DNA from: Bacteroidota bacterium
Lineage (GTDB): Bacteria; Bacteroidota; Bacteroidia; CAILMK01; JAAYUY01
Assembly (NCBI GenBank): GCA_018698135.1
Contig: JABINZ010000160.1
Location: forward strand, 1 to 58,771
Length of the DNA stretch: 58,771 nucleotides
Direction: 5' to 3'
The notes beneath the pieces were generated by a model. The model did no database searches. It saw nothing but the letters and a program-made list of their open reading frames with translations, and was not told the DNA's origin. A program made the translations under genes and the position numbers. Each line of letters starts with the position of its first letter. Within the stretch, counting starts at the first letter, position 1. Shown one piece after another: positions 1 through 58,771 of the stretch.

Positions 1-3000
1 AAACCTGCAGCTGGACGAACAGGGACATTTGTTTCATCAGAAAAATGCTCATTCAGGGCGCTAACTTTTACTTTTATTTCTGCATTTCCAATTGCCTTAT
101 CAGCTATTAATTGGAAAGCCAGCAGCCCCTCGCTATTTGCATTCAATTGTATGCTTTGAGTTATATCTCCATCAATTTTTACAGGCCCATTAACACTAAT
201 AGTTACTTTCGCTTTTGTTGATTTTGTTGTTGTATTCGTTAATGTAATGGGGAAGACAAGCTTATCACCCGGACTCAATATGCGCGGTAAAGCTGAACTT
301 ATTACAATTGGATCGGCAACTTTCATTTCTTTTTCAGCCGATCCAAACTGATTGTCCTTATAAGCAACTGCCATTATTCGAACAGCACCCGAGAACTTAG
401 GAAGCCAGGCTTCGAATGTGCATTCTCCTTTTGAGTTTGCTTTTAGCTGTCCACTCCATAGCGATAGTAACTTTACTCGTTTATTGGTTAATGGATTTAC
501 CCGTTTTGATAAATCCAGACTTACATCTCCCGCTGAGCTTGAACTTTGACCAACTTCAGGATATAAGTATTTGTATAAGTCGTAAGAATTGACTTCCAAA
601 GCCCTTCGTTGATAGAAAAACTCATATGGATTAGGTGAGTGGTAATTGGTCATTTGCAAAATACCTTCATCCACAATGGCGATGGTTACTTCTGCACCAG
701 GCTTGGTTTTGACGGTAATCTTTTGCTTGGCTTTAGATCTTGATTTCTCAACAGCTGTAATAGCTACATCAAGTAAATTTGACTTATCCTCTACTACTAA
801 ATTGGTTACTCCATGAGCAATGGTCAAGAAAATATCTCTGTCGTCAATTCGTTTTAAAGCTGTAGCTGTAATATAAACATTGGGAATATGTTCGTTGGTA
901 AGCGGCAGTGTTAATTTAGCAGCCTTGTTTTTAGTATCCAGGTGATAATAATCCATGATTCCAGCTCTTTCAACTGTTACTATCAATTTGCCTTCAAAAG
1001 GAGATTTGAATAATAGTTCTGCTTTTTCCCCTTTCAAATAGGATTCCTTATCTTTTTCTATAGATATTTCGCCTTCTTTACTTACTTCAAAAGAGGTATA
1101 CTCAGTATCTGCCCAGCCGTAGGCGAAAAACTTGCGATAAACATATCCTTGTCCATTGCTTGACATAACCCGGATTTCATATTCTCCAGAATTGGCTGGT
1201 GAAAAATTCAGGTAAGAACTTTTTCCCTTAATTTGGATCTTTTTACTGAGAACAACTTGTTCGCGTTTTTGGGAATTGTAATACAACCTTCTACCACTCT
1301 TTTCCATTACTGTTTCCCAATAATAGCGCTTGATCACCACTTCTGCTTCTGAACTTTTCAGCATTTGCCCTTCTTTGTTCAAAGCAATCAGGTTAATTTT
1401 AATCGGCTTTCGTGTGCTAACCCAATAATCAAAATTCTGAATACCATAAAAAGTGTTTTGAGTAAACAAGTCAAAAGAAGATATTCGATTAACAGGTCTA
1501 CCTGTTTCATCAAAAACAGTTGTATACACTTTTCCACTAATCACACCTATACCGGTTGAAGTTGGTAAATCAAAGTCAACCACTGCTTCACCATTTGCAT
1601 CAGTTACGGTCTCATTCACTGTTTGATCGAAATAAATGGTGTTATCAGTTTTAACATTAAATGTATAGTCTTCATATCCTTTGGGATAAAAATATTTTTT
1701 TGACAGATTAAGTTCAACCTCTACATTTCTATTTGCTGCTGGTGGTCCAAAAAGATTGGTTGCCTTTACAGCTACCTGAAAATTATCGCTTGGTTTGTAT
1801 TCCTTCTTATCCAGTTTTGCTTCAACACGAATTCGATCAGGCATAAACTCTTCCACACTAAAACGATAGGTATTTAATAGCACATCATTTCCTCCATAAA
1901 CTTCCAGCGAATACATACCTGTCATACTTGCCTGAGGCAATGAAAAAGCAATTTCACTCGCTCCTTGTAGGTTTACTTCTTTTTTAAAACTCAAATATTG
2001 CCTGCCATTTGGCAATATTACCTTCACTTTTAAAGGAATCGATTTTTCAATCTGCCATTGCATATTTCGAACAACCGTATTGATAAAAACAGAATCTCCC
2101 GGACGGTAAAGATTGCGATCTCCATATACAAAAACATCATAATCCAAATTAGCTGTAATTTTCCCGCCTACATCATATCTCGACATTTCAAGTCGACATT
2201 GATTCATGGAAAGGAAATTAAAATCATTTCCTTGCTGTGCGGTAATCATGGCAATGGAATAACCATCAATTTTTGATTTCAGATTATCGAGAACTGCCAC
2301 CCCATTATTATCGGTTGTAGCCGTATACACATTTTGATTATTCGTACTGATAAAGCGCACTTCCATTCCTGAAATAGGCTTGGCATCTTTTAAGGAATTG
2401 GCAAAAACAAAAATCTCATCCAAACCCTCTTTAACCATCAATCCAATATCAGAAACAGAAACCATCTGCATATCTTTCAGCCACCGCTTGTCGGCTGATT
2501 CAATTTTAACCAGATAAAGTCCTTTCAGAGAATTATTATAATCGAATTCATCCAGTTTTATATTTAGCAAGGAAACATTCCCGCTGCGCTGTAAAGATTT
2601 TGTATTGATTTCTTTTGAAAATATTTCCTGTCCATAATTCGAATTAGGCTCGTAACCATAATACTCATACCAACGCTCATTCTCATAATAATCATCCCAA
2701 CCTTTGCCTTCTCTCAAATAATGCAAAATATTATTTTCAAATATTTTATAAACTGTGAGTTTAACTTTCGGAACACTGATAATTCGGACAGCAATGTTTT
2801 TATTTCCTTTGGGCGAAAGATAAATGTTGCCCTGATCTGCAAATTCAATGTGAGGTTCGGGGGATCCAAAATTTATTGTTTCTGAATAGTCCTTGCCCAT
2901 TTCTTTATCAAAAACACCTTCTATAGCAGCAGAGATGGTTACAATATAGGATTCGCCTTCCAGAAAATCTCCTTTTATCGTAAATCCATTTGGCAACATT

Positions 3001-3848
3001 TCAACTTCATACGAAATCGATGGCTTAATCTTAATAAATTGCTTTAAATCGGTGCTTATTATCGGCTGACTAAACAATACATTCAGCGAGCCTTTACCAT
3101 CTTCGAAAAAGGAATTCATGCTTAAAACCTGCAATTTATCTTTAGGCGGTATACTTACCGTTTGCGTTATTGATTTGTCTGTAGTGTAATCATGGTCTTT
3201 CAGTTTCAAACCTTTTTTAATTGTCAGGTTCACCGAATTAGCCGAGTTTTTTTCAAAGGAAGATGCCTTAACTGCAATATCCACTTTTACAGAAGCTTCT
3301 TTTGTTAAAATTAAAAAATCAACAACTTCGCCTTTGATTTCTAATTCCAATAATTCCTGAAGCTGAGCTGGCTCAATATCATAATTAAAATTCAAACCTA
3401 TCCTCAACAATATATCTCTTTTTCCATCATCGCTTAAAGCCCAATATGAATCTGATGAGCTCAATCCCAAATAAGGTGTATGAAATTTAATCGCCTCTTT
3501 GGATATTTTCTTTGCCTCTTTACTAACCTTTTTAATGGCTTTATTAATGACAACTTCATAATCTGTACTTGCTTTGAAAGGATTGTTTGGGGCGAACATC
3601 AAACTATTTGGAGACTCCCACATAAAGCGACCAACTACTTCAGGTTTAAAAGTAAGGTAGGCAGTTGAATCCCAAATATTTATTATGGAGTCTTCCACAA
3701 TATCCTGATTGAATTCAAAATATAGGTTTTGATTCAAACTTATTTCATCAACAAAATTTGTATTCTTAATACTAATTTTACCCTTACCTCCGCAAGATGA
3801 TAAAAACAGACCGAATGATAATAACAATAATGGTAGATAGCTTTTCAT
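1..3848 (-). CDS. alpha-2-macroglobulin family lipoprotein (3' part outside window)
   Basis: An uninterrupted minus-strand frame of 1282 codons starts with ATG at 3848 and runs off the left edge. The N-terminus is a lipoprotein signal with the lipobox LSSC (Cys19). The body is a series of beta-sandwich MG-like domains. Visible landmarks are an MG2-type segment with DRNLYRPGDSVFINTVVRN, and a post-bait A2M segment with FEAWLPKFSGAVRIMAVAYK followed by ADPIVISSALPRILSPGDK. In the family this lies just before the thioester domain, which would be beyond position 1, so I cannot say whether the CxEQ thioester is present. Bacterial homologues are periplasmic protease traps anchored to a membrane. 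Full-length relatives are usually about 1500-1900 residues. The short frames on the opposite strand here are shadows. Confidence 0.9.
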   Translation of the reverse strand, partial: MKSYLPLLLLSFGLFLSSCGGKGKISIKNTNFVDEISLNQNLYFEFNQDIVEDSIINIWDSTAYLTFKPEVVGRFMWESPNSLMFAPNNPFKASTDYEVVINKAIKKVSKEAKKISKEAIKFHTPYLGLSSSDSYWALSDDGKRDILLRIGLNFNYDIEPAQLQELLELEIKGEVVDFLILTKEASVKVDIAVKASSFEKNSANSVNLTIKKGLKLKDHDYTTDKSITQTVSIPPKDKLQVLSMNSFFEDGKGSLNVLFSQPIISTDLKQFIKIKPSISYEVEMLPNGFTIKGDFLEGESYIVTISAAIEGVFDKEMGKDYSETINFGSPEPHIEFADQGNIYLSPKGNKNIAVRIISVPKVKLTVYKIFENNILHYLREGKGWDDYYENERWYEYYGYEPNSNYGQEIFSKEINTKSLQRSGNVSLLNIKLDEFDYNNSLKGLYLVKIESADKRWLKDMQMVSVSDIGLMVKEGLDEIFVFANSLKDAKPISGMEVRFISTNNQNVYTATTDNNGVAVLDNLKSKIDGYSIAMITAQQGNDFNFLSMNQCRLEMSRYDVGGKITANLDYDVFVYGDRNLYRPGDSVFINTVVRNMQWQIEKSIPLKVKVILPNGRQYLSFKKEVNLQGASEIAFSLPQASMTGMYSLEVYGGNDVLLNTYRFSVEEFMPDRIRVEAKLDKKEYKPSDNFQVAVKATNLFGPPAANRNVEVELNLSKKYFYPKGYEDYTFNVKTDNTIYFDQTVNETVTDANGEAVVDFDLPTSTGIGVISGKVYTTVFDETGRPVNRISSFDLFTQNTFYGIQNFDYWVSTRKPIKINLIALNKEGQMLKSSEAEVVIKRYYWETVMEKSGRRLYYNSQKREQVVLSKKIQIKGKSSYLNFSPANSGEYEIRVMSSNGQGYVYRKFFAYGWADTEYTSFEVSKEGEISIEKDKESYLKGEKAELLFKSPFEGKLIVTVERAGIMDYYHLDTKNKAAKLTLPLTNEHIPNVYITATALKRIDDRDIFLTIAHGVTNLVVEDKSNLLDVAITAVEKSRSKAKQKITVKTKPGAEVTIAIVDEGILQMTNYHSPNPYEFFYQRRALEVNSYDLYKYLYPEVGQSSSSAGDVSLDLSKRVNPLTNKRVKLLSLWSGQLKANSKGECTFEAWLPKFSGAVRIMAVAYKDNQFGSAEKEMKVADPIVISSALPRILSPGDKLVFPITLTNTTTKSTKAKVTISVNGPVKIDGDITQSIQLNANSEGLLAFQLIADKAIGNAEIKVKVSALNEHFSDETNVPVRPAAG

Positions 3849-3988
3849 GAGATGTGATTTTTTGATTTAGAATGAGTACATATTAACGCAAAAGTTACTA
3901 TTAATAATTGAATTAGAAATCGCTTACAAAAACTCAACGAAAAAAGCCGTTTCGTATTTTAATTGTGAATAAATCTTTATAATTTCCG

Positions 3989-4016
3989 TTTGTCAAACAC
4001 AAAATATCGACATTTG
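3989..4016 (+). promoter_or_regulatory. weak candidate promoter of the deoxysugar operon
   Basis: In the 196-bp gap between divergent genes there is TTTG at 3989-3992 and GACATTTG at 4009-4016, one mismatch from the Bacteroidota -7 box TANNTTTG. The 16-base spacing is a little short. The start codon follows 28 bases downstream. Confidence 0.3.
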
Positions 4017-4044
4017 TATTAATCCATAAATTAACATATCGAAC

Positions 4045-4587
4045 ATGGAAATCATTAAAACAGAAATAGAAGGCTTGCTCATTATTAAGCCAAAGGTATT
4101 TGAAGACGAAAGAGGCTATTTTTATGAATCCTATAATGAACAAGCCTATCAGGAAAATGGCATTGCAATGAACTTTGTTCAGGATAATCAGTCAAAATCG
4201 AAAAGAGGAGTTTTGAGGGGTTTACATTTTCAAAATCCGCCTTTTGCTCAAGGAAAACTAATTCGTGTATTAAGTGGATGTGTTTTTGATGTGGCAGTAG
4301 ATATTCGAAAAGATTCCGAAACATATGGTCAATGGCATTCTGTTATTTTATCTGAAGACAACAAACTTCAATATTGGATACCACCAGGCTTTGCTCATGG
4401 TTTTTTAACCTTAGAAAACGACACTATTCTTTCCTATAAATGTACTGAATTATACAATAAAGAAGCGGAAGGATCCATCCGTTGGAATGACCCTGATCTC
4501 AAAATTAGCTGGAGTTATTACGACCCTATCCTTTCTGATAAAGATAAGGATGCGACACTATTTAAAGATTTTGTAAGTTTGTTTTAA
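4045..4587 (+). CDS. rfbC: dTDP-4-dehydrorhamnose 3,5-epimerase
   Basis: A 180-residue RmlC cupin that epimerises C3 and C5 of dTDP-4-keto-6-deoxyglucose on the way to dTDP-L-rhamnose. The typical features are present: FEDERGYF near residue 20, RGLHFQ with the catalytic-type His61, PPGFAHGF with His118, and Tyr137 before the SIRWNDP stretch near the end. Length is normal for the family. It is the first gene of a tight plus-strand cluster (22 bases to the next gene) with a second RmlC-like protein, an SDR and RmlD. No rmlA or rmlB is in the window, so either they lie elsewhere or this cluster makes a different deoxysugar. Confidence 0.92.
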   Translation: MEIIKTEIEGLLIIKPKVFEDERGYFYESYNEQAYQENGIAMNFVQDNQSKSKRGVLRGLHFQNPPFAQGKLIRVLSGCVFDVAVDIRKDSETYGQWHSVILSEDNKLQYWIPPGFAHGFLTLENDTILSYKCTELYNKEAEGSIRWNDPDLKISWSYYDPILSDKDKDATLFKDFVSLF

Positions 4588-4609
4588 TTCTTAAATCCAT
4601 TTAGTCGAA

Positions 4610-5176
4610 ATGCAACTTAAAATCGAACAAACAGCAATTGAAGATGTAAAAATTGTTGTGCCTGAAGTATTCGAAGACGAAAGAGGTTTCTTTACAGAAA
4701 TCTATCGTGCCGATCAATTTAAAGAATTGGGATTGCCTCATCAATTTGTCCAATTGAACCACTCCCGATCAGCTAAAAATGTGCTACGCGGCATCCATTT
4801 TCAATGGGAGCCACCTATGGGAAAACTCATGCGTGTAACTTTTGGAGAAGCTTTTTTAGTTGCTGTTGACATTCGTAAAGGATCGCCTACTTTAGGAAAA
4901 TGGGTTGGCGTTACAGTCAATGCAAAAGATAAGAAACAAGTTTTTGCTCCAGCAGGATTTGCTCGTGGTTTTTGCGTGCTATCCGATTTTGCAGAAATTC
5001 AATACCTGACAACAGGTGTTTATAATAATAAAGCCGAATCCGGTATTTTGTGGAACGATCCTGCTATAGGAATCGAATGGCCTGTAAAAGAGCCCCAGTT
5101 ATCCGGAAAAGATGAAATTGCTCAAACACTCGACCAATGGCTTAACACTTCTAATTCTGACTATTTTAAATATTAA
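4610..5176 (+). CDS. second RmlC-like dTDP-sugar epimerase (paralogue)
   Basis: A 188-residue RmlC-family cupin next to the first copy. It keeps FEDERGFF, RGIHFQ (His63), Tyr138 and WNDP (Asp150). The conserved FAHGF loop is instead FARGF, so the second active-site-region His is Arg119. Loss of this His could change the substrate or restrict it to one epimerisation step. Two RmlC genes in a row suggest a branch to a sugar other than rhamnose, but this is inference. It ends 3 bases before the next gene, so they are co-transcribed. Confidence 0.8.
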   Translation: MQLKIEQTAIEDVKIVVPEVFEDERGFFTEIYRADQFKELGLPHQFVQLNHSRSAKNVLRGIHFQWEPPMGKLMRVTFGEAFLVAVDIRKGSPTLGKWVGVTVNAKDKKQVFAPAGFARGFCVLSDFAEIQYLTTGVYNNKAESGILWNDPAIGIEWPVKEPQLSGKDEIAQTLDQWLNTSNSDYFKY

Positions 5177-5179
5177 AAA

Positions 5180-6151
5180 ATGAAAATTCTTGTTGCCGGA
5201 GGAGCTGGCTTTATAGGCTCAGTGATGGTTCCCAAATTAGCGGAACGTGGATACGATGTTACAGTACTTGACCTGCTATGGTTTGGTAATCACCTGCCAA
5301 AAAGCATTAATGTTCTCAAGAAAAATATTTTTGATCTAACCGATAAAGATTTAGTTGGATTTGATCAGGTCATATTCCTTGCGGGATTATCCAACGATCC
5401 AATGGCTGAGTTTTCACCCAAAGATAATTTCATACAAAATGCATCGGCACCTGCTTACCTCGGCTATATTGCAAAAGTTGCCGGTGTTAAGCGATTCATT
5501 TATGCAGGTTCATGTTCCGTTTATGGTTATACTGTAAATGAATTGTATGATGAAAGCTCTCCTGCTATTTCTAATTACCCTTATGGTATTTCTAAACTTC
5601 AAGGTGAACATTCTGTATTGCAAATGCAAGATGAAAATTTCAGTGTAGTCGCCTTCCGTCAGGGAACTGTTTCAGGATTCAGCCCAAGAATGCGTCTCGA
5701 CCTGATCGTGAATACCATGTTTAAATCGGCTCTGGAAAAAAATGAAATTACAGTCAATAATCCTTCTATTTGGAGACCAATTTTAAGTATCAAAGATGCA
5801 ACCAGTGCTTACATTCGTGCTGTTGAAGCAAATTATGATATTTCAGGTGTCTTTAACATTGCTTCTGGAAACTACACAGTAGGTGAAGTAGCCGATCTGG
5901 TGAAAGAGGTTGTGGAAGAAAAAATGGATAAAACCATTCACTTGAATATTAAAAACATCCAGGATTTCAGAAATTACAAAGTCAGTTTTGAAAAAGCAAT
6001 GAATATTCTCAGCTATAAACCAAATCACGATGTGAAAAGCATTGTTGCAGATTTGATTAGTAATCTGGATTATTTTAAGGACTTTGCGAACCCTAATTTT
6101 TACAATATCAATGTATTTAGAAGTTTAAAAGAAAATCAGGGTAGTATTTAA
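5180..6151 (+). CDS. NAD-dependent sugar epimerase/dehydratase (extended SDR)
   Basis: A 323-residue extended short-chain dehydrogenase. The Rossmann NAD-binding motif GGAGFIGS is at residues 7-14. The catalytic pair is seen as SCSVYG and then YPYGISK (YxxxK) about 20 residues on. Family members act on nucleotide sugars in the cytoplasm as 4-epimerases, 4,6-dehydratases or ketoreductases. The sequence lacks the TDE motif usual in RmlB dehydratases, so I do not call it RmlB. Sitting between the RmlC pair and RmlD it probably takes part in the same deoxysugar pathway. Confidence 0.8.
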   Translation: MKILVAGGAGFIGSVMVPKLAERGYDVTVLDLLWFGNHLPKSINVLKKNIFDLTDKDLVGFDQVIFLAGLSNDPMAEFSPKDNFIQNASAPAYLGYIAKVAGVKRFIYAGSCSVYGYTVNELYDESSPAISNYPYGISKLQGEHSVLQMQDENFSVVAFRQGTVSGFSPRMRLDLIVNTMFKSALEKNEITVNNPSIWRPILSIKDATSAYIRAVEANYDISGVFNIASGNYTVGEVADLVKEVVEEKMDKTIHLNIKNIQDFRNYKVSFEKAMNILSYKPNHDVKSIVADLISNLDYFKDFANPNFYNINVFRSLKENQGSI

Positions 6152-6160
6152 AAAGAAAAG

Positions 6161-7018
6161 ATGAAAGTTGCAGTTATAGGAGCAAATGGCCAGTTAGGAT
6201 CTGATATTATAAAAGAATTTAAGCTGGCAGGAGATGATGTGTCAGGAATCAATCATTGTGATGTTGAAATTTACGATATTGATTCTGTGAACAGTATTTT
6301 CAAGCTTATTAAGCCTGATTTAGTTGTTAATACAGCGGCTTATCATAATGTAGAAAAGTGTGAGCAAAACGCACTGAGAGCCTATCAGGTTAACTCCATG
6401 GGTGCTCGAAATTTAGCCATGGCCTGTAACGACCAGGATATATATTTGGTGCACATTAGTACCGATTATGTTTTTAATGGAAATCAGAATGTACCCTATC
6501 TTGAAACTGATTTGGCAAAACCATTAAATGTTTATGGAAATACAAAGCTTTCTGGTGAACATTATATTGAATCAATAGCTGAAAAATATATGATTCTACG
6601 AACTTCCGGCCTTTATGGCAAAAGCCCATGCCGAGCTAAAGGTGGTTTGAATTTCGTTCAGCTTATGCTAAAGCTGGCAAAAGAACGAGATGAAATTCGT
6701 GTAGTCGATGATGAGATACTTACTCCTACAAATACGGCTGAATTAGCCAGACAAATTGTTAAGATCAAGCATCCTGATGTTTATGGTCTTGCTCATGCTA
6801 CAGCAGAATGCATGTGTTCCTGGTATCAGTTTGCACGAGAAATATTTGAAATAACCGGCACAAAAATTAACCTTCAAGTTGCCAGTCAGGATGAATTTCC
6901 TTCCAAAGTAAATCGACCTGATTATTCAGTACTGGAAAATAGCCTTTTAAAGCAATACAATCTGAATGTATTCAATCATTGGGAAACAGGACTGAAAGAG
7001 TATTTATTGCCTGAATAA
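6161..7018 (+). CDS. rfbD: dTDP-4-dehydrorhamnose reductase
   Basis: A 285-residue RmlD-type SDR that reduces dTDP-4-keto-L-rhamnose. It has the N-terminal GANGQLGSD nucleotide-binding loop, NTAAYHNVEKCE, STDYVFNG, and the active-site YGNTKLSGE (YxxxK), all diagnostic for RmlD. Length is normal. It follows the SDR by 9 bases and precedes a TonB receptor by 14, so the operon carries on into the receptor gene. The pair RmlC and RmlD argues that at least one product is a dTDP-L-rhamnose-type sugar for surface polysaccharide. Confidence 0.9.
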   Translation: MKVAVIGANGQLGSDIIKEFKLAGDDVSGINHCDVEIYDIDSVNSIFKLIKPDLVVNTAAYHNVEKCEQNALRAYQVNSMGARNLAMACNDQDIYLVHISTDYVFNGNQNVPYLETDLAKPLNVYGNTKLSGEHYIESIAEKYMILRTSGLYGKSPCRAKGGLNFVQLMLKLAKERDEIRVVDDEILTPTNTAELARQIVKIKHPDVYGLAHATAECMCSWYQFAREIFEITGTKINLQVASQDEFPSKVNRPDYSVLENSLLKQYNLNVFNHWETGLKEYLLPE

Positions 7019-7032
7019 GATTTAATACTTAC

Positions 7033-8892
7033 ATGAAAAATTTATTTGCTAAAGAAGCAATTCTGCTTCTTTTAATACTATTGTATAGTTTCTCAAGTAT
7101 TGGCCAAAAGGCTAAAACCTATGAGCTTGATGAAATAGATATCAGCACCAGTCGTGTAAAAAGCACAATGAGCGAAACATTCAAAAGCGTGATCATTATT
7201 ACAAAAAATGATATTGCTCAAATGCCTGTTCAAAATTTGGAAGATGTGTTAGAGTACTTTGCAGGAATTGACATCCGACAAAGAGGTATTTATGGAGTTC
7301 AATCAGATATTTCAATTCGTGGAGGAAGTTTTGAACAAACACTAATTCTGCTAAATGGAGTAAAAGTTAGTGATCCTCAAACGGCTCATCATAATATGAA
7401 TCTACCCATTCCACTTGATCAAATTGAAAGAATTGAAATTTTAAAAGGCCCTGGAGCCCGAGTTTATGGTCAAAATGCTTTTGCAGGTGCAATCAATATA
7501 ATTACAAAAACTTCTGACAGAAAAAGTATTCACATTTCGACAGCAATAGGTGAACACAAATACAACAAGGAAAGCTTATCGCTCTCTTTTCCTATAAATA
7601 AATACCATCAAAATCTGACTTATTCAACCTCTGGATCAGCAGGATATAAATTAAATACCGATTTCAGAAATCATCAATTGTTTTATCAAGCAACGCTTAA
7701 TAATGTTTTTAATGTAAATATGGGTTATGTCGATAAGAGCTTCGGTGCAAATGGATTTTATACAAATTTATTTCCATGGCAATGGGAACACACTAAAACA
7801 TCTTTTATAAATTTAGCTTGGAAGGGAAAGGGCAAAATTCATTTTGAACCAAAATTGTATTATCGCAACAATCAAGATGAGTTTTTATTGAAGAGAGACA
7901 CTCCCTCATTTTACATGAATCAACACACAACACATATATTTGGAGCTGATTTCAATGCTGAATTTTCATCACAAATAGGGAAAACATCAGTCGGTGGTGA
8001 TTCAAGATCAGAATACATTTATAGCTCCAGTCTTGGAAATCATAACAGAACTAATTTGGGATTATTTGTTGAACATAAGTTTATTTTTAAAAAACTTGTC
8101 GTTTCACCAGGTGCCTATGCTAACTGGAATTCAAGCAATGACTTTTCAATATTCCCTGGGATTGATGCAGGATATCAACTCGGTGCTTTTGCAGAAATAT
8201 TTGCAAATATGGGAAAAACGTATCGCACACCTAGTTTCACTGAACTATACTATAATTCTCCAGCAAACATTGGAAATGCAGATTTGAAAGCTGAGGAAGC
8301 CACTTCCTTCGAACTTGGATACAGATACAAAAAAGAAAAATATAGTTTTTCAATAACAGGATTCAGACAGAATGCAACAAATCTTATTGATTGGGTTCGA
8401 AAAAGTGATACACTTGCCTGGAAGGTTGTGAATTTAACTAGGGTGAATACTACCGGTTTAGAAGCAGAGCTCAAATTGTTCCCTCAGAAAATTTTTAATA
8501 AAAACACCTTTTTACAAGGCGTATATATTAATTATACGTATTTGGATGCGAATCAGCTTACATCTGAATACCTTTCGAAAAATGTTTTAGATTATCTCCA
8601 ACATCAGTTAATTGCTTCAGTTTTTTATCATATTACGCCTAAATTACATCAAAGTTGGAAAATCAGGTTTGAAGACAGAATTGGCTATGAAGCGCATACT
8701 TTATTTGATAGCCGAATATCCTATAATACTGAAAAAACACGCTTCTATGTAGAAGCAAGTAATTTATTTGGGATAACATATTATGAGTTTGGCGGATTAG
8801 AAATGCCTGGCAGATGGATTCGTTTGGGTGTTGATATAAAACTTAATTTGAAAATAAACAAAAAAAAATCCCAACCTTTTGAGTCGGGATAA
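7033..8892 (+). CDS. TonB-dependent outer membrane receptor, small BtuB-like type
   Basis: A 619-residue outer membrane receptor with signal peptide (residues 1-25, ending SSIGQ). There is no carboxypeptidase-regulatory domain before the plug. A TonB-box-like segment (YELDEIDIS) is followed by the plug: SDISIRGGSFEQTLILLNG and then IERIEILKGPGARVYGQNAFAGAINIITK-like text. The rest is beta-barrel. The compact size resembles BtuB-type cobalamin or small-siderophore receptors, but the ligand cannot be told. It follows rfbD by 14 bases. Its last codons coincide with the terminator of the convergent FKBP genes. Confidence 0.88.
   Translation: MKNLFAKEAILLLLILLYSFSSIGQKAKTYELDEIDISTSRVKSTMSETFKSVIIITKNDIAQMPVQNLEDVLEYFAGIDIRQRGIYGVQSDISIRGGSFEQTLILLNGVKVSDPQTAHHNMNLPIPLDQIERIEILKGPGARVYGQNAFAGAINIITKTSDRKSIHISTAIGEHKYNKESLSLSFPINKYHQNLTYSTSGSAGYKLNTDFRNHQLFYQATLNNVFNVNMGYVDKSFGANGFYTNLFPWQWEHTKTSFINLAWKGKGKIHFEPKLYYRNNQDEFLLKRDTPSFYMNQHTTHIFGADFNAEFSSQIGKTSVGGDSRSEYIYSSSLGNHNRTNLGLFVEHKFIFKKLVVSPGAYANWNSSNDFSIFPGIDAGYQLGAFAEIFANMGKTYRTPSFTELYYNSPANIGNADLKAEEATSFELGYRYKKEKYSFSITGFRQNATNLIDWVRKSDTLAWKVVNLTRVNTTGLEAELKLFPQKIFNKNTFLQGVYINYTYLDANQLTSEYLSKNVLDYLQHQLIASVFYHITPKLHQSWKIRFEDRIGYEAHTLFDSRISYNTEKTRFYVEASNLFGITYYEFGGLEMPGRWIRLGVDIKLNLKINKKKSQPFESG
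8860..8890 (-). terminator. rho-independent terminator of the FKBP gene, inside the end of the receptor gene
   Basis: Read on the minus strand: ATCCC (8890-8886), a loop with a short inner pairing, GGGAT (8872-8868), then nine T (8868-8860). It ends the minus-strand FKBP gene stopping at 8913 and overlaps the final codons of the plus-strand receptor. Confidence 0.75.
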
Positions 8893-8912
8893 TATCTATT
8901 GATAATTATTCT

Positions 8913-9638
8913 CTATTCTTCGATTTTCCAGTCAGAACCACCTGGCTTGAATGAAATCAATTCAACTTCAAAAATCAATGTTGCTCCTGCCGGGATAACT
9001 TCACCAGCACCTCTTTCGCCATAAGCTAATTCTGAAGGAATATAAAATTCATATTTACTTCCTGCATTCATTAATTGTACACCTTCTGTCCAACCTGGGA
9101 TCACCTGATTCAACCCAAACTCAATGGGTTCGCCTCTATCGTAGGATGCATCAAAAGTTGTCCCATCAAGTAATTTACCTCTGTAATGAACAGTAACCAT
9201 ATCGGTAGCACTTGGGCTAGGGCCTTCTCCTTTTCTGATGACTTTATATTGAAGTCCTGAGGGGGTAACTTTCACACCTTCTTTGCTTTTGTTAGCTTCT
9301 AAAAAAGCTGCTCCTATTTTTTTATTTTCTTCTGACATACCACTTGTTTTACCTTGTTGTTCTTCTTGTAATTTTTGCTGGAATACCATGAGTACTTCAT
9401 TCTTCTGTTCTGCAGTAAAAACAGTGCTCTTTTCTTTAAAATCAAGCATAGCTTTTGCTAAAATCAATGGATTTACAGCAATTTTCTGCTTTTCAAAATT
9501 ATCAGCTATATCCATTCCAATTGCATAACTAATGGAATCCTCCATGTTTTCAATTTTGACTTTCTTGAGACTTTGCGCTTGCAAACTAAAGGATAAGGCG
9601 AAAAATAAGCTTAATGCTAAAAAGATGTACTTTTTCAT
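8913..9638 (-). CDS. FKBP-type peptidyl-prolyl cis-trans isomerase (exported), copy 1
   Basis: A 241-residue Mip/FkpA-like isomerase with a cleavable signal peptide (residues 1-21, SLQAQ). Residues about 30-115 form the helical FKBP_N dimerisation region ([14 protein letters not shown]). The C-terminal half is the FKBP_C catalytic domain: [32 protein letters not shown] and [19 protein letters not shown]. It catalyses X-Pro isomerisation of envelope proteins and can act as a chaperone. It is the last of three tandem paralogues on this strand. The terminator at 9650-9680 lies between it and the middle copy. Confidence 0.93.
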
Positions 9639-9649
9639 GTTTATTCAGT

Positions 9650-9680
9650 TAAAAAAAATCCCAGTATAATAACCGGGATT
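9650..9680 (-). terminator. rho-independent terminator of the middle FKBP gene
   Basis: On the minus strand: AATCCC (9680-9675) pairs with GGGATT (9662-9657), followed by a T run to 9651. It has the same ATCCC/GGGAT design as the terminator at 8860-8890. Confidence 0.75.
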
Positions 9681-9697
9681 TCGATTCAAAAATTATT

Positions 9698-10441
9698 TTA
9701 TTGTGCTGGAGCATCCAGTGTTTCAAATGATATTAATTCTACTTCAAAAATAAGTGTGGCTCCCGGAGGAATTACTTCACCAGCGCCTTGATCACCATAA
9801 GCTAAATCGGATGGAATATACAATTCGTATTTAGCACCTGGGCTCATTAACATAACACCTTCGGTCCATCCTGGAACAACTCTGTTTAAAGGAGTTACAA
9901 GAGGTTCGTTTCTGTTATAAGACTCATCGAAAATAGTTCCATCTAATAATTTTCCACGATAATGAATGGTAACAACATCTGTTGCCATTGGTTTGGCACC
10001 ACTTCCCTCTCTAATCACTTTATACTGAAGACCTGATTGAGTTTCCATAACACCTTCTTTCTTCTTATTTTCTGCCATAAACTCGGCACCTAATTTCTTA
10101 TTTGGTTCAGCATCAATCAATGCTTTTTCTTGTTGTTTTTGACTGCTTTTTAGTTGCATTTCCTGTTGCCAGGCCATTAATACAGCATCTTTTTCTTCAT
10201 CTGTAAAGAAAGCATTTTCTTCAATATATTCTTTGTAACCAGCAGCCATTGCATCTGCATTGATTTCATATTCTTGTTCGATAAAATTCTTGGCAATATC
10301 CATTCCTATGGAATAGCTAATAGAATCTACATTATTTTCTGGTTCAAAATCTTTTGATCCAAATTTCAATCCATCTTTACAGCTTGTGAAAACAAACAGC
10401 ACGAGGATTACAAGGCTAAGTAAGTACGTTAATTTTTTCAT
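9698..10441 (-). CDS. FKBP-type peptidyl-prolyl isomerase lipoprotein, copy 2
   Basis: A 247-residue FKBP with a lipoprotein signal (LFVFTSC, Cys21), so unlike its neighbours it is membrane-anchored. It has the FKBP_N helical region (SISYSIGMDIAKNFIEQ) and FKBP_C domain ([50 protein letters not shown]). The active-site aromatic and acidic positions look intact. It has its own likely promoter (TATCTTTG at 10481-10474) and terminator (9650-9680), so the three copies are at least partly separate transcription units. It probably arose by tandem duplication. Confidence 0.93.
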   Translation of the reverse strand: MKKLTYLLSLVILVLFVFTSCKDGLKFGSKDFEPENNVDSISYSIGMDIAKNFIEQEYEINADAMAAGYKEYIEENAFFTDEEKDAVLMAWQQEMQLKSSQKQQEKALIDAEPNKKLGAEFMAENKKKEGVMETQSGLQYKVIREGSGAKPMATDVVTIHYRGKLLDGTIFDESYNRNEPLVTPLNRVVPGWTEGVMLMSPGAKYELYIPSDLAYGDQGAGEVIPPGATLIFEVELISFETLDAPAQ

Positions 10442-10473
10442 TATTTTTGATTATTTATTTAATTCTGAGGGCG

Positions 10474-10481
10474 CAAAGATA
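10474..10481 (-). promoter_or_regulatory. Bacteroidota -7 promoter box of FKBP copy 2
   Basis: TATCTTTG on the minus strand is a perfect TANNTTTG, 33 bases upstream of the ATG at 10441. No clear TTTG -33 box is seen. Confidence 0.5.
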
Positions 10482-10517
10482 TTAAAATCATCAGATTAAG
10501 ACTCCTGCCTGTTTGAT

Positions 10518-11228
10518 TTATTTTTCAGAATCAGGACTATCTTTAATGACTTTTATTAATTCAACATCAAATATTAATACTGCACCACCGGGTATTGATG
10601 TTCCTGCACCTTGATCTCCATAGCCTAATTCAGGTGAAATAAAGAACTTGTATTTTGCTCCTTCCTTCATCAATTGCAAGCCTTCGGTCCATCCTTTAAT
10701 TACACCAGCAAGTGGAAAGGTGATGGGTTCGCCTCTATCATAGGAAGAATCGAATTTCGTTCCATCGATCAATGTTCCACTATAATGTACCATTACCTGA
10801 TCTGCAGCAGCTGGTTTTGCTCCACTACCTTCTCGCAATACAATATATTGCAATCCAGAAGAGGTTGTTTTTACACCTGCTTTATCTTTATTTGCTTCCA
10901 AAAACAGAACACCATCTTTCTTCATACTTCCTGCTTTCTTAACGCGCAAATCAGCTACATACTCAGTCAGGATTTTATTACTTTGATCGGCATCAAACAA
11001 AGAAGCTTGTTTGTTCATCCCAATAATTATAGCATCTACTAAGAGCTGAGGATTAATTTCGATGTTTTGCTTGTAGAAGTTTTGGCCCAAATCGTGACCA
11101 ATGATGTAACTAATGGAATCAACTAAGTTTGATAACTTCACTTCTTTTTCATTTTGAGCAAATGAAGTGCTATTTAATCCCACTAAAATAACTAGGGTCA
11201 GTAAAATTGAAAATGTTTTGAATCTCAT
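10518..11228 (-). CDS. FKBP-type peptidyl-prolyl isomerase (exported), copy 3
   Basis: A 236-residue member of the same family with a cleavable signal peptide (about residues 1-24, NSTSFAQ). FKBP_N region: SISYIIGHDLGQNFYKQ. FKBP_C domain: VMVHYSGTLIDGTKFDSSYD, VIKGWTEGLQLM, GYGDQGAGTSIPGGAVLIF. It is the first of the three in transcription order, 76 bases before copy 2. The sequences differ enough between copies to suggest an old duplication with separate client ranges, but that is inference. Confidence 0.92.
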   Translation of the reverse strand: MRFKTFSILLTLVILVGLNSTSFAQNEKEVKLSNLVDSISYIIGHDLGQNFYKQNIEINPQLLVDAIIIGMNKQASLFDADQSNKILTEYVADLRVKKAGSMKKDGVLFLEANKDKAGVKTTSSGLQYIVLREGSGAKPAAADQVMVHYSGTLIDGTKFDSSYDRGEPITFPLAGVIKGWTEGLQLMKEGAKYKFFISPELGYGDQGAGTSIPGGAVLIFDVELIKVIKDSPDSEK

Positions 11229-11407
11229 AATACTCTTTTTATTAATAAATATGTAAATTGGCCTTGTTGCTTCATTATTTCAGATGTGCAAATTACAAAA
11301 TATTGTAGTTGTCAAATTGACGTATATTTAATTATAAAAGTTGCACGTTTTAATATAATAAATAATCGAAACAGCTATGAAATGATCATGCCAGTAAAGC
11401 AAAACAC

Positions 11408-12160
11408 ATGAAAACATTAGTCAAAACAACTGTTGTAATTATCTTACTTTCTTTATTTTCAATTCCTGTGTTCTCACAAGGAAGTGGCTTTGGGGATCAG
11501 CAAAAAAAGTATGCCCGAGTACGACAAGCCTATAATGACAAATACGATTATATAGACAATTTACTCAAGAAAAAAGGCATCAAACAATTTCATTATGAGC
11601 TCTTTATCATGACTTATAAAGCAGAGCAGATTGTTGAAGTATGGGTTAGGCCAAAAGAGAAAAAAGAATTTATACTACTGGTTTCTTATGATATCTGTAG
11701 CCCATCGGGTGATTTAGGGCCCAAACGTAAGCAAGGAGATTTGCAAGTGCCAGAAGGTTTTTATAAAATTGATCGCTTTAATCCTGCCAGTAATTTTTAT
11801 ATTTCATTGGGCGTAAACTATCCCAATGCATCTGATAAAATACGAGGAAATAAAGCCACACCTGGAGGCGATATATTTATTCATGGTAATTGTGTAACAA
11901 TAGGATGCATACCGCTTACTGACAATATTATTAAAGAACTTTATTTATTAGCCATTGAGGCCAAAGATAATGGACAAGATAAAATTAGGGTGTTTATGCT
12001 TCCATTTAAAATGACAGATGAAAACATGAATGAAAATAAAAACAACCCACATTATTCTTTTTGGACAGAATTGCAACCAGCTTATTCCTACTTTATGAAG
12101 AATAAGCTTCTTCCAACCATACGAATTGATGGACAAGGGAAGTATCTCATTAATCCATAA
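11408..12160 (+). CDS. YafK-like L,D-transpeptidase-family protein
   Basis: A 250-residue exported protein (signal peptide residues 1-24, IPVFSQ) with a YkuD-fold catalytic core. The motif GGDIFIHGNCVTIGCIPL places His159 and the nucleophile Cys167, matching the HGxxxTxGC pattern of the YafK branch. Known YafK (DpaA) of E. coli releases Braun lipoprotein from peptidoglycan; others crosslink peptidoglycan. Which reaction applies here cannot be told. Together with the transglutaminase-like gene 15 bases downstream it may form a cell-envelope unit. Confidence 0.85.
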   Translation: MKTLVKTTVVIILLSLFSIPVFSQGSGFGDQQKKYARVRQAYNDKYDYIDNLLKKKGIKQFHYELFIMTYKAEQIVEVWVRPKEKKEFILLVSYDICSPSGDLGPKRKQGDLQVPEGFYKIDRFNPASNFYISLGVNYPNASDKIRGNKATPGGDIFIHGNCVTIGCIPLTDNIIKELYLLAIEAKDNGQDKIRVFMLPFKMTDENMNENKNNPHYSFWTELQPAYSYFMKNKLLPTIRIDGQGKYLINP

Positions 12161-12174
12161 AATCTGTATCCACA

Positions 12175-13137
12175 ATGAATACAGAAAATAACCCTACAGG
12201 CATCGAATTCACTCCTGCCCAGACTAAAGAGCCTGAAAAACAATCAAGTTATCAGCAAAATATCATCTATGCAATCTCAACATGGGTAGCAACACTCCTT
12301 ATTGTAATTCCACTATTTATAATAATCTATAAATTCATTCCTTCCATCAAGTTTGTTATAGCCGACAAATATGTAATACGGCTGGATCAGGTTCTTACAT
12401 TTATAGTTATTTTTTTTCTGATCCGCTTATTAGTAAAACTACTTAAAAAATTTGTAGCCGGAATTGTTATCATGATAATCGTTTATTTGACTTTTAATTT
12501 ATTTCTGCACAAATACAGTTTTTCAGATATTTATAAGGATTATAAATCGTTGGTAATCTATTTAAAGGAGGAGCCCATAAAAGTTCCTTTCGTGCCTGAA
12601 TCAGCCTCATTCAGAAATGGGATTAAAATCAGGGCTGCCATTCAAGCAGAAAACCCCGTTGTCCGAAATTTTGCTGTTGTGCTTTCGCTTAAGCATTTCA
12701 ATGATCCCAATTTATACCGGAGATATGGAAAGGTAATTCGCTATTTCTCCATTTTCAAGGATATCAATCAGAGATGGCAATATGTTTACGACCCGGTTAA
12801 TTCAGATTATTATGCATCTGCACGTGAAAGTATCATGCATTTATCTGGCGATTGTGACGATCATTCAATAGTTATGGCTAGTTGCATAATGGCTGTAGGT
12901 GGTGAAGCCAGAATAGTTCGTACGGTAGGCCACTTATATCCCGAAGTAAAAATCTGCCACAAACAGGATTTGGTAAAATACAACCTGCTTATCAGGCAAT
13001 TGTTCGAAACAGAAGGCAAAGACATCTTTTTCCATGAAGATGAAGATGGTTATATTTGGTTAAATTTTGATTATACCGATCGTTATCCCGGTGGCAAATT
13101 CATGAATCAAAAAATTATTGGCATATTAAAACTTTAA
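12175..13137 (+). CDS. membrane protein with transglutaminase-like domain
   Basis: A 320-residue protein with hydrophobic spans at about residues 35-56, 70-88 and 92-112, then a soluble domain. That domain has SGDCDDHSIVMASCIMAVGG (Cys227), GHLYPEV (His253) and WLNFDYTD (Asp299), the Cys-His-Asp triad order of the transglutaminase/protease superfamily. Bacterial relatives are usually proteases or peptidases. Substrate unknown. It lies between the YafK-like gene and the BNR protein with gaps of 14 and 9 bases, so the three are likely co-transcribed. Confidence 0.72.
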   Translation: MNTENNPTGIEFTPAQTKEPEKQSSYQQNIIYAISTWVATLLIVIPLFIIIYKFIPSIKFVIADKYVIRLDQVLTFIVIFFLIRLLVKLLKKFVAGIVIMIIVYLTFNLFLHKYSFSDIYKDYKSLVIYLKEEPIKVPFVPESASFRNGIKIRAAIQAENPVVRNFAVVLSLKHFNDPNLYRRYGKVIRYFSIFKDINQRWQYVYDPVNSDYYASARESIMHLSGDCDDHSIVMASCIMAVGGEARIVRTVGHLYPEVKICHKQDLVKYNLLIRQLFETEGKDIFFHEDEDGYIWLNFDYTDRYPGGKFMNQKIIGILKL

Positions 13138-13146
13138 TTCTTTACA

Positions 13147-16100
13147 ATGAAAAAATATATCATTCTACTTGCTCTTTGTATTTTATTGCCTGCTTTAACC
13201 TTCTCTCAAAAAGATGAAGACAAAGACCTGATGAAATCATCCACTTTTTCTGGATTAAAATTCAGGAGTATCGGCCCTGCTTTGATGTCAGGTAGAATAA
13301 CAGACTTTGCTGTAAATCCAAACAATATCCATGAATATTATGTGGCGGTGGCATGCGGTGGCGTATGGAAAACGCAGAACTCAGGAACCACCTGGAAACC
13401 TATTTTCGATAGTGAGAAATCATTCAGCATTGGTTGTGTAACCATCGATCCCAATAATCCACATACTGTTTGGGTTGGTAGTGGAGAGAACAATAGTCAG
13501 CGCTCTGTTAGCTGGGGCGATGGTATTTATAAAAGTCTGGATGGCGGACAAAGCTGGACCAATATGGGTTTGAAAAAATCTGAACATATTGCAAAAATCA
13601 TTGTTCATCCAAATAAATCAAATATAATTTATGTTGCCGCACAAGGACCACTTTGGGGTCCAGGTGGAGATCGTGGACTGTACAAAAGTATAGATGGTGG
13701 TACAACATGGGATGCTGTTTTAACCATCAGTGAAAATACAGGTGTGACTGATGTGGTGATGGATCCAAGAAATCCAGATGTTTTGTATGCAGCTTCCTAC
13801 CAAAGAAGACGTCATACGTGGACATTAATAAATGGCGGTCCTGAAGGTGCCATTCATAAAAGCACAGATGGTGGGAAAAATTGGCGCAAACTCTCAAAAG
13901 GAATTCCAGCAGGTGATATTGGCCGAATTGGTTTAGCTATTTCGCCTGTGAATCCAGATTATTTATATGCGATTATTGAAGCAGCGGAAGATAATGGAGG
14001 ATTTTATAAGTCTACTGATAGAGGTGAATCCTGGACAAAAACCTATAAATACAATACCGCAAGCGCACAATATTACAATGAGATTTTCTGCGATCCTGTT
14101 GATGCAGATAAAGTTTACATCCTAGATACGTATACAAGCTATACAGAAGATGGAGGAAATAGTTTCAAACGCTTAGGAAATAAAAATCGTCATGTAGATG
14201 ATCATGCTTTTTGGATTAATCCAAATAATACCAACCATATTCTTATTGGTGGAGATGGTGGCATTTATGAAACTGTTGATTTTGCACAAAGTTGGGAGTA
14301 CAAGGCAAATTTACCCATAACTCAGTTCTACCGAGTTTCGGTTGACAATACAATGCCATTTTATTATGTTTATGGTGGAACCCAAGACAATAGCACTCAA
14401 GGAGGACCATCACAAACCACCAGTATTTCGGGTATTACCAATGCCGATTGGTATTTAACAAAAGGTGGCGATGGTTTTGAAACGGTCATCGATCCTATTG
14501 ATCCGGATATTGTGTATTCTCAAAGTCAGTATGGCTGGTTGGTACGTTACAACAGAAAAAGTGGTGAATCGATTGGAATTAAGCCCATAGAAAAGAAAAA
14601 CGAAGAACCCTATCGATGGAATTGGGATGCTCCATTAATTATAAGTCCACATGCACATAAGAGACTTTATTTTGCGGCCAACAAACTTTTTAAAAGTGAT
14701 GACAAAGGCAATACCTGGCAAATTATCAGTCCTGATTTAACACGTCAAACAGATCGTGATAAATTGGAAATAATGGGTAAGGTTTGGCCTATTGATGCTG
14801 TGGCGAAAAATGCATCAACCTCTATTTATGGTAATATTGTTTCTCTGGCTGAAAGTCCTAAGAAAGAAGGCTTGCTTTATGTTGGAACAGATGATGGTTT
14901 AATCAATGTTTCGCTTGATGGTGGTCAAAATTGGAAACGCTATAAAAATTTTCACGGAGTTCCAGAATTCAGTTATGTGAGTTGTATTACGCCATCTCTG
15001 TTTGATGAAAATGTGGTTTTTGCCACTTTCGACAATCACAAAATGGCTGATTTCAAACCGTATATTCTGAAAAGCTCCGACAAAGGAAAAAGTTGGACAA
15101 ACATTAGCAGCAATCTGGAAGAGCCTGATGTTGTTTATACAATAGTTCAAGATCACAAAGACAAAAACCTTTTGTTTATTGGAACCGAATATGGAGTTTA
15201 CTTCAGTTATAATGAAGGCAAAAAATGGATACAATTAAAATCTGGTTTACCAACAATAGCTGTTCGCGATATTGCCATTCAGCAAAGAGAAAGTGATTTA
15301 GTACTGGGTACTTTTGGACGCAGTTTTTATATTCTCGACAACTACTCAGCATTGCGAAATTTAAATGATGAATCATTTGAAAAACCAGCCATCATCTTTC
15401 CAATCAAAGATGCTTTGATGTTTGTACACGAGAGACCTTTGGGAAGTGAAAAAGGATCTCAGGGTGATGCATTTTATACGGCTAAAAACCCAGATTTTGG
15501 AGCAACTTTTACTTATTATTTAAAAGAAAGTCCGAAAACAAAAAAACAAGTTCGTAAGGAGAAGGAAAAAGAAGCCATCAAGAATGGGGAAAAACCACCT
15601 TATCCAAGTTTTGAAGAATTGGAAGCAGAATCACTTGAAAAAGCAGCCTATCTACTATTTACGATAAAAGATGCAAGCGGTAATATTATCAGAAGACTAC
15701 ATGCAAACGCGAGCAAAGGATTGCAAAGAATTACATGGGATTTACGCTATGCAAGCAACGGGACTGCCCGATTGAATTCGAAAAATGAGCAGGAAGGTGG
15801 CTTGCTAACATTGCCAGGCGAATATAGTGTTCAACTTGATTTGGTTGAAGATGGCAAAACAACAGCTTTGTTTGAAGCTGTAAAATTTACTAGCAAGTTT
15901 TTGCATGATGCTGAAATTAATGCAGTAGATAGAGCTGAACTTTTAAGCTTTACACAAAAAATCAGCGAACTAAGACGAGTTGTTTCAGCAAGCATCGAAT
16001 TTTCTAACAACTTGGATAAAAATAGTCGATTAGCTCAACAAGCATTAAAACTAGTTGATCAACCTAATGTTGCTTTATTGCAAAAGGCAAGAACAATTGA

Positions 16101-16395
16101 ATTGGAAAATAAAGTAATCACAAAAGCATTAACAGGCGATAAAATTCGTACAGAGCGCAATGCACCTGTTCCTCAATCCATTAATGGCCGCTTAGGAACC
16201 ATTACATGGGAACTTTGGAAAACCAATGACAAACCAACTCAAACACATTATGATAGTTATCAAGCAGCAAAGGAAGAGTTTGATATCGTTTACGACAAAA
16301 TGAAAAAATTATTGGTACAATATAAAGCACTTGAAACAGACTTGGAAAAACTAAAGGCTCCAAATACGCCAGGTAGGTTGCCGGATTGGAAGTAG
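13147..16395 (+). CDS. secreted Vps10/sortilin-like BNR repeat protein
   Basis: A 1082-residue exported protein (signal peptide residues 1-20, LTFSQ). The first 750 residues hold about nine Asp-box (S-x-D-x-G-x-x-W) repeats, for example SLDGGQSWTNM, SIDGGTTWDAV, STDGGKNWRKL, SDDKGNTWQII and SSDKGKSWTNI. These build beta-propellers of the sortilin/Vps10 kind. A distinct C-terminal part (about 760-1082) has an Ig-like segment and a helical tail. Such proteins are common in Bacteroidota and often labelled glycosyl hydrolase, but no catalytic residues of a sialidase are evident. The role is unknown, probably ligand binding at the surface or in the periplasm. Confidence 0.85.
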   Translation: MKKYIILLALCILLPALTFSQKDEDKDLMKSSTFSGLKFRSIGPALMSGRITDFAVNPNNIHEYYVAVACGGVWKTQNSGTTWKPIFDSEKSFSIGCVTIDPNNPHTVWVGSGENNSQRSVSWGDGIYKSLDGGQSWTNMGLKKSEHIAKIIVHPNKSNIIYVAAQGPLWGPGGDRGLYKSIDGGTTWDAVLTISENTGVTDVVMDPRNPDVLYAASYQRRRHTWTLINGGPEGAIHKSTDGGKNWRKLSKGIPAGDIGRIGLAISPVNPDYLYAIIEAAEDNGGFYKSTDRGESWTKTYKYNTASAQYYNEIFCDPVDADKVYILDTYTSYTEDGGNSFKRLGNKNRHVDDHAFWINPNNTNHILIGGDGGIYETVDFAQSWEYKANLPITQFYRVSVDNTMPFYYVYGGTQDNSTQGGPSQTTSISGITNADWYLTKGGDGFETVIDPIDPDIVYSQSQYGWLVRYNRKSGESIGIKPIEKKNEEPYRWNWDAPLIISPHAHKRLYFAANKLFKSDDKGNTWQIISPDLTRQTDRDKLEIMGKVWPIDAVAKNASTSIYGNIVSLAESPKKEGLLYVGTDDGLINVSLDGGQNWKRYKNFHGVPEFSYVSCITPSLFDENVVFATFDNHKMADFKPYILKSSDKGKSWTNISSNLEEPDVVYTIVQDHKDKNLLFIGTEYGVYFSYNEGKKWIQLKSGLPTIAVRDIAIQQRESDLVLGTFGRSFYILDNYSALRNLNDESFEKPAIIFPIKDALMFVHERPLGSEKGSQGDAFYTAKNPDFGATFTYYLKESPKTKKQVRKEKEKEAIKNGEKPPYPSFEELEAESLEKAAYLLFTIKDASGNIIRRLHANASKGLQRITWDLRYASNGTARLNSKNEQEGGLLTLPGEYSVQLDLVEDGKTTALFEAVKFTSKFLHDAEINAVDRAELLSFTQKISELRRVVSASIEFSNNLDKNSRLAQQALKLVDQPNVALLQKARTIELENKVITKALTGDKIRTERNAPVPQSINGRLGTITWELWKTNDKPTQTHYDSYQAAKEEFDIVYDKMKKLLVQYKALETDLEKLKAPNTPGRLPDWK

Positions 16396-16413
16396 AATTT
16401 TGGAATTACGGAT

Positions 16414-16464
16414 TTGTTGGTGCGAGCTTGCCCCCCTTGTTGGTGCGAGCTTGTAGCTCGTACC
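16414..16464 (+). repeat. REP-like palindrome with a partial tandem copy
   Basis: TTGTTGGTGCGAGCTTG occurs at 16414-16430 and again at 16437-16453, separated by CCCCCC. The second copy continues into AGCTCGTACC, making a hairpin (GGTGCGAGCT / AGCTCGTACC, one G-T pair, loop TGT) at 16442-16464. A perfect inverted copy lies at 17069-17094, on the other side of the transposase gene. Confidence 0.85.
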
Positions 16465-16476
16465 ATTAACTACATC

Positions 16477-17025
16477 TTATTCTAACAAGCAGATTTTTAC
16501 ATTACCTGAAATGCCTACATAGTCTCTTGCACTACTATATTTCCAATGATGAGGTTCATCCACAAATCCTGCTACAACTGGGTTATTGTGTACATAATCT
16601 AATTTTTGTTCAAGAACATGATTGCTCCAAAGTTCAATTGGTTGCTTATGTTGTTGCCAGAATTGAAAATCTTGAACATTACTATTTTTCATTCCTGCAT
16701 CTCTCATCATTTGTAATATCCATTTCCTTCTGCTTTCTTGTTCATTCCCATCAATTTCTTTTCTCATTTGTTTTGAGGTAAATGTTTTAAACTCCTTAAT
16801 TAGCTTTGAGGGATTATTATTGTTGTCTCGGAAAATTAAATGAATGTGACTGGGCATAATGCAATAGGCATAAACAATTAATCCTTTATTGTCTGTGCAG
16901 TAATTCAGACTATCAGTAATAATATTGAAATAGTCTTCACGTATGAAAATATCAATCCAATTTATTGTAGCAAAGGATATAAAATAAATCCCTTCTGGAT
17001 TATACATTTTGTATTTTCTGCTCAT
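16477..17025 (-). CDS. REP-associated tyrosine transposase (Y1, HUH)
   Basis: A 182-residue Y1 transposase of the IS200-related RAYT group. The metal-binding HUH motif is in MPSHIHLIF (His60, His62), and the catalytic tyrosine is expected in LDYVHNNPV (Tyr144). The typical ending HHWKYSSARDY is present. RAYTs cut and rejoin single-stranded DNA at REP hairpins. Here the hairpins lie 13 bases beyond the stop and 44 bases upstream of the start. The frame is complete, so the enzyme may be active. Confidence 0.9.
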   Translation of the reverse strand: MSRKYKMYNPEGIYFISFATINWIDIFIREDYFNIITDSLNYCTDNKGLIVYAYCIMPSHIHLIFRDNNNNPSKLIKEFKTFTSKQMRKEIDGNEQESRRKWILQMMRDAGMKNSNVQDFQFWQQHKQPIELWSNHVLEQKLDYVHNNPVVAGFVDEPHHWKYSSARDYVGISGNVKICLLE

Positions 17026-17068
17026 GTAATCAAAGTTACAATATTTGGATTGAATGAATATTAGTGGA

Positions 17069-17094
17069 GGTACGAGCTACAAGCTCGCACCAAC
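17069..17094 (-). repeat. REP-like palindrome, inverted copy
   Basis: GGTACGAGCTACAAGCTCGC and the following bases up to 17094 are the exact reverse complement of 16439-16464. It folds into the same hairpin with a 3-base loop. Confidence 0.85.
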
Positions 17095-17198
17095 TTTGGG
17101 TTGCTCATTTGGTATATAGACCATTTGTTTCATGCAATAAGCCTGTTTAGCCGCAGAAACTATATATTTGTATTCTATTTTAACAAAACGACAAATCA

Positions 17199-18362
17199 TT
17201 GAGTTTGATTTCTAAGACCTTCAGTTTAAGCGCCAGAACATTTAATGGTCTGGAATCGGTTTTGGCCAGAGAACTTGAGCAAATAGGCGCTCAAAATGTA
17301 CAAGCAAAAAAGCATTCTGTTAGCTTTTCAGCTGATACCGAATTAATGTACAAAGCCAATTTATGGCTACGAACTGCTACAAAAATATTGAAACCCATTT
17401 CCCGATTCAAATTTTCAAATGATCAGGGTTTATACCATAAAATACAAGAGATTAATTGGAGTAGCTATTTATCGGTTAGAGACACCTACGTAATCGATTG
17501 CACACTGATTGAATCCACTATTCAGCATCCACGCATAGCTGTATCCAAAGTAAAAGAAGGTATTAATAGCTATTTCAAGAAGGCGAAAAACACCATTCCA
17601 ACTATCGAGTTAAGCAATCCTGACTTTCGGATACATGTGCATATTTATAAAGAAAGTTGCACTATTTCCTTAGACACTTCTGGTCAACCATTGAACCACA
17701 GAGGCTATAAGCAAGATCAACAACAACGCTATTTGAACGAAGCTTTTGCTGCCGGACTTATTCTTATATCTGGTTGGAAAAAAGACAGCTACTTCATCGA
17801 TCCAATGTGTAATATAGGAACCATACCTATTGAAGCGTCTTTAATTGCCAACAATATTGCTCCTAACATTAGTCGGGATCATTTTGCATTTATGGAATGG
17901 AAAGATTTCGATAAAAGTGTATGGAACAAGGTGGTGGAAGATGCACATGCTGCTATTCGACCATTTTCCAAACGAATATATGGATATGATGAACAACCAT
18001 CATTGATAAAAGCCGGTAAATCCATTATTTTGAATTCAAAATTATTTTCAAAAATCCAATTGGACGTAGCTCGTTTTGATGAAGTGAACCCAATTCAGGA
18101 TAAAGGAATGGTGATAATATGCCCTCCTCCTTCTGATAAAATTCAACGAATGAGTCCCCGTGATTATTATGAAAAATTAGGCAATATGCTTAAATCCAAA
18201 TACATAGGTTACACAGCCGTTATTTATAGTCAGGACTTGGATGCTTTAAACTTTATTGGATTAAAGTCGATTTTTAAACGTAGCCTGTATTATGGTCAGT
18301 TTGAGGGTAGAATACAAAAATTTGAAGTTTTAGCATCGAGCAAAAAAGAATACGACTATTGA
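17199..18362 (+). CDS. THUMP-domain RlmL/Trm14-type methyltransferase, altered catalytic motif
   Basis: A 387-residue protein with an N-terminal THUMP-like RNA-binding region (about 20-165) and a class I methyltransferase domain. RGYKQDQQQRYLNEAFAAG and SGWKKDSYFIDPMC match the COG0116 family (23S rRNA m2G and tRNA guanosine methyltransferases). Two motifs depart from the family norm: the SAM-binding DPMCGSGT is DPMCNIGT (from Asp201), and the catalytic NPPY is CPPP (308-311). The fold looks kept but activity is doubtful. The start is TTG at 17199: a stop lies 18 bases upstream in frame and the first ATG is codon 50. Confidence 0.8.
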   Translation: MSLISKTFSLSARTFNGLESVLARELEQIGAQNVQAKKHSVSFSADTELMYKANLWLRTATKILKPISRFKFSNDQGLYHKIQEINWSSYLSVRDTYVIDCTLIESTIQHPRIAVSKVKEGINSYFKKAKNTIPTIELSNPDFRIHVHIYKESCTISLDTSGQPLNHRGYKQDQQQRYLNEAFAAGLILISGWKKDSYFIDPMCNIGTIPIEASLIANNIAPNISRDHFAFMEWKDFDKSVWNKVVEDAHAAIRPFSKRIYGYDEQPSLIKAGKSIILNSKLFSKIQLDVARFDEVNPIQDKGMVIICPPPSDKIQRMSPRDYYEKLGNMLKSKYIGYTAVIYSQDLDALNFIGLKSIFKRSLYYGQFEGRIQKFEVLASSKKEYDY

Positions 18363-18400
18363 CAATCTATCAAGCTTTCTGAAATACTCTATTATTTTAT

Positions 18401-18429
18401 TTGATCATCCGTTAATATACCAGTTGTTA
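18401..18429 (+). repeat. left terminal inverted repeat of the IS
   Basis: Begins TTGATCATCCGT and pairs with 19364-19392. It contains the last codon and stop of the transposase. Confidence 0.8.
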
Positions 18430-19328
18430 TTTGATAAAGCAATTGTTAGTCTATCAAATAGCTTATCTCCAAAGTATCTTCTGTTAAGTTTATAGCAGAA
18501 TTCATCTAAATATAGCTGTAAGTATTTGCCACTAATCTTGTGATAAATTCCCAAAAAGTTGCGTTTTGCATTGCTAATCGCTATATGAGCCCAGGGCAGA
18601 GTCTTTGTTGTTGTTTCTTTGGTTGATTTTTCTGTAATGTGAATTTCAACATATTTAGAAATATCAACATAACTGGTGCTTTTGTCACTAAATACAATGC
18701 TTTTCTCGTTAATATTATCCTTTATAACATCATCGATTTCAGTGGAAGCATGAGTTTCCAAAACTTTCATCTTAAAATACCTGCAATGTTTTGATTGCTT
18801 TCCTGTCTTAATATCTTCAAGTGGTATAGATTCAGCCATAACAGCAACATTAACCTGTCGTTTGCTTCCACGACCTCGCTTTAAATTTTTTCTGACCATG
18901 CTGTTGGTTTCTGTCTCAAAATATCCTTCATCAAATTCAAGCATTCCAGCCAATTCATAGAGACTATCCCTTTTCCCCATAGCTTGATGGATCTTATGCA
19001 TCATTGACCAAATGGATTCATAGCGACTATGATCAAGTTGCCTTTGCATTTCTGTTGCAGATATGCCCTTCTTTGAGAAGCTCATAAAAGCCATGGCTAA
19101 GTACCATTTTCTTATCGGTAATTTTGCATGTTCCATCATCGTTCCACTTCGCAGGCCTGTTCTAAATCGGCATTCTGAGCACTGCCATTGCCATTTCCCT
19201 TTTAACCAATAATGCTTGGTGCTGCCACATTTCTTACAGCTTATACCCTGGTGTTCTCGAACCTTCCTAAAATGATCCCTACAACTATTTTCATCTGGAA
19301 AATCGGAAATAAATTTGATTATATTCAC
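18405..19328 (-). CDS. IS1595 family transposase (ISXO2-like)
   Basis: A 307-residue transposase with an N-terminal zinc ribbon (CxxC pairs at Cys31/34 and Cys50/53) and a DDE-type core: EFDEGYFE (Asp133), IVFSDKSTSY (Asp215), and the C-terminal block HIAISNAKRNFLGIYHKISG with YLDEFCYKLNRR, characteristic of IS1595. The start is GTG at 19328; no in-frame ATG lies nearby. The stop codon sits inside the left terminal repeat. The frame is intact, with good terminal repeats and a target duplication, so it looks recently active. Confidence 0.92.
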   Translation of the reverse strand: MNIIKFISDFPDENSCRDHFRKVREHQGISCKKCGSTKHYWLKGKWQWQCSECRFRTGLRSGTMMEHAKLPIRKWYLAMAFMSFSKKGISATEMQRQLDHSRYESIWSMMHKIHQAMGKRDSLYELAGMLEFDEGYFETETNSMVRKNLKRGRGSKRQVNVAVMAESIPLEDIKTGKQSKHCRYFKMKVLETHASTEIDDVIKDNINEKSIVFSDKSTSYVDISKYVEIHITEKSTKETTTKTLPWAHIAISNAKRNFLGIYHKISGKYLQLYLDEFCYKLNRRYFGDKLFDRLTIALSNNNWYING

Positions 19329-19363
19329 GTCATTTAATTTTTCCCAAGTTATTAATAGTTTTT

Positions 19364-19392
19364 TAATAAGTGGTAATTTTACGGACCATCAA
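19364..19392 (-). repeat. right terminal inverted repeat of the IS
   Basis: Reverse complement begins TTGATGGTCCGT and matches the left end (18401-18429, TTGATCATCCGT) at 22 of 29 positions. Confidence 0.8.
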
Positions 19393-19398
19393 TTATTT

Positions 19399-19414
19399 TA
19401 TGTATTTTTACATA
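19399..19414. promoter_or_regulatory. small palindrome before the histidine kinase gene
   Basis: TATGTA (19399-19404) and TACATA (19409-19414) flank TTTT. It overlaps the end of the IS target duplication and lies 23 bases before the kinase start. It could be an operator, but short AT palindromes are frequent by chance here. Confidence 0.25.
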
Positions 19415-19437
19415 CATAATCTCTTTTAGTTAATCTA

Positions 19438-21222
19438 ATGTTAGCAAACAGAAATAGAAAAAAAAGCGCCTATACATTTACCTTCATTTATATCCTTTGC
19501 TTATCTGGAATCATCGTCATAACAGCAATAATTGCACACCGAATAGATTCTAAATTCAAAGAAAGTATAGTCGAACAATGGTCAACTCAATTGAGTTCCA
19601 TAACACAAATTTCTTCTTTGAACATTGAAAGTTTCTTCTCAAAATTTGGTGATAATCTATTAACTATTTCAGTCAATCCATTGATTCAGGAAAAGGCCCT
19701 TTCAGCAAAACATGATGTAAACGACACCTCTTTTTGTTGCATCAGAAACCTATATGAAATTCATCAAAATGATATAAACGCCATATTAATGCAGGACAAA
19801 AATGGTGAATTTATATTAGGCTATCCTGAATATTTATTTGAAAATTCTAAACATTTGAGAAGGTTGGGAAATGTATATCCATTCGACACATTTGCTCAGG
19901 GGGAAACTTATGTAAGTGATGTTATTACCAATAATCACAACCTTCAGTTTTTTGTAATTTCAGTACCTATCTTCAGAGATAATGAATATCTAGGCTTAAT
20001 TAGTTGGGTTATTTCCATTGACAAAATCACGAAAAAATACCTTGATCCTGTAACCATTGGTCAAAATGCTTATTTATGGATGATTGACAATTCGAATAGG
20101 ATTTTAGCACATCACGATTCAAATTATTTAGGTTTGAATTCATGGTATATCATGAAGGATCTTGAAATCACCCAGAAAGTTGCTGGTTATTCTACTGAAA
20201 AATCTGAAATATATTTGAAAGAGTCGAGAGCTTTTTTTGAAGAGCTTCATGCAAATAATTCTGGAACTGGCAGATACATTGATTTTGCTCATAGTAATTA
20301 TTGTCTGGCTACTTATCAGAAAATACCCATATATAATAACCTTTGGACTATTATCACAAATGTCCCCTATACGCTAATCTTAGAACCGGTGAAAAAAAAC
20401 ACTTTCAAGGTTTATTTATTATCAGGTGTTGTTATCAGCATTTTAACCTTATTAATGCTCTTATTATTCCGCTTGCAACGAAGTGCACAATTATTGGCAA
20501 AAGAAACGGAATACCATATTGAATTGGCCAAGAAAGCAGAACAAATAAAGGAAGAAAGGCAAAAGAAACTGACTGCCCAAATTGATGGACAGGAAATTGA
20601 AAGAAAAAGGGTTTCCAGAGAAATTCATGATGGTTTGGGGCAATACTTATTAGCACTAAAAGTCCGACTTGAGGAATTATATATCAAAATCCCAAAAAAC
20701 TTAGCCACTCGAATCGAAGACTTACGATCGATCTTTCAAAAAACTTTAGACGAAACAAAACGTATTTCAAACAACCTATTGCCCATATCACTTGAAGAAT
20801 TGGGTTTGATAACATCCATCAAAAATCTTTGTCATGAATTCAAAATCAATTCCAACATCAAAGTTGATTTTGTATCTCACGGAATATCTGAATTAATAAG
20901 CATCAAGCAAAAAACCTATATCTATCGAATTTGCCAGGAAGCATTAAGCAACATTCAAAAACATGCTGATGCAAGTGAGGTAAATGTTCAGCTATTGGGA
21001 AATAATGAACAGCTTACCTTGATTATTCAGGACAATGGCAAAGGATTTAGTTATGACATAGGATATTATACCAAAGGAAATGGATTAAATAATATTCGAG
21101 ATAGAGCAGAAATATTGAATGGGAGTTGTGAAATTGAGAGCACAAATAAACAAGGAACAAATATTAAAATAAGAATTCCTCTAGAAAAAAAATATGCAAA
21201 AGATAACAGTTATTCTGGTTGA
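19438..21222 (+). CDS. membrane sensor histidine kinase, dCache plus NarL-type kinase
   Basis: A 594-residue sensor. A TM helix (about 14-33) and a second (about 324-345) enclose a 290-residue extracytoplasmic dCache-like domain (residues 40-320). After a coiled coil, the HisKA_3 motif ERKRVSREIHDGLGQ gives the phosphorylated His397. The HATPase part shows EALSNIQKHADASEV, DNGKGF and GNGLNNIRDRAEIL. The kinase gene overlaps the response regulator by 29 bases. The cache domain means it senses a small molecule outside the membrane. It lies 1.0 kb upstream of the first copper-type TonB receptor, so a link to that uptake locus is plausible but unproven. The IS inserted 45 bases upstream may affect its expression. 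Confidence 0.9.
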   Translation: MLANRNRKKSAYTFTFIYILCLSGIIVITAIIAHRIDSKFKESIVEQWSTQLSSITQISSLNIESFFSKFGDNLLTISVNPLIQEKALSAKHDVNDTSFCCIRNLYEIHQNDINAILMQDKNGEFILGYPEYLFENSKHLRRLGNVYPFDTFAQGETYVSDVITNNHNLQFFVISVPIFRDNEYLGLISWVISIDKITKKYLDPVTIGQNAYLWMIDNSNRILAHHDSNYLGLNSWYIMKDLEITQKVAGYSTEKSEIYLKESRAFFEELHANNSGTGRYIDFAHSNYCLATYQKIPIYNNLWTIITNVPYTLILEPVKKNTFKVYLLSGVVISILTLLMLLLFRLQRSAQLLAKETEYHIELAKKAEQIKEERQKKLTAQIDGQEIERKRVSREIHDGLGQYLLALKVRLEELYIKIPKNLATRIEDLRSIFQKTLDETKRISNNLLPISLEELGLITSIKNLCHEFKINSNIKVDFVSHGISELISIKQKTYIYRICQEALSNIQKHADASEVNVQLLGNNEQLTLIIQDNGKGFSYDIGYYTKGNGLNNIRDRAEILNGSCEIESTNKQGTNIKIRIPLEKKYAKDNSYSG

Positions 21223-21853
21223 CGATCATCCTATTTTTAGGGATGGGATCAAGTCAATGTTTGAAAATTCAGAAGAAGTAGCTATTGTGGATGAAGCCAG
21301 CAATGGAATTGAAGCAATTGATAAAACATTTAGTTTGAAACCAGATGTGCTGATAGTTGACTTGTCGATGCCGGGTATAACAGGAATTGAACTCATTGAA
21401 AGAATTAGAGGATTTAATAAGGAAACAGCCATTATTGTTCTTTCCATGCACAGCAAAGAGGATTATATATTCAAGGCCATTCGGGCTGGCGCAAATGGAT
21501 ATCTACCTAAAGAGGAAACAACAAAAGAAGAGTTATTAAAGGCAATTCATGAAGTACGAAAAGGAAATGAATACTTTAGTCATTCCGTAAGTCAAACCAT
21601 GCAAAAGCATTTCTTAAACGAGGCAAAAAACAATCAAACCGATTTGCCCGATTATGAGTCACTTTCCAAAAGAGAAAAAGAAGTGCTTAAACTAGTAATT
21701 GAAGGCTTAAGCAATACAGAAGTAGCTGCTAAACTTTTTGTTTCTTTGCGCACAGTCGAAACGCATAAAAGCAATATCCTTCAAAAGTTACAACTGAAAA
21801 ATACAGTTGAATTGGTCAAGTTTGCTTTAAAACACAATTTGCTTGAAATTTGA
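21194..21853 (+). CDS. NarL/FixJ-family response regulator
   Basis: A 219-residue regulator with a receiver domain (VDDHPIFRDG, phosphoacceptor Asp56 in LIVDLSMPG, Lys in GYLPKEE) and a C-terminal LuxR-type helix-turn-helix (LSKREKEVLKLVIEGLSNTE, then RTVETHKSNI). It is translationally coupled to the kinase. It is the last gene before the 394-bp regulatory region of the first TonB receptor. That region has a GTGNNNCAC palindrome repeated before the second receptor; a LuxR-type dimer could bind such a site, which is inference. Confidence 0.93.
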   Translation: MQKITVILVDDHPIFRDGIKSMFENSEEVAIVDEASNGIEAIDKTFSLKPDVLIVDLSMPGITGIELIERIRGFNKETAIIVLSMHSKEDYIFKAIRAGANGYLPKEETTKEELLKAIHEVRKGNEYFSHSVSQTMQKHFLNEAKNNQTDLPDYESLSKREKEVLKLVIEGLSNTEVAAKLFVSLRTVETHKSNILQKLQLKNTVELVKFALKHNLLEI

Positions 21854-22247
21854 GTTTTAAGCTGATTTTTTATAATAGTAAACTGAAAAAATCCTCTTTT
21901 AGTGATTCACGTAGTGTTATTTAGAATTTCATCTAAATTAAAAAACAAATTAAGGCCATTATGCATTTTGATTAATTCATATTATAATTTGTTTTAGTCA
22001 GCACATCATCTCTCTTTACCTCCATTTAGTCTTTTTGACACTTATTCCATTATTTGCCTAACACATTGAATCATCCATTCTATTATGATGCGCTTAATCT
22101 AAAAAACCACTCTTTTGTGCATTTCCCTTCAAAATAATTCATTTATTTTTTTACACTACTTTCAATATGATGACATCTGGTTACATTTGATTCGAAAAAT
22201 AGACTAAAGGACTATAAACGAAATTTATCTGTACGAAATAAAATAAC
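21854..22247 (+). promoter_or_regulatory. regulatory region of receptor 1 (block A)
   Basis: This 394-base gap has no gene. It holds three elements shared with block B before receptor 2: (1) TTTTAGTGATTCACGTAG at 21897-21914, with the GTG-N3-CAC palindrome; (2) a 24-base stretch at 22131-22154 (starts AAAATAATTC, ends TTTTTTTAC) identical to 25336-25359; (3) a perfect -7 box TACATTTG at 22182-22189 inside a conserved TGGTTAC-TTTGAT context, followed by AGACTAAAG at 22201. No -33 TTTG is evident; the 24-base element, 27 bases upstream of the -7 box, may be an activator site. Confidence 0.6.
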
Positions 22248-24611
22248 ATGAAATCTAAAATTTACTCAGTTGCCAGCTTTTTAGTGATTATTTGCATCCT
22301 TATTCCTAAGCTTAGTTTGGCACAACAATCGGTTGATATAAAAGGAGTTGTTATTAGCTCAGAGTCTCAAAAAGCAATTGGAGGTGCCAATGTAATTTTG
22401 TCGCCAAGCTATTTTGGTTCTGCAACAAATTCTAAAGGAGAATTTAAAATTTCCAATGTCAATCCAGGTACGTATAAAATAACTGCTTCCTATTTAGGAT
22501 ATAAGCATTTTGAAAAAACCATAACAGTTTCAGGAAAAGATCTTGTTGTAAATTTTTCATTGTACAAAGGACCCATTATATTATCCCCAACTGAAATCGA
22601 AATTAAAGGTGCTGCTACCATGCCTCATGCAAAAATGAAACTTACACAGTCGATGATAGAGGAAGAAGCAACCCGTGATATTGGTGATTACTTACGATTA
22701 TTTCCTGGGATATCTGGTATTCGAAAAGGTGGTTCCAACATCGATCCAGTGGTTAGGGGATTCAAATTTGACCAATTGAATATTCACATGGATGGAGGTA
22801 TTCGTATTGAAGGAGGTTGCCCAAACCGTATGGATCCAACTTCAGCCCATGTCGAAATGGAAGACATCGATAATATCGAAATTATTAAAGGCCCTTATGT
22901 GTTAAGATACGGCCCCACATTTGGAGGAATTGTAAATCTGGTAACAAAAAAGCCAAGCCCTTCTTTAACAGGTGACTTTGAAATTCATGCCCGAGCGGTG
23001 AAGGGTTTTGAAACCAATTGGAGAGGAGATAAAGAACATTTGCAAATTTTTGGCGGTACCGATAAAGTATATTTCTCATTAGCAGGAGCACAACTGCGCT
23101 ATGGTGACTATTTAGATGGTAAAGGCGATGCAGTCAGCTCTGGTTTTCACAAGTGGAATTACAATGGTAAAATCGCTGTTCGACCCTGGAAGAATCATGA
23201 GATCATGTTCTCATATATTGAATCACATGGACGAGATGTGAAATTTGCAGCCTTACCCATGGACGAACGTTCAGATAATACACAAGTAATGGCTTTGGAT
23301 TATACGGCTAAAAAGATTTCTGACAATATTGAAGATATTAAAATAAAACTCTACAGAAGCTATGTTGACCATATTATGGACAATAAGGAAAAGTCATTTG
23401 GCGACACCGTTGCTGCAGTTTCAGCAATTGATCCTACAGTGATTGGTGGCCGGGCTGAAATAGGATTAAACCTTGGAGAAGGTCATATGTATATTGGAAC
23501 CGATTTTGAAACTGTTGAGAAGTTTGGAACCAGAACAAAAAATTTCTATGCTATGCCTCCAACTCCAGCAGGTTCTTTTCTGATTTATGTAGAACCATTG
23601 TGGGCAAATGCTAATTTAATAAACAATGGTGTATTTGTAGAGTATAGTAATAAATGGGATAGTTGGGAGTTCATATCTTCCATGCGTTTCGATTATAATC
23701 AGGCCAGTTCTGACACTATCCGAATATTCTCTCCAAATGGTAAAATCCTTAAACTGGAAAATGGGGAAACAAATAGTGAGTATGCCAATTTCTCTGCTAG
23801 TGTAGGAATTAATAAACATCTCAACGAAAACCTTTCCGTAGGTTTAGGAATTGGTCGTGGTGTACGCAGTCCAAATATGTTAGAGCGATACATTATTTTA
23901 TTACCTGTTGGCTTTGATACATACGATTATATTGGCAATCCATCTTTAAAACCTGAAGCCAATCATCAAGCTGACTTAAATATTAAATATGAAAATGATG
24001 ACATTGGTGGGTTTTATGTGAATGGATTTTACTCCTATGTAATTGACTATATCTCTGCACATGAAATTACAACCTATAATGGAAATCCAATTTTAGCAAA
24101 TACCAATGGTGTACTTGGCGTAAAAGAGTTTTACAATGTCGAAGATCCGGTTTCTTTTACCGGTTTTGAATTCTCTTATGCCACACCAAGCAAATTCAAA
24201 TTAGGAGGCCAGGTTATAGCATCCTACACACAAGGAACATTTGGAAGCAATTACCTGAAACTGGATAAAATATTAAATGATCCCTTAAACGAAATCCCTC
24301 CATTTGAAGCCAATGTTTTGGTTAAATACAAAATGTTCAATAATAAGCTAATTCCAAAAGCCGGACTAAGAATAGTTGCTGCACAAAACCGAGTATCCGA
24401 ATCCTTTATAGAATCTGCAACGCCTGCTTTTACTTTACTTGATTTTGGTTTAGTATACAAGTACTCAAAATTTCTTACAATCACAGGTGGGATTGACAAT
24501 ATTTTAGATACTGAATACTTTGAACATTTGAACCGCAGAGCACTTGGAAGCTCTCAAAGTATTTATGAACCTGGTCGTGTACTTTTTGTTAACATGATCG
24601 TAAACTTATAA
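22248..24611 (+). CDS. TonB-dependent receptor, OprC/NosA-like copper type, copy 1
   Basis: A 787-residue outer membrane receptor. Signal peptide 1-25 (LSLAQ); a carboxypeptidase-regulatory-like domain at about 28-105 (VDIKGVVISS, GSATNSKGEFKI, YLGYKHFEK); plug at about 130-235 (PVVRGFKFDQLNIHMDGG, IEIIKGPYVLRYGP); then beta-barrel. In the plug, EGGCPNRMDP gives Cys191-x3-Met195, and in the barrel DHIMD gives His375-x-Met377. OprC of Pseudomonas binds copper with Cys143, Met147, His323 and Met325; the Cys-to-His spacing is 180 there and 184 here. I therefore predict ionic or chelated copper as ligand. It is followed after 21 bases by a small lipoprotein gene and then a terminator. Confidence 0.88.
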   Translation: MKSKIYSVASFLVIICILIPKLSLAQQSVDIKGVVISSESQKAIGGANVILSPSYFGSATNSKGEFKISNVNPGTYKITASYLGYKHFEKTITVSGKDLVVNFSLYKGPIILSPTEIEIKGAATMPHAKMKLTQSMIEEEATRDIGDYLRLFPGISGIRKGGSNIDPVVRGFKFDQLNIHMDGGIRIEGGCPNRMDPTSAHVEMEDIDNIEIIKGPYVLRYGPTFGGIVNLVTKKPSPSLTGDFEIHARAVKGFETNWRGDKEHLQIFGGTDKVYFSLAGAQLRYGDYLDGKGDAVSSGFHKWNYNGKIAVRPWKNHEIMFSYIESHGRDVKFAALPMDERSDNTQVMALDYTAKKISDNIEDIKIKLYRSYVDHIMDNKEKSFGDTVAAVSAIDPTVIGGRAEIGLNLGEGHMYIGTDFETVEKFGTRTKNFYAMPPTPAGSFLIYVEPLWANANLINNGVFVEYSNKWDSWEFISSMRFDYNQASSDTIRIFSPNGKILKLENGETNSEYANFSASVGINKHLNENLSVGLGIGRGVRSPNMLERYIILLPVGFDTYDYIGNPSLKPEANHQADLNIKYENDDIGGFYVNGFYSYVIDYISAHEITTYNGNPILANTNGVLGVKEFYNVEDPVSFTGFEFSYATPSKFKLGGQVIASYTQGTFGSNYLKLDKILNDPLNEIPPFEANVLVKYKMFNNKLIPKAGLRIVAAQNRVSESFIESATPAFTLLDFGLVYKYSKFLTITGGIDNILDTEYFEHLNRRALGSSQSIYEPGRVLFVNMIVNL

Positions 24612-24632
24612 ATTCGCTTTAAATCAATTGTT

Positions 24633-25037
24633 ATGAAAAAGATAAAACATATAACCTCCATTTTAATAGTGATAACATTTTTTGCCGGAATTAGCTCTTG
24701 TGAAAAAGATGTAAATCCTCGAACTGTTGATTATGCTATCAAAGGGCTTTCATCAGAATACAAAATTTCTTATACGATAAATGGTGAAAATTTCAATAAA
24801 GTAATTCAGGGTAAAGACACCGTGATTTCATTTCTATCAAACAAAGGAGAAGTATTGTATTTTGATATAAAATATAAAGATGATGTACACAAAATGTCAA
24901 ATTTTGCAGCACTGATTCGTGTTAATAAAACAATTTTTAGAGAAGCATATGCTTACGACATGAAATGGGCAGATTCTGCTACAGTTAATATTCCATACCC
25001 CTTTGAAATAATACTACGGGGAACTGTCCCTTTCTAA
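24633..25037 (+). CDS. small lipoprotein paired with receptor 1
   Basis: A 134-residue lipoprotein (lipobox GISSC, Cys23). The residues after Cys (E-K-D) resemble the Bacteroidota surface-export signal. The mature part of about 110 residues looks all-beta (YAIKGLSSEYKISYTING, GEVLYFDIKYKDD) and ends exactly in LRGTVPF. Its paralogue at 27811-28212 sits in the same place behind receptor 2 and ends in SGTVPF. I do not recognise the family. By position it could be a receptor accessory that binds the ligand or caps the receptor. Confidence 0.75.
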   Translation: MKKIKHITSILIVITFFAGISSCEKDVNPRTVDYAIKGLSSEYKISYTINGENFNKVIQGKDTVISFLSNKGEVLYFDIKYKDDVHKMSNFAALIRVNKTIFREAYAYDMKWADSATVNIPYPFEIILRGTVPF

Positions 25038-25053
25038 TTTGAAAACGGTGAGC

Positions 25054-25081
25054 AACCGGCTAGCAATAGCCGGTTTTTTTT
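25054..25081 (+). terminator. strong rho-independent terminator after lipoprotein 1
   Basis: AACCGGCTA (25054-25062), loop GCAA, TAGCCGGTT (25067-25075), then a T run to 25081. A 9-bp perfect stem. It separates the first receptor/lipoprotein unit from the second. Confidence 0.93.
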
Positions 25082-25449
25082 AAAAAAAGACCAGATAATT
25101 ATAATAATAAATAGAAATAATCAGTTTTTAGTGTAACACGTAGGCGCTTTAAGAAATACTGCTAAATAATGTGACAATAGCACCTATTGCACAAACTTCC
25201 AACACAAAATAAAAAGAACCTAAGAGCCCTTAAGCACATATTTATGGGATAATTTCTTTTCTAAACTCCCCACAAATAAATTCTCATATTAGCTTTTTTT
25301 TCGTTTTAAAAAAGTTATTTTGGCTACAACTCTCGAAAATAATTCATTTATTTTTTTACCCACTCAAAATAGCAAAACTCATGGTTACTTTTGATAACTA
25401 AAACAGACTAAAGAACATTACAACCGATTAGTGTCTTTAAAATATTGAA
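25082..25449 (+). promoter_or_regulatory. regulatory region of receptor 2 (block B)
   Basis: No gene is seen here. It is a diverged copy of block A: TTTTAGTGTAACACGTAG at 25126-25143 (GTG-N3-CAC), a related CTAAAT stretch at 25162-25167, the identical 24-base element at 25336-25359, the -7 box TACTTTTG at 25386-25393 in the context TGGTTAC-TTTGAT, and AGACTAAAG from 25405. The 24-base element ends 26 bases before the -7 box, nearly as in block A. Confidence 0.6.
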
Positions 25450-27801
25450 ATGATTAAGTCAAAAAAAATAGTCCAAATTGTTATATTCTTCATAGCCTCC
25501 TTATTGTTTGCAAACGCTCTTTATGCTCAGAAACAAGCCAGCATTACAGGAGTTGTAATTGATGGTGATTCAAAGAAAATACTTGAAAGAGCAAATGTTC
25601 AATTAAATCCAACAACAATTGGAGGCGTTACAAATGAGCATGGTGAATTTCATTTAAAAAATATTACTCCTGGAAACTACACTATACAAGTAACATTTAT
25701 GGGCTATAACCCAATTTCCAAAAAGATAACTTTATCTGCAGGAGAAACCAAAGTCATTAGCTTTTCAATGGCAACAACATATTTTGAACTTAGTGAAGTT
25801 ATTATTAAGGATTGGGCACAAAAGCATGTTCCTTATGTAAAGTCTGATCTGTCAAAAATTGAAATAGAAGCACTGGGAACCCGCGACTTAGGAGATTATC
25901 TTCGTTCAGTTCCTAACGTTTCAGCCATCCGAAAAGGTGGTACTCAACTTGACCCGGTTGTGAGAGGATTCAAATACGATCAACTTAATGTACGAATTGA
26001 TGGTTTTTTACGAATTGAAGGAGGATGCCCTAATCGTATGGATCCAAATGTTTCTCATATTGAAGTGGATGATATTGAAAAAATTGAAATTATAAAAGGC
26101 CCATATGCATTAAAGTATGGACCTGCTTTTGGAGGTTTTGTAAATATTATCACAAGCAAACCTACACCATTTGAAAGCAGCAAATTTGAAGTTCATGCCC
26201 GAGGAATTAAAGGATATGAGAGCAGCTGGAATGGCACAAAAGACAGAATAAATGTTAAATTAGGCAACAATAAGGTCTACTTTAACCTTTCAGGCAACAA
26301 TCAAAAATATGGTGACTACAGAGATGGAAATGGATTAACAGTTCCATCTAAATTCAGAAAATATTCTTTTACAGCTGAAGCCGGATATAAACCTAAAAAA
26401 AATCATGAGTTTCTATATTCATATGTTACATCTCATGGTAGAGATGTAAAGTTCGCTAGCCTGCCCATGGATGAGCGCTTGGATGACACCTGGCTTATGT
26501 CGGCTCAGTATATTATTATGAAGCCAACTGAAAACATCAAGAAAATACAATTCAGGGTATTTGAATCCAATGTGCACCACGTAATGGATACACGAGAGAA
26601 ATCTATTTCTGACACAGTGCTGGCAGTTTCAACAGTAGATGCTATTGTAAAAGGTGTTTCTGCTGGAATGGGATTAAAAGCTGGAGATGGAGGAACATTG
26701 ATAGTTGGTGCTGGATTTGAGCATACTTTTAAAGATGGCAAACGGGTTAAAACCATGTATAAAATGCCTGCTGAGCCATTTATTCCAACAAAAATTGAGA
26801 ATTTGATGAATGCTATCATCACCAACTTTGGAACAGTAGCTGAATTTGAAAAAAAGATGGAAACAATAACCTTGGTTGCAGCAGTCAGATTTGATTTGAA
26901 TTCTGCAACTTCAAATCCGATTATTGTTTACAAAGCTGGATCATCTGCAATACAGGATACTATCTCAGAAGTAAAATCACAGTTTGCTAACGTTAGCTTC
27001 AGCTTTGGATTAAACAAATACCTAACAGAACATTTAACAGCTGGTATCGCTATCGGCAGAGGTGTTCGAAGCCCTAATATGTTGGAACGATACGTAAATT
27101 TACTGCCAATTGGCTACGACAACTATGATTATTTAGGAGACCCGGCCATTAAACCTGAAGCTAATCATCAAGCCGATCTCACTTTTAAATATGAAACAGA
27201 TGAAATTGGAAGAATTACTTTGAATGGATTTTATTCAGTGGTTACAAATTACATTTCGGCTCGTCAGATTCCTCCGGCAGAATACCTCCCCAACTCGACA
27301 GGTGTATTAGGTGTAAAAGAATTTTACAATGCAGACTTGGTATTTTTCAGAGGAATTGAACTCACATACTCAACTCCATCTACCTATAAATTAGGAGGTT
27401 CTGTTATCGCATCCTACACACACGCTACCATGTCATCTGCTTGGGACAAACTTCTTGAAATTAAGAATGATGCGTTATACGAAATTCCTCCATTTGAAAG
27501 TACAATTTCAATTCACTACAAAATGCTTTCTAACCGACTGGTTCCAAGAGCTTCCATTAGGTTCGTTGCAGCTCAAAACTATGTTTCAGAAGCGTTTCAT
27601 GAACAGCCAACTGCTGGTTTTGTTGTGGGAAATGCAGGAATAACCTATAAGCACAGTGTAATTGTAAGTATTTCAGGTGGTGTCAACAATATTCTCGACA
27701 CCCCTTATTTCGAACATCTCAGCAGAAGAATGATCGGTTCAAATAGAGATTTCTTCGAACCCGGAAGAATCTTCTACATTAACTTGATTGTAAATATTTA
27801 A
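25450..27801 (+). CDS. TonB-dependent receptor, OprC/NosA-like copper type, copy 2
   Basis: A 783-residue paralogue of the receptor at 22248. Signal peptide 1-26 (ALYAQ), carboxypeptidase-regulatory-like domain (SITGVVIDGD, GGVTNEHGEFHL, FMGYNPISK), plug (PVVRGFKYDQLNVRIDG, IEIIKGPYALKYGP) and barrel. The copper-type residues are kept: EGGCPNRMDP gives Cys193 and Met197, and HHVMD gives His377 and Met379, again 184 residues apart. Barrel regions outside these motifs differ, so the two may prefer different chelates or concentrations. It heads a seven-gene run to 34692 with no strong terminator inside. Confidence 0.88.
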   Translation: MIKSKKIVQIVIFFIASLLFANALYAQKQASITGVVIDGDSKKILERANVQLNPTTIGGVTNEHGEFHLKNITPGNYTIQVTFMGYNPISKKITLSAGETKVISFSMATTYFELSEVIIKDWAQKHVPYVKSDLSKIEIEALGTRDLGDYLRSVPNVSAIRKGGTQLDPVVRGFKYDQLNVRIDGFLRIEGGCPNRMDPNVSHIEVDDIEKIEIIKGPYALKYGPAFGGFVNIITSKPTPFESSKFEVHARGIKGYESSWNGTKDRINVKLGNNKVYFNLSGNNQKYGDYRDGNGLTVPSKFRKYSFTAEAGYKPKKNHEFLYSYVTSHGRDVKFASLPMDERLDDTWLMSAQYIIMKPTENIKKIQFRVFESNVHHVMDTREKSISDTVLAVSTVDAIVKGVSAGMGLKAGDGGTLIVGAGFEHTFKDGKRVKTMYKMPAEPFIPTKIENLMNAIITNFGTVAEFEKKMETITLVAAVRFDLNSATSNPIIVYKAGSSAIQDTISEVKSQFANVSFSFGLNKYLTEHLTAGIAIGRGVRSPNMLERYVNLLPIGYDNYDYLGDPAIKPEANHQADLTFKYETDEIGRITLNGFYSVVTNYISARQIPPAEYLPNSTGVLGVKEFYNADLVFFRGIELTYSTPSTYKLGGSVIASYTHATMSSAWDKLLEIKNDALYEIPPFESTISIHYKMLSNRLVPRASIRFVAAQNYVSEAFHEQPTAGFVVGNAGITYKHSVIVSISGGVNNILDTPYFEHLSRRMIGSNRDFFEPGRIFYINLIVNI

Positions 27802-27810
27802 TTGAAAATC

Positions 27811-28212
27811 ATGAAAAATTATTATAAAGTTATTGGACTCATATTGATTCTGTTAAGCGGAATGCTATTTCTTTCCTGTGAAGAAAACAAAGAAGACGTT
27901 TCAATAACATATGCAGTAAAAGGCTTAAGCTCTGATTTTAATGTCACTTTCCTCAATGAAGATGAAGAAACTATTCGGATAGACTCCGTATTGACAGACG
28001 ATTGGAATTATTCTTTCATTGGAAATAAAGGAGACATCGTATATATCTATGTTCGCTACCATGAGGATGCAAGCTTATCCAGCAACTTTTACGTAGGCAT
28101 AGAAGTAAATGGTAAAGCCTATAAATATTCAAACTCATTTGATAAAGACTGGGGAACCGCAGGTGGAAAATACAGGTATCAAATCATTCGCTCAGGAACT
28201 GTCCCTTTTTAA
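27811..28212 (+). CDS. small lipoprotein paired with receptor 2
   Basis: A 133-residue lipoprotein (lipobox LFLSC, Cys23) starting at ATG 27811; the longer frame would need a TTG at 27802. The mature protein starts with an acidic run (CEENKED), then YAVKGLSSDFNVTFL, GDIVYIYVRYHED and ends SGTVPF. The shared YA-KGLSS-, the GD/GE-V-Y segment and the GTVPF ending show it is a paralogue of the lipoprotein at 24633. No known family recognised. It is 9 bases after receptor 2. Confidence 0.75.
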   Translation: MKNYYKVIGLILILLSGMLFLSCEENKEDVSITYAVKGLSSDFNVTFLNEDEETIRIDSVLTDDWNYSFIGNKGDIVYIYVRYHEDASLSSNFYVGIEVNGKAYKYSNSFDKDWGTAGGKYRYQIIRSGTVPF

Positions 28213-28243
28213 AATTTTCAAAAACAATTAATCTTTAGTTCAT

Positions 28244-30583
28244 ATGAAAAACTTACGCATACTGATAATCGTACTAGCTGTATCAGTACTATCAACCGTC
28301 AACCTTTTTGCACAACATAGCCTTAAAGGGAAAGTAATTGACAATGAAACAAAAGAAGGTTTAATAGGAGCCAGCATTCAAATTGCTGGAACAGAAATTG
28401 GAACAGCTACAAATGTTCAAAGCGAATTTGAGGTAAAATCTAAAGTTGCTTTTGATCTAATCATTGTTTCATACACAGGATATGAAACAAAGAAAGTTGC
28501 TGTTTCAGGTGATTTTATAATTATTGCTCTGGAACCAACAGCCATTGAGCTCGATCAAACCATTGTTACAGCAAGCAGAGATCAACAGGACAGAAAAGAT
28601 GCATCTGTATCGATGAATAAAATTCAGAAAGCTGAGCTCAAAGAAATAAATGCCAATTTTCATAGTCAGGTGTTAAGTCGGGTTGCCAGTATTCATATTG
28701 CAGATTTTGGGAATGAGCAAATGTCGATCAGTATACGTGAACCACTTTCATTTTCCAGAAGCCATGTGGTCATACTTGAGGATGGAATTCCTATTGGTCC
28801 TACAGCACTTACTTCAGGTGGCGATATTAACAATATCAACCTTCATGGTATAGGGGCTGTTGAAGTTTTGCGAGGTCCAAATTCATCACTTTATGGAAGT
28901 GAAGCAATTGGAGGAACAATAAACTACCTTTTATCTAGTCCAACATTAGTTCCAACTGCAGGTTTTACACTTATTGGAAATGATTTAGGTTATAAGAAAG
29001 TTGGATTTAATGCTTCAAACACTTTTAAAAAGTTTGGAATTGCAGCATCTGGCTATTGGGCTCAGCGCAGAAATGGATACAGACAACATTCCGATATGGA
29101 TAAACTCACTTTTACACTGAAAGCAGAATATTTGTTTTCTTACAAAACAAAACTAACAGCAGCTTTAACCTATTTTGATTTCACAACCGATTTTGCAGGA
29201 AGTCTGGATAGTGCAGAGTTTTATACTGATGACTCGTATAACCAACATACGTTTGCTTATGTCAACAGCAAAGGATTAAGATCTTATATAAGATTAGATC
29301 ATTATTGGAACGAAAACAGCAAAACATTTTTCACAGCTTTTGTGCGAAATTTCAACGAAGAAGAAGTCCCAACTTACAGAATCCGAGCAATTGCTTATTA
29401 TCCTACAACCAAATATGCAGGTGAATTTGTTGACGAACAATACAATAGTGTAGGTTTAATTGCTCAGCACAAACAAAAACTTAAATTTCTGAACTCATCT
29501 TTAATTGGAGGTATTAGTTCTAACTACACCCCTGAATTGTACTACAGCGAAGTAATTGATGTCACCGAAGAAAATGGCGTTTATACCGATTACAAAATGA
29601 CAGGGCCGGAAATTCAGGATTTCAATGCAGTTTTGCTCAGTTCAGCAGCCTACCTGCATTATGAAATTACTCCTATTGAAAAAATGAAAGTACTGGCTGC
29701 ACTGCGCTACGACCGATTGGATTATATCTACGACAATCATTTAGATCCAAATGATATATCAGGTGCACGCGATACGACTGATGCATTCCAGCATTTAAGT
29801 CCTAAAATTGGTTTGACGTATGATTTAGGCAAAAACCGTGGTTTCTATGCAAACTATAGTATTGGTTTTGCTCCTCCATCATTTAATCAATTATACAAAA
29901 CAACAAAGGTTCCTGTTCTGAAACCTTCAACCTATTACAATTATGAATTTGGTGGCTGGTATAGTTTTGCCAAAAAGAAAGGATCGGTTGATATTAGCTT
30001 GTATAGAGCTGATGGTAAAAACGAAATCGTAGAAGTGTATGAAGGAGGTGCATCTACTTTAAAAAGTGTAGGTGAAACAAGACATAGCGGAGTAGAATAT
30101 ACATTTAAGTACAAATTCCTTAAGGATTTTAACTTCCGATTTTCTGGCAGCAATTCTATACACGAATACATTTCATTTGACGAGGGTGCCCATGATTACA
30201 GCGGTAATGAAATGAGCATTGCTCCTCATTTTATCGCAAACTCATCATTAACCTATAAACCGCTAAAAAACAAACTAAAGGGATTATGGATAAGTGCTGA
30301 ATGGCAATATATTAGTGAATATTACATGAATGAAGACAACTCAGAAAAATATGGTGGTTATAATTTTGGCAATGCTCGTTTAGGTTATACATTTAAAAGT
30401 GCAAGTATATGGTTCAACGTATTGAATGTTACCGATGAATTATTTGCAGCAAGAGCAAGCAAATCCTATTATGGGAACCCAACTAACCCCATTATTGTCA
30501 GGAGCTATTCCCCTGGAATTCACAGAACATTAGAACTGGGTATATCCTATAACTTCACTGGAAAGAAAAAACAAACAAAATAA
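28244..30583 (+). CDS. TonB-dependent receptor, third type, unknown ligand
   Basis: A 779-residue receptor: signal peptide 1-24 (VNLFAQ), carboxypeptidase-regulatory-like domain (LKGKVIDNETKEGLIGASIQ), TonB-box-like DQTIVTASRD, plug (SISIREPLSFSRSHVVILEDG, GAVEVLRGPNSSLYGSEAIGG) and barrel. It lacks the CxxxM pair of the two copper-type receptors, and I see no cysteine in it, so it is not a third copy. The sequence looks closer to general siderophore or cobalamin receptors. It follows the lipoprotein by 31 bases and precedes the DUF4198-like gene by 10. Confidence 0.87.
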   Translation: MKNLRILIIVLAVSVLSTVNLFAQHSLKGKVIDNETKEGLIGASIQIAGTEIGTATNVQSEFEVKSKVAFDLIIVSYTGYETKKVAVSGDFIIIALEPTAIELDQTIVTASRDQQDRKDASVSMNKIQKAELKEINANFHSQVLSRVASIHIADFGNEQMSISIREPLSFSRSHVVILEDGIPIGPTALTSGGDINNINLHGIGAVEVLRGPNSSLYGSEAIGGTINYLLSSPTLVPTAGFTLIGNDLGYKKVGFNASNTFKKFGIAASGYWAQRRNGYRQHSDMDKLTFTLKAEYLFSYKTKLTAALTYFDFTTDFAGSLDSAEFYTDDSYNQHTFAYVNSKGLRSYIRLDHYWNENSKTFFTAFVRNFNEEEVPTYRIRAIAYYPTTKYAGEFVDEQYNSVGLIAQHKQKLKFLNSSLIGGISSNYTPELYYSEVIDVTEENGVYTDYKMTGPEIQDFNAVLLSSAAYLHYEITPIEKMKVLAALRYDRLDYIYDNHLDPNDISGARDTTDAFQHLSPKIGLTYDLGKNRGFYANYSIGFAPPSFNQLYKTTKVPVLKPSTYYNYEFGGWYSFAKKKGSVDISLYRADGKNEIVEVYEGGASTLKSVGETRHSGVEYTFKYKFLKDFNFRFSGSNSIHEYISFDEGAHDYSGNEMSIAPHFIANSSLTYKPLKNKLKGLWISAEWQYISEYYMNEDNSEKYGGYNFGNARLGYTFKSASIWFNVLNVTDELFAARASKSYYGNPTNPIIVRSYSPGIHRTLELGISYNFTGKKKQTK

Positions 30584-30593
30584 GCCTACATAC

Positions 30594-31562
30594 ATGTATA
30601 CAAAACTGAAAACTGTCAGTATTATCCTTTTGTTATTCATGAGTTCATGCTTTTGTTTTGCACAAGAAAACATTTGGTTATCAGGTGATCCACCACCTCA
30701 GGCAAAGCGCGTGGTTAGGCCTTCAGGTATGCAACATTATATGGCTTTTCGAAACAACAGAGGTCAGGAAAAACTAATTCTTTGGCCACGTAATGGAGAC
30801 ACACCAAAAGGTTCATCTTACATTGACTCTTTTAATACTGAACCGGAAATATTTGTTGTTTCTCCAGCTGGCGATTTGCTTGAATACAATTTATCAACTT
30901 CAGATAAAGGCTTTGCACTAACCTATGCTTTTGATTTGGAAGGCTACCATAATATTTATTTCCTTTGGAAAGAAGTGCGAGACGAAACCTTGTTTGTTCA
31001 TGTTGCAAAAGCTGAACGATTAAACCATAAATGTCAAAATGGACATCGAAGTATCTCAGGTAAAATCAAGGTAAAATCTTTTCCCGAAATTGTTCCGTTT
31101 GAAATAATCAGGAACAGGTTTAAACCTACTGAAGATTTTCATTTAATTCTTGCATCTGGAAATGTTGCTAGTTTTAGTGCTTTGGAAAACAATGAAGCAA
31201 TTGAAGATGTTGAATTCATTTTTGTCACAGAAAAAGGCTGGTCAAAAACAGTTAATGCAAATGAAAAGGGAATAGCCGAATTTCAGATACCTGAAGACTA
31301 TTTCTCCAAAATGAAAGAACTAAACAAGGATGAAACATATCACTTTTTATTAACAGCAAAATATTCAAACAGTACAAGTGGCGAATACCAAGGAAAAGCC
31401 TATAGCAAAATTTCTTATGTATGTACCTATGCAGGCGATTATGAGCCAAGCCCATCCTTATACAAATCATCCTTCTGGCCTATCATCATCATCCTATTTT
31501 CAACACTGGCAATAGGCTCATTTATTTTTTATAGCAGAAGCAAACGAAGACGATTTTATTAA
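30594..31562 (+). CDS. exported DUF4198-like protein with C-terminal membrane anchor
   Basis: A 322-residue protein with a signal peptide (1-23, FCFAQ), two beta-rich parts and a TM helix at about 292-313 followed by a basic tail (SRSKRRRFY). Residues about 165-285 (IVPFEIIRNRF, AIEDVEFIFVTEKGW, NEKGIAEFQIPED) resemble DUF4198/NikM-like proteins, which accompany metal uptake systems. A cluster H145-K-C147-x3-H151 (in NHKCQNGH) could bind a metal. So it is likely a periplasmic, inner-membrane-tethered component. Family assignment is by pattern only. Confidence 0.6.
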   Translation: MYTKLKTVSIILLLFMSSCFCFAQENIWLSGDPPPQAKRVVRPSGMQHYMAFRNNRGQEKLILWPRNGDTPKGSSYIDSFNTEPEIFVVSPAGDLLEYNLSTSDKGFALTYAFDLEGYHNIYFLWKEVRDETLFVHVAKAERLNHKCQNGHRSISGKIKVKSFPEIVPFEIIRNRFKPTEDFHLILASGNVASFSALENNEAIEDVEFIFVTEKGWSKTVNANEKGIAEFQIPEDYFSKMKELNKDETYHFLLTAKYSNSTSGEYQGKAYSKISYVCTYAGDYEPSPSLYKSSFWPIIIILFSTLAIGSFIFYSRSKRRRFY

Positions 31563-31566
31563 AACG

Positions 31567-32607
31567 ATGCAGATGAATAAGATCAAACATAAAATCAATC
31601 TTGCAAATATCTCACGATTCAGAACCATTATTCAAATTCTGAGTTTCATACTCATTATGTATGGTGGCTATGCAGCAATTACGATCAGCGAGCGCATTCC
31701 TACTTTTGCCTGCCCTTATGCAACAGGAAGCGCAGGAACCTGCTATCTTATTGCCATGCAACATGGACTTCACATTACATGGGCTGATTTTGCCAGCTAT
31801 AGGGGATTTGGTTTTTACACAGGACTTTTGATTTTCCTTGCCTGGTTTATTGTTTTCAATAAGTCGTGGTGTGGATTTGTTTGTCCACTTGGAACCATAC
31901 AGGACTGGATTACAAAATTGCGCAAGCTGCTGGGCATTGCTTTCACAAAATACGATTCTAAATTGTTTAAAAAACTGAGGTTTATCAAATTCATTGTATT
32001 GGGTTTGCTCATTTTGATTCCCCTTGGAATGAGTAACTCACTTTTTGGATTACCTCACTTTTCTCATGACTTGGGAGCTCCTTTCTGCCAGATATGTCCT
32101 GGCAGAACGGTTCTCCCTTTATTTACAGGTAGCACATCTGAATTATTCATTGATTTTGCAAACAATACAACCATATTCATGTCTACTTTGGGTATCATAA
32201 TTTTTGTCACTTTCATTATTGGATCATTCTTTAAAAAGAGATTCTTTTGCTTTTTCTGCCCTATGAGTGCTTTGCAATTTTTGTTTAGCAGAATCGGATT
32301 ATTGAGGATGACAAAAGTGGGTAGCGTATGTACAAAATGTGGGAACTGTTCACGGGTTTGTGATATTGGAATTGAACAAATTGCAGAAGACATCACCAGT
32401 AAATTCATTGTAAAAGACGATTGTATGATGTGCTTCAAATGTGTAGAAGCCTGCCCAGAGAATGATTGTTTGAAAGTATCCTTTGCAGGTATTTCTATTT
32501 TGAACTCAACAGATGAAGGATTTTTTAAACGCTATTCAGACAGTAAAACCTTCAAGATTGATACAGATAGCAAGGAATTAATTGACCAAAAGAAGAAAAA
32601 TGACTAA
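31567..32607 (+). CDS. NapH/CcoG-like membrane polyferredoxin
   Basis: A 346-residue inner membrane iron-sulfur protein. Hydrophobic spans lie at about 20-40, 82-98, 138-156 and 202-221. Cys pairs next to membrane spans are W-C102-GFV-C106-P, C174-QI-C177-P and C228-FF-C231-P, as in NapH, NosR and CcoG. Two [4Fe-4S] motifs follow near the C-terminus (Cys255/258/261/265 and Cys286/289/292/296). Known relatives move electrons across or along the membrane; CcoG reduces Cu(II). Here it would feed electrons either to a metal on the periplasmic side or to the activase/double-cubane pair encoded next. It overlaps the next gene by 8 bases. Confidence 0.85.
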   Translation: MQMNKIKHKINLANISRFRTIIQILSFILIMYGGYAAITISERIPTFACPYATGSAGTCYLIAMQHGLHITWADFASYRGFGFYTGLLIFLAWFIVFNKSWCGFVCPLGTIQDWITKLRKLLGIAFTKYDSKLFKKLRFIKFIVLGLLILIPLGMSNSLFGLPHFSHDLGAPFCQICPGRTVLPLFTGSTSELFIDFANNTTIFMSTLGIIIFVTFIIGSFFKKRFFCFFCPMSALQFLFSRIGLLRMTKVGSVCTKCGNCSRVCDIGIEQIAEDITSKFIVKDDCMMCFKCVEACPENDCLKVSFAGISILNSTDEGFFKRYSDSKTFKIDTDSKELIDQKKKND

Positions 32608-33898
32608 AAATAAATCCCAAAATACAATTTCGCGCTACGAAAGGATGAAGAAAACCTCCACCGTTCATTTGGCGATGGAATATGCTAAAAGCTTGAAAGA
32701 AGTTGTCGATGATTTCCCTTACAATCCCGAAAGCATGTATTTCTTTTATGACAGAATGAATGCGTTTTTGGATGCTGAAAACACGGATTTAGCGAATAAG
32801 AAAGTCATTGCTACTTCCTGTATTTTTGTGCCTGAAGAAATTATTTATGCTTTGGGAGCAATACCGCTACGCATTTGCAATGGGGCATATTCCTATGATC
32901 AGATAGGTGCTGAATTTATGCCTGCCAAAGCATGTCCTTTAGTCAAATCAACAATTGGACAACTTCACGTCAATAATTTCCCAATGGGTGCCAAACCACA
33001 ACTCATTGTTAACCCAACTTCTTGCGATTATAAAAAGAAAATGCCTGAAGTAGAAACAGCTTCTGAAATTGAGTTTTATACGCTTGAACTACCCGCTACA
33101 AAAGAAACAGAAGCATCCAAAAGTTATTGGATACAATCAATTGATGCTTTTATAAAAAAACTGGAAAAAACAACTGGAAATAAACTAACACGTAAAAAGC
33201 TCAAAGAAGCCATTAATTTAGTTAGTCAGGCTCAACAGCAATATCGCAGATTGCACACCATAAGAAAGCAGGGCCCTGTTATTTGGGGAAAAGATGTTAT
33301 TCTACTATCCAATAGTTACTTCTTCGAAGACATTAGAAAATGGACTGAACAACTTGAAAAACTTAATGATGAACTAGAAGTACGAGTTGAAAACAAGCAA
33401 TATGTGGTGAAGGAAAATGCACCAAAAATTTTGCTTACCGGTTCACCCTCTATTTTTCCTAATTTGAAAACACCCGTATTGATTGAACAAATGGGCGGAC
33501 TCATTGTAGCCGATGAATTTTGTTCCTCCAACCGTTTGCTTTATGATACAGTGGCTGTGGATGAATGGTTTTTATACGACATGATTCCGGCATTAGCCGA
33601 TCGTTACCTCAAACCTTGTACTTGTCCGAATTTAACTCCAAACACTGATAGAGACCGAAAACTCATCAATACAGCAAAAGAATTTAGCGCTGATGGAGTC
33701 ATCTATCAGGCTTTTGCCGGATGTCAGTTATATGAAATGGAATCGCTGCGTATTGCTAAAAAGTTAGAACAAGAAGGCATTCCCATGCTCTACATCGAAA
33801 CAGATTATAATCCTGATGATTTAGGTCAGTTATCAACCCGAATAGAAGCTTTTCTCGAATCCTTAAAAGCAAAGAAATCTAAAACTCAAATAGCATGA
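32600..33898 (+). CDS. HgdB/BcrC-family double-cubane-cluster-type protein
   Basis: A 432-residue 2-hydroxyacyl-CoA dehydratase D-component family protein. ATG 32600 is chosen because its ATGACTAA overlaps the previous stop; the longer frame begins with TTG at 32582. Cysteines at 74, 112, 142, 308, 340, 342 and 375 sit in family contexts (TSCIFVPEEI, KACPLVKS, TSCDYKK, CTCPNL, GCQLYEMES). No second dehydratase subunit is present, as in two-gene double-cubane-cluster protein systems (E. coli YjiM/YjiL). Those use an ATP-driven reductase to reach very low potential and reduce small molecules. The substrate here is unknown; the context suggests a metal complex or its ligand. Confidence 0.8.
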   Translation: MTKNKSQNTISRYERMKKTSTVHLAMEYAKSLKEVVDDFPYNPESMYFFYDRMNAFLDAENTDLANKKVIATSCIFVPEEIIYALGAIPLRICNGAYSYDQIGAEFMPAKACPLVKSTIGQLHVNNFPMGAKPQLIVNPTSCDYKKKMPEVETASEIEFYTLELPATKETEASKSYWIQSIDAFIKKLEKTTGNKLTRKKLKEAINLVSQAQQQYRRLHTIRKQGPVIWGKDVILLSNSYFFEDIRKWTEQLEKLNDELEVRVENKQYVVKENAPKILLTGSPSIFPNLKTPVLIEQMGGLIVADEFCSSNRLLYDTVAVDEWFLYDMIPALADRYLKPCTCPNLTPNTDRDRKLINTAKEFSADGVIYQAFAGCQLYEMESLRIAKKLEQEGIPMLYIETDYNPDDLGQLSTRIEAFLESLKAKKSKTQIA

Positions 33899-34692
33899 AC
33901 ATCTATTGTGGCATCGACATAGGCTCCTCTTCCATAAAAATAGCTTTGCTTAACGAAGAGGTGAAACTCATTGCCCATTCCATCTCTCCCACCGGTAGTA
34001 GTTTCCGTAAGAATGCTACGATTGCATTGGACAACCTTTTAAGTAAGCATCAAATCAGTCAGACTCAAATCAAATATGTTGTTTCAACTGGCTATGGACG
34101 CAAGTTATTTCCAACTGCAGATGAAAACATCAGTGAAATTACTGCCAATGCCACTGGTAGTAAGCATTCATTTAAAAATCAATCGGTTTTAAGGAGCATT
34201 ATTAATATTGGAGGACAGGATTCTAAAGTCATTGTTTTGGATGCAAATGGTTATGTTAAAAACTTTGTAATGAACGATAAATGTGCAGCAGGAACCGGAC
34301 GCTTTTTGGAAATGGCTGCACGTAATCTGGAAGTAGATATTGATGATTTAGGAGAATTGCATTTTGCCAACAAAAAACCACCACTGGCTGTAAACTCAAC
34401 CTGTGCTGTATTTGCTGAATCCGAAATTATATCATTATTAGCAGCAGGACATGGGAAAGAAGAAATTGCCTCAGGCATACATTACTCCATTGCCAGACGT
34501 ATTGCCCGATTAGCATCACGAGCAGGAATAGATGATGCTGTTTTGTTTGATGGAGGAACTGCCCTCAATAAAGGTATGCATGCCGCTTTAGAAGATGAAC
34601 TTATGCGCGATATTTTCATACCTGAGCATCCTCAAATTACCACGGCAATTGGTGCAGCACTATTGGCCAAGCAAGCAGTTGAAAACAAATAA
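33895..34692 (+). CDS. BadF/HgdC-type ATPase, activator of the preceding protein
   Basis: A 265-residue ASKHA-fold ATPase. Phosphate loop GIDIGSSSIKIALL (residues 6-19), INIGGQDSK, NDKCAAGTGRFLE (Cys130), NSTCAVFAESE (Cys170) and DGGTALNKG. Cys130 and Cys170 correspond to Cys127 and Cys166 of Acidaminococcus HgdC, which hold one [4Fe-4S] cluster between two subunits. It hydrolyses ATP to push one electron onto its partner, here the HgdB-like protein whose stop it overlaps (ATGA). It closes the operon; palindromic repeats follow. Confidence 0.9.
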   Translation: MNIYCGIDIGSSSIKIALLNEEVKLIAHSISPTGSSFRKNATIALDNLLSKHQISQTQIKYVVSTGYGRKLFPTADENISEITANATGSKHSFKNQSVLRSIINIGGQDSKVIVLDANGYVKNFVMNDKCAAGTGRFLEMAARNLEVDIDDLGELHFANKKPPLAVNSTCAVFAESEIISLLAAGHGKEEIASGIHYSIARRIARLASRAGIDDAVLFDGGTALNKGMHAALEDELMRDIFIPEHPQITTAIGAALLAKQAVENK

Positions 34693-35031
34693 ATTACCAT
34701 TTAATGCTGTCATTCCTGACAAGCGAAAGCATGATCAGGAATGTCTACCTCCACTTTGTCATTCCTGACGAAATGAAATGCAGATCAGGAATCTCCAAAT
34801 CCTATTTTCAACCAATTCGTTATCTAAAATCCAAAAAAAGATTCCAGAATGACGAATTCACATCATATTTTGTATTTGAAGCATACAATTAAATCCTTAC
34901 ATTTGTGTAAACACAATATGAAGAAATTGCCAAATACTACTTGGTAATCCCTTTGGGAAAACCAGTATTTTTCTTGATAAGAATAGTTAATATGGCCATT
35001 GTGTACTATTTATTGCTGAACCATAGAGTAA
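34693..35031. other. intergenic stretch with palindromic repeats and no convincing gene
   Basis: The 339 bases hold repeated hairpins (see 34708-34853), then about 180 AT-rich bases without a clear promoter. A 62-codon frame at 34704-34892 runs straight through the repeats and is not credible. Confidence 0.6.
34708..34853 (+). repeat. tandem CATTCCTGAC/ATCAGGAAT hairpin repeats
   Basis: Copy 1 at 34708-34743 and copy 2 at 34757-34794 each read TGTCATTCCTGAC, about 12 bases, then GATCAGGAAT, forming an 8-9 bp stem. A shortened inverted copy (AGATTCCAGAATGAC) lies at 34839-34853. This is a REP-type intergenic element. By position it may also protect or end the upstream operon transcript. Confidence 0.7.
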
Positions 35032-35922
35032 ATGAAAAACATGGAAATTCCAAAATTTCACGAAACATTTAACCCTATCCTTGAGATACTGTGTGACGGA
35101 AAAACTTATCATTCAAGGGAATTAATTAATCAAGTAGTTGCAAAATATTATTCTCATCTGCCCAAAGAGTTATTAGAGCAAGAGACAAAAAGTGGCGACA
35201 TACTATTATCTAATAGAATAGCATGGGGGAAATCATATTTGAAAAAAGGCGGTTATATTGAATTTCCTAAGCGAGGTATGGTTAAGATAACTGATAAGGG
35301 TCTTAATTCATTATCTAAAAAATTAGAATTAGAAGAGATTGAAGGTGATGAAAATTTTCTTGACTTTTATACAGAAGAAAAGAATAAAAAGAATTTTAAA
35401 AATAGCAAGATAGAAAATTCCACACCTCAAGATTTAATTGATTCAGGATTTTCACAAATTGAAGCAGGAGTCAAATCTGAATTCTTAGAAAAACTGAAAG
35501 TTATTGATCCTTTTTATTTTGAGAAAGTAATTTTGATATTACTTAAAAAAATGGGATATGGTGATTTTATTGAAACCTCGAAATCCGGTGATGGAGGGAT
35601 AGATGGTATTATCAATGAGGATAAACTCGGACTCGATAAAATTTATATTCAAGCAAAAAGATATGGCGAAAATAAAGTTAGAGAGAAGGATATTAGGAAT
35701 TTTATTGGAGCCATGAGTGGGGATACAAGCAAAGGGATTTTTGTAACAACATCTATATTTCATGAAGGAGCTATTAAAAAAGCATATGATGCACACCATA
35801 CTATCATTTTAATTGATGGAAATAAATTAGTTGATTTACTACATGAATTCAATGTTGGCGTTCAAATAAAATCTATTTATGAATTAAAGGAGTTGGATTT
35901 AGATTTCTTTGATGGAGAATAA
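35032..35922 (+). CDS. Mrr-type restriction endonuclease-like protein
   Basis: A 296-residue protein with an Mrr_N winged-helix domain (residues about 8-95, LEILCDGKTYHSRELINQV) and a PD-(D/E)xK nuclease domain (about 160-280). The catalytic block reads SGDGGIDGIINED, then IYIQAKRYG with the QxK motif, then FIGAMSGDTSKGIFVTTS. Mrr enzymes cut modified DNA. It stands alone with no methyltransferase near it, as expected for a type IV-like enzyme. ATGs at 35032 and 35041 are both possible starts. Confidence 0.87.
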   Translation: MKNMEIPKFHETFNPILEILCDGKTYHSRELINQVVAKYYSHLPKELLEQETKSGDILLSNRIAWGKSYLKKGGYIEFPKRGMVKITDKGLNSLSKKLELEEIEGDENFLDFYTEEKNKKNFKNSKIENSTPQDLIDSGFSQIEAGVKSEFLEKLKVIDPFYFEKVILILLKKMGYGDFIETSKSGDGGIDGIINEDKLGLDKIYIQAKRYGENKVREKDIRNFIGAMSGDTSKGIFVTTSIFHEGAIKKAYDAHHTIILIDGNKLVDLLHEFNVGVQIKSIYELKELDLDFFDGE

Positions 35923-36078
35923 ATAAAGCATTGCATATTATCAACAGCATGATCAAAAACCTTCAAAAATATAATCAACTCTCTCGCTCTTTTTAGAATA
36001 CTGGTTCCCGAAAAAGATAAAAAACAAATTCAGAAAACATTGAATTAAGATTTCATCAATAAAAACACAATTTCTATT

Positions 36079-36522
36079 ATGGAAAACATTGCTTATTGTG
36101 GATTATATTGTGGAGAATGTCCCAATCACACAGGTGTTATAGCCGACTTATCACGTGACTTAAGAAAAGAACTTCGTAAGTATCGTTTTGACAAAACTGC
36201 TGAATTATTAGCTGAGATACCTTTTTTTAAAGACTATAAAAAGTATGATGAATGCTATCAGGTATTAGGTGCAATGGTTAAAATGCGTTGCAATAAAACA
36301 TGTCGAAATGGAGGTGCTAATCCAAATTGCAAAATCCGAAAATGTGCTCAGAAAAAAGCATATGATGGATGCTGGCAATGTGAGGAATTTGAAAGTTGCG
36401 AAAAGCTCCAGTTTTTAACAACCAGTCATGGTGTTGCACACCTTAAAAATCTTAAAATTATTAAAAGAAAAGGCACTGAAGAATTTGAAAAAAGTGAAAA
36501 ACACTGGTATAAAACAAACTAG
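36079..36522 (+). CDS. DUF3795 cysteine-rich protein
   Basis: A 147-residue cytosolic protein that starts AYCGLYCGECPNH, the DUF3795 signature, and has 11 more cysteines before residue 120 (RCNKTCRNGGANPNC, KIRKCAQKK, GCWQCEEFESCEK). The pattern suggests metal or iron-sulfur binding. Function unknown. It stands alone. Confidence 0.82.
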   Translation: MENIAYCGLYCGECPNHTGVIADLSRDLRKELRKYRFDKTAELLAEIPFFKDYKKYDECYQVLGAMVKMRCNKTCRNGGANPNCKIRKCAQKKAYDGCWQCEEFESCEKLQFLTTSHGVAHLKNLKIIKRKGTEEFEKSEKHWYKTN

Positions 36523-36578
36523 AAGAATTTCAAGAAACACTTTGTCGTATCTTTACAATAGAATAAAACAAAACTATC

Positions 36579-37214
36579 ATGACAAAACAATTATTATCTT
36601 TCATTACAATAGCTCTTTTGCTTTTATCAGGATGTCAAAATAAGGATACAACTGAGGAATCATTAATAGAAACTGAAGAAGTGGCTGACGAAAATTTAAT
36701 GGAAAAAAGTCAAGAATCAGCAGATGAAGAAATTCAGGAATACGGACTCCTTAAAGCTATTGAAGATGGTGTTTACCCCATGTTTATTCTAACTATTGAA
36801 TTTCCAGAACGAAATATGACTGCTGACTTTAACCTCAACATTGAAGAAATTTCGCTAGATCACACATCACTTTATGAACTCAAAGATAAATATGTGACTT
36901 TATACTATTTGAGCGAGATGGAGAACATGCTTGCTTATATTCAGTATGAAGGAAAATCATTACTTGGTGAATACGCTCCTGAAATGGATCCTGAATGGAA
37001 AACAATAAGTGGAGTTTTGAGTGGAGCAGAAAGCGAAACGATGAGTGACTTGCCTGACGAAATAATTGTTACGACAAATGAAGGAGAGAAAATTAGTTTT
37101 AAAGAATACATTACACCCGAAATAGTTACCGCTAATGGGAAAGAGGTTGACGTATTTTATACCATAAGAGGAACTGAAACAATTACCAAGCTGGTAGCAT
37201 CTGATTCCGATTAG
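36579..37214 (+). CDS. hypothetical lipoprotein
   Basis: A 211-residue protein with a lipoprotein signal (LLLLSGCQ, Cys19) and a Glu-rich linker (about 22-50), then a beta-rich domain of about 150 residues. No family recognised. It converges with the next gene, 2 bases away. Confidence 0.65.
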   Translation: MTKQLLSFITIALLLLSGCQNKDTTEESLIETEEVADENLMEKSQESADEEIQEYGLLKAIEDGVYPMFILTIEFPERNMTADFNLNIEEISLDHTSLYELKDKYVTLYYLSEMENMLAYIQYEGKSLLGEYAPEMDPEWKTISGVLSGAESETMSDLPDEIIVTTNEGEKISFKEYITPEIVTANGKEVDVFYTIRGTETITKLVASDSD

Positions 37215-37216
37215 TT

Positions 37217-37648
37217 TTAATGATTAAAAAATGGATGTGTCCAGATTATTACATCTGGGTTTACATTTTTAACCTGTGAGAAGAATTCTTTATTGAAAGA
37301 AGAAAAGAACCGACATTTATGCTCTTTTCCTGATTGTTCTTTATAAGTCAATATCCAAAAACGCCCACCATTGACCTTTGTTCTACTTCTTTTTATACTT
37401 ATAATGGATGAGAAATGTATCGCCTTTTCTTTTGTCCCATGAATGATATAAAAGTTTTCACTGTCGTGTTTAAGTCTTCGAAATCGGCTCAATAAATAAA
37501 ACATCCCAAGGCAAATTAAGAAAAAGATAAAATTTCGGAATCGGTTAATATCTGTATCTATTATTTCTAGAACAATGCCTAATACAATTGGGATAAGAAT
37601 AAATCGCGTCCACCGGATACCATAGGTAATTGTTTTTCTATTCTTCAT
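37217..37648 (-). CDS. hypothetical membrane protein with PH-like domain
   Basis: A 143-residue protein with two hydrophobic spans (about 13-30 and 37-55, separated by a few charged residues) and a C-terminal beta-rich part (ENFYIIHGTKEKAIHFSSII, GRFWILTYKEQSG) reminiscent of bacterial PH-like domains. Function unknown. The last codons contain a small hairpin CCAGAT/ATCTGG (37241-37258) that could help end transcription. Confidence 0.6.
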   Translation of the reverse strand: MKNRKTITYGIRWTRFILIPIVLGIVLEIIDTDINRFRNFIFFLICLGMFYLLSRFRRLKHDSENFYIIHGTKEKAIHFSSIISIKRSRTKVNGGRFWILTYKEQSGKEHKCRFFSSFNKEFFSQVKNVNPDVIIWTHPFFNH

Positions 37649-37751
37649 AGGCTAACAAATTTACAATAGCCCGAGCTAAGCAGCAATATAGTGAATCACA
37701 AAAAGACAAAAGTCTATATTGTTTAAAAATATATATGAACGCAAATGCTTA

Positions 37752-38585
37752 ATGCAGTATTATTGCCCTGTGAAACGATTTCTCAAACGACTATTTCCCA
37801 TCCTGTTTATCGCAGCTTTCCTTCTTACTATTTATGGTTATTTAGAAAGTCGATGGTTGAAAACTAATCGTATTGAAATTGCTCATACCGACATCCCAGA
37901 AAATTTCAAAGGCAAAAAAATTGTGTTCATATCGGATATTCATCATGGCCCCTTGTTTTCACAAAAAAGAGTTAAAAAGCTAGTTGATAGAATTAATAAG
38001 CTAGAACCTGATATTGTTCTAATGGGAGGAGACTATATTCACTGGTATCCCAAAAATGTACATACTGCTTTTGAAGAACTGAAAAACCTTTCTGCAAAAT
38101 TGGGTGTTTACGGAGTTCTAGGAAATAGTGATCATTGGCAAGATCCAATTCAAACACAATTATTAATGAACAAGTCGGGCTTTCATTTGTGCGAAAACAA
38201 CTCATTTTGGGTGAAAGATGGTTCCGATAGCATTAAAATTGGTGGTGTGGGAGATTGGGTTGCAGGATACCAAAAGTTGAATCGCACCACAAAAGATGTG
38301 ATTGATGAGAATTTTTGCATTTTGTTGTTTCATCATCCCGACTATCTTGAAGCATTGGATGATGATCGGATTGACCTTACTTTTTCGGGCCATACGCATG
38401 GTGGGCAAGTAACTTTTTTTGGGTTATTCGCGTTTTATCTGCCATCAAAAAATGGACAAAAATATCGCTATGGCTTAGTAGAAAAAGGAAACAGAATTTC
38501 TTATATCAGCTCAGGTATTGGTACTGTAATTCCTCCTATTCGTTTCTTTTGCCGACCAGAAATTGTTGAAGTAACACTTAAGTGA
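37752..38585 (+). CDS. YaeI/YkuE-like metallophosphoesterase
   Basis: A 277-residue membrane-anchored phosphoesterase; ATG 37752 is preferred over the TTG at 37719. One TM helix (about 10-30) is followed by the calcineurin-like domain: FISDIHHGP, GGDYIHW, GNSDHW, FHHPD and SGHTHGGQ. The usual GNHD motif is GNSD, so the catalytic His position may be altered although the metal-binding Asn is kept. Relatives hydrolyse phosphodiesters or lipid headgroups at the membrane. No operon partner. Confidence 0.85.
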   Translation: MQYYCPVKRFLKRLFPILFIAAFLLTIYGYLESRWLKTNRIEIAHTDIPENFKGKKIVFISDIHHGPLFSQKRVKKLVDRINKLEPDIVLMGGDYIHWYPKNVHTAFEELKNLSAKLGVYGVLGNSDHWQDPIQTQLLMNKSGFHLCENNSFWVKDGSDSIKIGGVGDWVAGYQKLNRTTKDVIDENFCILLFHHPDYLEALDDDRIDLTFSGHTHGGQVTFFGLFAFYLPSKNGQKYRYGLVEKGNRISYISSGIGTVIPPIRFFCRPEIVEVTLK

Positions 38586-38730
38586 TATCTTCGTTTTACT
38601 TTGTGTCTTTGAGCCTTGGTGGCAAATAAGTATACTGAATAAAGAAATTTACTAAAACTGTAATTATTGCCAGGTAAATTATTCAAGCTGGAGATTGCTT
38701 CTGAACCTTTCAGATTCATCGCAATGATGT

Positions 38731-39816
38731 TCAAGTGCAAACCTCAGGATCCTCAATATTGCCTTCTGTTACATTGTCTTTAAACTTTTTCTGAAAACGC
38801 AAAGCCACATTGACCAAAGCAATTAAAATAGGCACTTCAACCAATGGTCCAATAACCGCAGCAAAGGCAACTCCTGAACTGATTCCAAATACAGAAATGG
38901 CAACAGCAATGGCCAATTCGAAATTATTGCTGGCAGCTGTAAAGGCAATTGATGTGGTTTTACTGTAATCTGCTCCAATTCTTTTTCCCATAAAAAAGGA
39001 AATAAAAAACATGATCAGAAAATAAATCACAAGCGGGATCGCAATTTTCAAGACATCCAATGGTACTTTGATAATGTTTTCACCCTTATAAGAAAACATA
39101 ATTATGATCGTAAATAGTAAGGCAATTAGCGTTATTGGACTAATTTTGGGAATAAATTTGCTATGATACCAATCTTTGTCTTTTATCCGAATTAAAATAA
39201 ATCGGGTTAAAAAACCAGCAATAAAAGGAATTCCAAGATAGATAAATACACTTTTGGCAATTTCCCCCATAGTAATCTGGCTTACAAGATCTGTGGTTTC
39301 CAATCCGAACCAGCCAGGCATAATAGCAATGAAAAACCAAGCATAAACAGAGAAAAACAAGACCTGAAATATAGAATTAAAGGCAACCAATCCGGCAGCA
39401 TATTCTGTATTGCCCTTTGCAAGCTCATTCCAAACAATCACCATGGCAATACATCTGGCTAAGCCAATAAGAATTAAGCCATACATATAATCAGGTTGGT
39501 TCCGCAAGAAAATTATCGCCAGAAAAAACATCAAAACCGGACCAATAAGCCAATTCTGAACTAAACTCAAACCCAGTATTTTGAAATTCTTGAATACCTT
39601 TCCCAGCTCTTCATACCTCACTTTAGCTAGAGGAGGATACATCATCAAAATTAAACCAATAGCAATTGGAATATTGGTTGTCCCAGCCTGAAATCGATTG
39701 TAAAAATGAATAATATCGGGATACAGATATCCACCCAACACACCCAATAACATGGCCATAAAAATCCATAGTGTTAGGTATCGATCTAAAAAGGATAATC
39801 GCTTTTTAGGCCCCAT
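38731..39816 (-). CDS. arsB: Acr3 arsenite efflux transporter
   Basis: A 361-residue, ten-helix BASS-superfamily carrier of the Acr3 type, which pumps As(III) out of the cell. Typical features are [21 protein letters not shown] and the conserved Cys in [18 protein letters not shown], needed for arsenite transport, plus [18 protein letters not shown]. Last gene of the minus-strand ars operon, overlapping arsM by 11 bases. Often called arsB or acr3. Confidence 0.92.
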
Positions 39817-40627
39817 CCTTTTTTGTTTTTGATGCGGTAATGGTTACGCTGAAAATACCTGTATTTCCAGTTCTAAACTCATTAATTTCATCTTCAGTCA
39901 TGTAATGAACCAAAATTTCAACTGGCACCATCACCCGCTTAATATTTTTAATTTCAGGCTGATCAAATCCCGATTTCTCTATGATATCAATATAGGATTC
40001 AAGTTGAATAGCTCCAGCCACACATCCTACATATAGTTCTGCATCATCACGAATTGAATCTGGCAATTCCCCTTTAATAACCATATCTGAAATAGAGAAT
40101 ACTCCACCATACTTCAAAACACGATAAATTTCTTTAAAGGCTTTTTCTTTATCAGGGACAAGGTTTAATACACAATTGCTAATTACAATATCTATTTCTT
40201 GATCATTAATGGGTATATTTTCGATATCACCTTTAATGAATTCAATATTTTGATAGCCTTTTTGCTGTTTATTTTCTTGTGCTTTATCAACCATTTCATC
40301 GGTAAAATCAAGCCCAATAACTTTACCAGCATCACCCGTTAAATGATGTGCAAGAAAACAATCATTTCCCGCTCCTGAACCTAAATCAAGTACAACATCA
40401 CCTTTTTTAATCCCAATAAATTCTGTCGGAATACCACAACCAATGTGTAAATCTGCTTTATCAAAATAACCGGGTAAACCTTCATAACACTGACTAAAGG
40501 AGGTAATGGTATCGTCCCGATGAATCTCTGAACTACAGCAACAACAGCTTGATTCTCGCCATTTCCCAAGAGCTACTTCTCCATATTTCTCTTTTACCAA
40601 CCGCTTTTTAAGATCTTTTTCCTTCAT
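39806..40627 (-). CDS. arsM: arsenite S-adenosylmethionine methyltransferase
   Basis: A 273-residue class I methyltransferase that methylates As(III). SAM motif [11 protein letters not shown], As-binding cysteines in [20 protein letters not shown] and YVGCVAGAI, and a Cys cluster near the N-terminus (SSCCCCSS). It turns inorganic arsenite into methyl forms, which the permease at 41945 may export. It starts 9 bases after a 35-codon frame and overlaps acr3. Confidence 0.93.
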
Positions 40628-40636
40628 CTGTTTTAA

Positions 40637-40744
40637 TTAATTATTCGTAGCTGAAACTTTGGGTGGAAGCATGTTGGGAGTAAAGGAATTTGACAATATG
40701 AATGAGCTCAAAACTACTTTAGCTATTTTGCCTGATCTAATCAT
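40637..40744 (-). CDS. small ORF in the ars operon, 35 residues
   Basis: A frame too short for usual gene finding: begins MIRSGKIAKVVLSSFILSNS and ends KVSATNN. Its ATG overlaps the arsC stop (ATGA, 40744-40741), the same coupling seen at other joints in the window, and it ends 9 bases before arsM. It is basic at the start with a short hydrophobic stretch. It may be a real micropeptide or just a leader that couples arsC to arsM translation. No homology known. Confidence 0.4.
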   Translation of the reverse strand: MIRSGKIAKVVLSSFILSNSFTPNMLPPKVSATNN

Positions 40745-41379
40745 AATGACATATTTACATTCATAAATAAATATAGCATTTCTCTTGCAATTTGTTTGCT
40801 TCTTTCATCATATTTTTCAATCTCAAAAGCAGTACCATCAAATTCTTTAGGATCATCATAGGGCAAATAAAACCTTTTCTCAGCACCTGGAATAAATGGA
40901 CAACTCTGCTCTGCATCTGAGCAAACCATAATGGCTGCAAAGTCATCTTCAGGATTATCAGGATGCGTGTAAACTTTCGAAAAAACGATCATTTCATCAG
41001 CATGCTCAGCGAGTTTCACTACATAACGTGGGTTCAATTTATTAACTGTACTCTGATTATTAATTATAAACCCAGATCTACGTAGAGATGCAATAGCTCT
41101 TTCATTCGCTGCCGTTGCCTCTGTTCCCCCTGAATAAGCACGAAAATCATCCAGCTGAATCCATTTGGCAGCTACTTGTGACCAAAGTTGTCCGAATAGG
41201 CTTCTGCGTGAATTATGGGTGCAAATGAAACACAGTTTCATATCTACACTATTTTGAAAACAATAACTTATGTATTGCGCTATCTCTTTCAACAATTTTT
41301 TCCTGACATCTGAAATAAGCTCAAATTCATTGATTCGTTCGGAACAATAAACTTGCAAATCGCGATTTAAATCTTTCAT
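40741..41379 (-). CDS. arsC: arsenate reductase, low-molecular-weight phosphatase type
   Basis: A 212-residue LMW-PTP-fold protein. The phosphate loop FICTHNSRRS gives the C-x5-R signature at Cys53-Arg59. A later block, AAIMVCSDAEQSCPFIPGAE, carries further cysteines, and YLPYDDPKEFDGT is typical of the Bacteroidota branch. It reduces As(V) to As(III) for export or methylation. The first 45 residues are an extra helical part. It follows the thioredoxin-like gene by 55 bases. Confidence 0.85.
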   Translation of the reverse strand: MKDLNRDLQVYCSERINEFELISDVRKKLLKEIAQYISYCFQNSVDMKLCFICTHNSRRSLFGQLWSQVAAKWIQLDDFRAYSGGTEATAANERAIASLRRSGFIINNQSTVNKLNPRYVVKLAEHADEMIVFSKVYTHPDNPEDDFAAIMVCSDAEQSCPFIPGAEKRFYLPYDDPKEFDGTAFEIEKYDERSKQIAREMLYLFMNVNMSL

Positions 41380-41434
41380 AATTATCGAATTATTTTATTC
41401 CTTCAGTATTCAGTTAGCATAATTTTTCTGTTCA

Positions 41435-41920
41435 TTATTGAGAATTACCAGCATGTAAGAAAAGTTTTGATTGCAAATCTTCATAAGCCAAAAAACCTGT
41501 ATGTCTAAAGTATTCTTTCCCATTTTTATCCAACAAAATCTGACTAGGAATGGCATACACATTAAAATATTTCCCCATCATTTTACCACTATCCGTGCGC
41601 ATATCAATAAATTCAACATAAACGCTTGTCGGATATTTATCTTGAACCTCCTCCATTACTTTTTCCATTTTGTAACAGGAAATACACCCTTTTGCTCCAA
41701 ATTCAAGGAAACTAAGGTCAAAATCTTTTGAGTTATTTGAATAATTATACTTCTCTGTTATTAAATTCTTTTGAATAGAATCTTTTGATGATGATTGCTC
41801 TACGGAAATTCGAGTTATTGTTTCAATTAATTTTTTCTTTTGAGAAAACAAGAAGACTATCAGTGCAATTGAAAAAATCACAAAGAAGATATTTATTCCT
41901 TTTTTAAACGATGGACTCAT
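41435..41920 (-). CDS. membrane-anchored thioredoxin-like protein
   Basis: A 161-residue protein with an N-terminal TM segment (about 9-25) and a periplasmic thioredoxin fold. The active site is GAKGCISCYKM (CxxC), followed by VYAIPSQILLDKNG with the cis-Pro. It likely keeps neighbouring redox proteins or arsenical-handling cysteines reduced, together with the CcdA/ArsG-like protein. It follows the permease gene by 24 bases. Confidence 0.85.
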   Translation of the reverse strand: MSPSFKKGINIFFVIFSIALIVFLFSQKKKLIETITRISVEQSSSKDSIQKNLITEKYNYSNNSKDFDLSFLEFGAKGCISCYKMEKVMEEVQDKYPTSVYVEFIDMRTDSGKMMGKYFNVYAIPSQILLDKNGKEYFRHTGFLAYEDLQSKLFLHAGNSQ

Positions 41921-41944
41921 TGAGTTCGTAGGTCAACCTATATT

Positions 41945-43261
41945 TTATATTGCACCAAAAATTAATCCAGATATTGTTGCCATAATCACAACTAAAATAA
42001 CATACACAACTGTTTTTTGTGTTCCCATTACACCTCTAATCACCAGCATATTTGGCAAGGATAAAGAAGGGCCAGCAAGCAATAATGCAAGAGCAGGACC
42101 TTTACCCATACCAGCAGCAATTAAACCTTGAAGTATTGGAACTTCTGTTAGTGTAGCGAAATACATAAAAGCTCCAACAATGGATGCAAAGAAATTTGAA
42201 AATACAGAATTTCCTCCTACTAGCTTGGCAATCCATTCTGCCGGAATAACTCCGGCCATGGCTGTTTCATCATGTGTTGATCCTAATAGAAATCCAGCAA
42301 TTACAACTCCTATGGCAAGCATCGGTATAATCTGCTTGGCAAAATCCCAAGTTGATAAAGTCCATTCTTTATTTTCATCATCTTGTTTGTCAAAAAGTGT
42401 AATCATGCTCAATCCTGCAATAGCTACTACAATAGCTATTAAAGGACTTGATGAAACAAAAGCAGAAATTGCAGTAGCTATACCAGCCAGCAAAACCCAA
42501 TGCCATTTTATTTTCAGAATAAAAACTAGTGATAAGGAAAACAATAATGCAAAAACCGAAGTAATTAGCCACTTGTTTGTCCATAACCAAAACCAGCCAC
42601 CACTTGTGATTCCATCAGCAGGTTTGCCCCAATTTGCAAATACGAGAATAATGACTAAAACAAAGAAATGAAATGATGTTTGCCACATAGGGCGTTTTTC
42701 AGGCAAAGGTTTGATATGCATCTGTTCATCTGCTTTCACCTTCTCTTCTTTCTTGTAAATTAGAGACATAACAATACCAATAACAACTGCAAAAACTACA
42801 GCTCCAATAATTCGGGCTATTCCCATTTCAACGCCTAAAATTCTGGCTGTTAAAATAATTGCCAATATATTAATGGCTGGACCTGAATACAGGAATGCGA
42901 TTGCAGGACCTAAACCGGCACCGCGTTTATGAATACTGGAAAATAAAGGCAGTATAGTACAACTGCATACGGCCAAAATAGTTCCCGAAACACTAGCTAT
43001 TGAATAGGCAACCCACTTCTTAGCATTTGCACCAAAGTATTTTAATACCGAAGCCTGGCTAACAAAAACAGAAATTACACCTGCAATAAAAAAGGCAGGC
43101 AATAGGCATAAAATTACATGCTCGCGCGCATACCATTTTGCTAAATCGAGTGTAGCTGCAAACGCTTCCTGAAAACGCAAATTTTCAAGAGGAAGAAAAA
43201 ACACGAACAAAAAAACAATGATAATCCATGTAAGTATTTTAATTTCTTTTTTCCATTCCAT
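41945..43261 (-). CDS. DUF318-type permease (ArsP / SO_0444-like)
   Basis: A 438-residue polytopic membrane protein with the DUF318 signatures AVCSCTILPLFSSIHKRGAG, IAFLYSGPAINILAI and FATLTEVPILQGLIAAGMG. The family includes ArsP, which exports trivalent methyl and aromatic arsenicals, and putative Cu/Zn exporters. The CSC motif could bind a thiophilic metal. In this operon, with ArsM, export of methylated As(III) is the best guess. Confidence 0.83.
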   Translation of the reverse strand: MEWKKEIKILTWIIIVFLFVFFLPLENLRFQEAFAATLDLAKWYAREHVILCLLPAFFIAGVISVFVSQASVLKYFGANAKKWVAYSIASVSGTILAVCSCTILPLFSSIHKRGAGLGPAIAFLYSGPAINILAIILTARILGVEMGIARIIGAVVFAVVIGIVMSLIYKKEEKVKADEQMHIKPLPEKRPMWQTSFHFFVLVIILVFANWGKPADGITSGGWFWLWTNKWLITSVFALLFSLSLVFILKIKWHWVLLAGIATAISAFVSSSPLIAIVVAIAGLSMITLFDKQDDENKEWTLSTWDFAKQIIPMLAIGVVIAGFLLGSTHDETAMAGVIPAEWIAKLVGGNSVFSNFFASIVGAFMYFATLTEVPILQGLIAAGMGKGPALALLLAGPSLSLPNMLVIRGVMGTQKTVVYVILVVIMATISGLIFGAI

Positions 43262-43271
43262 TACCTCTGAT

Positions 43272-43973
43272 TTAAATAAAAAAGAAAAGGACCATATAAT
43301 ATATACCTACACCTATAAATAATACGGCAACCACTCGTCTGAACCATTTTTCAAATAGCTTCACTTTGTTGTAAAAATTACCAATACCTGATATTGTATA
43401 AGCTAATAAATAAGATATAATGATAACAGGTAGCCCAGTTGCAATAGCAAAAACGATGGGCAAATACAAGCCTTTTGCAGAAGTTATTGTAATAGGAATA
43501 AGCATTCCGAAAAACAAAACACCACTGTAGGGACAAAAAGCCAACGCAAATAAGATCCCAATAAACAAAACACTCCAGTATGAGTTTGTTCCTTTCTCTT
43601 CATATTTTTTTGTGAGTTTGCTAAAGCCCGGAAAATTGATTCGGATGATATCTAACATCAGGATGCCTATAATAATTAATAGTGGCCCTAGAAATTTCTC
43701 TCCATTTGATTGGAAAAAGCCTCCCAACTCAAACTGTGAAGCACCAAAAAAGAATAACAAGCCTAAGGATGTATAGGCTATGGCCCGACCTAAAGTATAG
43801 ATCAGACCACTGATAAATACTCTGTTTTTATTTTCCAGATCCTTGCTGATAAATGCAATAGCAGTAATATTTGTTGCTAACGGACATGGACTGATGGCCG
43901 TCATAATTCCCAACAAAAAGGCCGATAATAAAGGCAAATTTGCACTGGAAAACCATTCTTGAAGAAATTCCAT
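43272..43973 (-). CDS. CcdA/DsbD-like permease, ArsG family
   Basis: A 233-residue protein with six hydrophobic spans related to the cytochrome c biogenesis (CcdA/DsbD) transmembrane family. The paired cysteine sites are TAISPCPLATNI and ALAFCPYSGVLFFG. It matches the ArsG group, known from the arsEFG operon as an exporter of aromatic aminoarsenicals; thiol electron transfer across the membrane is the alternative. It lies directly after two ArsF-like genes (6-base gap). Confidence 0.8.
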   Translation of the reverse strand: MEFLQEWFSSANLPLLSAFLLGIMTAISPCPLATNITAIAFISKDLENKNRVFISGLIYTLGRAIAYTSLGLLFFFGASQFELGGFFQSNGEKFLGPLLIIIGILMLDIIRINFPGFSKLTKKYEEKGTNSYWSVLFIGILFALAFCPYSGVLFFGMLIPITITSAKGLYLPIVFAIATGLPVIIISYLLAYTISGIGNFYNKVKLFEKWFRRVVAVLFIGVGIYYMVLFFFI

Positions 43974-43979
43974 TTCAGA

Positions 43980-44399
43980 CTATTTTAATAATTCATCAAG
44001 TTTTTTCTTGAATTCTGCTATATACTTGGTTTCATTTTTTCCATTAGAAAAAGCAAAATTGGTCAGATTTAATTTCTCATAACCCACAGCTATTTTTTTC
44101 TCAATAAAAAGAGATGAGGAAATTACATTGAATTTTCTAGCAATTGCTTTGTTCTCGGCTTTATCAATATTGATTACCTCATAGGTAATCAGTCCTTTTT
44201 CAATTTCTTTAGCAAAATAAGTATCCAAGGTGGTCTTGGTATGCTTTTCAATTGAATTGCATGTAAAGCATCTTCTTTCACCATGAAAATAATATACTTT
44301 TAATTGAGGATTATCTCCTTTTTGCATAATAGCTGTATCCAAACTTTGGGAGGGGATACTCAATAAAATTGTAATAATACTGATGAGTAATAGTTGCAT
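43980..44399 (-). CDS. ArsF-like exported redox protein, copy 1
   Basis: A 139-residue protein with a signal peptide (about 1-18). The core YYFHGERRCFTCNSIEKHT holds a CxxC and is followed by YEVINIDKAENKAIARKFNV, a thioredoxin-like pattern. It matches the ArsF family, the nitrophenyl-arsenical nitroreductase subunit of arsEFG systems. A second, longer copy lies just upstream. Confidence 0.77.
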   Translation of the reverse strand: MQLLLISIITILLSIPSQSLDTAIMQKGDNPQLKVYYFHGERRCFTCNSIEKHTKTTLDTYFAKEIEKGLITYEVINIDKAENKAIARKFNVISSSLFIEKKIAVGYEKLNLTNFAFSNGKNETKYIAEFKKKLDELLK

Positions 44400-44417
44400 T
44401 TTGTTTTTGTTTATAGA

Positions 44418-44870
44418 TTATAAAACTTTTTCAATTTCCATTTTTATTGCCTCTCGTATTTTATCAGGATGAAGTTCAGCATTCATAAATGCCATTTCGG
44501 TTAGGTTGTAAATAGTTTCGTGATTATTAATTACAGTTCGCACGAATAAACCTGATCTTGTCACTTGAAATTCCTCAACCAAGGCCTCATTACCCGATTT
44601 ATCAAAATCAATTTCCATCACTTTGACTAATCCTTTTTTGATTTCTTCTTCATAGTTGATTCTTGTATAACCTTTTGCCACTCGAGCTACTGCTTTACAT
44701 GTAGCACATCTGCGCGTTCCATGAAAGTAATAAACCTCGGCTATATCAGCCTCGTTTACCGTTCCTTCACTTTGCACATAATTATCAGCCTCATGAGATG
44801 TTTTGTTTTTATCAGCTGGTGAACAAGAAAAAAGCAAAACAGCAAAACATATTATAAGTGTGTTTTTCAT
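44418..44870 (-). CDS. ArsF-like lipoprotein, copy 2
   Basis: A 150-residue paralogue with a lipoprotein signal (LLFSCSP, Cys16). The core YYFHGTRRCATCKAVARVA has the CxxC, then VMEIDFDKSGNEALVEEFQV. It is membrane-anchored whereas copy 1 appears cleaved or only signal-anchored. Two forms next to each other could work as a pair, as ArsE and ArsF are thought to do. Confidence 0.77.
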   Translation of the reverse strand: MKNTLIICFAVLLFSCSPADKNKTSHEADNYVQSEGTVNEADIAEVYYFHGTRRCATCKAVARVAKGYTRINYEEEIKKGLVKVMEIDFDKSGNEALVEEFQVTRSGLFVRTVINNHETIYNLTEMAFMNAELHPDKIREAIKMEIEKVL

Positions 44871-44880
44871 ATCGGTAAGC

Positions 44881-45135
44881 TTATATATTATCTTGAATTA
44901 TTTTCTTTAGTTCCTCCTTATTCGGAATTCGCCCGCTTAAAACTAACTTTTCGTTGATAACCAAGCCGGGGGTTTTCATCACGCCATAGTTCATTATTTT
45001 AATAATATCATCAACTAACAAAACCTCTGCTTTTACATTTAGTTCGGCAATGGCATTAATAGTTTCTTTCTCGAGCGTATGACATTTCGGACATCCAGTC
45101 CCTAAAATCTTAATATTTGTTCTTATTAGTTCCAT
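44881..45135 (-). CDS. small thioredoxin-family redox protein (TM0996/MTH895 type)
   Basis: An 84-residue cytosolic protein with ILGTGCPKCHTLEK (CxxC at the start of helix 1) and MKTPGLVINEKLVLSGRIP, typical of the small redox-active disulfide family. It is common in Bacteroidota ars operons and may reduce ArsC or fill the ArsE role; the latter is inference. Second gene after arsR, 24 bases downstream. Confidence 0.87.
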   Translation of the reverse strand: MELIRTNIKILGTGCPKCHTLEKETINAIAELNVKAEVLLVDDIIKIMNYGVMKTPGLVINEKLVLSGRIPNKEELKKIIQDNI

Positions 45136-45159
45136 TTAATTAATTATTTAAGTCTGTTT

Positions 45160-45462
45160 TTAGCAACTTATATTTCTATCTATAAATAAATTATCGATCA
45201 GTTTCTTGGCCTGCACCCAATTATCAGCATTAACACAATATTTGATTTTAGGCGGACTAATTTCACCTTGTATCAAGCCTGAGTCTTTTAATTCTTTTAA
45301 ATGCTGTGAAAGAGTTGAACGGGCAATTGGTAACTCTTCGAATATATCTCCACTATAACAACAAGATTGATTGGCTAATATCTCCATGATTTTCACTCTT
45401 GCAGGATGTCCCAATGCTTTGGCAAATCGGGCAAGCTTAATATGTTCATCTGAATAGTCCAT
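45160..45462 (-). CDS. arsR: ArsR-family metalloregulator
   Basis: A 100-residue winged-helix repressor. HTH region ARSTLSQHLKELKDSGLIQG; the N-terminal segment LANQSCCYSGDIFEELP has a Cys pair near the HTH that could sense As(III). First gene of the operon and probably autoregulated through the palindrome 8 bases upstream (45470-45494). As(III) binding would release it from DNA. Confidence 0.92.
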   Translation of the reverse strand: MDYSDEHIKLARFAKALGHPARVKIMEILANQSCCYSGDIFEELPIARSTLSQHLKELKDSGLIQGEISPPKIKYCVNADNWVQAKKLIDNLFIDRNISC

Positions 45463-45469
45463 TATATCA

Positions 45470-45502
45470 TTTCGTATTTCGCAAAATTACGAAACAAAGA
45501 TA
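45470..45502 (-). promoter_or_regulatory. ars operon promoter with probable ArsR operator
   Basis: On the minus strand the -7 box TATCTTTG (45502-45495) is a perfect TANNTTTG, with CTTG 21 bases upstream. Directly downstream lies TTTCGTA-N11-TACGAAA (45470-45476 and 45488-45494), an interrupted palindrome spanning the expected transcription start and ending 8 bases before arsR. The layout fits repression by ArsR. Confidence 0.6.
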
Positions 45503-45643
45503 AGGAGACAATTATTACATAAACAAGACATTTTTAATATTGTTATAAGACATTATGACAAGCTTTTCTGACATCAAATAATTGCCTATTTTTTGTAAAA
45601 CTAGAAACATTCTAATCACACAGCAAATCAAAAATTATTTGAT

Positions 45644-48600
45644 ATGATAGGTAAAGTTATTAGCTTTTCTCTGCAAAATAGATTGATCATTGGGATACTT
45701 ACTTTAGTTCTTATCAGCTGGGGTGTTTATAATTTTACAAATTTGCCAATAGATGCTGTTCCTGATATTACGAACAATCAGGTTCAGGTAATAACAACTT
45801 CACCAAGTCTAGCCCCTCAGGAAATTGAGCAGTTTATTACTTTTCCAGTTGAAACCTCAATGGCTAACCTACAAGATGTTACTGAAATACGGTCCATATC
45901 AAAATTTGGCCTCTCTGTAGTAACCATCGTATTTAAAGACAATGTTGATCCGTATTTAGCCAGACAATTGGTGAGTGAACAACTAAAAATCGCTGAATCT
46001 CAAATACCTGAAGGATATGGGACTCCGGAAATGATGCCAGTAACAACTGGTTTGGGAGAAATATATCAATACGTTATCGAAACGAAAAAAGGTTACGAAG
46101 ATGTTTACGATGCCATGGAAATAAGAACTATACAAGACTGGATTGTAAAAAGGCAGTTGGCAGGGATACCTGGAATTGTAGATATTAGCAGCTTTGGTGG
46201 TCTTGTTAAGCAATATGAAGTTTCTCTTAATCCACAGACACTTGTTGGGATGGATATTACCATTCATGAAATATTTGAGGCTCTGGAGAAAAATAACCAA
46301 AATTCAGGCGGAAGTTACATAGAGAAGGGATCGGAAGCTTACTATATTCGAGCAGAAGGTGTTATTGAAGATATTTCAGACATTGAAAATATTGTTGTTA
46401 AAAATATCAATGGATTGCCAATACTCATTCAGGATGTTGCCAAAGTCCAGATTTCAGCACCTCCCCGATTTGGTGCCATGACCAAAGATGGCAAAGGCGA
46501 AGCCGTTGGCGGAATAACCCTTATGCTTAAAGGTGCGAGCACTTCCAAAGCAATAAAAGATGTTAAGGAAAGAATTGATAGAATCCAAAGCACTCTTCCT
46601 GTAGGATTAGAGATTAAGCCTTACCTAGATCGTTCCATATTAATTAAGAAAACCATCCATACTGTTTCTAAAAACCTGGCAGAGGGTGGTTTGATTGTTA
46701 TCTTTATACTGATTCTTTTGTTGGGAAATCTAAGAGCTGGATTAATTGTAGCATCTGTAATTCCATTGTCCATGCTATTTGCCTTTTCGATGATGCGGAT
46801 TTTCGGAGTATCAGCTAACTTAATGAGTTTAGGAGCAATCGACTTTGGACTTATAGTGGATGGCTCAGTAATTATTGTAGAAGGAATTATTCACCAGATA
46901 TATCTGCAACACAAAAGCAAGTATTTAAGTCAAACCGATTTGGATATGTCCATACAGCAAGCTGGAAATAAGATTGGAAACTCTGCTGTATTTGGCGTCA
47001 TTATTATACTGATCGTTTATATTCCAATCCTGGCATTCTCTGGAATTGAGGGTAAAATGTTTAGACCAATGGCTCAAACTGTAAGTTTTGCTTTATTAGG
47101 GGCATTGCTTTTATCATTCACCTATGTTCCAATGATGTCTTCGCTTTTTCTAAACAAGAAACTCAAAACAAAAGCCACTCTTGCAGATAAAATTGTTGGA
47201 TTTTTACAGAGAAAACATGAGCCGGTTTTGCTTTTTGGTTTGAAAAGGAAAGGCTTAATGCTTGGCCTTGCCAGCATCATCATTGTTATTACTTTCTTTA
47301 TGTTTTCCAGAATGGGTGGAGAGTTTATACCAACTTTAGAAGAGGGAGATTTGGCAGCACAAATGACCTTAATTCCGGGTTCTTCTTTATCCCAAAGTAT
47401 TGCTTCCTCCACAAAAGCTGAAAAAATTCTACTGGATAATTTTCCAGAGGTCAAAACAGTTGTTTCAAAAATAGGTACTGCAGAAATCCCAACTGATCCA
47501 ATGTCTATTGAAGATGCAGATATCATGATAATATTAAAGGATAAAAAAGAATGGGTAAACGCTAAAACACGAGAAGAGCTGGTAGATAAAATGAAAGATA
47601 AGCTAAGTGTATTGCCTGGATTATCATTTGAATTTCAACAACCTATTCAATTACGCTTTAATGAACTGATGACAGGAATAAAAGCAGATGTTGCAGTTAA
47701 AATATATGGAGATGACTTGGATGAACTCTACAGATATGCAAATGAAACGGCAAGTATTATTCAAAACATTAAAGGAGCAGGCGATGTTAAAGTCGAACAA
47801 ATAATTGGTCTACCTCAACTTAGAGTGAAATACAATAGAGAACAATTGGCAAGATATGGCCTTAATATAAATGAAATAAATAAAATTATCAGAGCTGCTT
47901 TTGCTGGTGAATCTGCGGGCATGGTTTTCGAAGGTGAGCAGCGCTTTGATTTGGTAGTAAGATTGGATAAGAATTTCAGACAGGATATACAAAGCCTGGA
48001 AAGACTCCGAATTAATCCCCCAAAAGGTGAACTTATTCTTCTAGAACAAGTTGCTGATATCAGTATTGAAAATGGCCCTATGCAAATTTCAAGAGATAAT
48101 ACCAGACGAAGAATAACAGTTGGAATCAATGTTCGAGACAGAGATATTCAAAGTTTTATAGATGAAGTTGATGTAGAACTTAAACAGAATTTAAAACTAG
48201 CAGCAGGATATTACACAACCTATGGTGGACAATTTGAGAACTTACAATCTGCTAGAAGAAGTTCAATTATAGCAGTTCCCATTGCATTAGCTGCTATTTT
48301 TATTTTATTGTATTTTGCATTTAGTTCGCTTCGTCAAGCAGCAATGATTTTCACTGCCATTCCCTTATCTGCTGTGGGTGGAATTTGGGGATTGCTAATC
48401 AGGGGAATGCCTTTTAGTATTTCTGCAGGAGTAGGTTTTATTGCTCTTTTTGGTGTTGCAGTTCTAAATGGAATCGTACTTATTACCTATTACAACCAAT
48501 TAGAAAAAGAAGGAGAATCTGATATTTTTCAGCGTGTTGTAAAAGGAACTAAACTACGGTTAAGACCAGTGATAATGACGGCTACAGTTGCTGCACTTGG

Positions 48601-48763
48601 TTTCATACCAATGGCTTTATCAACAGCTCCAGGTGCTGAAGTACAAAAACCTTTGGCAACAGTAGTTATTGGAGGTTTAATAACTGCAACATTCCTCACA
48701 TTGGTTATCCTACCTCTCATTTATTTAATGTTTAATCGCGATAAAGTTCAAAAAGAGATATGA
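45644..48763 (+). CDS. CzcA/CusA-family heavy-metal RND efflux pump
   Basis: A 1039-residue inner membrane proton-driven pump of full length with twelve predicted helices. N-terminus NLPIDAVPDITNNQVQV and LAPQEIEQFITFPVE are standard for HME-RND proteins. The helix-4 motif is DFGLIVDGSVIIVEG, close to the DFGxIVDGAVVxVEN of CzcA-type divalent-metal pumps and unlike the GAMVDAAI type of CusA. So Zn, Co, Ni or Cd is more likely than Cu. It is divergent from arsR and forms an operon with the outer membrane and adaptor genes (4-base overlap with the next). Confidence 0.9.
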   Translation: MIGKVISFSLQNRLIIGILTLVLISWGVYNFTNLPIDAVPDITNNQVQVITTSPSLAPQEIEQFITFPVETSMANLQDVTEIRSISKFGLSVVTIVFKDNVDPYLARQLVSEQLKIAESQIPEGYGTPEMMPVTTGLGEIYQYVIETKKGYEDVYDAMEIRTIQDWIVKRQLAGIPGIVDISSFGGLVKQYEVSLNPQTLVGMDITIHEIFEALEKNNQNSGGSYIEKGSEAYYIRAEGVIEDISDIENIVVKNINGLPILIQDVAKVQISAPPRFGAMTKDGKGEAVGGITLMLKGASTSKAIKDVKERIDRIQSTLPVGLEIKPYLDRSILIKKTIHTVSKNLAEGGLIVIFILILLLGNLRAGLIVASVIPLSMLFAFSMMRIFGVSANLMSLGAIDFGLIVDGSVIIVEGIIHQIYLQHKSKYLSQTDLDMSIQQAGNKIGNSAVFGVIIILIVYIPILAFSGIEGKMFRPMAQTVSFALLGALLLSFTYVPMMSSLFLNKKLKTKATLADKIVGFLQRKHEPVLLFGLKRKGLMLGLASIIIVITFFMFSRMGGEFIPTLEEGDLAAQMTLIPGSSLSQSIASSTKAEKILLDNFPEVKTVVSKIGTAEIPTDPMSIEDADIMIILKDKKEWVNAKTREELVDKMKDKLSVLPGLSFEFQQPIQLRFNELMTGIKADVAVKIYGDDLDELYRYANETASIIQNIKGAGDVKVEQIIGLPQLRVKYNREQLARYGLNINEINKIIRAAFAGESAGMVFEGEQRFDLVVRLDKNFRQDIQSLERLRINPPKGELILLEQVADISIENGPMQISRDNTRRRITVGINVRDRDIQSFIDEVDVELKQNLKLAAGYYTTYGGQFENLQSARRSSIIAVPIALAAIFILLYFAFSSLRQAAMIFTAIPLSAVGGIWGLLIRGMPFSISAGVGFIALFGVAVLNGIVLITYYNQLEKEGESDIFQRVVKGTKLRLRPVIMTATVAALGFIPMALSTAPGAEVQKPLATVVIGGLITATFLTLVILPLIYLMFNRDKVQKEI

Positions 48764-49965
48764 TAAAAATTAACCACATACTGGTTTTGAGTAGCATTCT
48801 TTTTAGTTATCAACTCCTAGCTCAAAATACTTCTGATACAATACTTTTAAATGAAGATAAAACAATTGAGATTGCTTTTGAGAATAATCTGAAACTCAAA
48901 AACAGCAAACTATTGGTTCAAATTGAAAGGGAGAAAAAAGCTTTAGCTTTTGATTTACCAAAAACTCAAGTAAACCTTGATTATGGTCAACTAAACTCAA
49001 TAGTAAATGATCGTTTCATAGCTGTAAACCAAGAATTTGAGTTTCCTACAGTATATTACAGGGAATTGAAACTGGCAACTGAAACATCACAATTAGCTTT
49101 ACTAAAGAATAATCTTTTCGAAATGCAATTTAAAGCAGAAGTGCTTACTACATATGTAAAATGGCACTTTGCATATAGTGAGCTCAATTTAGCGAATGAT
49201 GAGTTAGTCTATTATCAGAAGTACAAAAAATCAATAAATGCAAAATATAACAGTGGAGAAATCAACTATTTAGCCAAATTGATGGCTGAAAGCAAACTTG
49301 GAGAACTCGAATTGAATCAACAAAGAAAAAGAGCTCTATTGGTTGAGGTAGAAAACGAACTAAAACAGCTACTTCAAATTCAGAATCCAATTGCACCTTT
49401 AGAAGGCAAAGTATTTAAGTTACCCTATGAAAGGTCTATCAGAAATGCATCTCCTCTAATGATTTCTCTTGCAAAGCAGGAACTGCTTGTTGAAGATAGA
49501 AAAACTAAGGCCATGAGATCCAAAATCAGTCCTGCTTTTTCTGTTGGTTATTTCAACCAAAGTATTGATCTCACAACAGCTTTCACAGGATGGCAATTTG
49601 GAGTAGGAATTCCATTATTCTTTTGGAGTCAAAAATCAGCATTAACTGTCGCTAAACTAAAATATGAAATTACTTCTAACACTCTTTCTGAAAAGGAATT
49701 AGCATACAAGTTACAGTTAAATTCTATGGAAACTAAATTAGACCAATTAGTTTTGGAATTAGGCTATTATGAAAGTCAGGCATTGCATCAGGCTCAAACA
49801 ATATTAGAGCATGCTGGTAAAAGTTTTGATGCAGGAAACATTAATTACTTAGAATATTTACAAGCAATTTCGAATTCATACAGTATACAAAACAGATACC
49901 TGATTGCACTTAATAAATATAATCAAGCTACTATTGAATTCAATTATTTAATCGACAATTTATAG
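48760..49965 (+). CDS. outer membrane efflux protein (TolC/CzcC family)
   Basis: A 401-residue exported protein (signal peptide 1-21, YQLLAQ) with long helical coiled-coil regions of the OEP fold, e.g. ALAFDLPKTQVNLDYGQ and NRYLIALNKYNQATIEFNYL at the C-terminus. It forms the outer membrane channel of the tripartite pump. It overlaps the pump gene by ATGA and precedes the adaptor by 3 bases. Confidence 0.88.
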   Translation: MIKINHILVLSSILFSYQLLAQNTSDTILLNEDKTIEIAFENNLKLKNSKLLVQIEREKKALAFDLPKTQVNLDYGQLNSIVNDRFIAVNQEFEFPTVYYRELKLATETSQLALLKNNLFEMQFKAEVLTTYVKWHFAYSELNLANDELVYYQKYKKSINAKYNSGEINYLAKLMAESKLGELELNQQRKRALLVEVENELKQLLQIQNPIAPLEGKVFKLPYERSIRNASPLMISLAKQELLVEDRKTKAMRSKISPAFSVGYFNQSIDLTTAFTGWQFGVGIPLFFWSQKSALTVAKLKYEITSNTLSEKELAYKLQLNSMETKLDQLVLELGYYESQALHQAQTILEHAGKSFDAGNINYLEYLQAISNSYSIQNRYLIALNKYNQATIEFNYLIDNL

Positions 49966-49968
49966 ATT

Positions 49969-51126
49969 ATGAATAAATTTTACATCTTACTAATCCCAGC
50001 ATTTTCTCTAGTATTTTTTGCTTCATGTAACAAGAATAATGAACCTGAAAATTTAGAAGCATTTGACTCAAATTCCAATGAAATTGTTTTTACAAAAGAG
50101 CAATTAAAAGAAGCAGGTATTGAGTTTGGTCAGATCGAAAAGAAGTTATTGTCATACGACATTAAAGCAAAAGGGAAGTTAACTGTTAGTCCAGAGAAAC
50201 ATGCATTTGTTAGCTCAATGATTGGTGCTCAGGTAAAAACCATATTTGTTGTCAAAGGATCCTATGTCTCAAAAGGCCAGGATTTGGCTAAGCTATCCCA
50301 TCCTGACATAATTGAACTACAGCAAAATTATTTAAATACAAAAAGTGCATTTGAACAGAAAGAAAAAGAATACCAAAGACAAAAAGTGTTAAAAACCGAC
50401 AATATTAACTCAGCAAAAGATTTTGAAGAAACAGAAAAAGAATACTTGTCGGCTCAGGCAAATTATTTTGGAAGCAAAGCAAAACTTGAACTTCTGCATA
50501 TTTCAATAAGCAATCTTAATAGTGGCATAATAGCAAAAGAGTTTGCTTTGAAAAGCCCAATAAACGGGTATATCAATGAAATTTTTATTACTAATGGTGC
50601 ATTTGCCGAAACCAATATGCCCTTGTTTGAAATTATGGATATCAGTAGTTTACTCATTGAGATTAGTGTTTTTGAAAAAGATATACTGAAGATTAAAAAA
50701 GGTCAGCGAATTACTTTTACACTGGCCAATGTTAAACATAATGAATTAGAGGCTAATGTAATTGCTATTGGAGGGTCAGTCGAACCAAATGCAAATGTGG
50801 TTAAAGTTTTAGCTGCCTTTGATAATCCCGACAAACAATTTATTCCTGGAATGTTTGTAGCAGCTTCCATTCATACTGATGAAAAACTATTTGATGCTTT
50901 ACCCGAAAGTGGAGTTATTCAAATAAACAGCAAGCATTTTATATACTATACAGAGTCAAGCAGCCATACTAATGATATTACTTTTAAACGTGCAGAGGTC
51001 AATATTGGTTTTAAAGAAGATGGTTTTATCGCAGTAACAGTAAATAGCAAGATTCCAAAGAATGCTCGAATAGTAACAAATGGAGGATATTTCATCAAAG
51101 CATCTGCCCTCAATTTGGAAGAATGA
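49969..51126 (+). CDS. periplasmic adaptor of the RND pump (CzcB/CusB family)
   Basis: A 385-residue membrane fusion lipoprotein (FFASCNKN, Cys19). Order of domains: barrel-sandwich half (MIGAQVKTIFVVKGSYVSKG), helical hairpin (about 110-160), lipoyl half (KSPINGYINEIFITNGAF), beta-barrel and membrane-proximal domain (GYFIKASALN). It links pump and channel. Last gene of the operon. Confidence 0.89.
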   Translation: MNKFYILLIPAFSLVFFASCNKNNEPENLEAFDSNSNEIVFTKEQLKEAGIEFGQIEKKLLSYDIKAKGKLTVSPEKHAFVSSMIGAQVKTIFVVKGSYVSKGQDLAKLSHPDIIELQQNYLNTKSAFEQKEKEYQRQKVLKTDNINSAKDFEETEKEYLSAQANYFGSKAKLELLHISISNLNSGIIAKEFALKSPINGYINEIFITNGAFAETNMPLFEIMDISSLLIEISVFEKDILKIKKGQRITFTLANVKHNELEANVIAIGGSVEPNANVVKVLAAFDNPDKQFIPGMFVAASIHTDEKLFDALPESGVIQINSKHFIYYTESSSHTNDITFKRAEVNIGFKEDGFIAVTVNSKIPKNARIVTNGGYFIKASALNLEE

Positions 51127-51168
51127 TTTGAGCCTCGCCTTATCCTTATTTAGATTTATTATAATTAA

Positions 51169-51209
51169 TTTGGTTTGTAACATATTCCTATTTACTTTTG
51201 AATAGGAAT
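51169..51209 (+). promoter_or_regulatory. promoter of the P460-like gene, inside a perfect hairpin
   Basis: TTTG at 51169-51172, a 20-base spacer and TACTTTTG at 51193-51200 match the Bacteroidota -33/-7 consensus. The -7 box is the loop of a perfect 9-bp inverted repeat, ATTCCTATT (51184-51192) and AATAGGAAT (51201-51209), which may be an operator. The gene starts 48 bases further on. Confidence 0.6.
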
Positions 51210-51257
51210 TACCCAGTCCTGTTACCATTTTATTTATAACCTTTTAAACCAATAAAA

Positions 51258-51797
51258 ATGAAAAAATTAAGCTCATACGTTATTGTATTTGCAGGATTAG
51301 TGATGTCTTTTTATTTTGTTTCATGTGAAAAAGATGACCCAAATGCACCATTTGTAGCTGTTCAGGATGATTTGAATATGGCAACAAATGATTTTGATTT
51401 GAATGTAACAGGCAAGCCCTATGGAGATGCAACAATCTCTCATAATGGATCCAGCATGCCTGCCGATTCAACTTTTAGAGATATTTTTACAAATTTGAAG
51501 AAAAACGCTGATGATGTTGAAAAAGGAACCATTATTACAAAGCATACTTACCTGATGGATAATGCTGGGATGAAAAGCGACTTACAAGTTACTTTTGCGA
51601 TGATCAAGCGTGAATCTGGTTATTTTGCTGATGGAGGAGATTGGGAATATGTAATGATGCCTTTTGATGCTTCGGTTGATTATACAATGAATCCAAATGG
51701 ATTGTTACCTGATACAACCTCAACTATGCGTGGGAAACTAGCCAATTGTGCTGCTTGCCATGCTTCAGGAGGAACAGATTATATTTTTATAAAATAG
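51258..51797 (+). CDS. cytochrome P460-like lipoprotein
   Basis: A 179-residue lipoprotein (FVSCEKDD, Cys23). C-E-K-D-D fits the Bacteroidota surface-export signal, so it is likely exposed outside the cell. One haem c site, CAACH, is near the C-terminus and is followed by TDYIF; upstream are KRESGYFADGGDWEYV. These match the P460/cytochrome c'-beta group, whose members bind NO or oxidise hydroxylamine. The function here is open. It has its own promoter and terminator next to the metal efflux operon. Confidence 0.75.
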   Translation: MKKLSSYVIVFAGLVMSFYFVSCEKDDPNAPFVAVQDDLNMATNDFDLNVTGKPYGDATISHNGSSMPADSTFRDIFTNLKKNADDVEKGTIITKHTYLMDNAGMKSDLQVTFAMIKRESGYFADGGDWEYVMMPFDASVDYTMNPNGLLPDTTSTMRGKLANCAACHASGGTDYIFIK

Positions 51798-51814
51798 ATG
51801 TTGATATTAATCAG

Positions 51815-51851
51815 AAAAGGGATCAGCCAAATGAGGTTGATCCCTTTTTTT
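51815..51851. terminator. bidirectional terminator between P460-like gene and dnaA
   Basis: AAAAGGGATCA-G-CC (51815-51828), loop AAATGA, GG-T-TGATCCCTTTT (51835-51848), then T to 51851; the reverse strand also ends in T. Serves the plus-strand gene ending at 51797 and dnaA ending at 51873. Confidence 0.9.
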
Positions 51852-51872
51852 ATGCACTCAATTTTGGTTTTA

Positions 51873-53306
51873 TTATCCTAAATTAATATTAATAATCTTT
51901 TGTATTTCAGTCAATTTGTTATTGTATTCAATATCTGTATCCTTTAAATCATTTACTGTTTGACATGCATGAATAACAGTGGAGTGATCTCGATTTCCAA
52001 AATGCTTCCCTATCACACAAAGTGATGAATTGGTTAGTTTTTTAGAAAAGAACATAGATATCTGACGAGCTTGAACAATTTCTCTTTTTCTTGTTTTAGA
52101 TTTAATATCTTCGACAGTAATACTTAAGTGATCACCAACCAGTCGTTGAATATGCTCAATCGTTAACTCTTTCGAAGATTTTTTGATAAAATTCTTTAAA
52201 ACTTCCTTAGCCAGATTGATATTTATTTCCTTTTTATTAAATGATGCTTGTGCCAGCATGCTTATTAAGGCTCCTTCTAATTCCCTGACACTGGTATTTA
52301 CATGATAAGCTACATACTCAACAACATCACGTGGTAATTCAATACCATCAGCATGCATTTTATTTTCCAGGATAGCAACCCTTGTTTCAAAATCAGGCTT
52401 TTGTAAATCGGCAGATAATCCCCATTTAAATCTCGACAGCAAACGTTCTTCCAATCCCTTCATATCTTTTGGAGAAGTATCCGAAGTAAGAATCAATTGC
52501 TTTTCGCTTTGGTGCAAATGATTAAAAATATGAAAGAATATATCCTGCGTTTTTTCCTTGTTGGCAAGAAACTGAACATCATCTACAATTAATACATCTA
52601 TTAATTGATAAAAATTAAGAAAATCATTGACAATGTTGTTTCTAACTGATTCGACATACTGATTAGTAAATTGCTCAGCCGAAACATAAAGAACCACTTT
52701 GTTTTTAAAGCTATTCCTTATTTCATTACCAATAGCTTGAGCAAGATGTGTTTTTCCAAGCCCCACTCCTCCATAAAGGAATAGTGGATTGAACGCAGTT
52801 CCGCCAGGTTTTGACGCTACAGCTAATCCAGCTGATCTGGCCAAACGATTACATTCACCCTCAATATATTTATCAAAAATAAAGTTTCCGTTCAATTGAG
52901 GATCCACTTTAATTTTCTTCAGACCAGGAATAATAAAGGGGTTTTTAATGCTATTGGATATATTCAAAGGCATTGTAACCTCCATACCTTCATCGGCATT
53001 TAATTGTGAACCAGGCATGTTGATTGTTCTTGCTTTACCATTATCGGAGCTATTCTCCACAATAATATTATACTCTAAGCGAGCACCAGGACCAATAACC
53101 TTCTTTATTGTACGTCTTATTAAATTGACATAATGCTCTTCCAACCATTCATAGAAGAAAAGGCTAGGCACTTGAATTGTGAGAACTTTGCCCTCTTGCC
53201 TTACTGGTTTGATTGGGTTAAACCAGGTTTTATAGCTTTGCATATTAACATTATCTTTAATAATGTCAAGGCACTTCTCCCAATACTCAATGTGTTTATC
53301 ACTCAT
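51873..53306 (-). CDS. dnaA: chromosomal replication initiator protein DnaA
   Basis: A 477-residue DnaA. The start is ATG 53306 (MSDKHIEYWEKCLDII), not the longer frame from 53363. Domain I residues 1-80; AAA+ domain with Walker A GGVGLGKTHLAQAIGN and Walker B VLIVDDVQFL; domain IV signature IGKHFGNRDHSTVIHA that reads DnaA boxes. It unwinds the origin. A perfect DnaA box lies 24 bases upstream of the start, suggesting autoregulation. No dnaN is nearby on either side. Confidence 0.96.
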   Translation of the reverse strand: MSDKHIEYWEKCLDIIKDNVNMQSYKTWFNPIKPVRQEGKVLTIQVPSLFFYEWLEEHYVNLIRRTIKKVIGPGARLEYNIIVENSSDNGKARTINMPGSQLNADEGMEVTMPLNISNSIKNPFIIPGLKKIKVDPQLNGNFIFDKYIEGECNRLARSAGLAVASKPGGTAFNPLFLYGGVGLGKTHLAQAIGNEIRNSFKNKVVLYVSAEQFTNQYVESVRNNIVNDFLNFYQLIDVLIVDDVQFLANKEKTQDIFFHIFNHLHQSEKQLILTSDTSPKDMKGLEERLLSRFKWGLSADLQKPDFETRVAILENKMHADGIELPRDVVEYVAYHVNTSVRELEGALISMLAQASFNKKEININLAKEVLKNFIKKSSKELTIEHIQRLVGDHLSITVEDIKSKTRKREIVQARQISMFFSKKLTNSSLCVIGKHFGNRDHSTVIHACQTVNDLKDTDIEYNNKLTEIQKIININLG

Positions 53307-53329
53307 AATTTTTTTGCGAAATAGTAATT

Positions 53330-53338
53330 GTGGATAAC
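53330..53338 (-). promoter_or_regulatory. DnaA box upstream of dnaA
   Basis: TTATCCACA on the minus strand is a perfect consensus site. A weaker match, TTGTTCACA on the same strand, lies around 53391-53399. Too few boxes and too little AT-rich space to call an origin here. Confidence 0.65.
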
Positions 53339-53413
53339 TTTCCAAACGGATATAAAGTTCCAAAAATTTTCAACGATTACGAAATTAATGTGAACAAATT
53401 TTTCTAAATATTT

Positions 53414-54331
53414 TTAAGAAATAGAAACTGAGGATGCTAGCGTAAAAATATTATTTTTTTTAGCATTGAAATAAAAATCGACTCTTCCAAGGTTAATTCC
53501 AGCCCAACCTACCTGAAATACACGGCAGTCATTGCTTTCAGCGTTTTTGACCATTCTAGGTTCAGATAAAAAAGTATGTGTGTGCCCTCCAATTATCAAA
53601 TCTGTATATCTTGTATTTTTGCCAATTACTATATCACTTATTTTATGTGATTCATACTCAAAGCCCAAGTGAGATAAACAAATAATTAGATCGCAGTTCT
53701 TTTGAGTTTTCAACATCTCCTCTTCTTGCATGGCAATCTCTAGCGGATTCTTATAGACTGTATCACCAATGAGTGAATCAGGAACCAGGCCATCCAACTC
53801 AATTCCTAAACCATAAACCCCAACCCGAATTCCGTTTAAATCAAACACCTTATTATTAATAGACTTTTTGTCCATAATGGTAGATGAAAAATTGTAATTA
53901 GAAGAAATAAATGGAAAAGTTGCTAATTCAGCTAATTGTGATAAACGTTCAATACCTGCATCAAAATCATGATTTCCAATGGCAGCGGCATCATAACCCA
54001 TTTCTGACATCAGTTTAATCTCCAACTCACCCTGATAAAAATTAAAATAGGGTGTTCCTTGCAAAATATCGCCAGCATCAAACAAAAGAACGTTCTCATT
54101 TTCATTTCTAATTTCCCTTACCATAGATGCTCTGCGGGCAAAACCACCTAAACCTTGATTCCTACTTCCATCCATCGGAAATGGCTCAATTCGGCTATGC
54201 ACATCATTTGTGTGTAGAATAGTAATTTTCCGAACATCTTGCTTGGCTAATAAATTAAGAGGCAAAGAACTCAATGCAGCAGCACCTATACCACCAAGCC
54301 CAGAATATTTTAGAAAATTTCTTCTATTCAT
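53414..54331 (-). CDS. 5'-nucleotidase-type metallophosphatase, catalytic half (Tat-exported)
   Basis: A 305-residue protein with a Tat-type signal (NRRNFLKYSG) and the UshA-like metallophosphatase domain: LHTNDVHSRIEPF, LFDAGDILQGTP, AIGNHDFD, LSHLG and GGHTHTFL. It lacks the C-terminal substrate-binding domain, which is encoded by the preceding gene. It hydrolyses nucleotides or similar phosphoesters in the periplasm. It overlaps that gene by 8 bases. Confidence 0.9.
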   Translation of the reverse strand: MNRRNFLKYSGLGGIGAAALSSLPLNLLAKQDVRKITILHTNDVHSRIEPFPMDGSRNQGLGGFARRASMVREIRNENENVLLFDAGDILQGTPYFNFYQGELEIKLMSEMGYDAAAIGNHDFDAGIERLSQLAELATFPFISSNYNFSSTIMDKKSINNKVFDLNGIRVGVYGLGIELDGLVPDSLIGDTVYKNPLEIAMQEEEMLKTQKNCDLIICLSHLGFEYESHKISDIVIGKNTRYTDLIIGGHTHTFLSEPRMVKNAESNDCRVFQVGWAGINLGRVDFYFNAKKNNIFTLASSVSIS

Positions 54332-55091
54332 CTATCCTTATCCTCCCTTGAAGTTCTGCTGAAAGTTCATTTCCGGCAACTTGTTCCAATTTAATAAAAT
54401 CGATTATCATATCTCTAAGGCGAACTCCAACTAAATCTCGATAGCTTATATCTTCTAAAAAAGACATCCCACTACCTCCATTTGCAAGATAATCGATAGT
54501 AGCTACTTTATATATTTTTTGCTTATCAATCTCTTTTCCTCCAATTGTTGCTTCAAATATTGTGTCATTTTTGATAGTGAGCATTAAGCCTGATACAGCA
54601 AGTTCTCCACCTAAAGCAATGTAATCAAAAAGTTTGGTCAGCGTTTCATAATCCATTTCTAAAACAATAATTTCATTCTCGAATGGCATCAACTCATAAA
54701 TCTTACTTAGGCTAATGTCTCCTTTTGGCAATATTGTTCGTAAGCCCCCATTGTTTGTAAAAGCAAAATCAACTTGTTTATGCAACTGATTTGTGGTCAT
54801 TTCAAACATCAAATCCGTAACAAAATTCCCCAAAAGTCCTTCAGGAAAATCTTTACTCATTTCTATTGCTGAATGACCTATAACCTGGTTCATTGTTAGC
54901 GACAGGCTATCTTTATACGGCTGAATCAGCTCATTTATTCGACTATCTTCTGCTACATGTTCGTTAACAGAAATAGAATTGGCTTCAATCTGTTGTAATG
55001 TATATTGAGATTTACAGGAACTTATTGAAACAATAAGTAGCCAGATTAAAAATAATCTCACACTTCGTCCTGCTATCTTTTTACTATTCAT
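54324..55091 (-). CDS. 5'-nucleotidase C-terminal domain lipoprotein
   Basis: A 255-residue lipoprotein (VSISSCKS, Cys26) made of the 5'-nucleotidase C-terminal domain: GNFVTDLMFEMT, FTNNGGLRTILPKGDIS, LMPFENEIIVLEMD and ATIDYLANGGSGM. In one-gene nucleotidases this domain gives substrate specificity. Here it is separate and precedes the catalytic half, so the two presumably assemble. The split arrangement is found in other Bacteroidota. Confidence 0.87.
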   Translation of the reverse strand: MNSKKIAGRSVRLFLIWLLIVSISSCKSQYTLQQIEANSISVNEHVAEDSRINELIQPYKDSLSLTMNQVIGHSAIEMSKDFPEGLLGNFVTDLMFEMTTNQLHKQVDFAFTNNGGLRTILPKGDISLSKIYELMPFENEIIVLEMDYETLTKLFDYIALGGELAVSGLMLTIKNDTIFEATIGGKEIDKQKIYKVATIDYLANGGSGMSFLEDISYRDLVGVRLRDMIIDFIKLEQVAGNELSAELQGRIRIDE

Positions 55092-55106
55092 TATTAATTC
55101 AGAAAT

Positions 55107-55625
55107 TTAAAATAATTGAGCAGCCTCTTTCTTCAACATAGCAATAGTAGCTACAAGTAAGGACCTTACACTATTGCTATTGGCAATAATTGTCTTGGTA
55201 AGAACAACAGCTGTTTCGGTATCCGACATTTTTTCTTTTGCCAGATTTAGTTGTTTAATGACTTCTTCTTTCGCATTAACAAGCATTTGCCAACTCTCAT
55301 TCGAGATGTATAATTGCTGGGCCAGATTGTGCTCAAACTCTGACCTCACAGTTGATAATAGTTGCAAATGAAAATCTGCTGCACTCAAATTATTCTTATT
55401 CATGCGCATAACCATTGCAGAAGGGCTCATTCTTTCTAAGAATAGCACCAATCTTTCGTATGCTTGTAAACGTAATAAAATGGTTTCTTTATTTACCAAA
55501 GCTTTGTTCTCAATATATTTCTTATCTGTTTCATTTTTAAGAAAAAATTTGATCAAATAAAAGGCAGTAAAAAAAACAATTACTGCTGGCAATACAATTT
55601 TGAGTAATTCGAGCATAAAATCCAT
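55107..55625 (-). CDS. hypothetical membrane-anchored coiled-coil protein
   Basis: A 172-residue protein with one N-terminal TM helix (about 7-27) and a long helical domain (ETILLRLQAYERLVLFLERM, SPSAMVMRMNKNNLSAADFH). A conserved Bacteroidota family of unknown function as far as I can tell. It is 15 bases upstream of the nucleotidase C-domain gene. A -7-like TATTTTTG lies at 55648-55641. Confidence 0.7.
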   Translation of the reverse strand: MDFMLELLKIVLPAVIVFFTAFYLIKFFLKNETDKKYIENKALVNKETILLRLQAYERLVLFLERMSPSAMVMRMNKNNLSAADFHLQLLSTVRSEFEHNLAQQLYISNESWQMLVNAKEEVIKQLNLAKEKMSDTETAVVLTKTIIANSNSVRSLLVATIAMLKKEAAQLF

Positions 55626-55768
55626 GGTAAACTTTTAATGCAAAAATAAGCCATTCAAATTATTAATAGGCTTATAATTGAATAATGAAAACAAGATACT
55701 TAAAAATAATATCTATTTGAATAACGCATAAAATACCTAAATTGGTATGCTTTAATAATTCATTTTTG

Positions 55769-57016
55769 ATGAAGAATACATTAATATATAAGTTACTTCA
55801 TTTCGAAGACCTATCGCTTGCATTCAGATATGTAATGGGTAATTTGTTGAGAAGTATTCTTACCATTTTGGTTATCGTTTTTGGCATCATGTCGCTTGTT
55901 GGCATGTTAACAGCTATTGATGGATTAAAAAGCTCCCTATTAAGTAATTTCTCTCAATTGGGTTCAAATAGTTTTTCAATCAGCGATATTAATTATTTTG
56001 CTTCCGAAAATGGCCGCCCTGTTCAATATCCAAAAATAAGCCATCGCGACATTCGTATTTTTAAAGAACGTTATACGAATAAAGCTATCGTTTCTGCTAA
56101 TTATACAGCCTCACAAAGTGCAATTGTGAAATTTAAATCAAATAAAACAAATCCACGAATACGCGTTATTGGAACAGATGAGAACTATTTTGTAAGCTCT
56201 TCGCTAAACATTGATGAAGGCAGAAACTTCAATCACATCGAAACCCAATACGGAGCCAATGTTGTTATTTTGGGAAGTGGATTAAAAAGAGAATTATTTG
56301 GAAATGCAAATGCCATGGGAAAGGTTGTTACATCGGGTTCAGGAAAGTATAAGGTTATTGGGATACTTGAAAAAAAGGGAGCAACTTTCGGCATGTCTTA
56401 TGACCATATTTTTATCGTCCCAATGAAGGCAGCCAGAAAAAATTTCGCTTCACAAAATGAATCTTATACATTAGGCGTTCAGGTTTCCAGTTATGAAAAA
56501 CTGGATGTTGCTGTTAATGAAGCAATCGCTATTTTCCGTATGGTTAGGCAATTAAAACCAAAAGATGAGAATAATTTTGATTTGCAAAAAAGCGACAACC
56601 TAATCAATATCATTACCAAGCAACTTCGGGCAATAACCATTGTTACATTAGTTATTAGTTTAATCACTTTAATCAGCTCAGCAGTAGCATTAATGAATAT
56701 AATGCTCGTTTCAGTTAAAGAACGAATTCGGGAAATTGGAACTATGAAAGCACTGGGTGCAACTGTTGATAATGTAAAAAGACAATTTCTATCTGAAGCA
56801 CTGATAGTCAGTCAAATAGGCTCTGCTTTTGGAATTGTATTTGGCATAGCTATAGGGAATCTATTTGCCAGCAAAATGGGTAGCGAATTTGTCATACCAT
56901 GGGGTTGGGTAATTTTTGCAGTTATTATGAGTATTGTCGTTGGCATTACTGCAGGTTATTATCCCGCAGTGAAGGCTGCGCGCATGGACCCCATCGATGC
57001 ATTGAGACATGAGTAA
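55769..57016 (+). CDS. MacB/FtsX-type ABC transporter permease
   Basis: A 415-residue permease; ATG 55769 chosen, the longer frame needs TTG at 55742. A first TM helix (about 25-47) is followed by a periplasmic MacB_PCD domain (about 50-275) and three TM helices in the FtsX domain with SVKERIREIGTMKALGAT and the ending ARMDPIDALRHE. No ATPase gene is adjacent, so its partner is elsewhere. Roles in the family: lipoprotein release, drug or peptide efflux. Confidence 0.88.
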   Translation: MKNTLIYKLLHFEDLSLAFRYVMGNLLRSILTILVIVFGIMSLVGMLTAIDGLKSSLLSNFSQLGSNSFSISDINYFASENGRPVQYPKISHRDIRIFKERYTNKAIVSANYTASQSAIVKFKSNKTNPRIRVIGTDENYFVSSSLNIDEGRNFNHIETQYGANVVILGSGLKRELFGNANAMGKVVTSGSGKYKVIGILEKKGATFGMSYDHIFIVPMKAARKNFASQNESYTLGVQVSSYEKLDVAVNEAIAIFRMVRQLKPKDENNFDLQKSDNLINIITKQLRAITIVTLVISLITLISSAVALMNIMLVSVKERIREIGTMKALGATVDNVKRQFLSEALIVSQIGSAFGIVFGIAIGNLFASKMGSEFVIPWGWVIFAVIMSIVVGITAGYYPAVKAARMDPIDALRHE

Positions 57017-57153
57017 AATATAAATTTCAATTACTAGATTGAATAAAATATTGAGTTTTCAACAATCCCACCATATCATTTAAATCGTCAGGATAGCATT
57101 AAGTTGTATTTTTCTTGAAAATAAATCTGGCTTTAATAAACGGAATCATCAAA

Positions 57154-58302
57154 ATGCGTTTTAAAATAATCAAAATCTTAATTTTTCTGATCCTACTGAC
57201 TCCCTTATTCAGCTATTTATGGTGGCAATTTTCAAAAGAAAAACCAGTCAATATTTACATATTAGACAAAACAGTATCTACTTTCCAACGCAATGAGCAT
57301 CTAGCATTGAATTGGGTGCTAAACCAATACAGATATACAAAAGATGATCTTTCATCCTATCAAGCCAATACTGATTATGATGGATTTTATCCATTAAAAA
57401 ACAAGCAGTTCTACACACAGGACATGGACTCCTTGGATGAATCTCAATTGGATAGTCTTTCATCTGCTCTGGATTTAGTTTATTATACCGACCTCTATGG
57501 AGTGTATGAGAATGAATGGTATTACGACAAAAATGAAACGGAACATTCAAAACTCATTTATGGTGGGATGACCGAAAATGAATATCTTTTATTGGAGAAA
57601 ATGAAGAATCAGAAAAAATTAATTATTTCTGAGTTTAACATGATTGCCTCCCCTACATCATCCACAATCAGACATAAAACCGAGCAATTATTCGACATTC
57701 ACTGGACAGGCTGGACATGCCGTTATTTTAGCTTATTAGATACCACAAAAAATAAGGAATTGCCTCGATGGGTTATCCGCTTATATAAAGAACAAAATAA
57801 TGGGAATTGGCCTTTTAAAAAATCGGGAATTGTTTTTGTTCATGAAAATAGTCGAATTGAAATTCTTGAGAAAAAAACACATCTAAATGACGAACTACCT
57901 TTTATCTTTACTTCAGAATATGGTCAAAAAACATATCAATTACCAGCTAAAATTTCGTATCCTTATTGGATTGACATTACCTATTCCGGGCATAGTAATC
58001 AAGTTGTATCGACCTATTTAATTAATCCAAATGACGAAGGACAGAAATTGCTAAAGGATGCTGGAATACCATTGGAATTTCCGGCTGTAATTGAACATAT
58101 CGATGACTATAAGTTCTACTATTTCTGTGGGGATTTCACCGACAATCCCATAAATATCAATTCCAGTTTTTTTCGAGGCATTTCAGGTATTAGCTTTGCA
58201 TTTTACAACAGCGATCAACTTGAGCAGAGGAAACAATTTTTCTGGACTTTTTACAGACCAATGATAAAAGAAATATTAAGTAAGCACCTATTAACAGAAT
58301 AA
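57154..58302 (+). CDS. hypothetical membrane-anchored protein
   Basis: A 382-residue protein from ATG 57154 (a TTG at 57115 would add 13 residues). One TM helix (about 6-25) and a large extracytoplasmic domain with many Tyr and Trp residues (EKPVNIYILDKTVSTF, IHWTGWTCRYFSLLD, KISYPYWIDITYSGHSNQ). I do not recognise it. It is followed 3 bases later by a lone receiver domain and then an exported protein, so it may belong to a regulated surface-polysaccharide or signalling operon. Confidence 0.6.
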   Translation: MRFKIIKILIFLILLTPLFSYLWWQFSKEKPVNIYILDKTVSTFQRNEHLALNWVLNQYRYTKDDLSSYQANTDYDGFYPLKNKQFYTQDMDSLDESQLDSLSSALDLVYYTDLYGVYENEWYYDKNETEHSKLIYGGMTENEYLLLEKMKNQKKLIISEFNMIASPTSSTIRHKTEQLFDIHWTGWTCRYFSLLDTTKNKELPRWVIRLYKEQNNGNWPFKKSGIVFVHENSRIEILEKKTHLNDELPFIFTSEYGQKTYQLPAKISYPYWIDITYSGHSNQVVSTYLINPNDEGQKLLKDAGIPLEFPAVIEHIDDYKFYYFCGDFTDNPININSSFFRGISGISFAFYNSDQLEQRKQFFWTFYRPMIKEILSKHLLTE

Positions 58303-58305
58303 GCA

Positions 58306-58668
58306 ATGAAAATACTTGTATGCGAGGATGATTTAATTATCCTTAAAATGTTAGAATTAAAACTGTCGCGTGAGGAGTATGATGTTCATATTGCTCACGA
58401 TGGTCGGGAAGCAAAGGAATTATTGAATAAAAATGAATACGAACTGATTCTTACAGATATTATGATGCCCTTTATTGGGGGCACAGAACTGGTCAATTAT
58501 ATTCGAACTGAACTCAAATCTGATGTACCCATTATCGTTTTATCAGGATTGCATGATGAGGATACTATTCTTAAAGCATTTGATTTAGGTATTGATGATT
58601 ACATCATAAAACCTTTTAGCCCAAATGAGTTATCGATACGCATGAAAAGAGTTATTCGAAGAAAATGA
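58306..58668 (+). CDS. stand-alone response regulator receiver protein
   Basis: A 120-residue CheY-like domain with no output domain: ILVCEDDLIILKMLELKL, phosphoacceptor Asp52 in LILTDIMMP, VLSGLHDED and Lys in IIKPFSP. It probably acts by protein contact. Its stop overlaps the next start (ATGA at 58665). Confidence 0.93.
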   Translation: MKILVCEDDLIILKMLELKLSREEYDVHIAHDGREAKELLNKNEYELILTDIMMPFIGGTELVNYIRTELKSDVPIIVLSGLHDEDTILKAFDLGIDDYIIKPFSPNELSIRMKRVIRRK

Positions 58669-58771
58669 GAAAATATGTCCTTACAGCCTTTCTGTTATTT
58701 CTATTATTCGGCCTACCTAAAATTAGTTTAGGACAAAAAAACATTTCAGCCCAGCCCGATAGTTTTTTCTT
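58665..58771 (+). CDS. exported protein, start only (cut by window end)
   Basis: ATG 58665 overlaps the stop of the receiver gene. The visible 35 codons begin MRKYVLTAFLLFLLFGLPKI and give a signal peptide ending near SLGQ. The product cannot be told. Confidence 0.7.
   Translation, partial: MRKYVLTAFLLFLLFGLPKISLGQKNISAQPDSFF

Follow-up and report, generated by a model that had tools for sequence, protein, structure and literature searches.

Large iron-sulfur clusters are rare outside nitrogenase, and double-cubane proteins contain one of them. In the stretch of DNA analysed here (the window; contig C160, 58,771 nucleotides, from a Bacteroidota draft genome of 4.2 Mb in 287 contigs that is 97% complete), the genes for such a protein and its ATP-dependent activase end an operon that opens with a copper-type TonB-dependent receptor. 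What does an ATP-driven reductase do behind TonB-dependent receptors? A preliminary description of this locus had proposed a new system that imports a copper complex and reduces the metal or its ligand.

All window genes between 22248 and 34692 were open, on the + strand and placed as listed in Table 1. The main operon spans 25450-34692, and its genes are separated by at most 31 nt: the junctions measure 0 nt (27801/27802), 31 nt (28212/28244), 10 nt (30583/30594) and 4 nt (31562/31567), followed by an overlap at 32607/32582, which becomes 8 nt from a second ATG start at 32600, and a 4-nt overlap between the DCCP and activase genes (33898/33895). The only strong terminator-like stem in any gap (25054-25075) parts the first receptor/lipoprotein pair from the gene at 25450; none was found in the gaps within 25450-34692, and the single + strand stem in that span (34139-34163) lies inside the activase gene. 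The uninterrupted run noted in the preliminary description was thus confirmed by coordinates, gaps and stem search, as was its observation that a paralogous receptor/lipoprotein pair precedes the main operon, both receptors and both lipoproteins being paralogues. A block of some 90 bp in the promoter region is common to the two operons (alignment score 71, against 37 for the best of 300 shuffles) and includes 24 identical bases, which suggests that the operons are probably co-regulated or were duplicated along with their promoter. The two-component system directly upstream is a possible regulator. No homologues of the lipoproteins P0002 and P0004 were found in the related loci retrieved.

Table 1 Features of the locus, with positions in the window. 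DCCP, double-cubane cluster protein; TBDR, TonB-dependent receptor.
Feature	Position	Strand	Assignment	Motif or basis
Two-component system	19438..21853	+	dCache histidine kinase and LuxR-type response regulator, directly upstream	
P0001	22248..24611	+	OprC-like TBDR, first separate operon	CPNRM 191-195, HIM 375-377
P0002	24633..25037	+	Small lipoprotein of no known family, paralogue of 27802-28212	
Stem-loop	25054..25075	+	Strong terminator-like stem-loop between the two operons	
Promoter-region block	25335..25427	+	Counterpart upstream of the first operon (~22131-22220)	Local alignment
P0003	25450..27801	+	OprC-like TBDR, gene 1 of the main operon	CPNRM 193-197, HVM 377-379
P0004	27802..28212	+	Small lipoprotein, paralogue of 24633-25037	
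P0005, core	28244..30583	+	TBDR of siderophore/PqqU-like type	No conserved metal motif
P0006, core	30594..31562	+	Secreted, C-terminal TM helix anchor, predicted DUF4198/Zcp-like metal-binding fold	
P0007, core	31567..32607	+	Four-TM polyferredoxin	16 invariant Cys
P0008, core	32582..33898	+	DCCP	
P0009, core	33895..34692	+	ATP-dependent activase, BadF/HgdC family	

Searching 84,980 species-level genomes yielded 36 related loci in seven phyla, namely Bacteroidota, Calditrichota, Nitrospirota, Desulfobacterota, Pseudomonadota, Spirochaetota and Campylobacterota. All five genes from 28244 to 34692 (TBDR, DUF4198-like protein, polyferredoxin, DCCP and activase) occurred together in 23 loci, that is, in every locus with a long enough contig except L016; two second copies (L075 and L078) had no adjacent activase. 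The core is therefore a genuine five-gene module. The preliminary description had named a regular split of homologous loci between 28212 and 31567 as speaking against a single system: no such regular split fell inside the core, and breaks were common at 28212/28244. The distances of four module proteins were correlated (r=0.75-0.97). Among 347 Campylobacterota genomes, matches to P0008 were bimodal, with 24 places at E<=1e-116 and 20 at ~1e-62. A TBDR, a P0006-like protein and a polyferredoxin were present at all 22 loci examined in the first group, whereas none of 18 DCCP loci in the second group had a polyferredoxin or a P0006-like protein (Fisher p=9e-12), and the module DCCPs formed a monophyletic clade against the Campylobacterota DCCPs (100/100). 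The module was found neither in 59 relatives of the window genome nor in 295 further Bacteroidota that were sampled, and of the 149 additional genomes sampled around G072 only one gave a match (L106), with the module present. Such rare and patchy occurrence suggests horizontal spread. The Pseudomonadota carriers include metagenome-assembled genomes (MAGs) named as methanotroph families.

Several further genes accompany the module. A DsbD_2 membrane protein is found with it outside Bacteroidota and Calditrichota, ExbB/ExbD/TonB genes are frequent in other module loci, and an RND pump occurs in many Campylobacterota loci. An assignment of the RND pumps (Campylobacterota, L014) as Cus pumps was rejected, as the two tested scored best as general RND permeases. 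The DsbD_2 protein at 43272-43973 of the window scored 305 bits as an arsenic protein of the ArsG type (cut-off 200) and is not the DsbD_2 protein of the module. Open-access literature searches returned no mention of this gene system, and no paper joining a DCCP with TonB or an activase with copper. The module thus appears to be undescribed, and the novelty claimed for it holds as far as these searches reach.

The catalytic pair, given earlier as an HgdB-like protein and an activase, could be assigned by curated models. P0008 passed the NCBIfam double-cubane equivalog NF040772 (353.5 bits, cut-off 350), and P0009, encoded by the adjoining gene, passed the activase model TIGR00241 (246.7 bits, cut-off 125.4). 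Alignment to BzdN, whose cluster ligands C36/73/100/263/293/327 are published (PMC11971306), placed the six [8Fe-9S] ligand cysteines of P0008 at C80, C118, C148, C314, C348 and C381; these are invariant in 51 homologues, and C99 is invariant as well. The Carboxydothermus DCCP/activase system (PDB 6ENO, 7YYL) shares the six cluster cysteines and is likewise paired with an activase; the match covers 360 aa at E=1e-67. However, the window DCCP belongs to a distinct clade that is tied to a receptor, a DUF4198-like protein and a polyferredoxin, and this clade has lost four further cysteines conserved in Campylobacterota DCCPs and 6ENO. For BzdN, an electron-relay role of the double cubane has been suggested, and DCCPs reduce small unsaturated or N-N substrates in vitro; their biological function has been described as unknown (PMC11971306).

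The polyferredoxin P0007, rightly named in the preliminary description, resembles NapH, NosR and CcoG in its two Fer4_5 motifs (two PF12801 stretches) and dicluster ferredoxin domain. Its score against the NapH/MauN model TIGR02163 was 63.7 bits, below the curated cut-off of 213. Of the cysteines invariant in its family, C49, C59, C174 and C177 lie together with H66 in predicted periplasmic loops, as placed from hydropathy and the known NapH topology, and would form a periplasmic four-cysteine site. These four cysteines and H66 are additions relative to NapH, and they are absent from the genuine NapH of L037. The AlphaFold model of P0007 was poor (pLDDT 66), and a Foldseek search with it returned nothing.

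P0006 itself gave no Pfam match, its score remaining under the DUF4198 (PF10670) gathering score of 34 bits, and its homologues, each tested singly, gave weak DUF4198 scores of 21-28 bits. Its AlphaFold model (pLDDT 86.5) matched in Foldseek the structures of Zcp (E=2e-9; Zn-, Cu- and Co-bound) and of a Ni-binding DUF4198 protein (E=2e-6). P0006 is thus predicted to adopt a DUF4198/Zcp-type metal-binding fold, in line with its earlier label. The motif H145xC147xxG150H151 (HxCxxGH, 145-151) and H183 are kept in P0006-like proteins (19 sequences from six phyla) and are invariant outside Campylobacterota. The Campylobacterota long forms carry a fused second Fer4_5 membrane part in 24 of 24 cases, and in six of these 24 a NosL copper-chaperone domain is also fused to the P0006-like protein.

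The receptors fall into two kinds. P0001 and P0003 had their best NCBIfam match in the TonB-copper model TIGR01778, with 243.8 and 212.3 bits; because the curated cut-off of 472 was not reached, they are called OprC-like and not OprC. The best PDB match of P0003 was OprC (E=5e-36), and the CxxxM-HxM copper site defined for such receptors (PMC8610252) is complete in both paralogues, as in OprC and NosA. Unlike these, the window receptors are of a Bacteroidota type with a CarboxypepD_reg N-terminus, score below the TIGR01778 cut-off and are optional at the locus. A CPNRM-bearing OprC-like receptor neighbours the module in six further loci (L023, L024, L026, L029, L036 and L037), a receptor that matches the same family but bears the variant motif CTDKM lies near it in three (L005, L008 and L013), and the majority of Bacteroidota loci with adequate flanks have a copper-type neighbour. 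The core receptor P0005, in contrast, is of a siderophore/PqqU-like class, the third of at least five receptor classes that occupy this slot across loci while the reductase part stays constant; in L016, a secreted CobN-like protein takes the receptor's place together with a PepSY_TM protein rich in Met. The title of the preliminary description, copper-type TonB receptors joined to a reductase, therefore needs a correction: P0001 and P0003 have complete sites and counterparts next to the module in several homologous loci, but the receptor at 28244-30583 is not of the copper type, and the copper-type receptors are optional neighbours outside a core that starts at 28244.

A role in metal acquisition is very likely, in view of the predicted fold of P0006, its HxCxxGH motif and the ExbB/ExbD/TonB genes of other loci, and copper is probably the main metal. 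The evidence supports a link to copper without proving it, and no other metal is as well supported; the CxxxM-HxM receptors at the window locus and beside other loci and the NosL fusion in Campylobacterota speak for it. OprC-like receptors occurred in 20 of 22 module-bearing Campylobacterota genomes and in 148 of 325 others (p=2.6e-5, uncorrected for relatedness). The gene nosZ was present in 27 of the 36 carriers; its excess was modest and likewise uncorrected for relatedness in both Bacteroidota (8/10 carriers, 99/295 others, p=0.004) and Campylobacterota (12/22 carriers, 97/325 others, p=0.03). Genes of nosF/L/Y type adjoin L026, L035 and L037, and a single contig of the window genome carries two genes for heme-copper oxidases. 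Counting against copper are the preference of a characterised DUF4198 protein for Ni over Cu and the core receptor, which is not copper-type. Furthermore, three Desulfobacterota carriers (G069, G070 and G075) have neither nosZ, nor a heme-copper oxidase (COX1), nor an OprC-like receptor, so copper may not be universal.

Our best explanation, which as a whole we hold tentatively and at a little under an even chance, is ATP-powered reductive metal acquisition, most likely of copper, in anoxic and metal-poor habitats. The OprC-like receptors would bring copper ions, and the core receptor an unknown metal chelate, into the periplasm, where the membrane-anchored DUF4198-fold protein would bind either the metal or the whole complex. 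On the cytoplasmic side, the activase would spend ATP to drive electrons to a very low potential in the DCCP; the polyferredoxin would carry them across the inner membrane as far as its four-cysteine site in the periplasm. There the complex, or else its ligand, would be reduced and the freed metal passed to cuproenzyme assembly. The data show the gene set, its conservation as a unit, the residues of the cluster and of the copper sites and a predicted metal-binding fold; from these we infer the leading role of copper, the direction of electron flow, the periplasmic site of reduction and the nature of the chelate. The window operon contains no inner-membrane importer or permease gene, and TonB substrates would reach a cytoplasmic DCCP only with the help of another transporter. 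This lack, the extra periplasmic cysteines of the polyferredoxin and its periplasmic metal-binding partner favour periplasmic reduction, to which we give an even chance; the preliminary description had named no compartment. Cu(II) is reduced easily and does not need ATP-driven low-potential electrons; the likelier target is therefore a very stable complex, or a ligand that has to be reduced itself. Of the originally proposed import and reduction of a copper complex, metal acquisition with copper as the best-supported metal stands, while reduction of the metal was too simple. That DCCP and activase charge the polyferredoxin as an ATP-driven electron pump and so strip copper, in the periplasm, from very stable complexes that interchangeable TonB receptors import is plausible but doubtful. 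The suggested electron relay in BzdN (PMC11971306) is a precedent for flow from DCCP to polyferredoxin, and the PepSY/DUF4198 loci implicated in reducing ferric iron in the periplasm (PMC11870441) are another for the proposed direction; against a relay role, DCCPs are known for small-molecule reduction in vitro and not for feeding a membrane protein.

Electrons might instead run the other way, from the quinone pool or ferredoxin through the polyferredoxin to the activase, with the DCCP reducing an imported metal ligand in the cytoplasm. This would fit the known activase-to-DCCP biochemistry and the small unsaturated or N-N substrates that DCCPs reduce in vitro (PMC11971306), but we consider it rather unlikely, as the window operon and most loci have no transporter for moving the ligand across the inner membrane, and the four invariant, predicted periplasmic cysteines would be left without explanation. 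The identity of the metal allows a further alternative, in which iron, or host-dependent metals, are freed reductively from siderophore-like chelates and the copper genes are accidental neighbours. The NosL fusion, the CxxxM-HxM receptors in the same operon and the enrichment of OprC-like receptors make this unlikely, despite the siderophore-like core receptors in at least five classes, the Desulfobacterota carriers without the copper markers tested and the presence of DUF4198 in iron and nickel loci.

An improbable alternative to metal acquisition is that the module helps N2O reductase or other cuproenzymes of the periplasm to mature or to regain activity. The 27 nosZ-bearing carriers, the NosL fusion and the nearby nos accessory genes agree with such a function, but a TBDR is a core component, and nosZ (PF18764) is missing from the 97% complete window genome, from alphaproteobacterial carriers and from 10 of 22 Campylobacterota carriers. 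Its absence from the window genome and these Campylobacterota also led us to reject a nosZ-only role as the sole function. Although the window belongs to a draft of 287 contigs and MAGs are numerous among the carriers, chance adjacency or an assembly artefact can be practically dismissed: the gene order is the same in seven phyla and in single-contig Campylobacterota assemblies of 1.8-2.8 Mb, and chance adjacency is ruled out by this conservation together with the 22/22 versus 0/18 contrast.

The association of one DCCP clade almost always with a metal-uptake gene set makes the function of a DCCP directly testable. If the module does pump electrons as proposed, it would represent a new class of nutrient-acquisition machine and give a DCCP a physiological role; it suggests a new route for very low-potential electrons into the periplasm. 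How anaerobes gain copper in settings that hold little of it or bind it as sulfide, for instance for the reduction of N2O, a greenhouse gas, is a largely open question. An N2O reductase is encoded by most of the carriers found.

The module would work like known reductive metal-uptake loci but is built from different, ATP-driven parts. PepSY/DUF4198/DUF2271 loci (Caulobacter CCNA_03155-03159), implicated in periplasmic ferric reduction (PMC11870441), likewise pair a periplasmic protein of the DUF4198 type and a redox protein in the membrane. Their electrons come via a flavin reductase and PepSY, whereas the window has an iron-sulfur conduit with an ATP-driven double-cubane source, and no PepSY protein is found among its nine operon proteins. 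The hmu operon of Bacteroidota with the HmuS de-chelatase (PMC12583661) also achieves anaerobic metal release after TonB-dependent import, but the window operon lacks a CobN-like protein. In other loci, secreted CobN-like proteins adjoin the module (L015 and L016), and a PepSY_TM protein adjoins it in L016.

The composition of the module varied among homologous loci from other genomes (L handles). In the Campylobacterota loci L069, L071 and L074, the receptor/DUF4198-like/polyferredoxin set occurred twice, followed by a single DCCP/activase pair. L075 and L078 (genomes G348 and G382) were second module copies lacking an adjoining activase, and a complete module was also present in the same genomes.

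The neighbouring genes differed as well. A secreted CobN/Mg-chelatase-like protein adjoined the module in the alphaproteobacterial loci L016 (702-8584) and L015 (4762-8820), and in the former so did a PepSY_TM protein whose insert was rich in Met and His. In L005, L006 and L021, receptors of the class of P0005, the core receptor of the window module, were partnered by a module-adjoining BNR-repeat protein that carried CxCC and GCPH motifs; the window lacked this protein. A small Flavobacteria protein bearing the motif CENRDKPYLECNGxCYL, recurrently upstream of the receptors in L005, L008 and L026, matched no known family.

Within the window, the region was bounded by a transposase and a restriction endonuclease, an arrangement that would fit a mobile island. 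Elsewhere in the window there were an arsenic cluster and an RND efflux set including outer-membrane and membrane-fusion partners. Several Bacteroidota carriers contained two adjacent nosZ-like genes, one matching strongly (~800-900 aa) and one weakly (~630-770 aa).

Features of the window, homologous loci (L) and carrier genomes (G; C, contig)
Feature	Location	Strand	Remark
IS1595-type transposase	window 18405-19328	-	one flank
Mrr-type restriction endonuclease	window 35032-35922	+	other flank
Arsenic cluster	window 38731-45462	-	ACR3, ArsM-type methyltransferase, ArsC-like protein, ArsP-type permease, ArsG/ArsF-type proteins, ArsR/SmtB regulator
Heavy-metal RND efflux set	window 45644-51126	+	CusA/CzcA family; 1174 bits to TIGR00914
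P0005-class receptor and BNR-repeat protein	L005:13300-16869, L006:1882-5516, L021:9740-13146		
Small CENRDKPYLECNGxCYL protein	L005:4741-5118, L008:7431-7871, L026:1765-2157		
nosZ-like pairs	G060:C873, G064:C73, G065:C85, G084:C46, G094:C151 and C170
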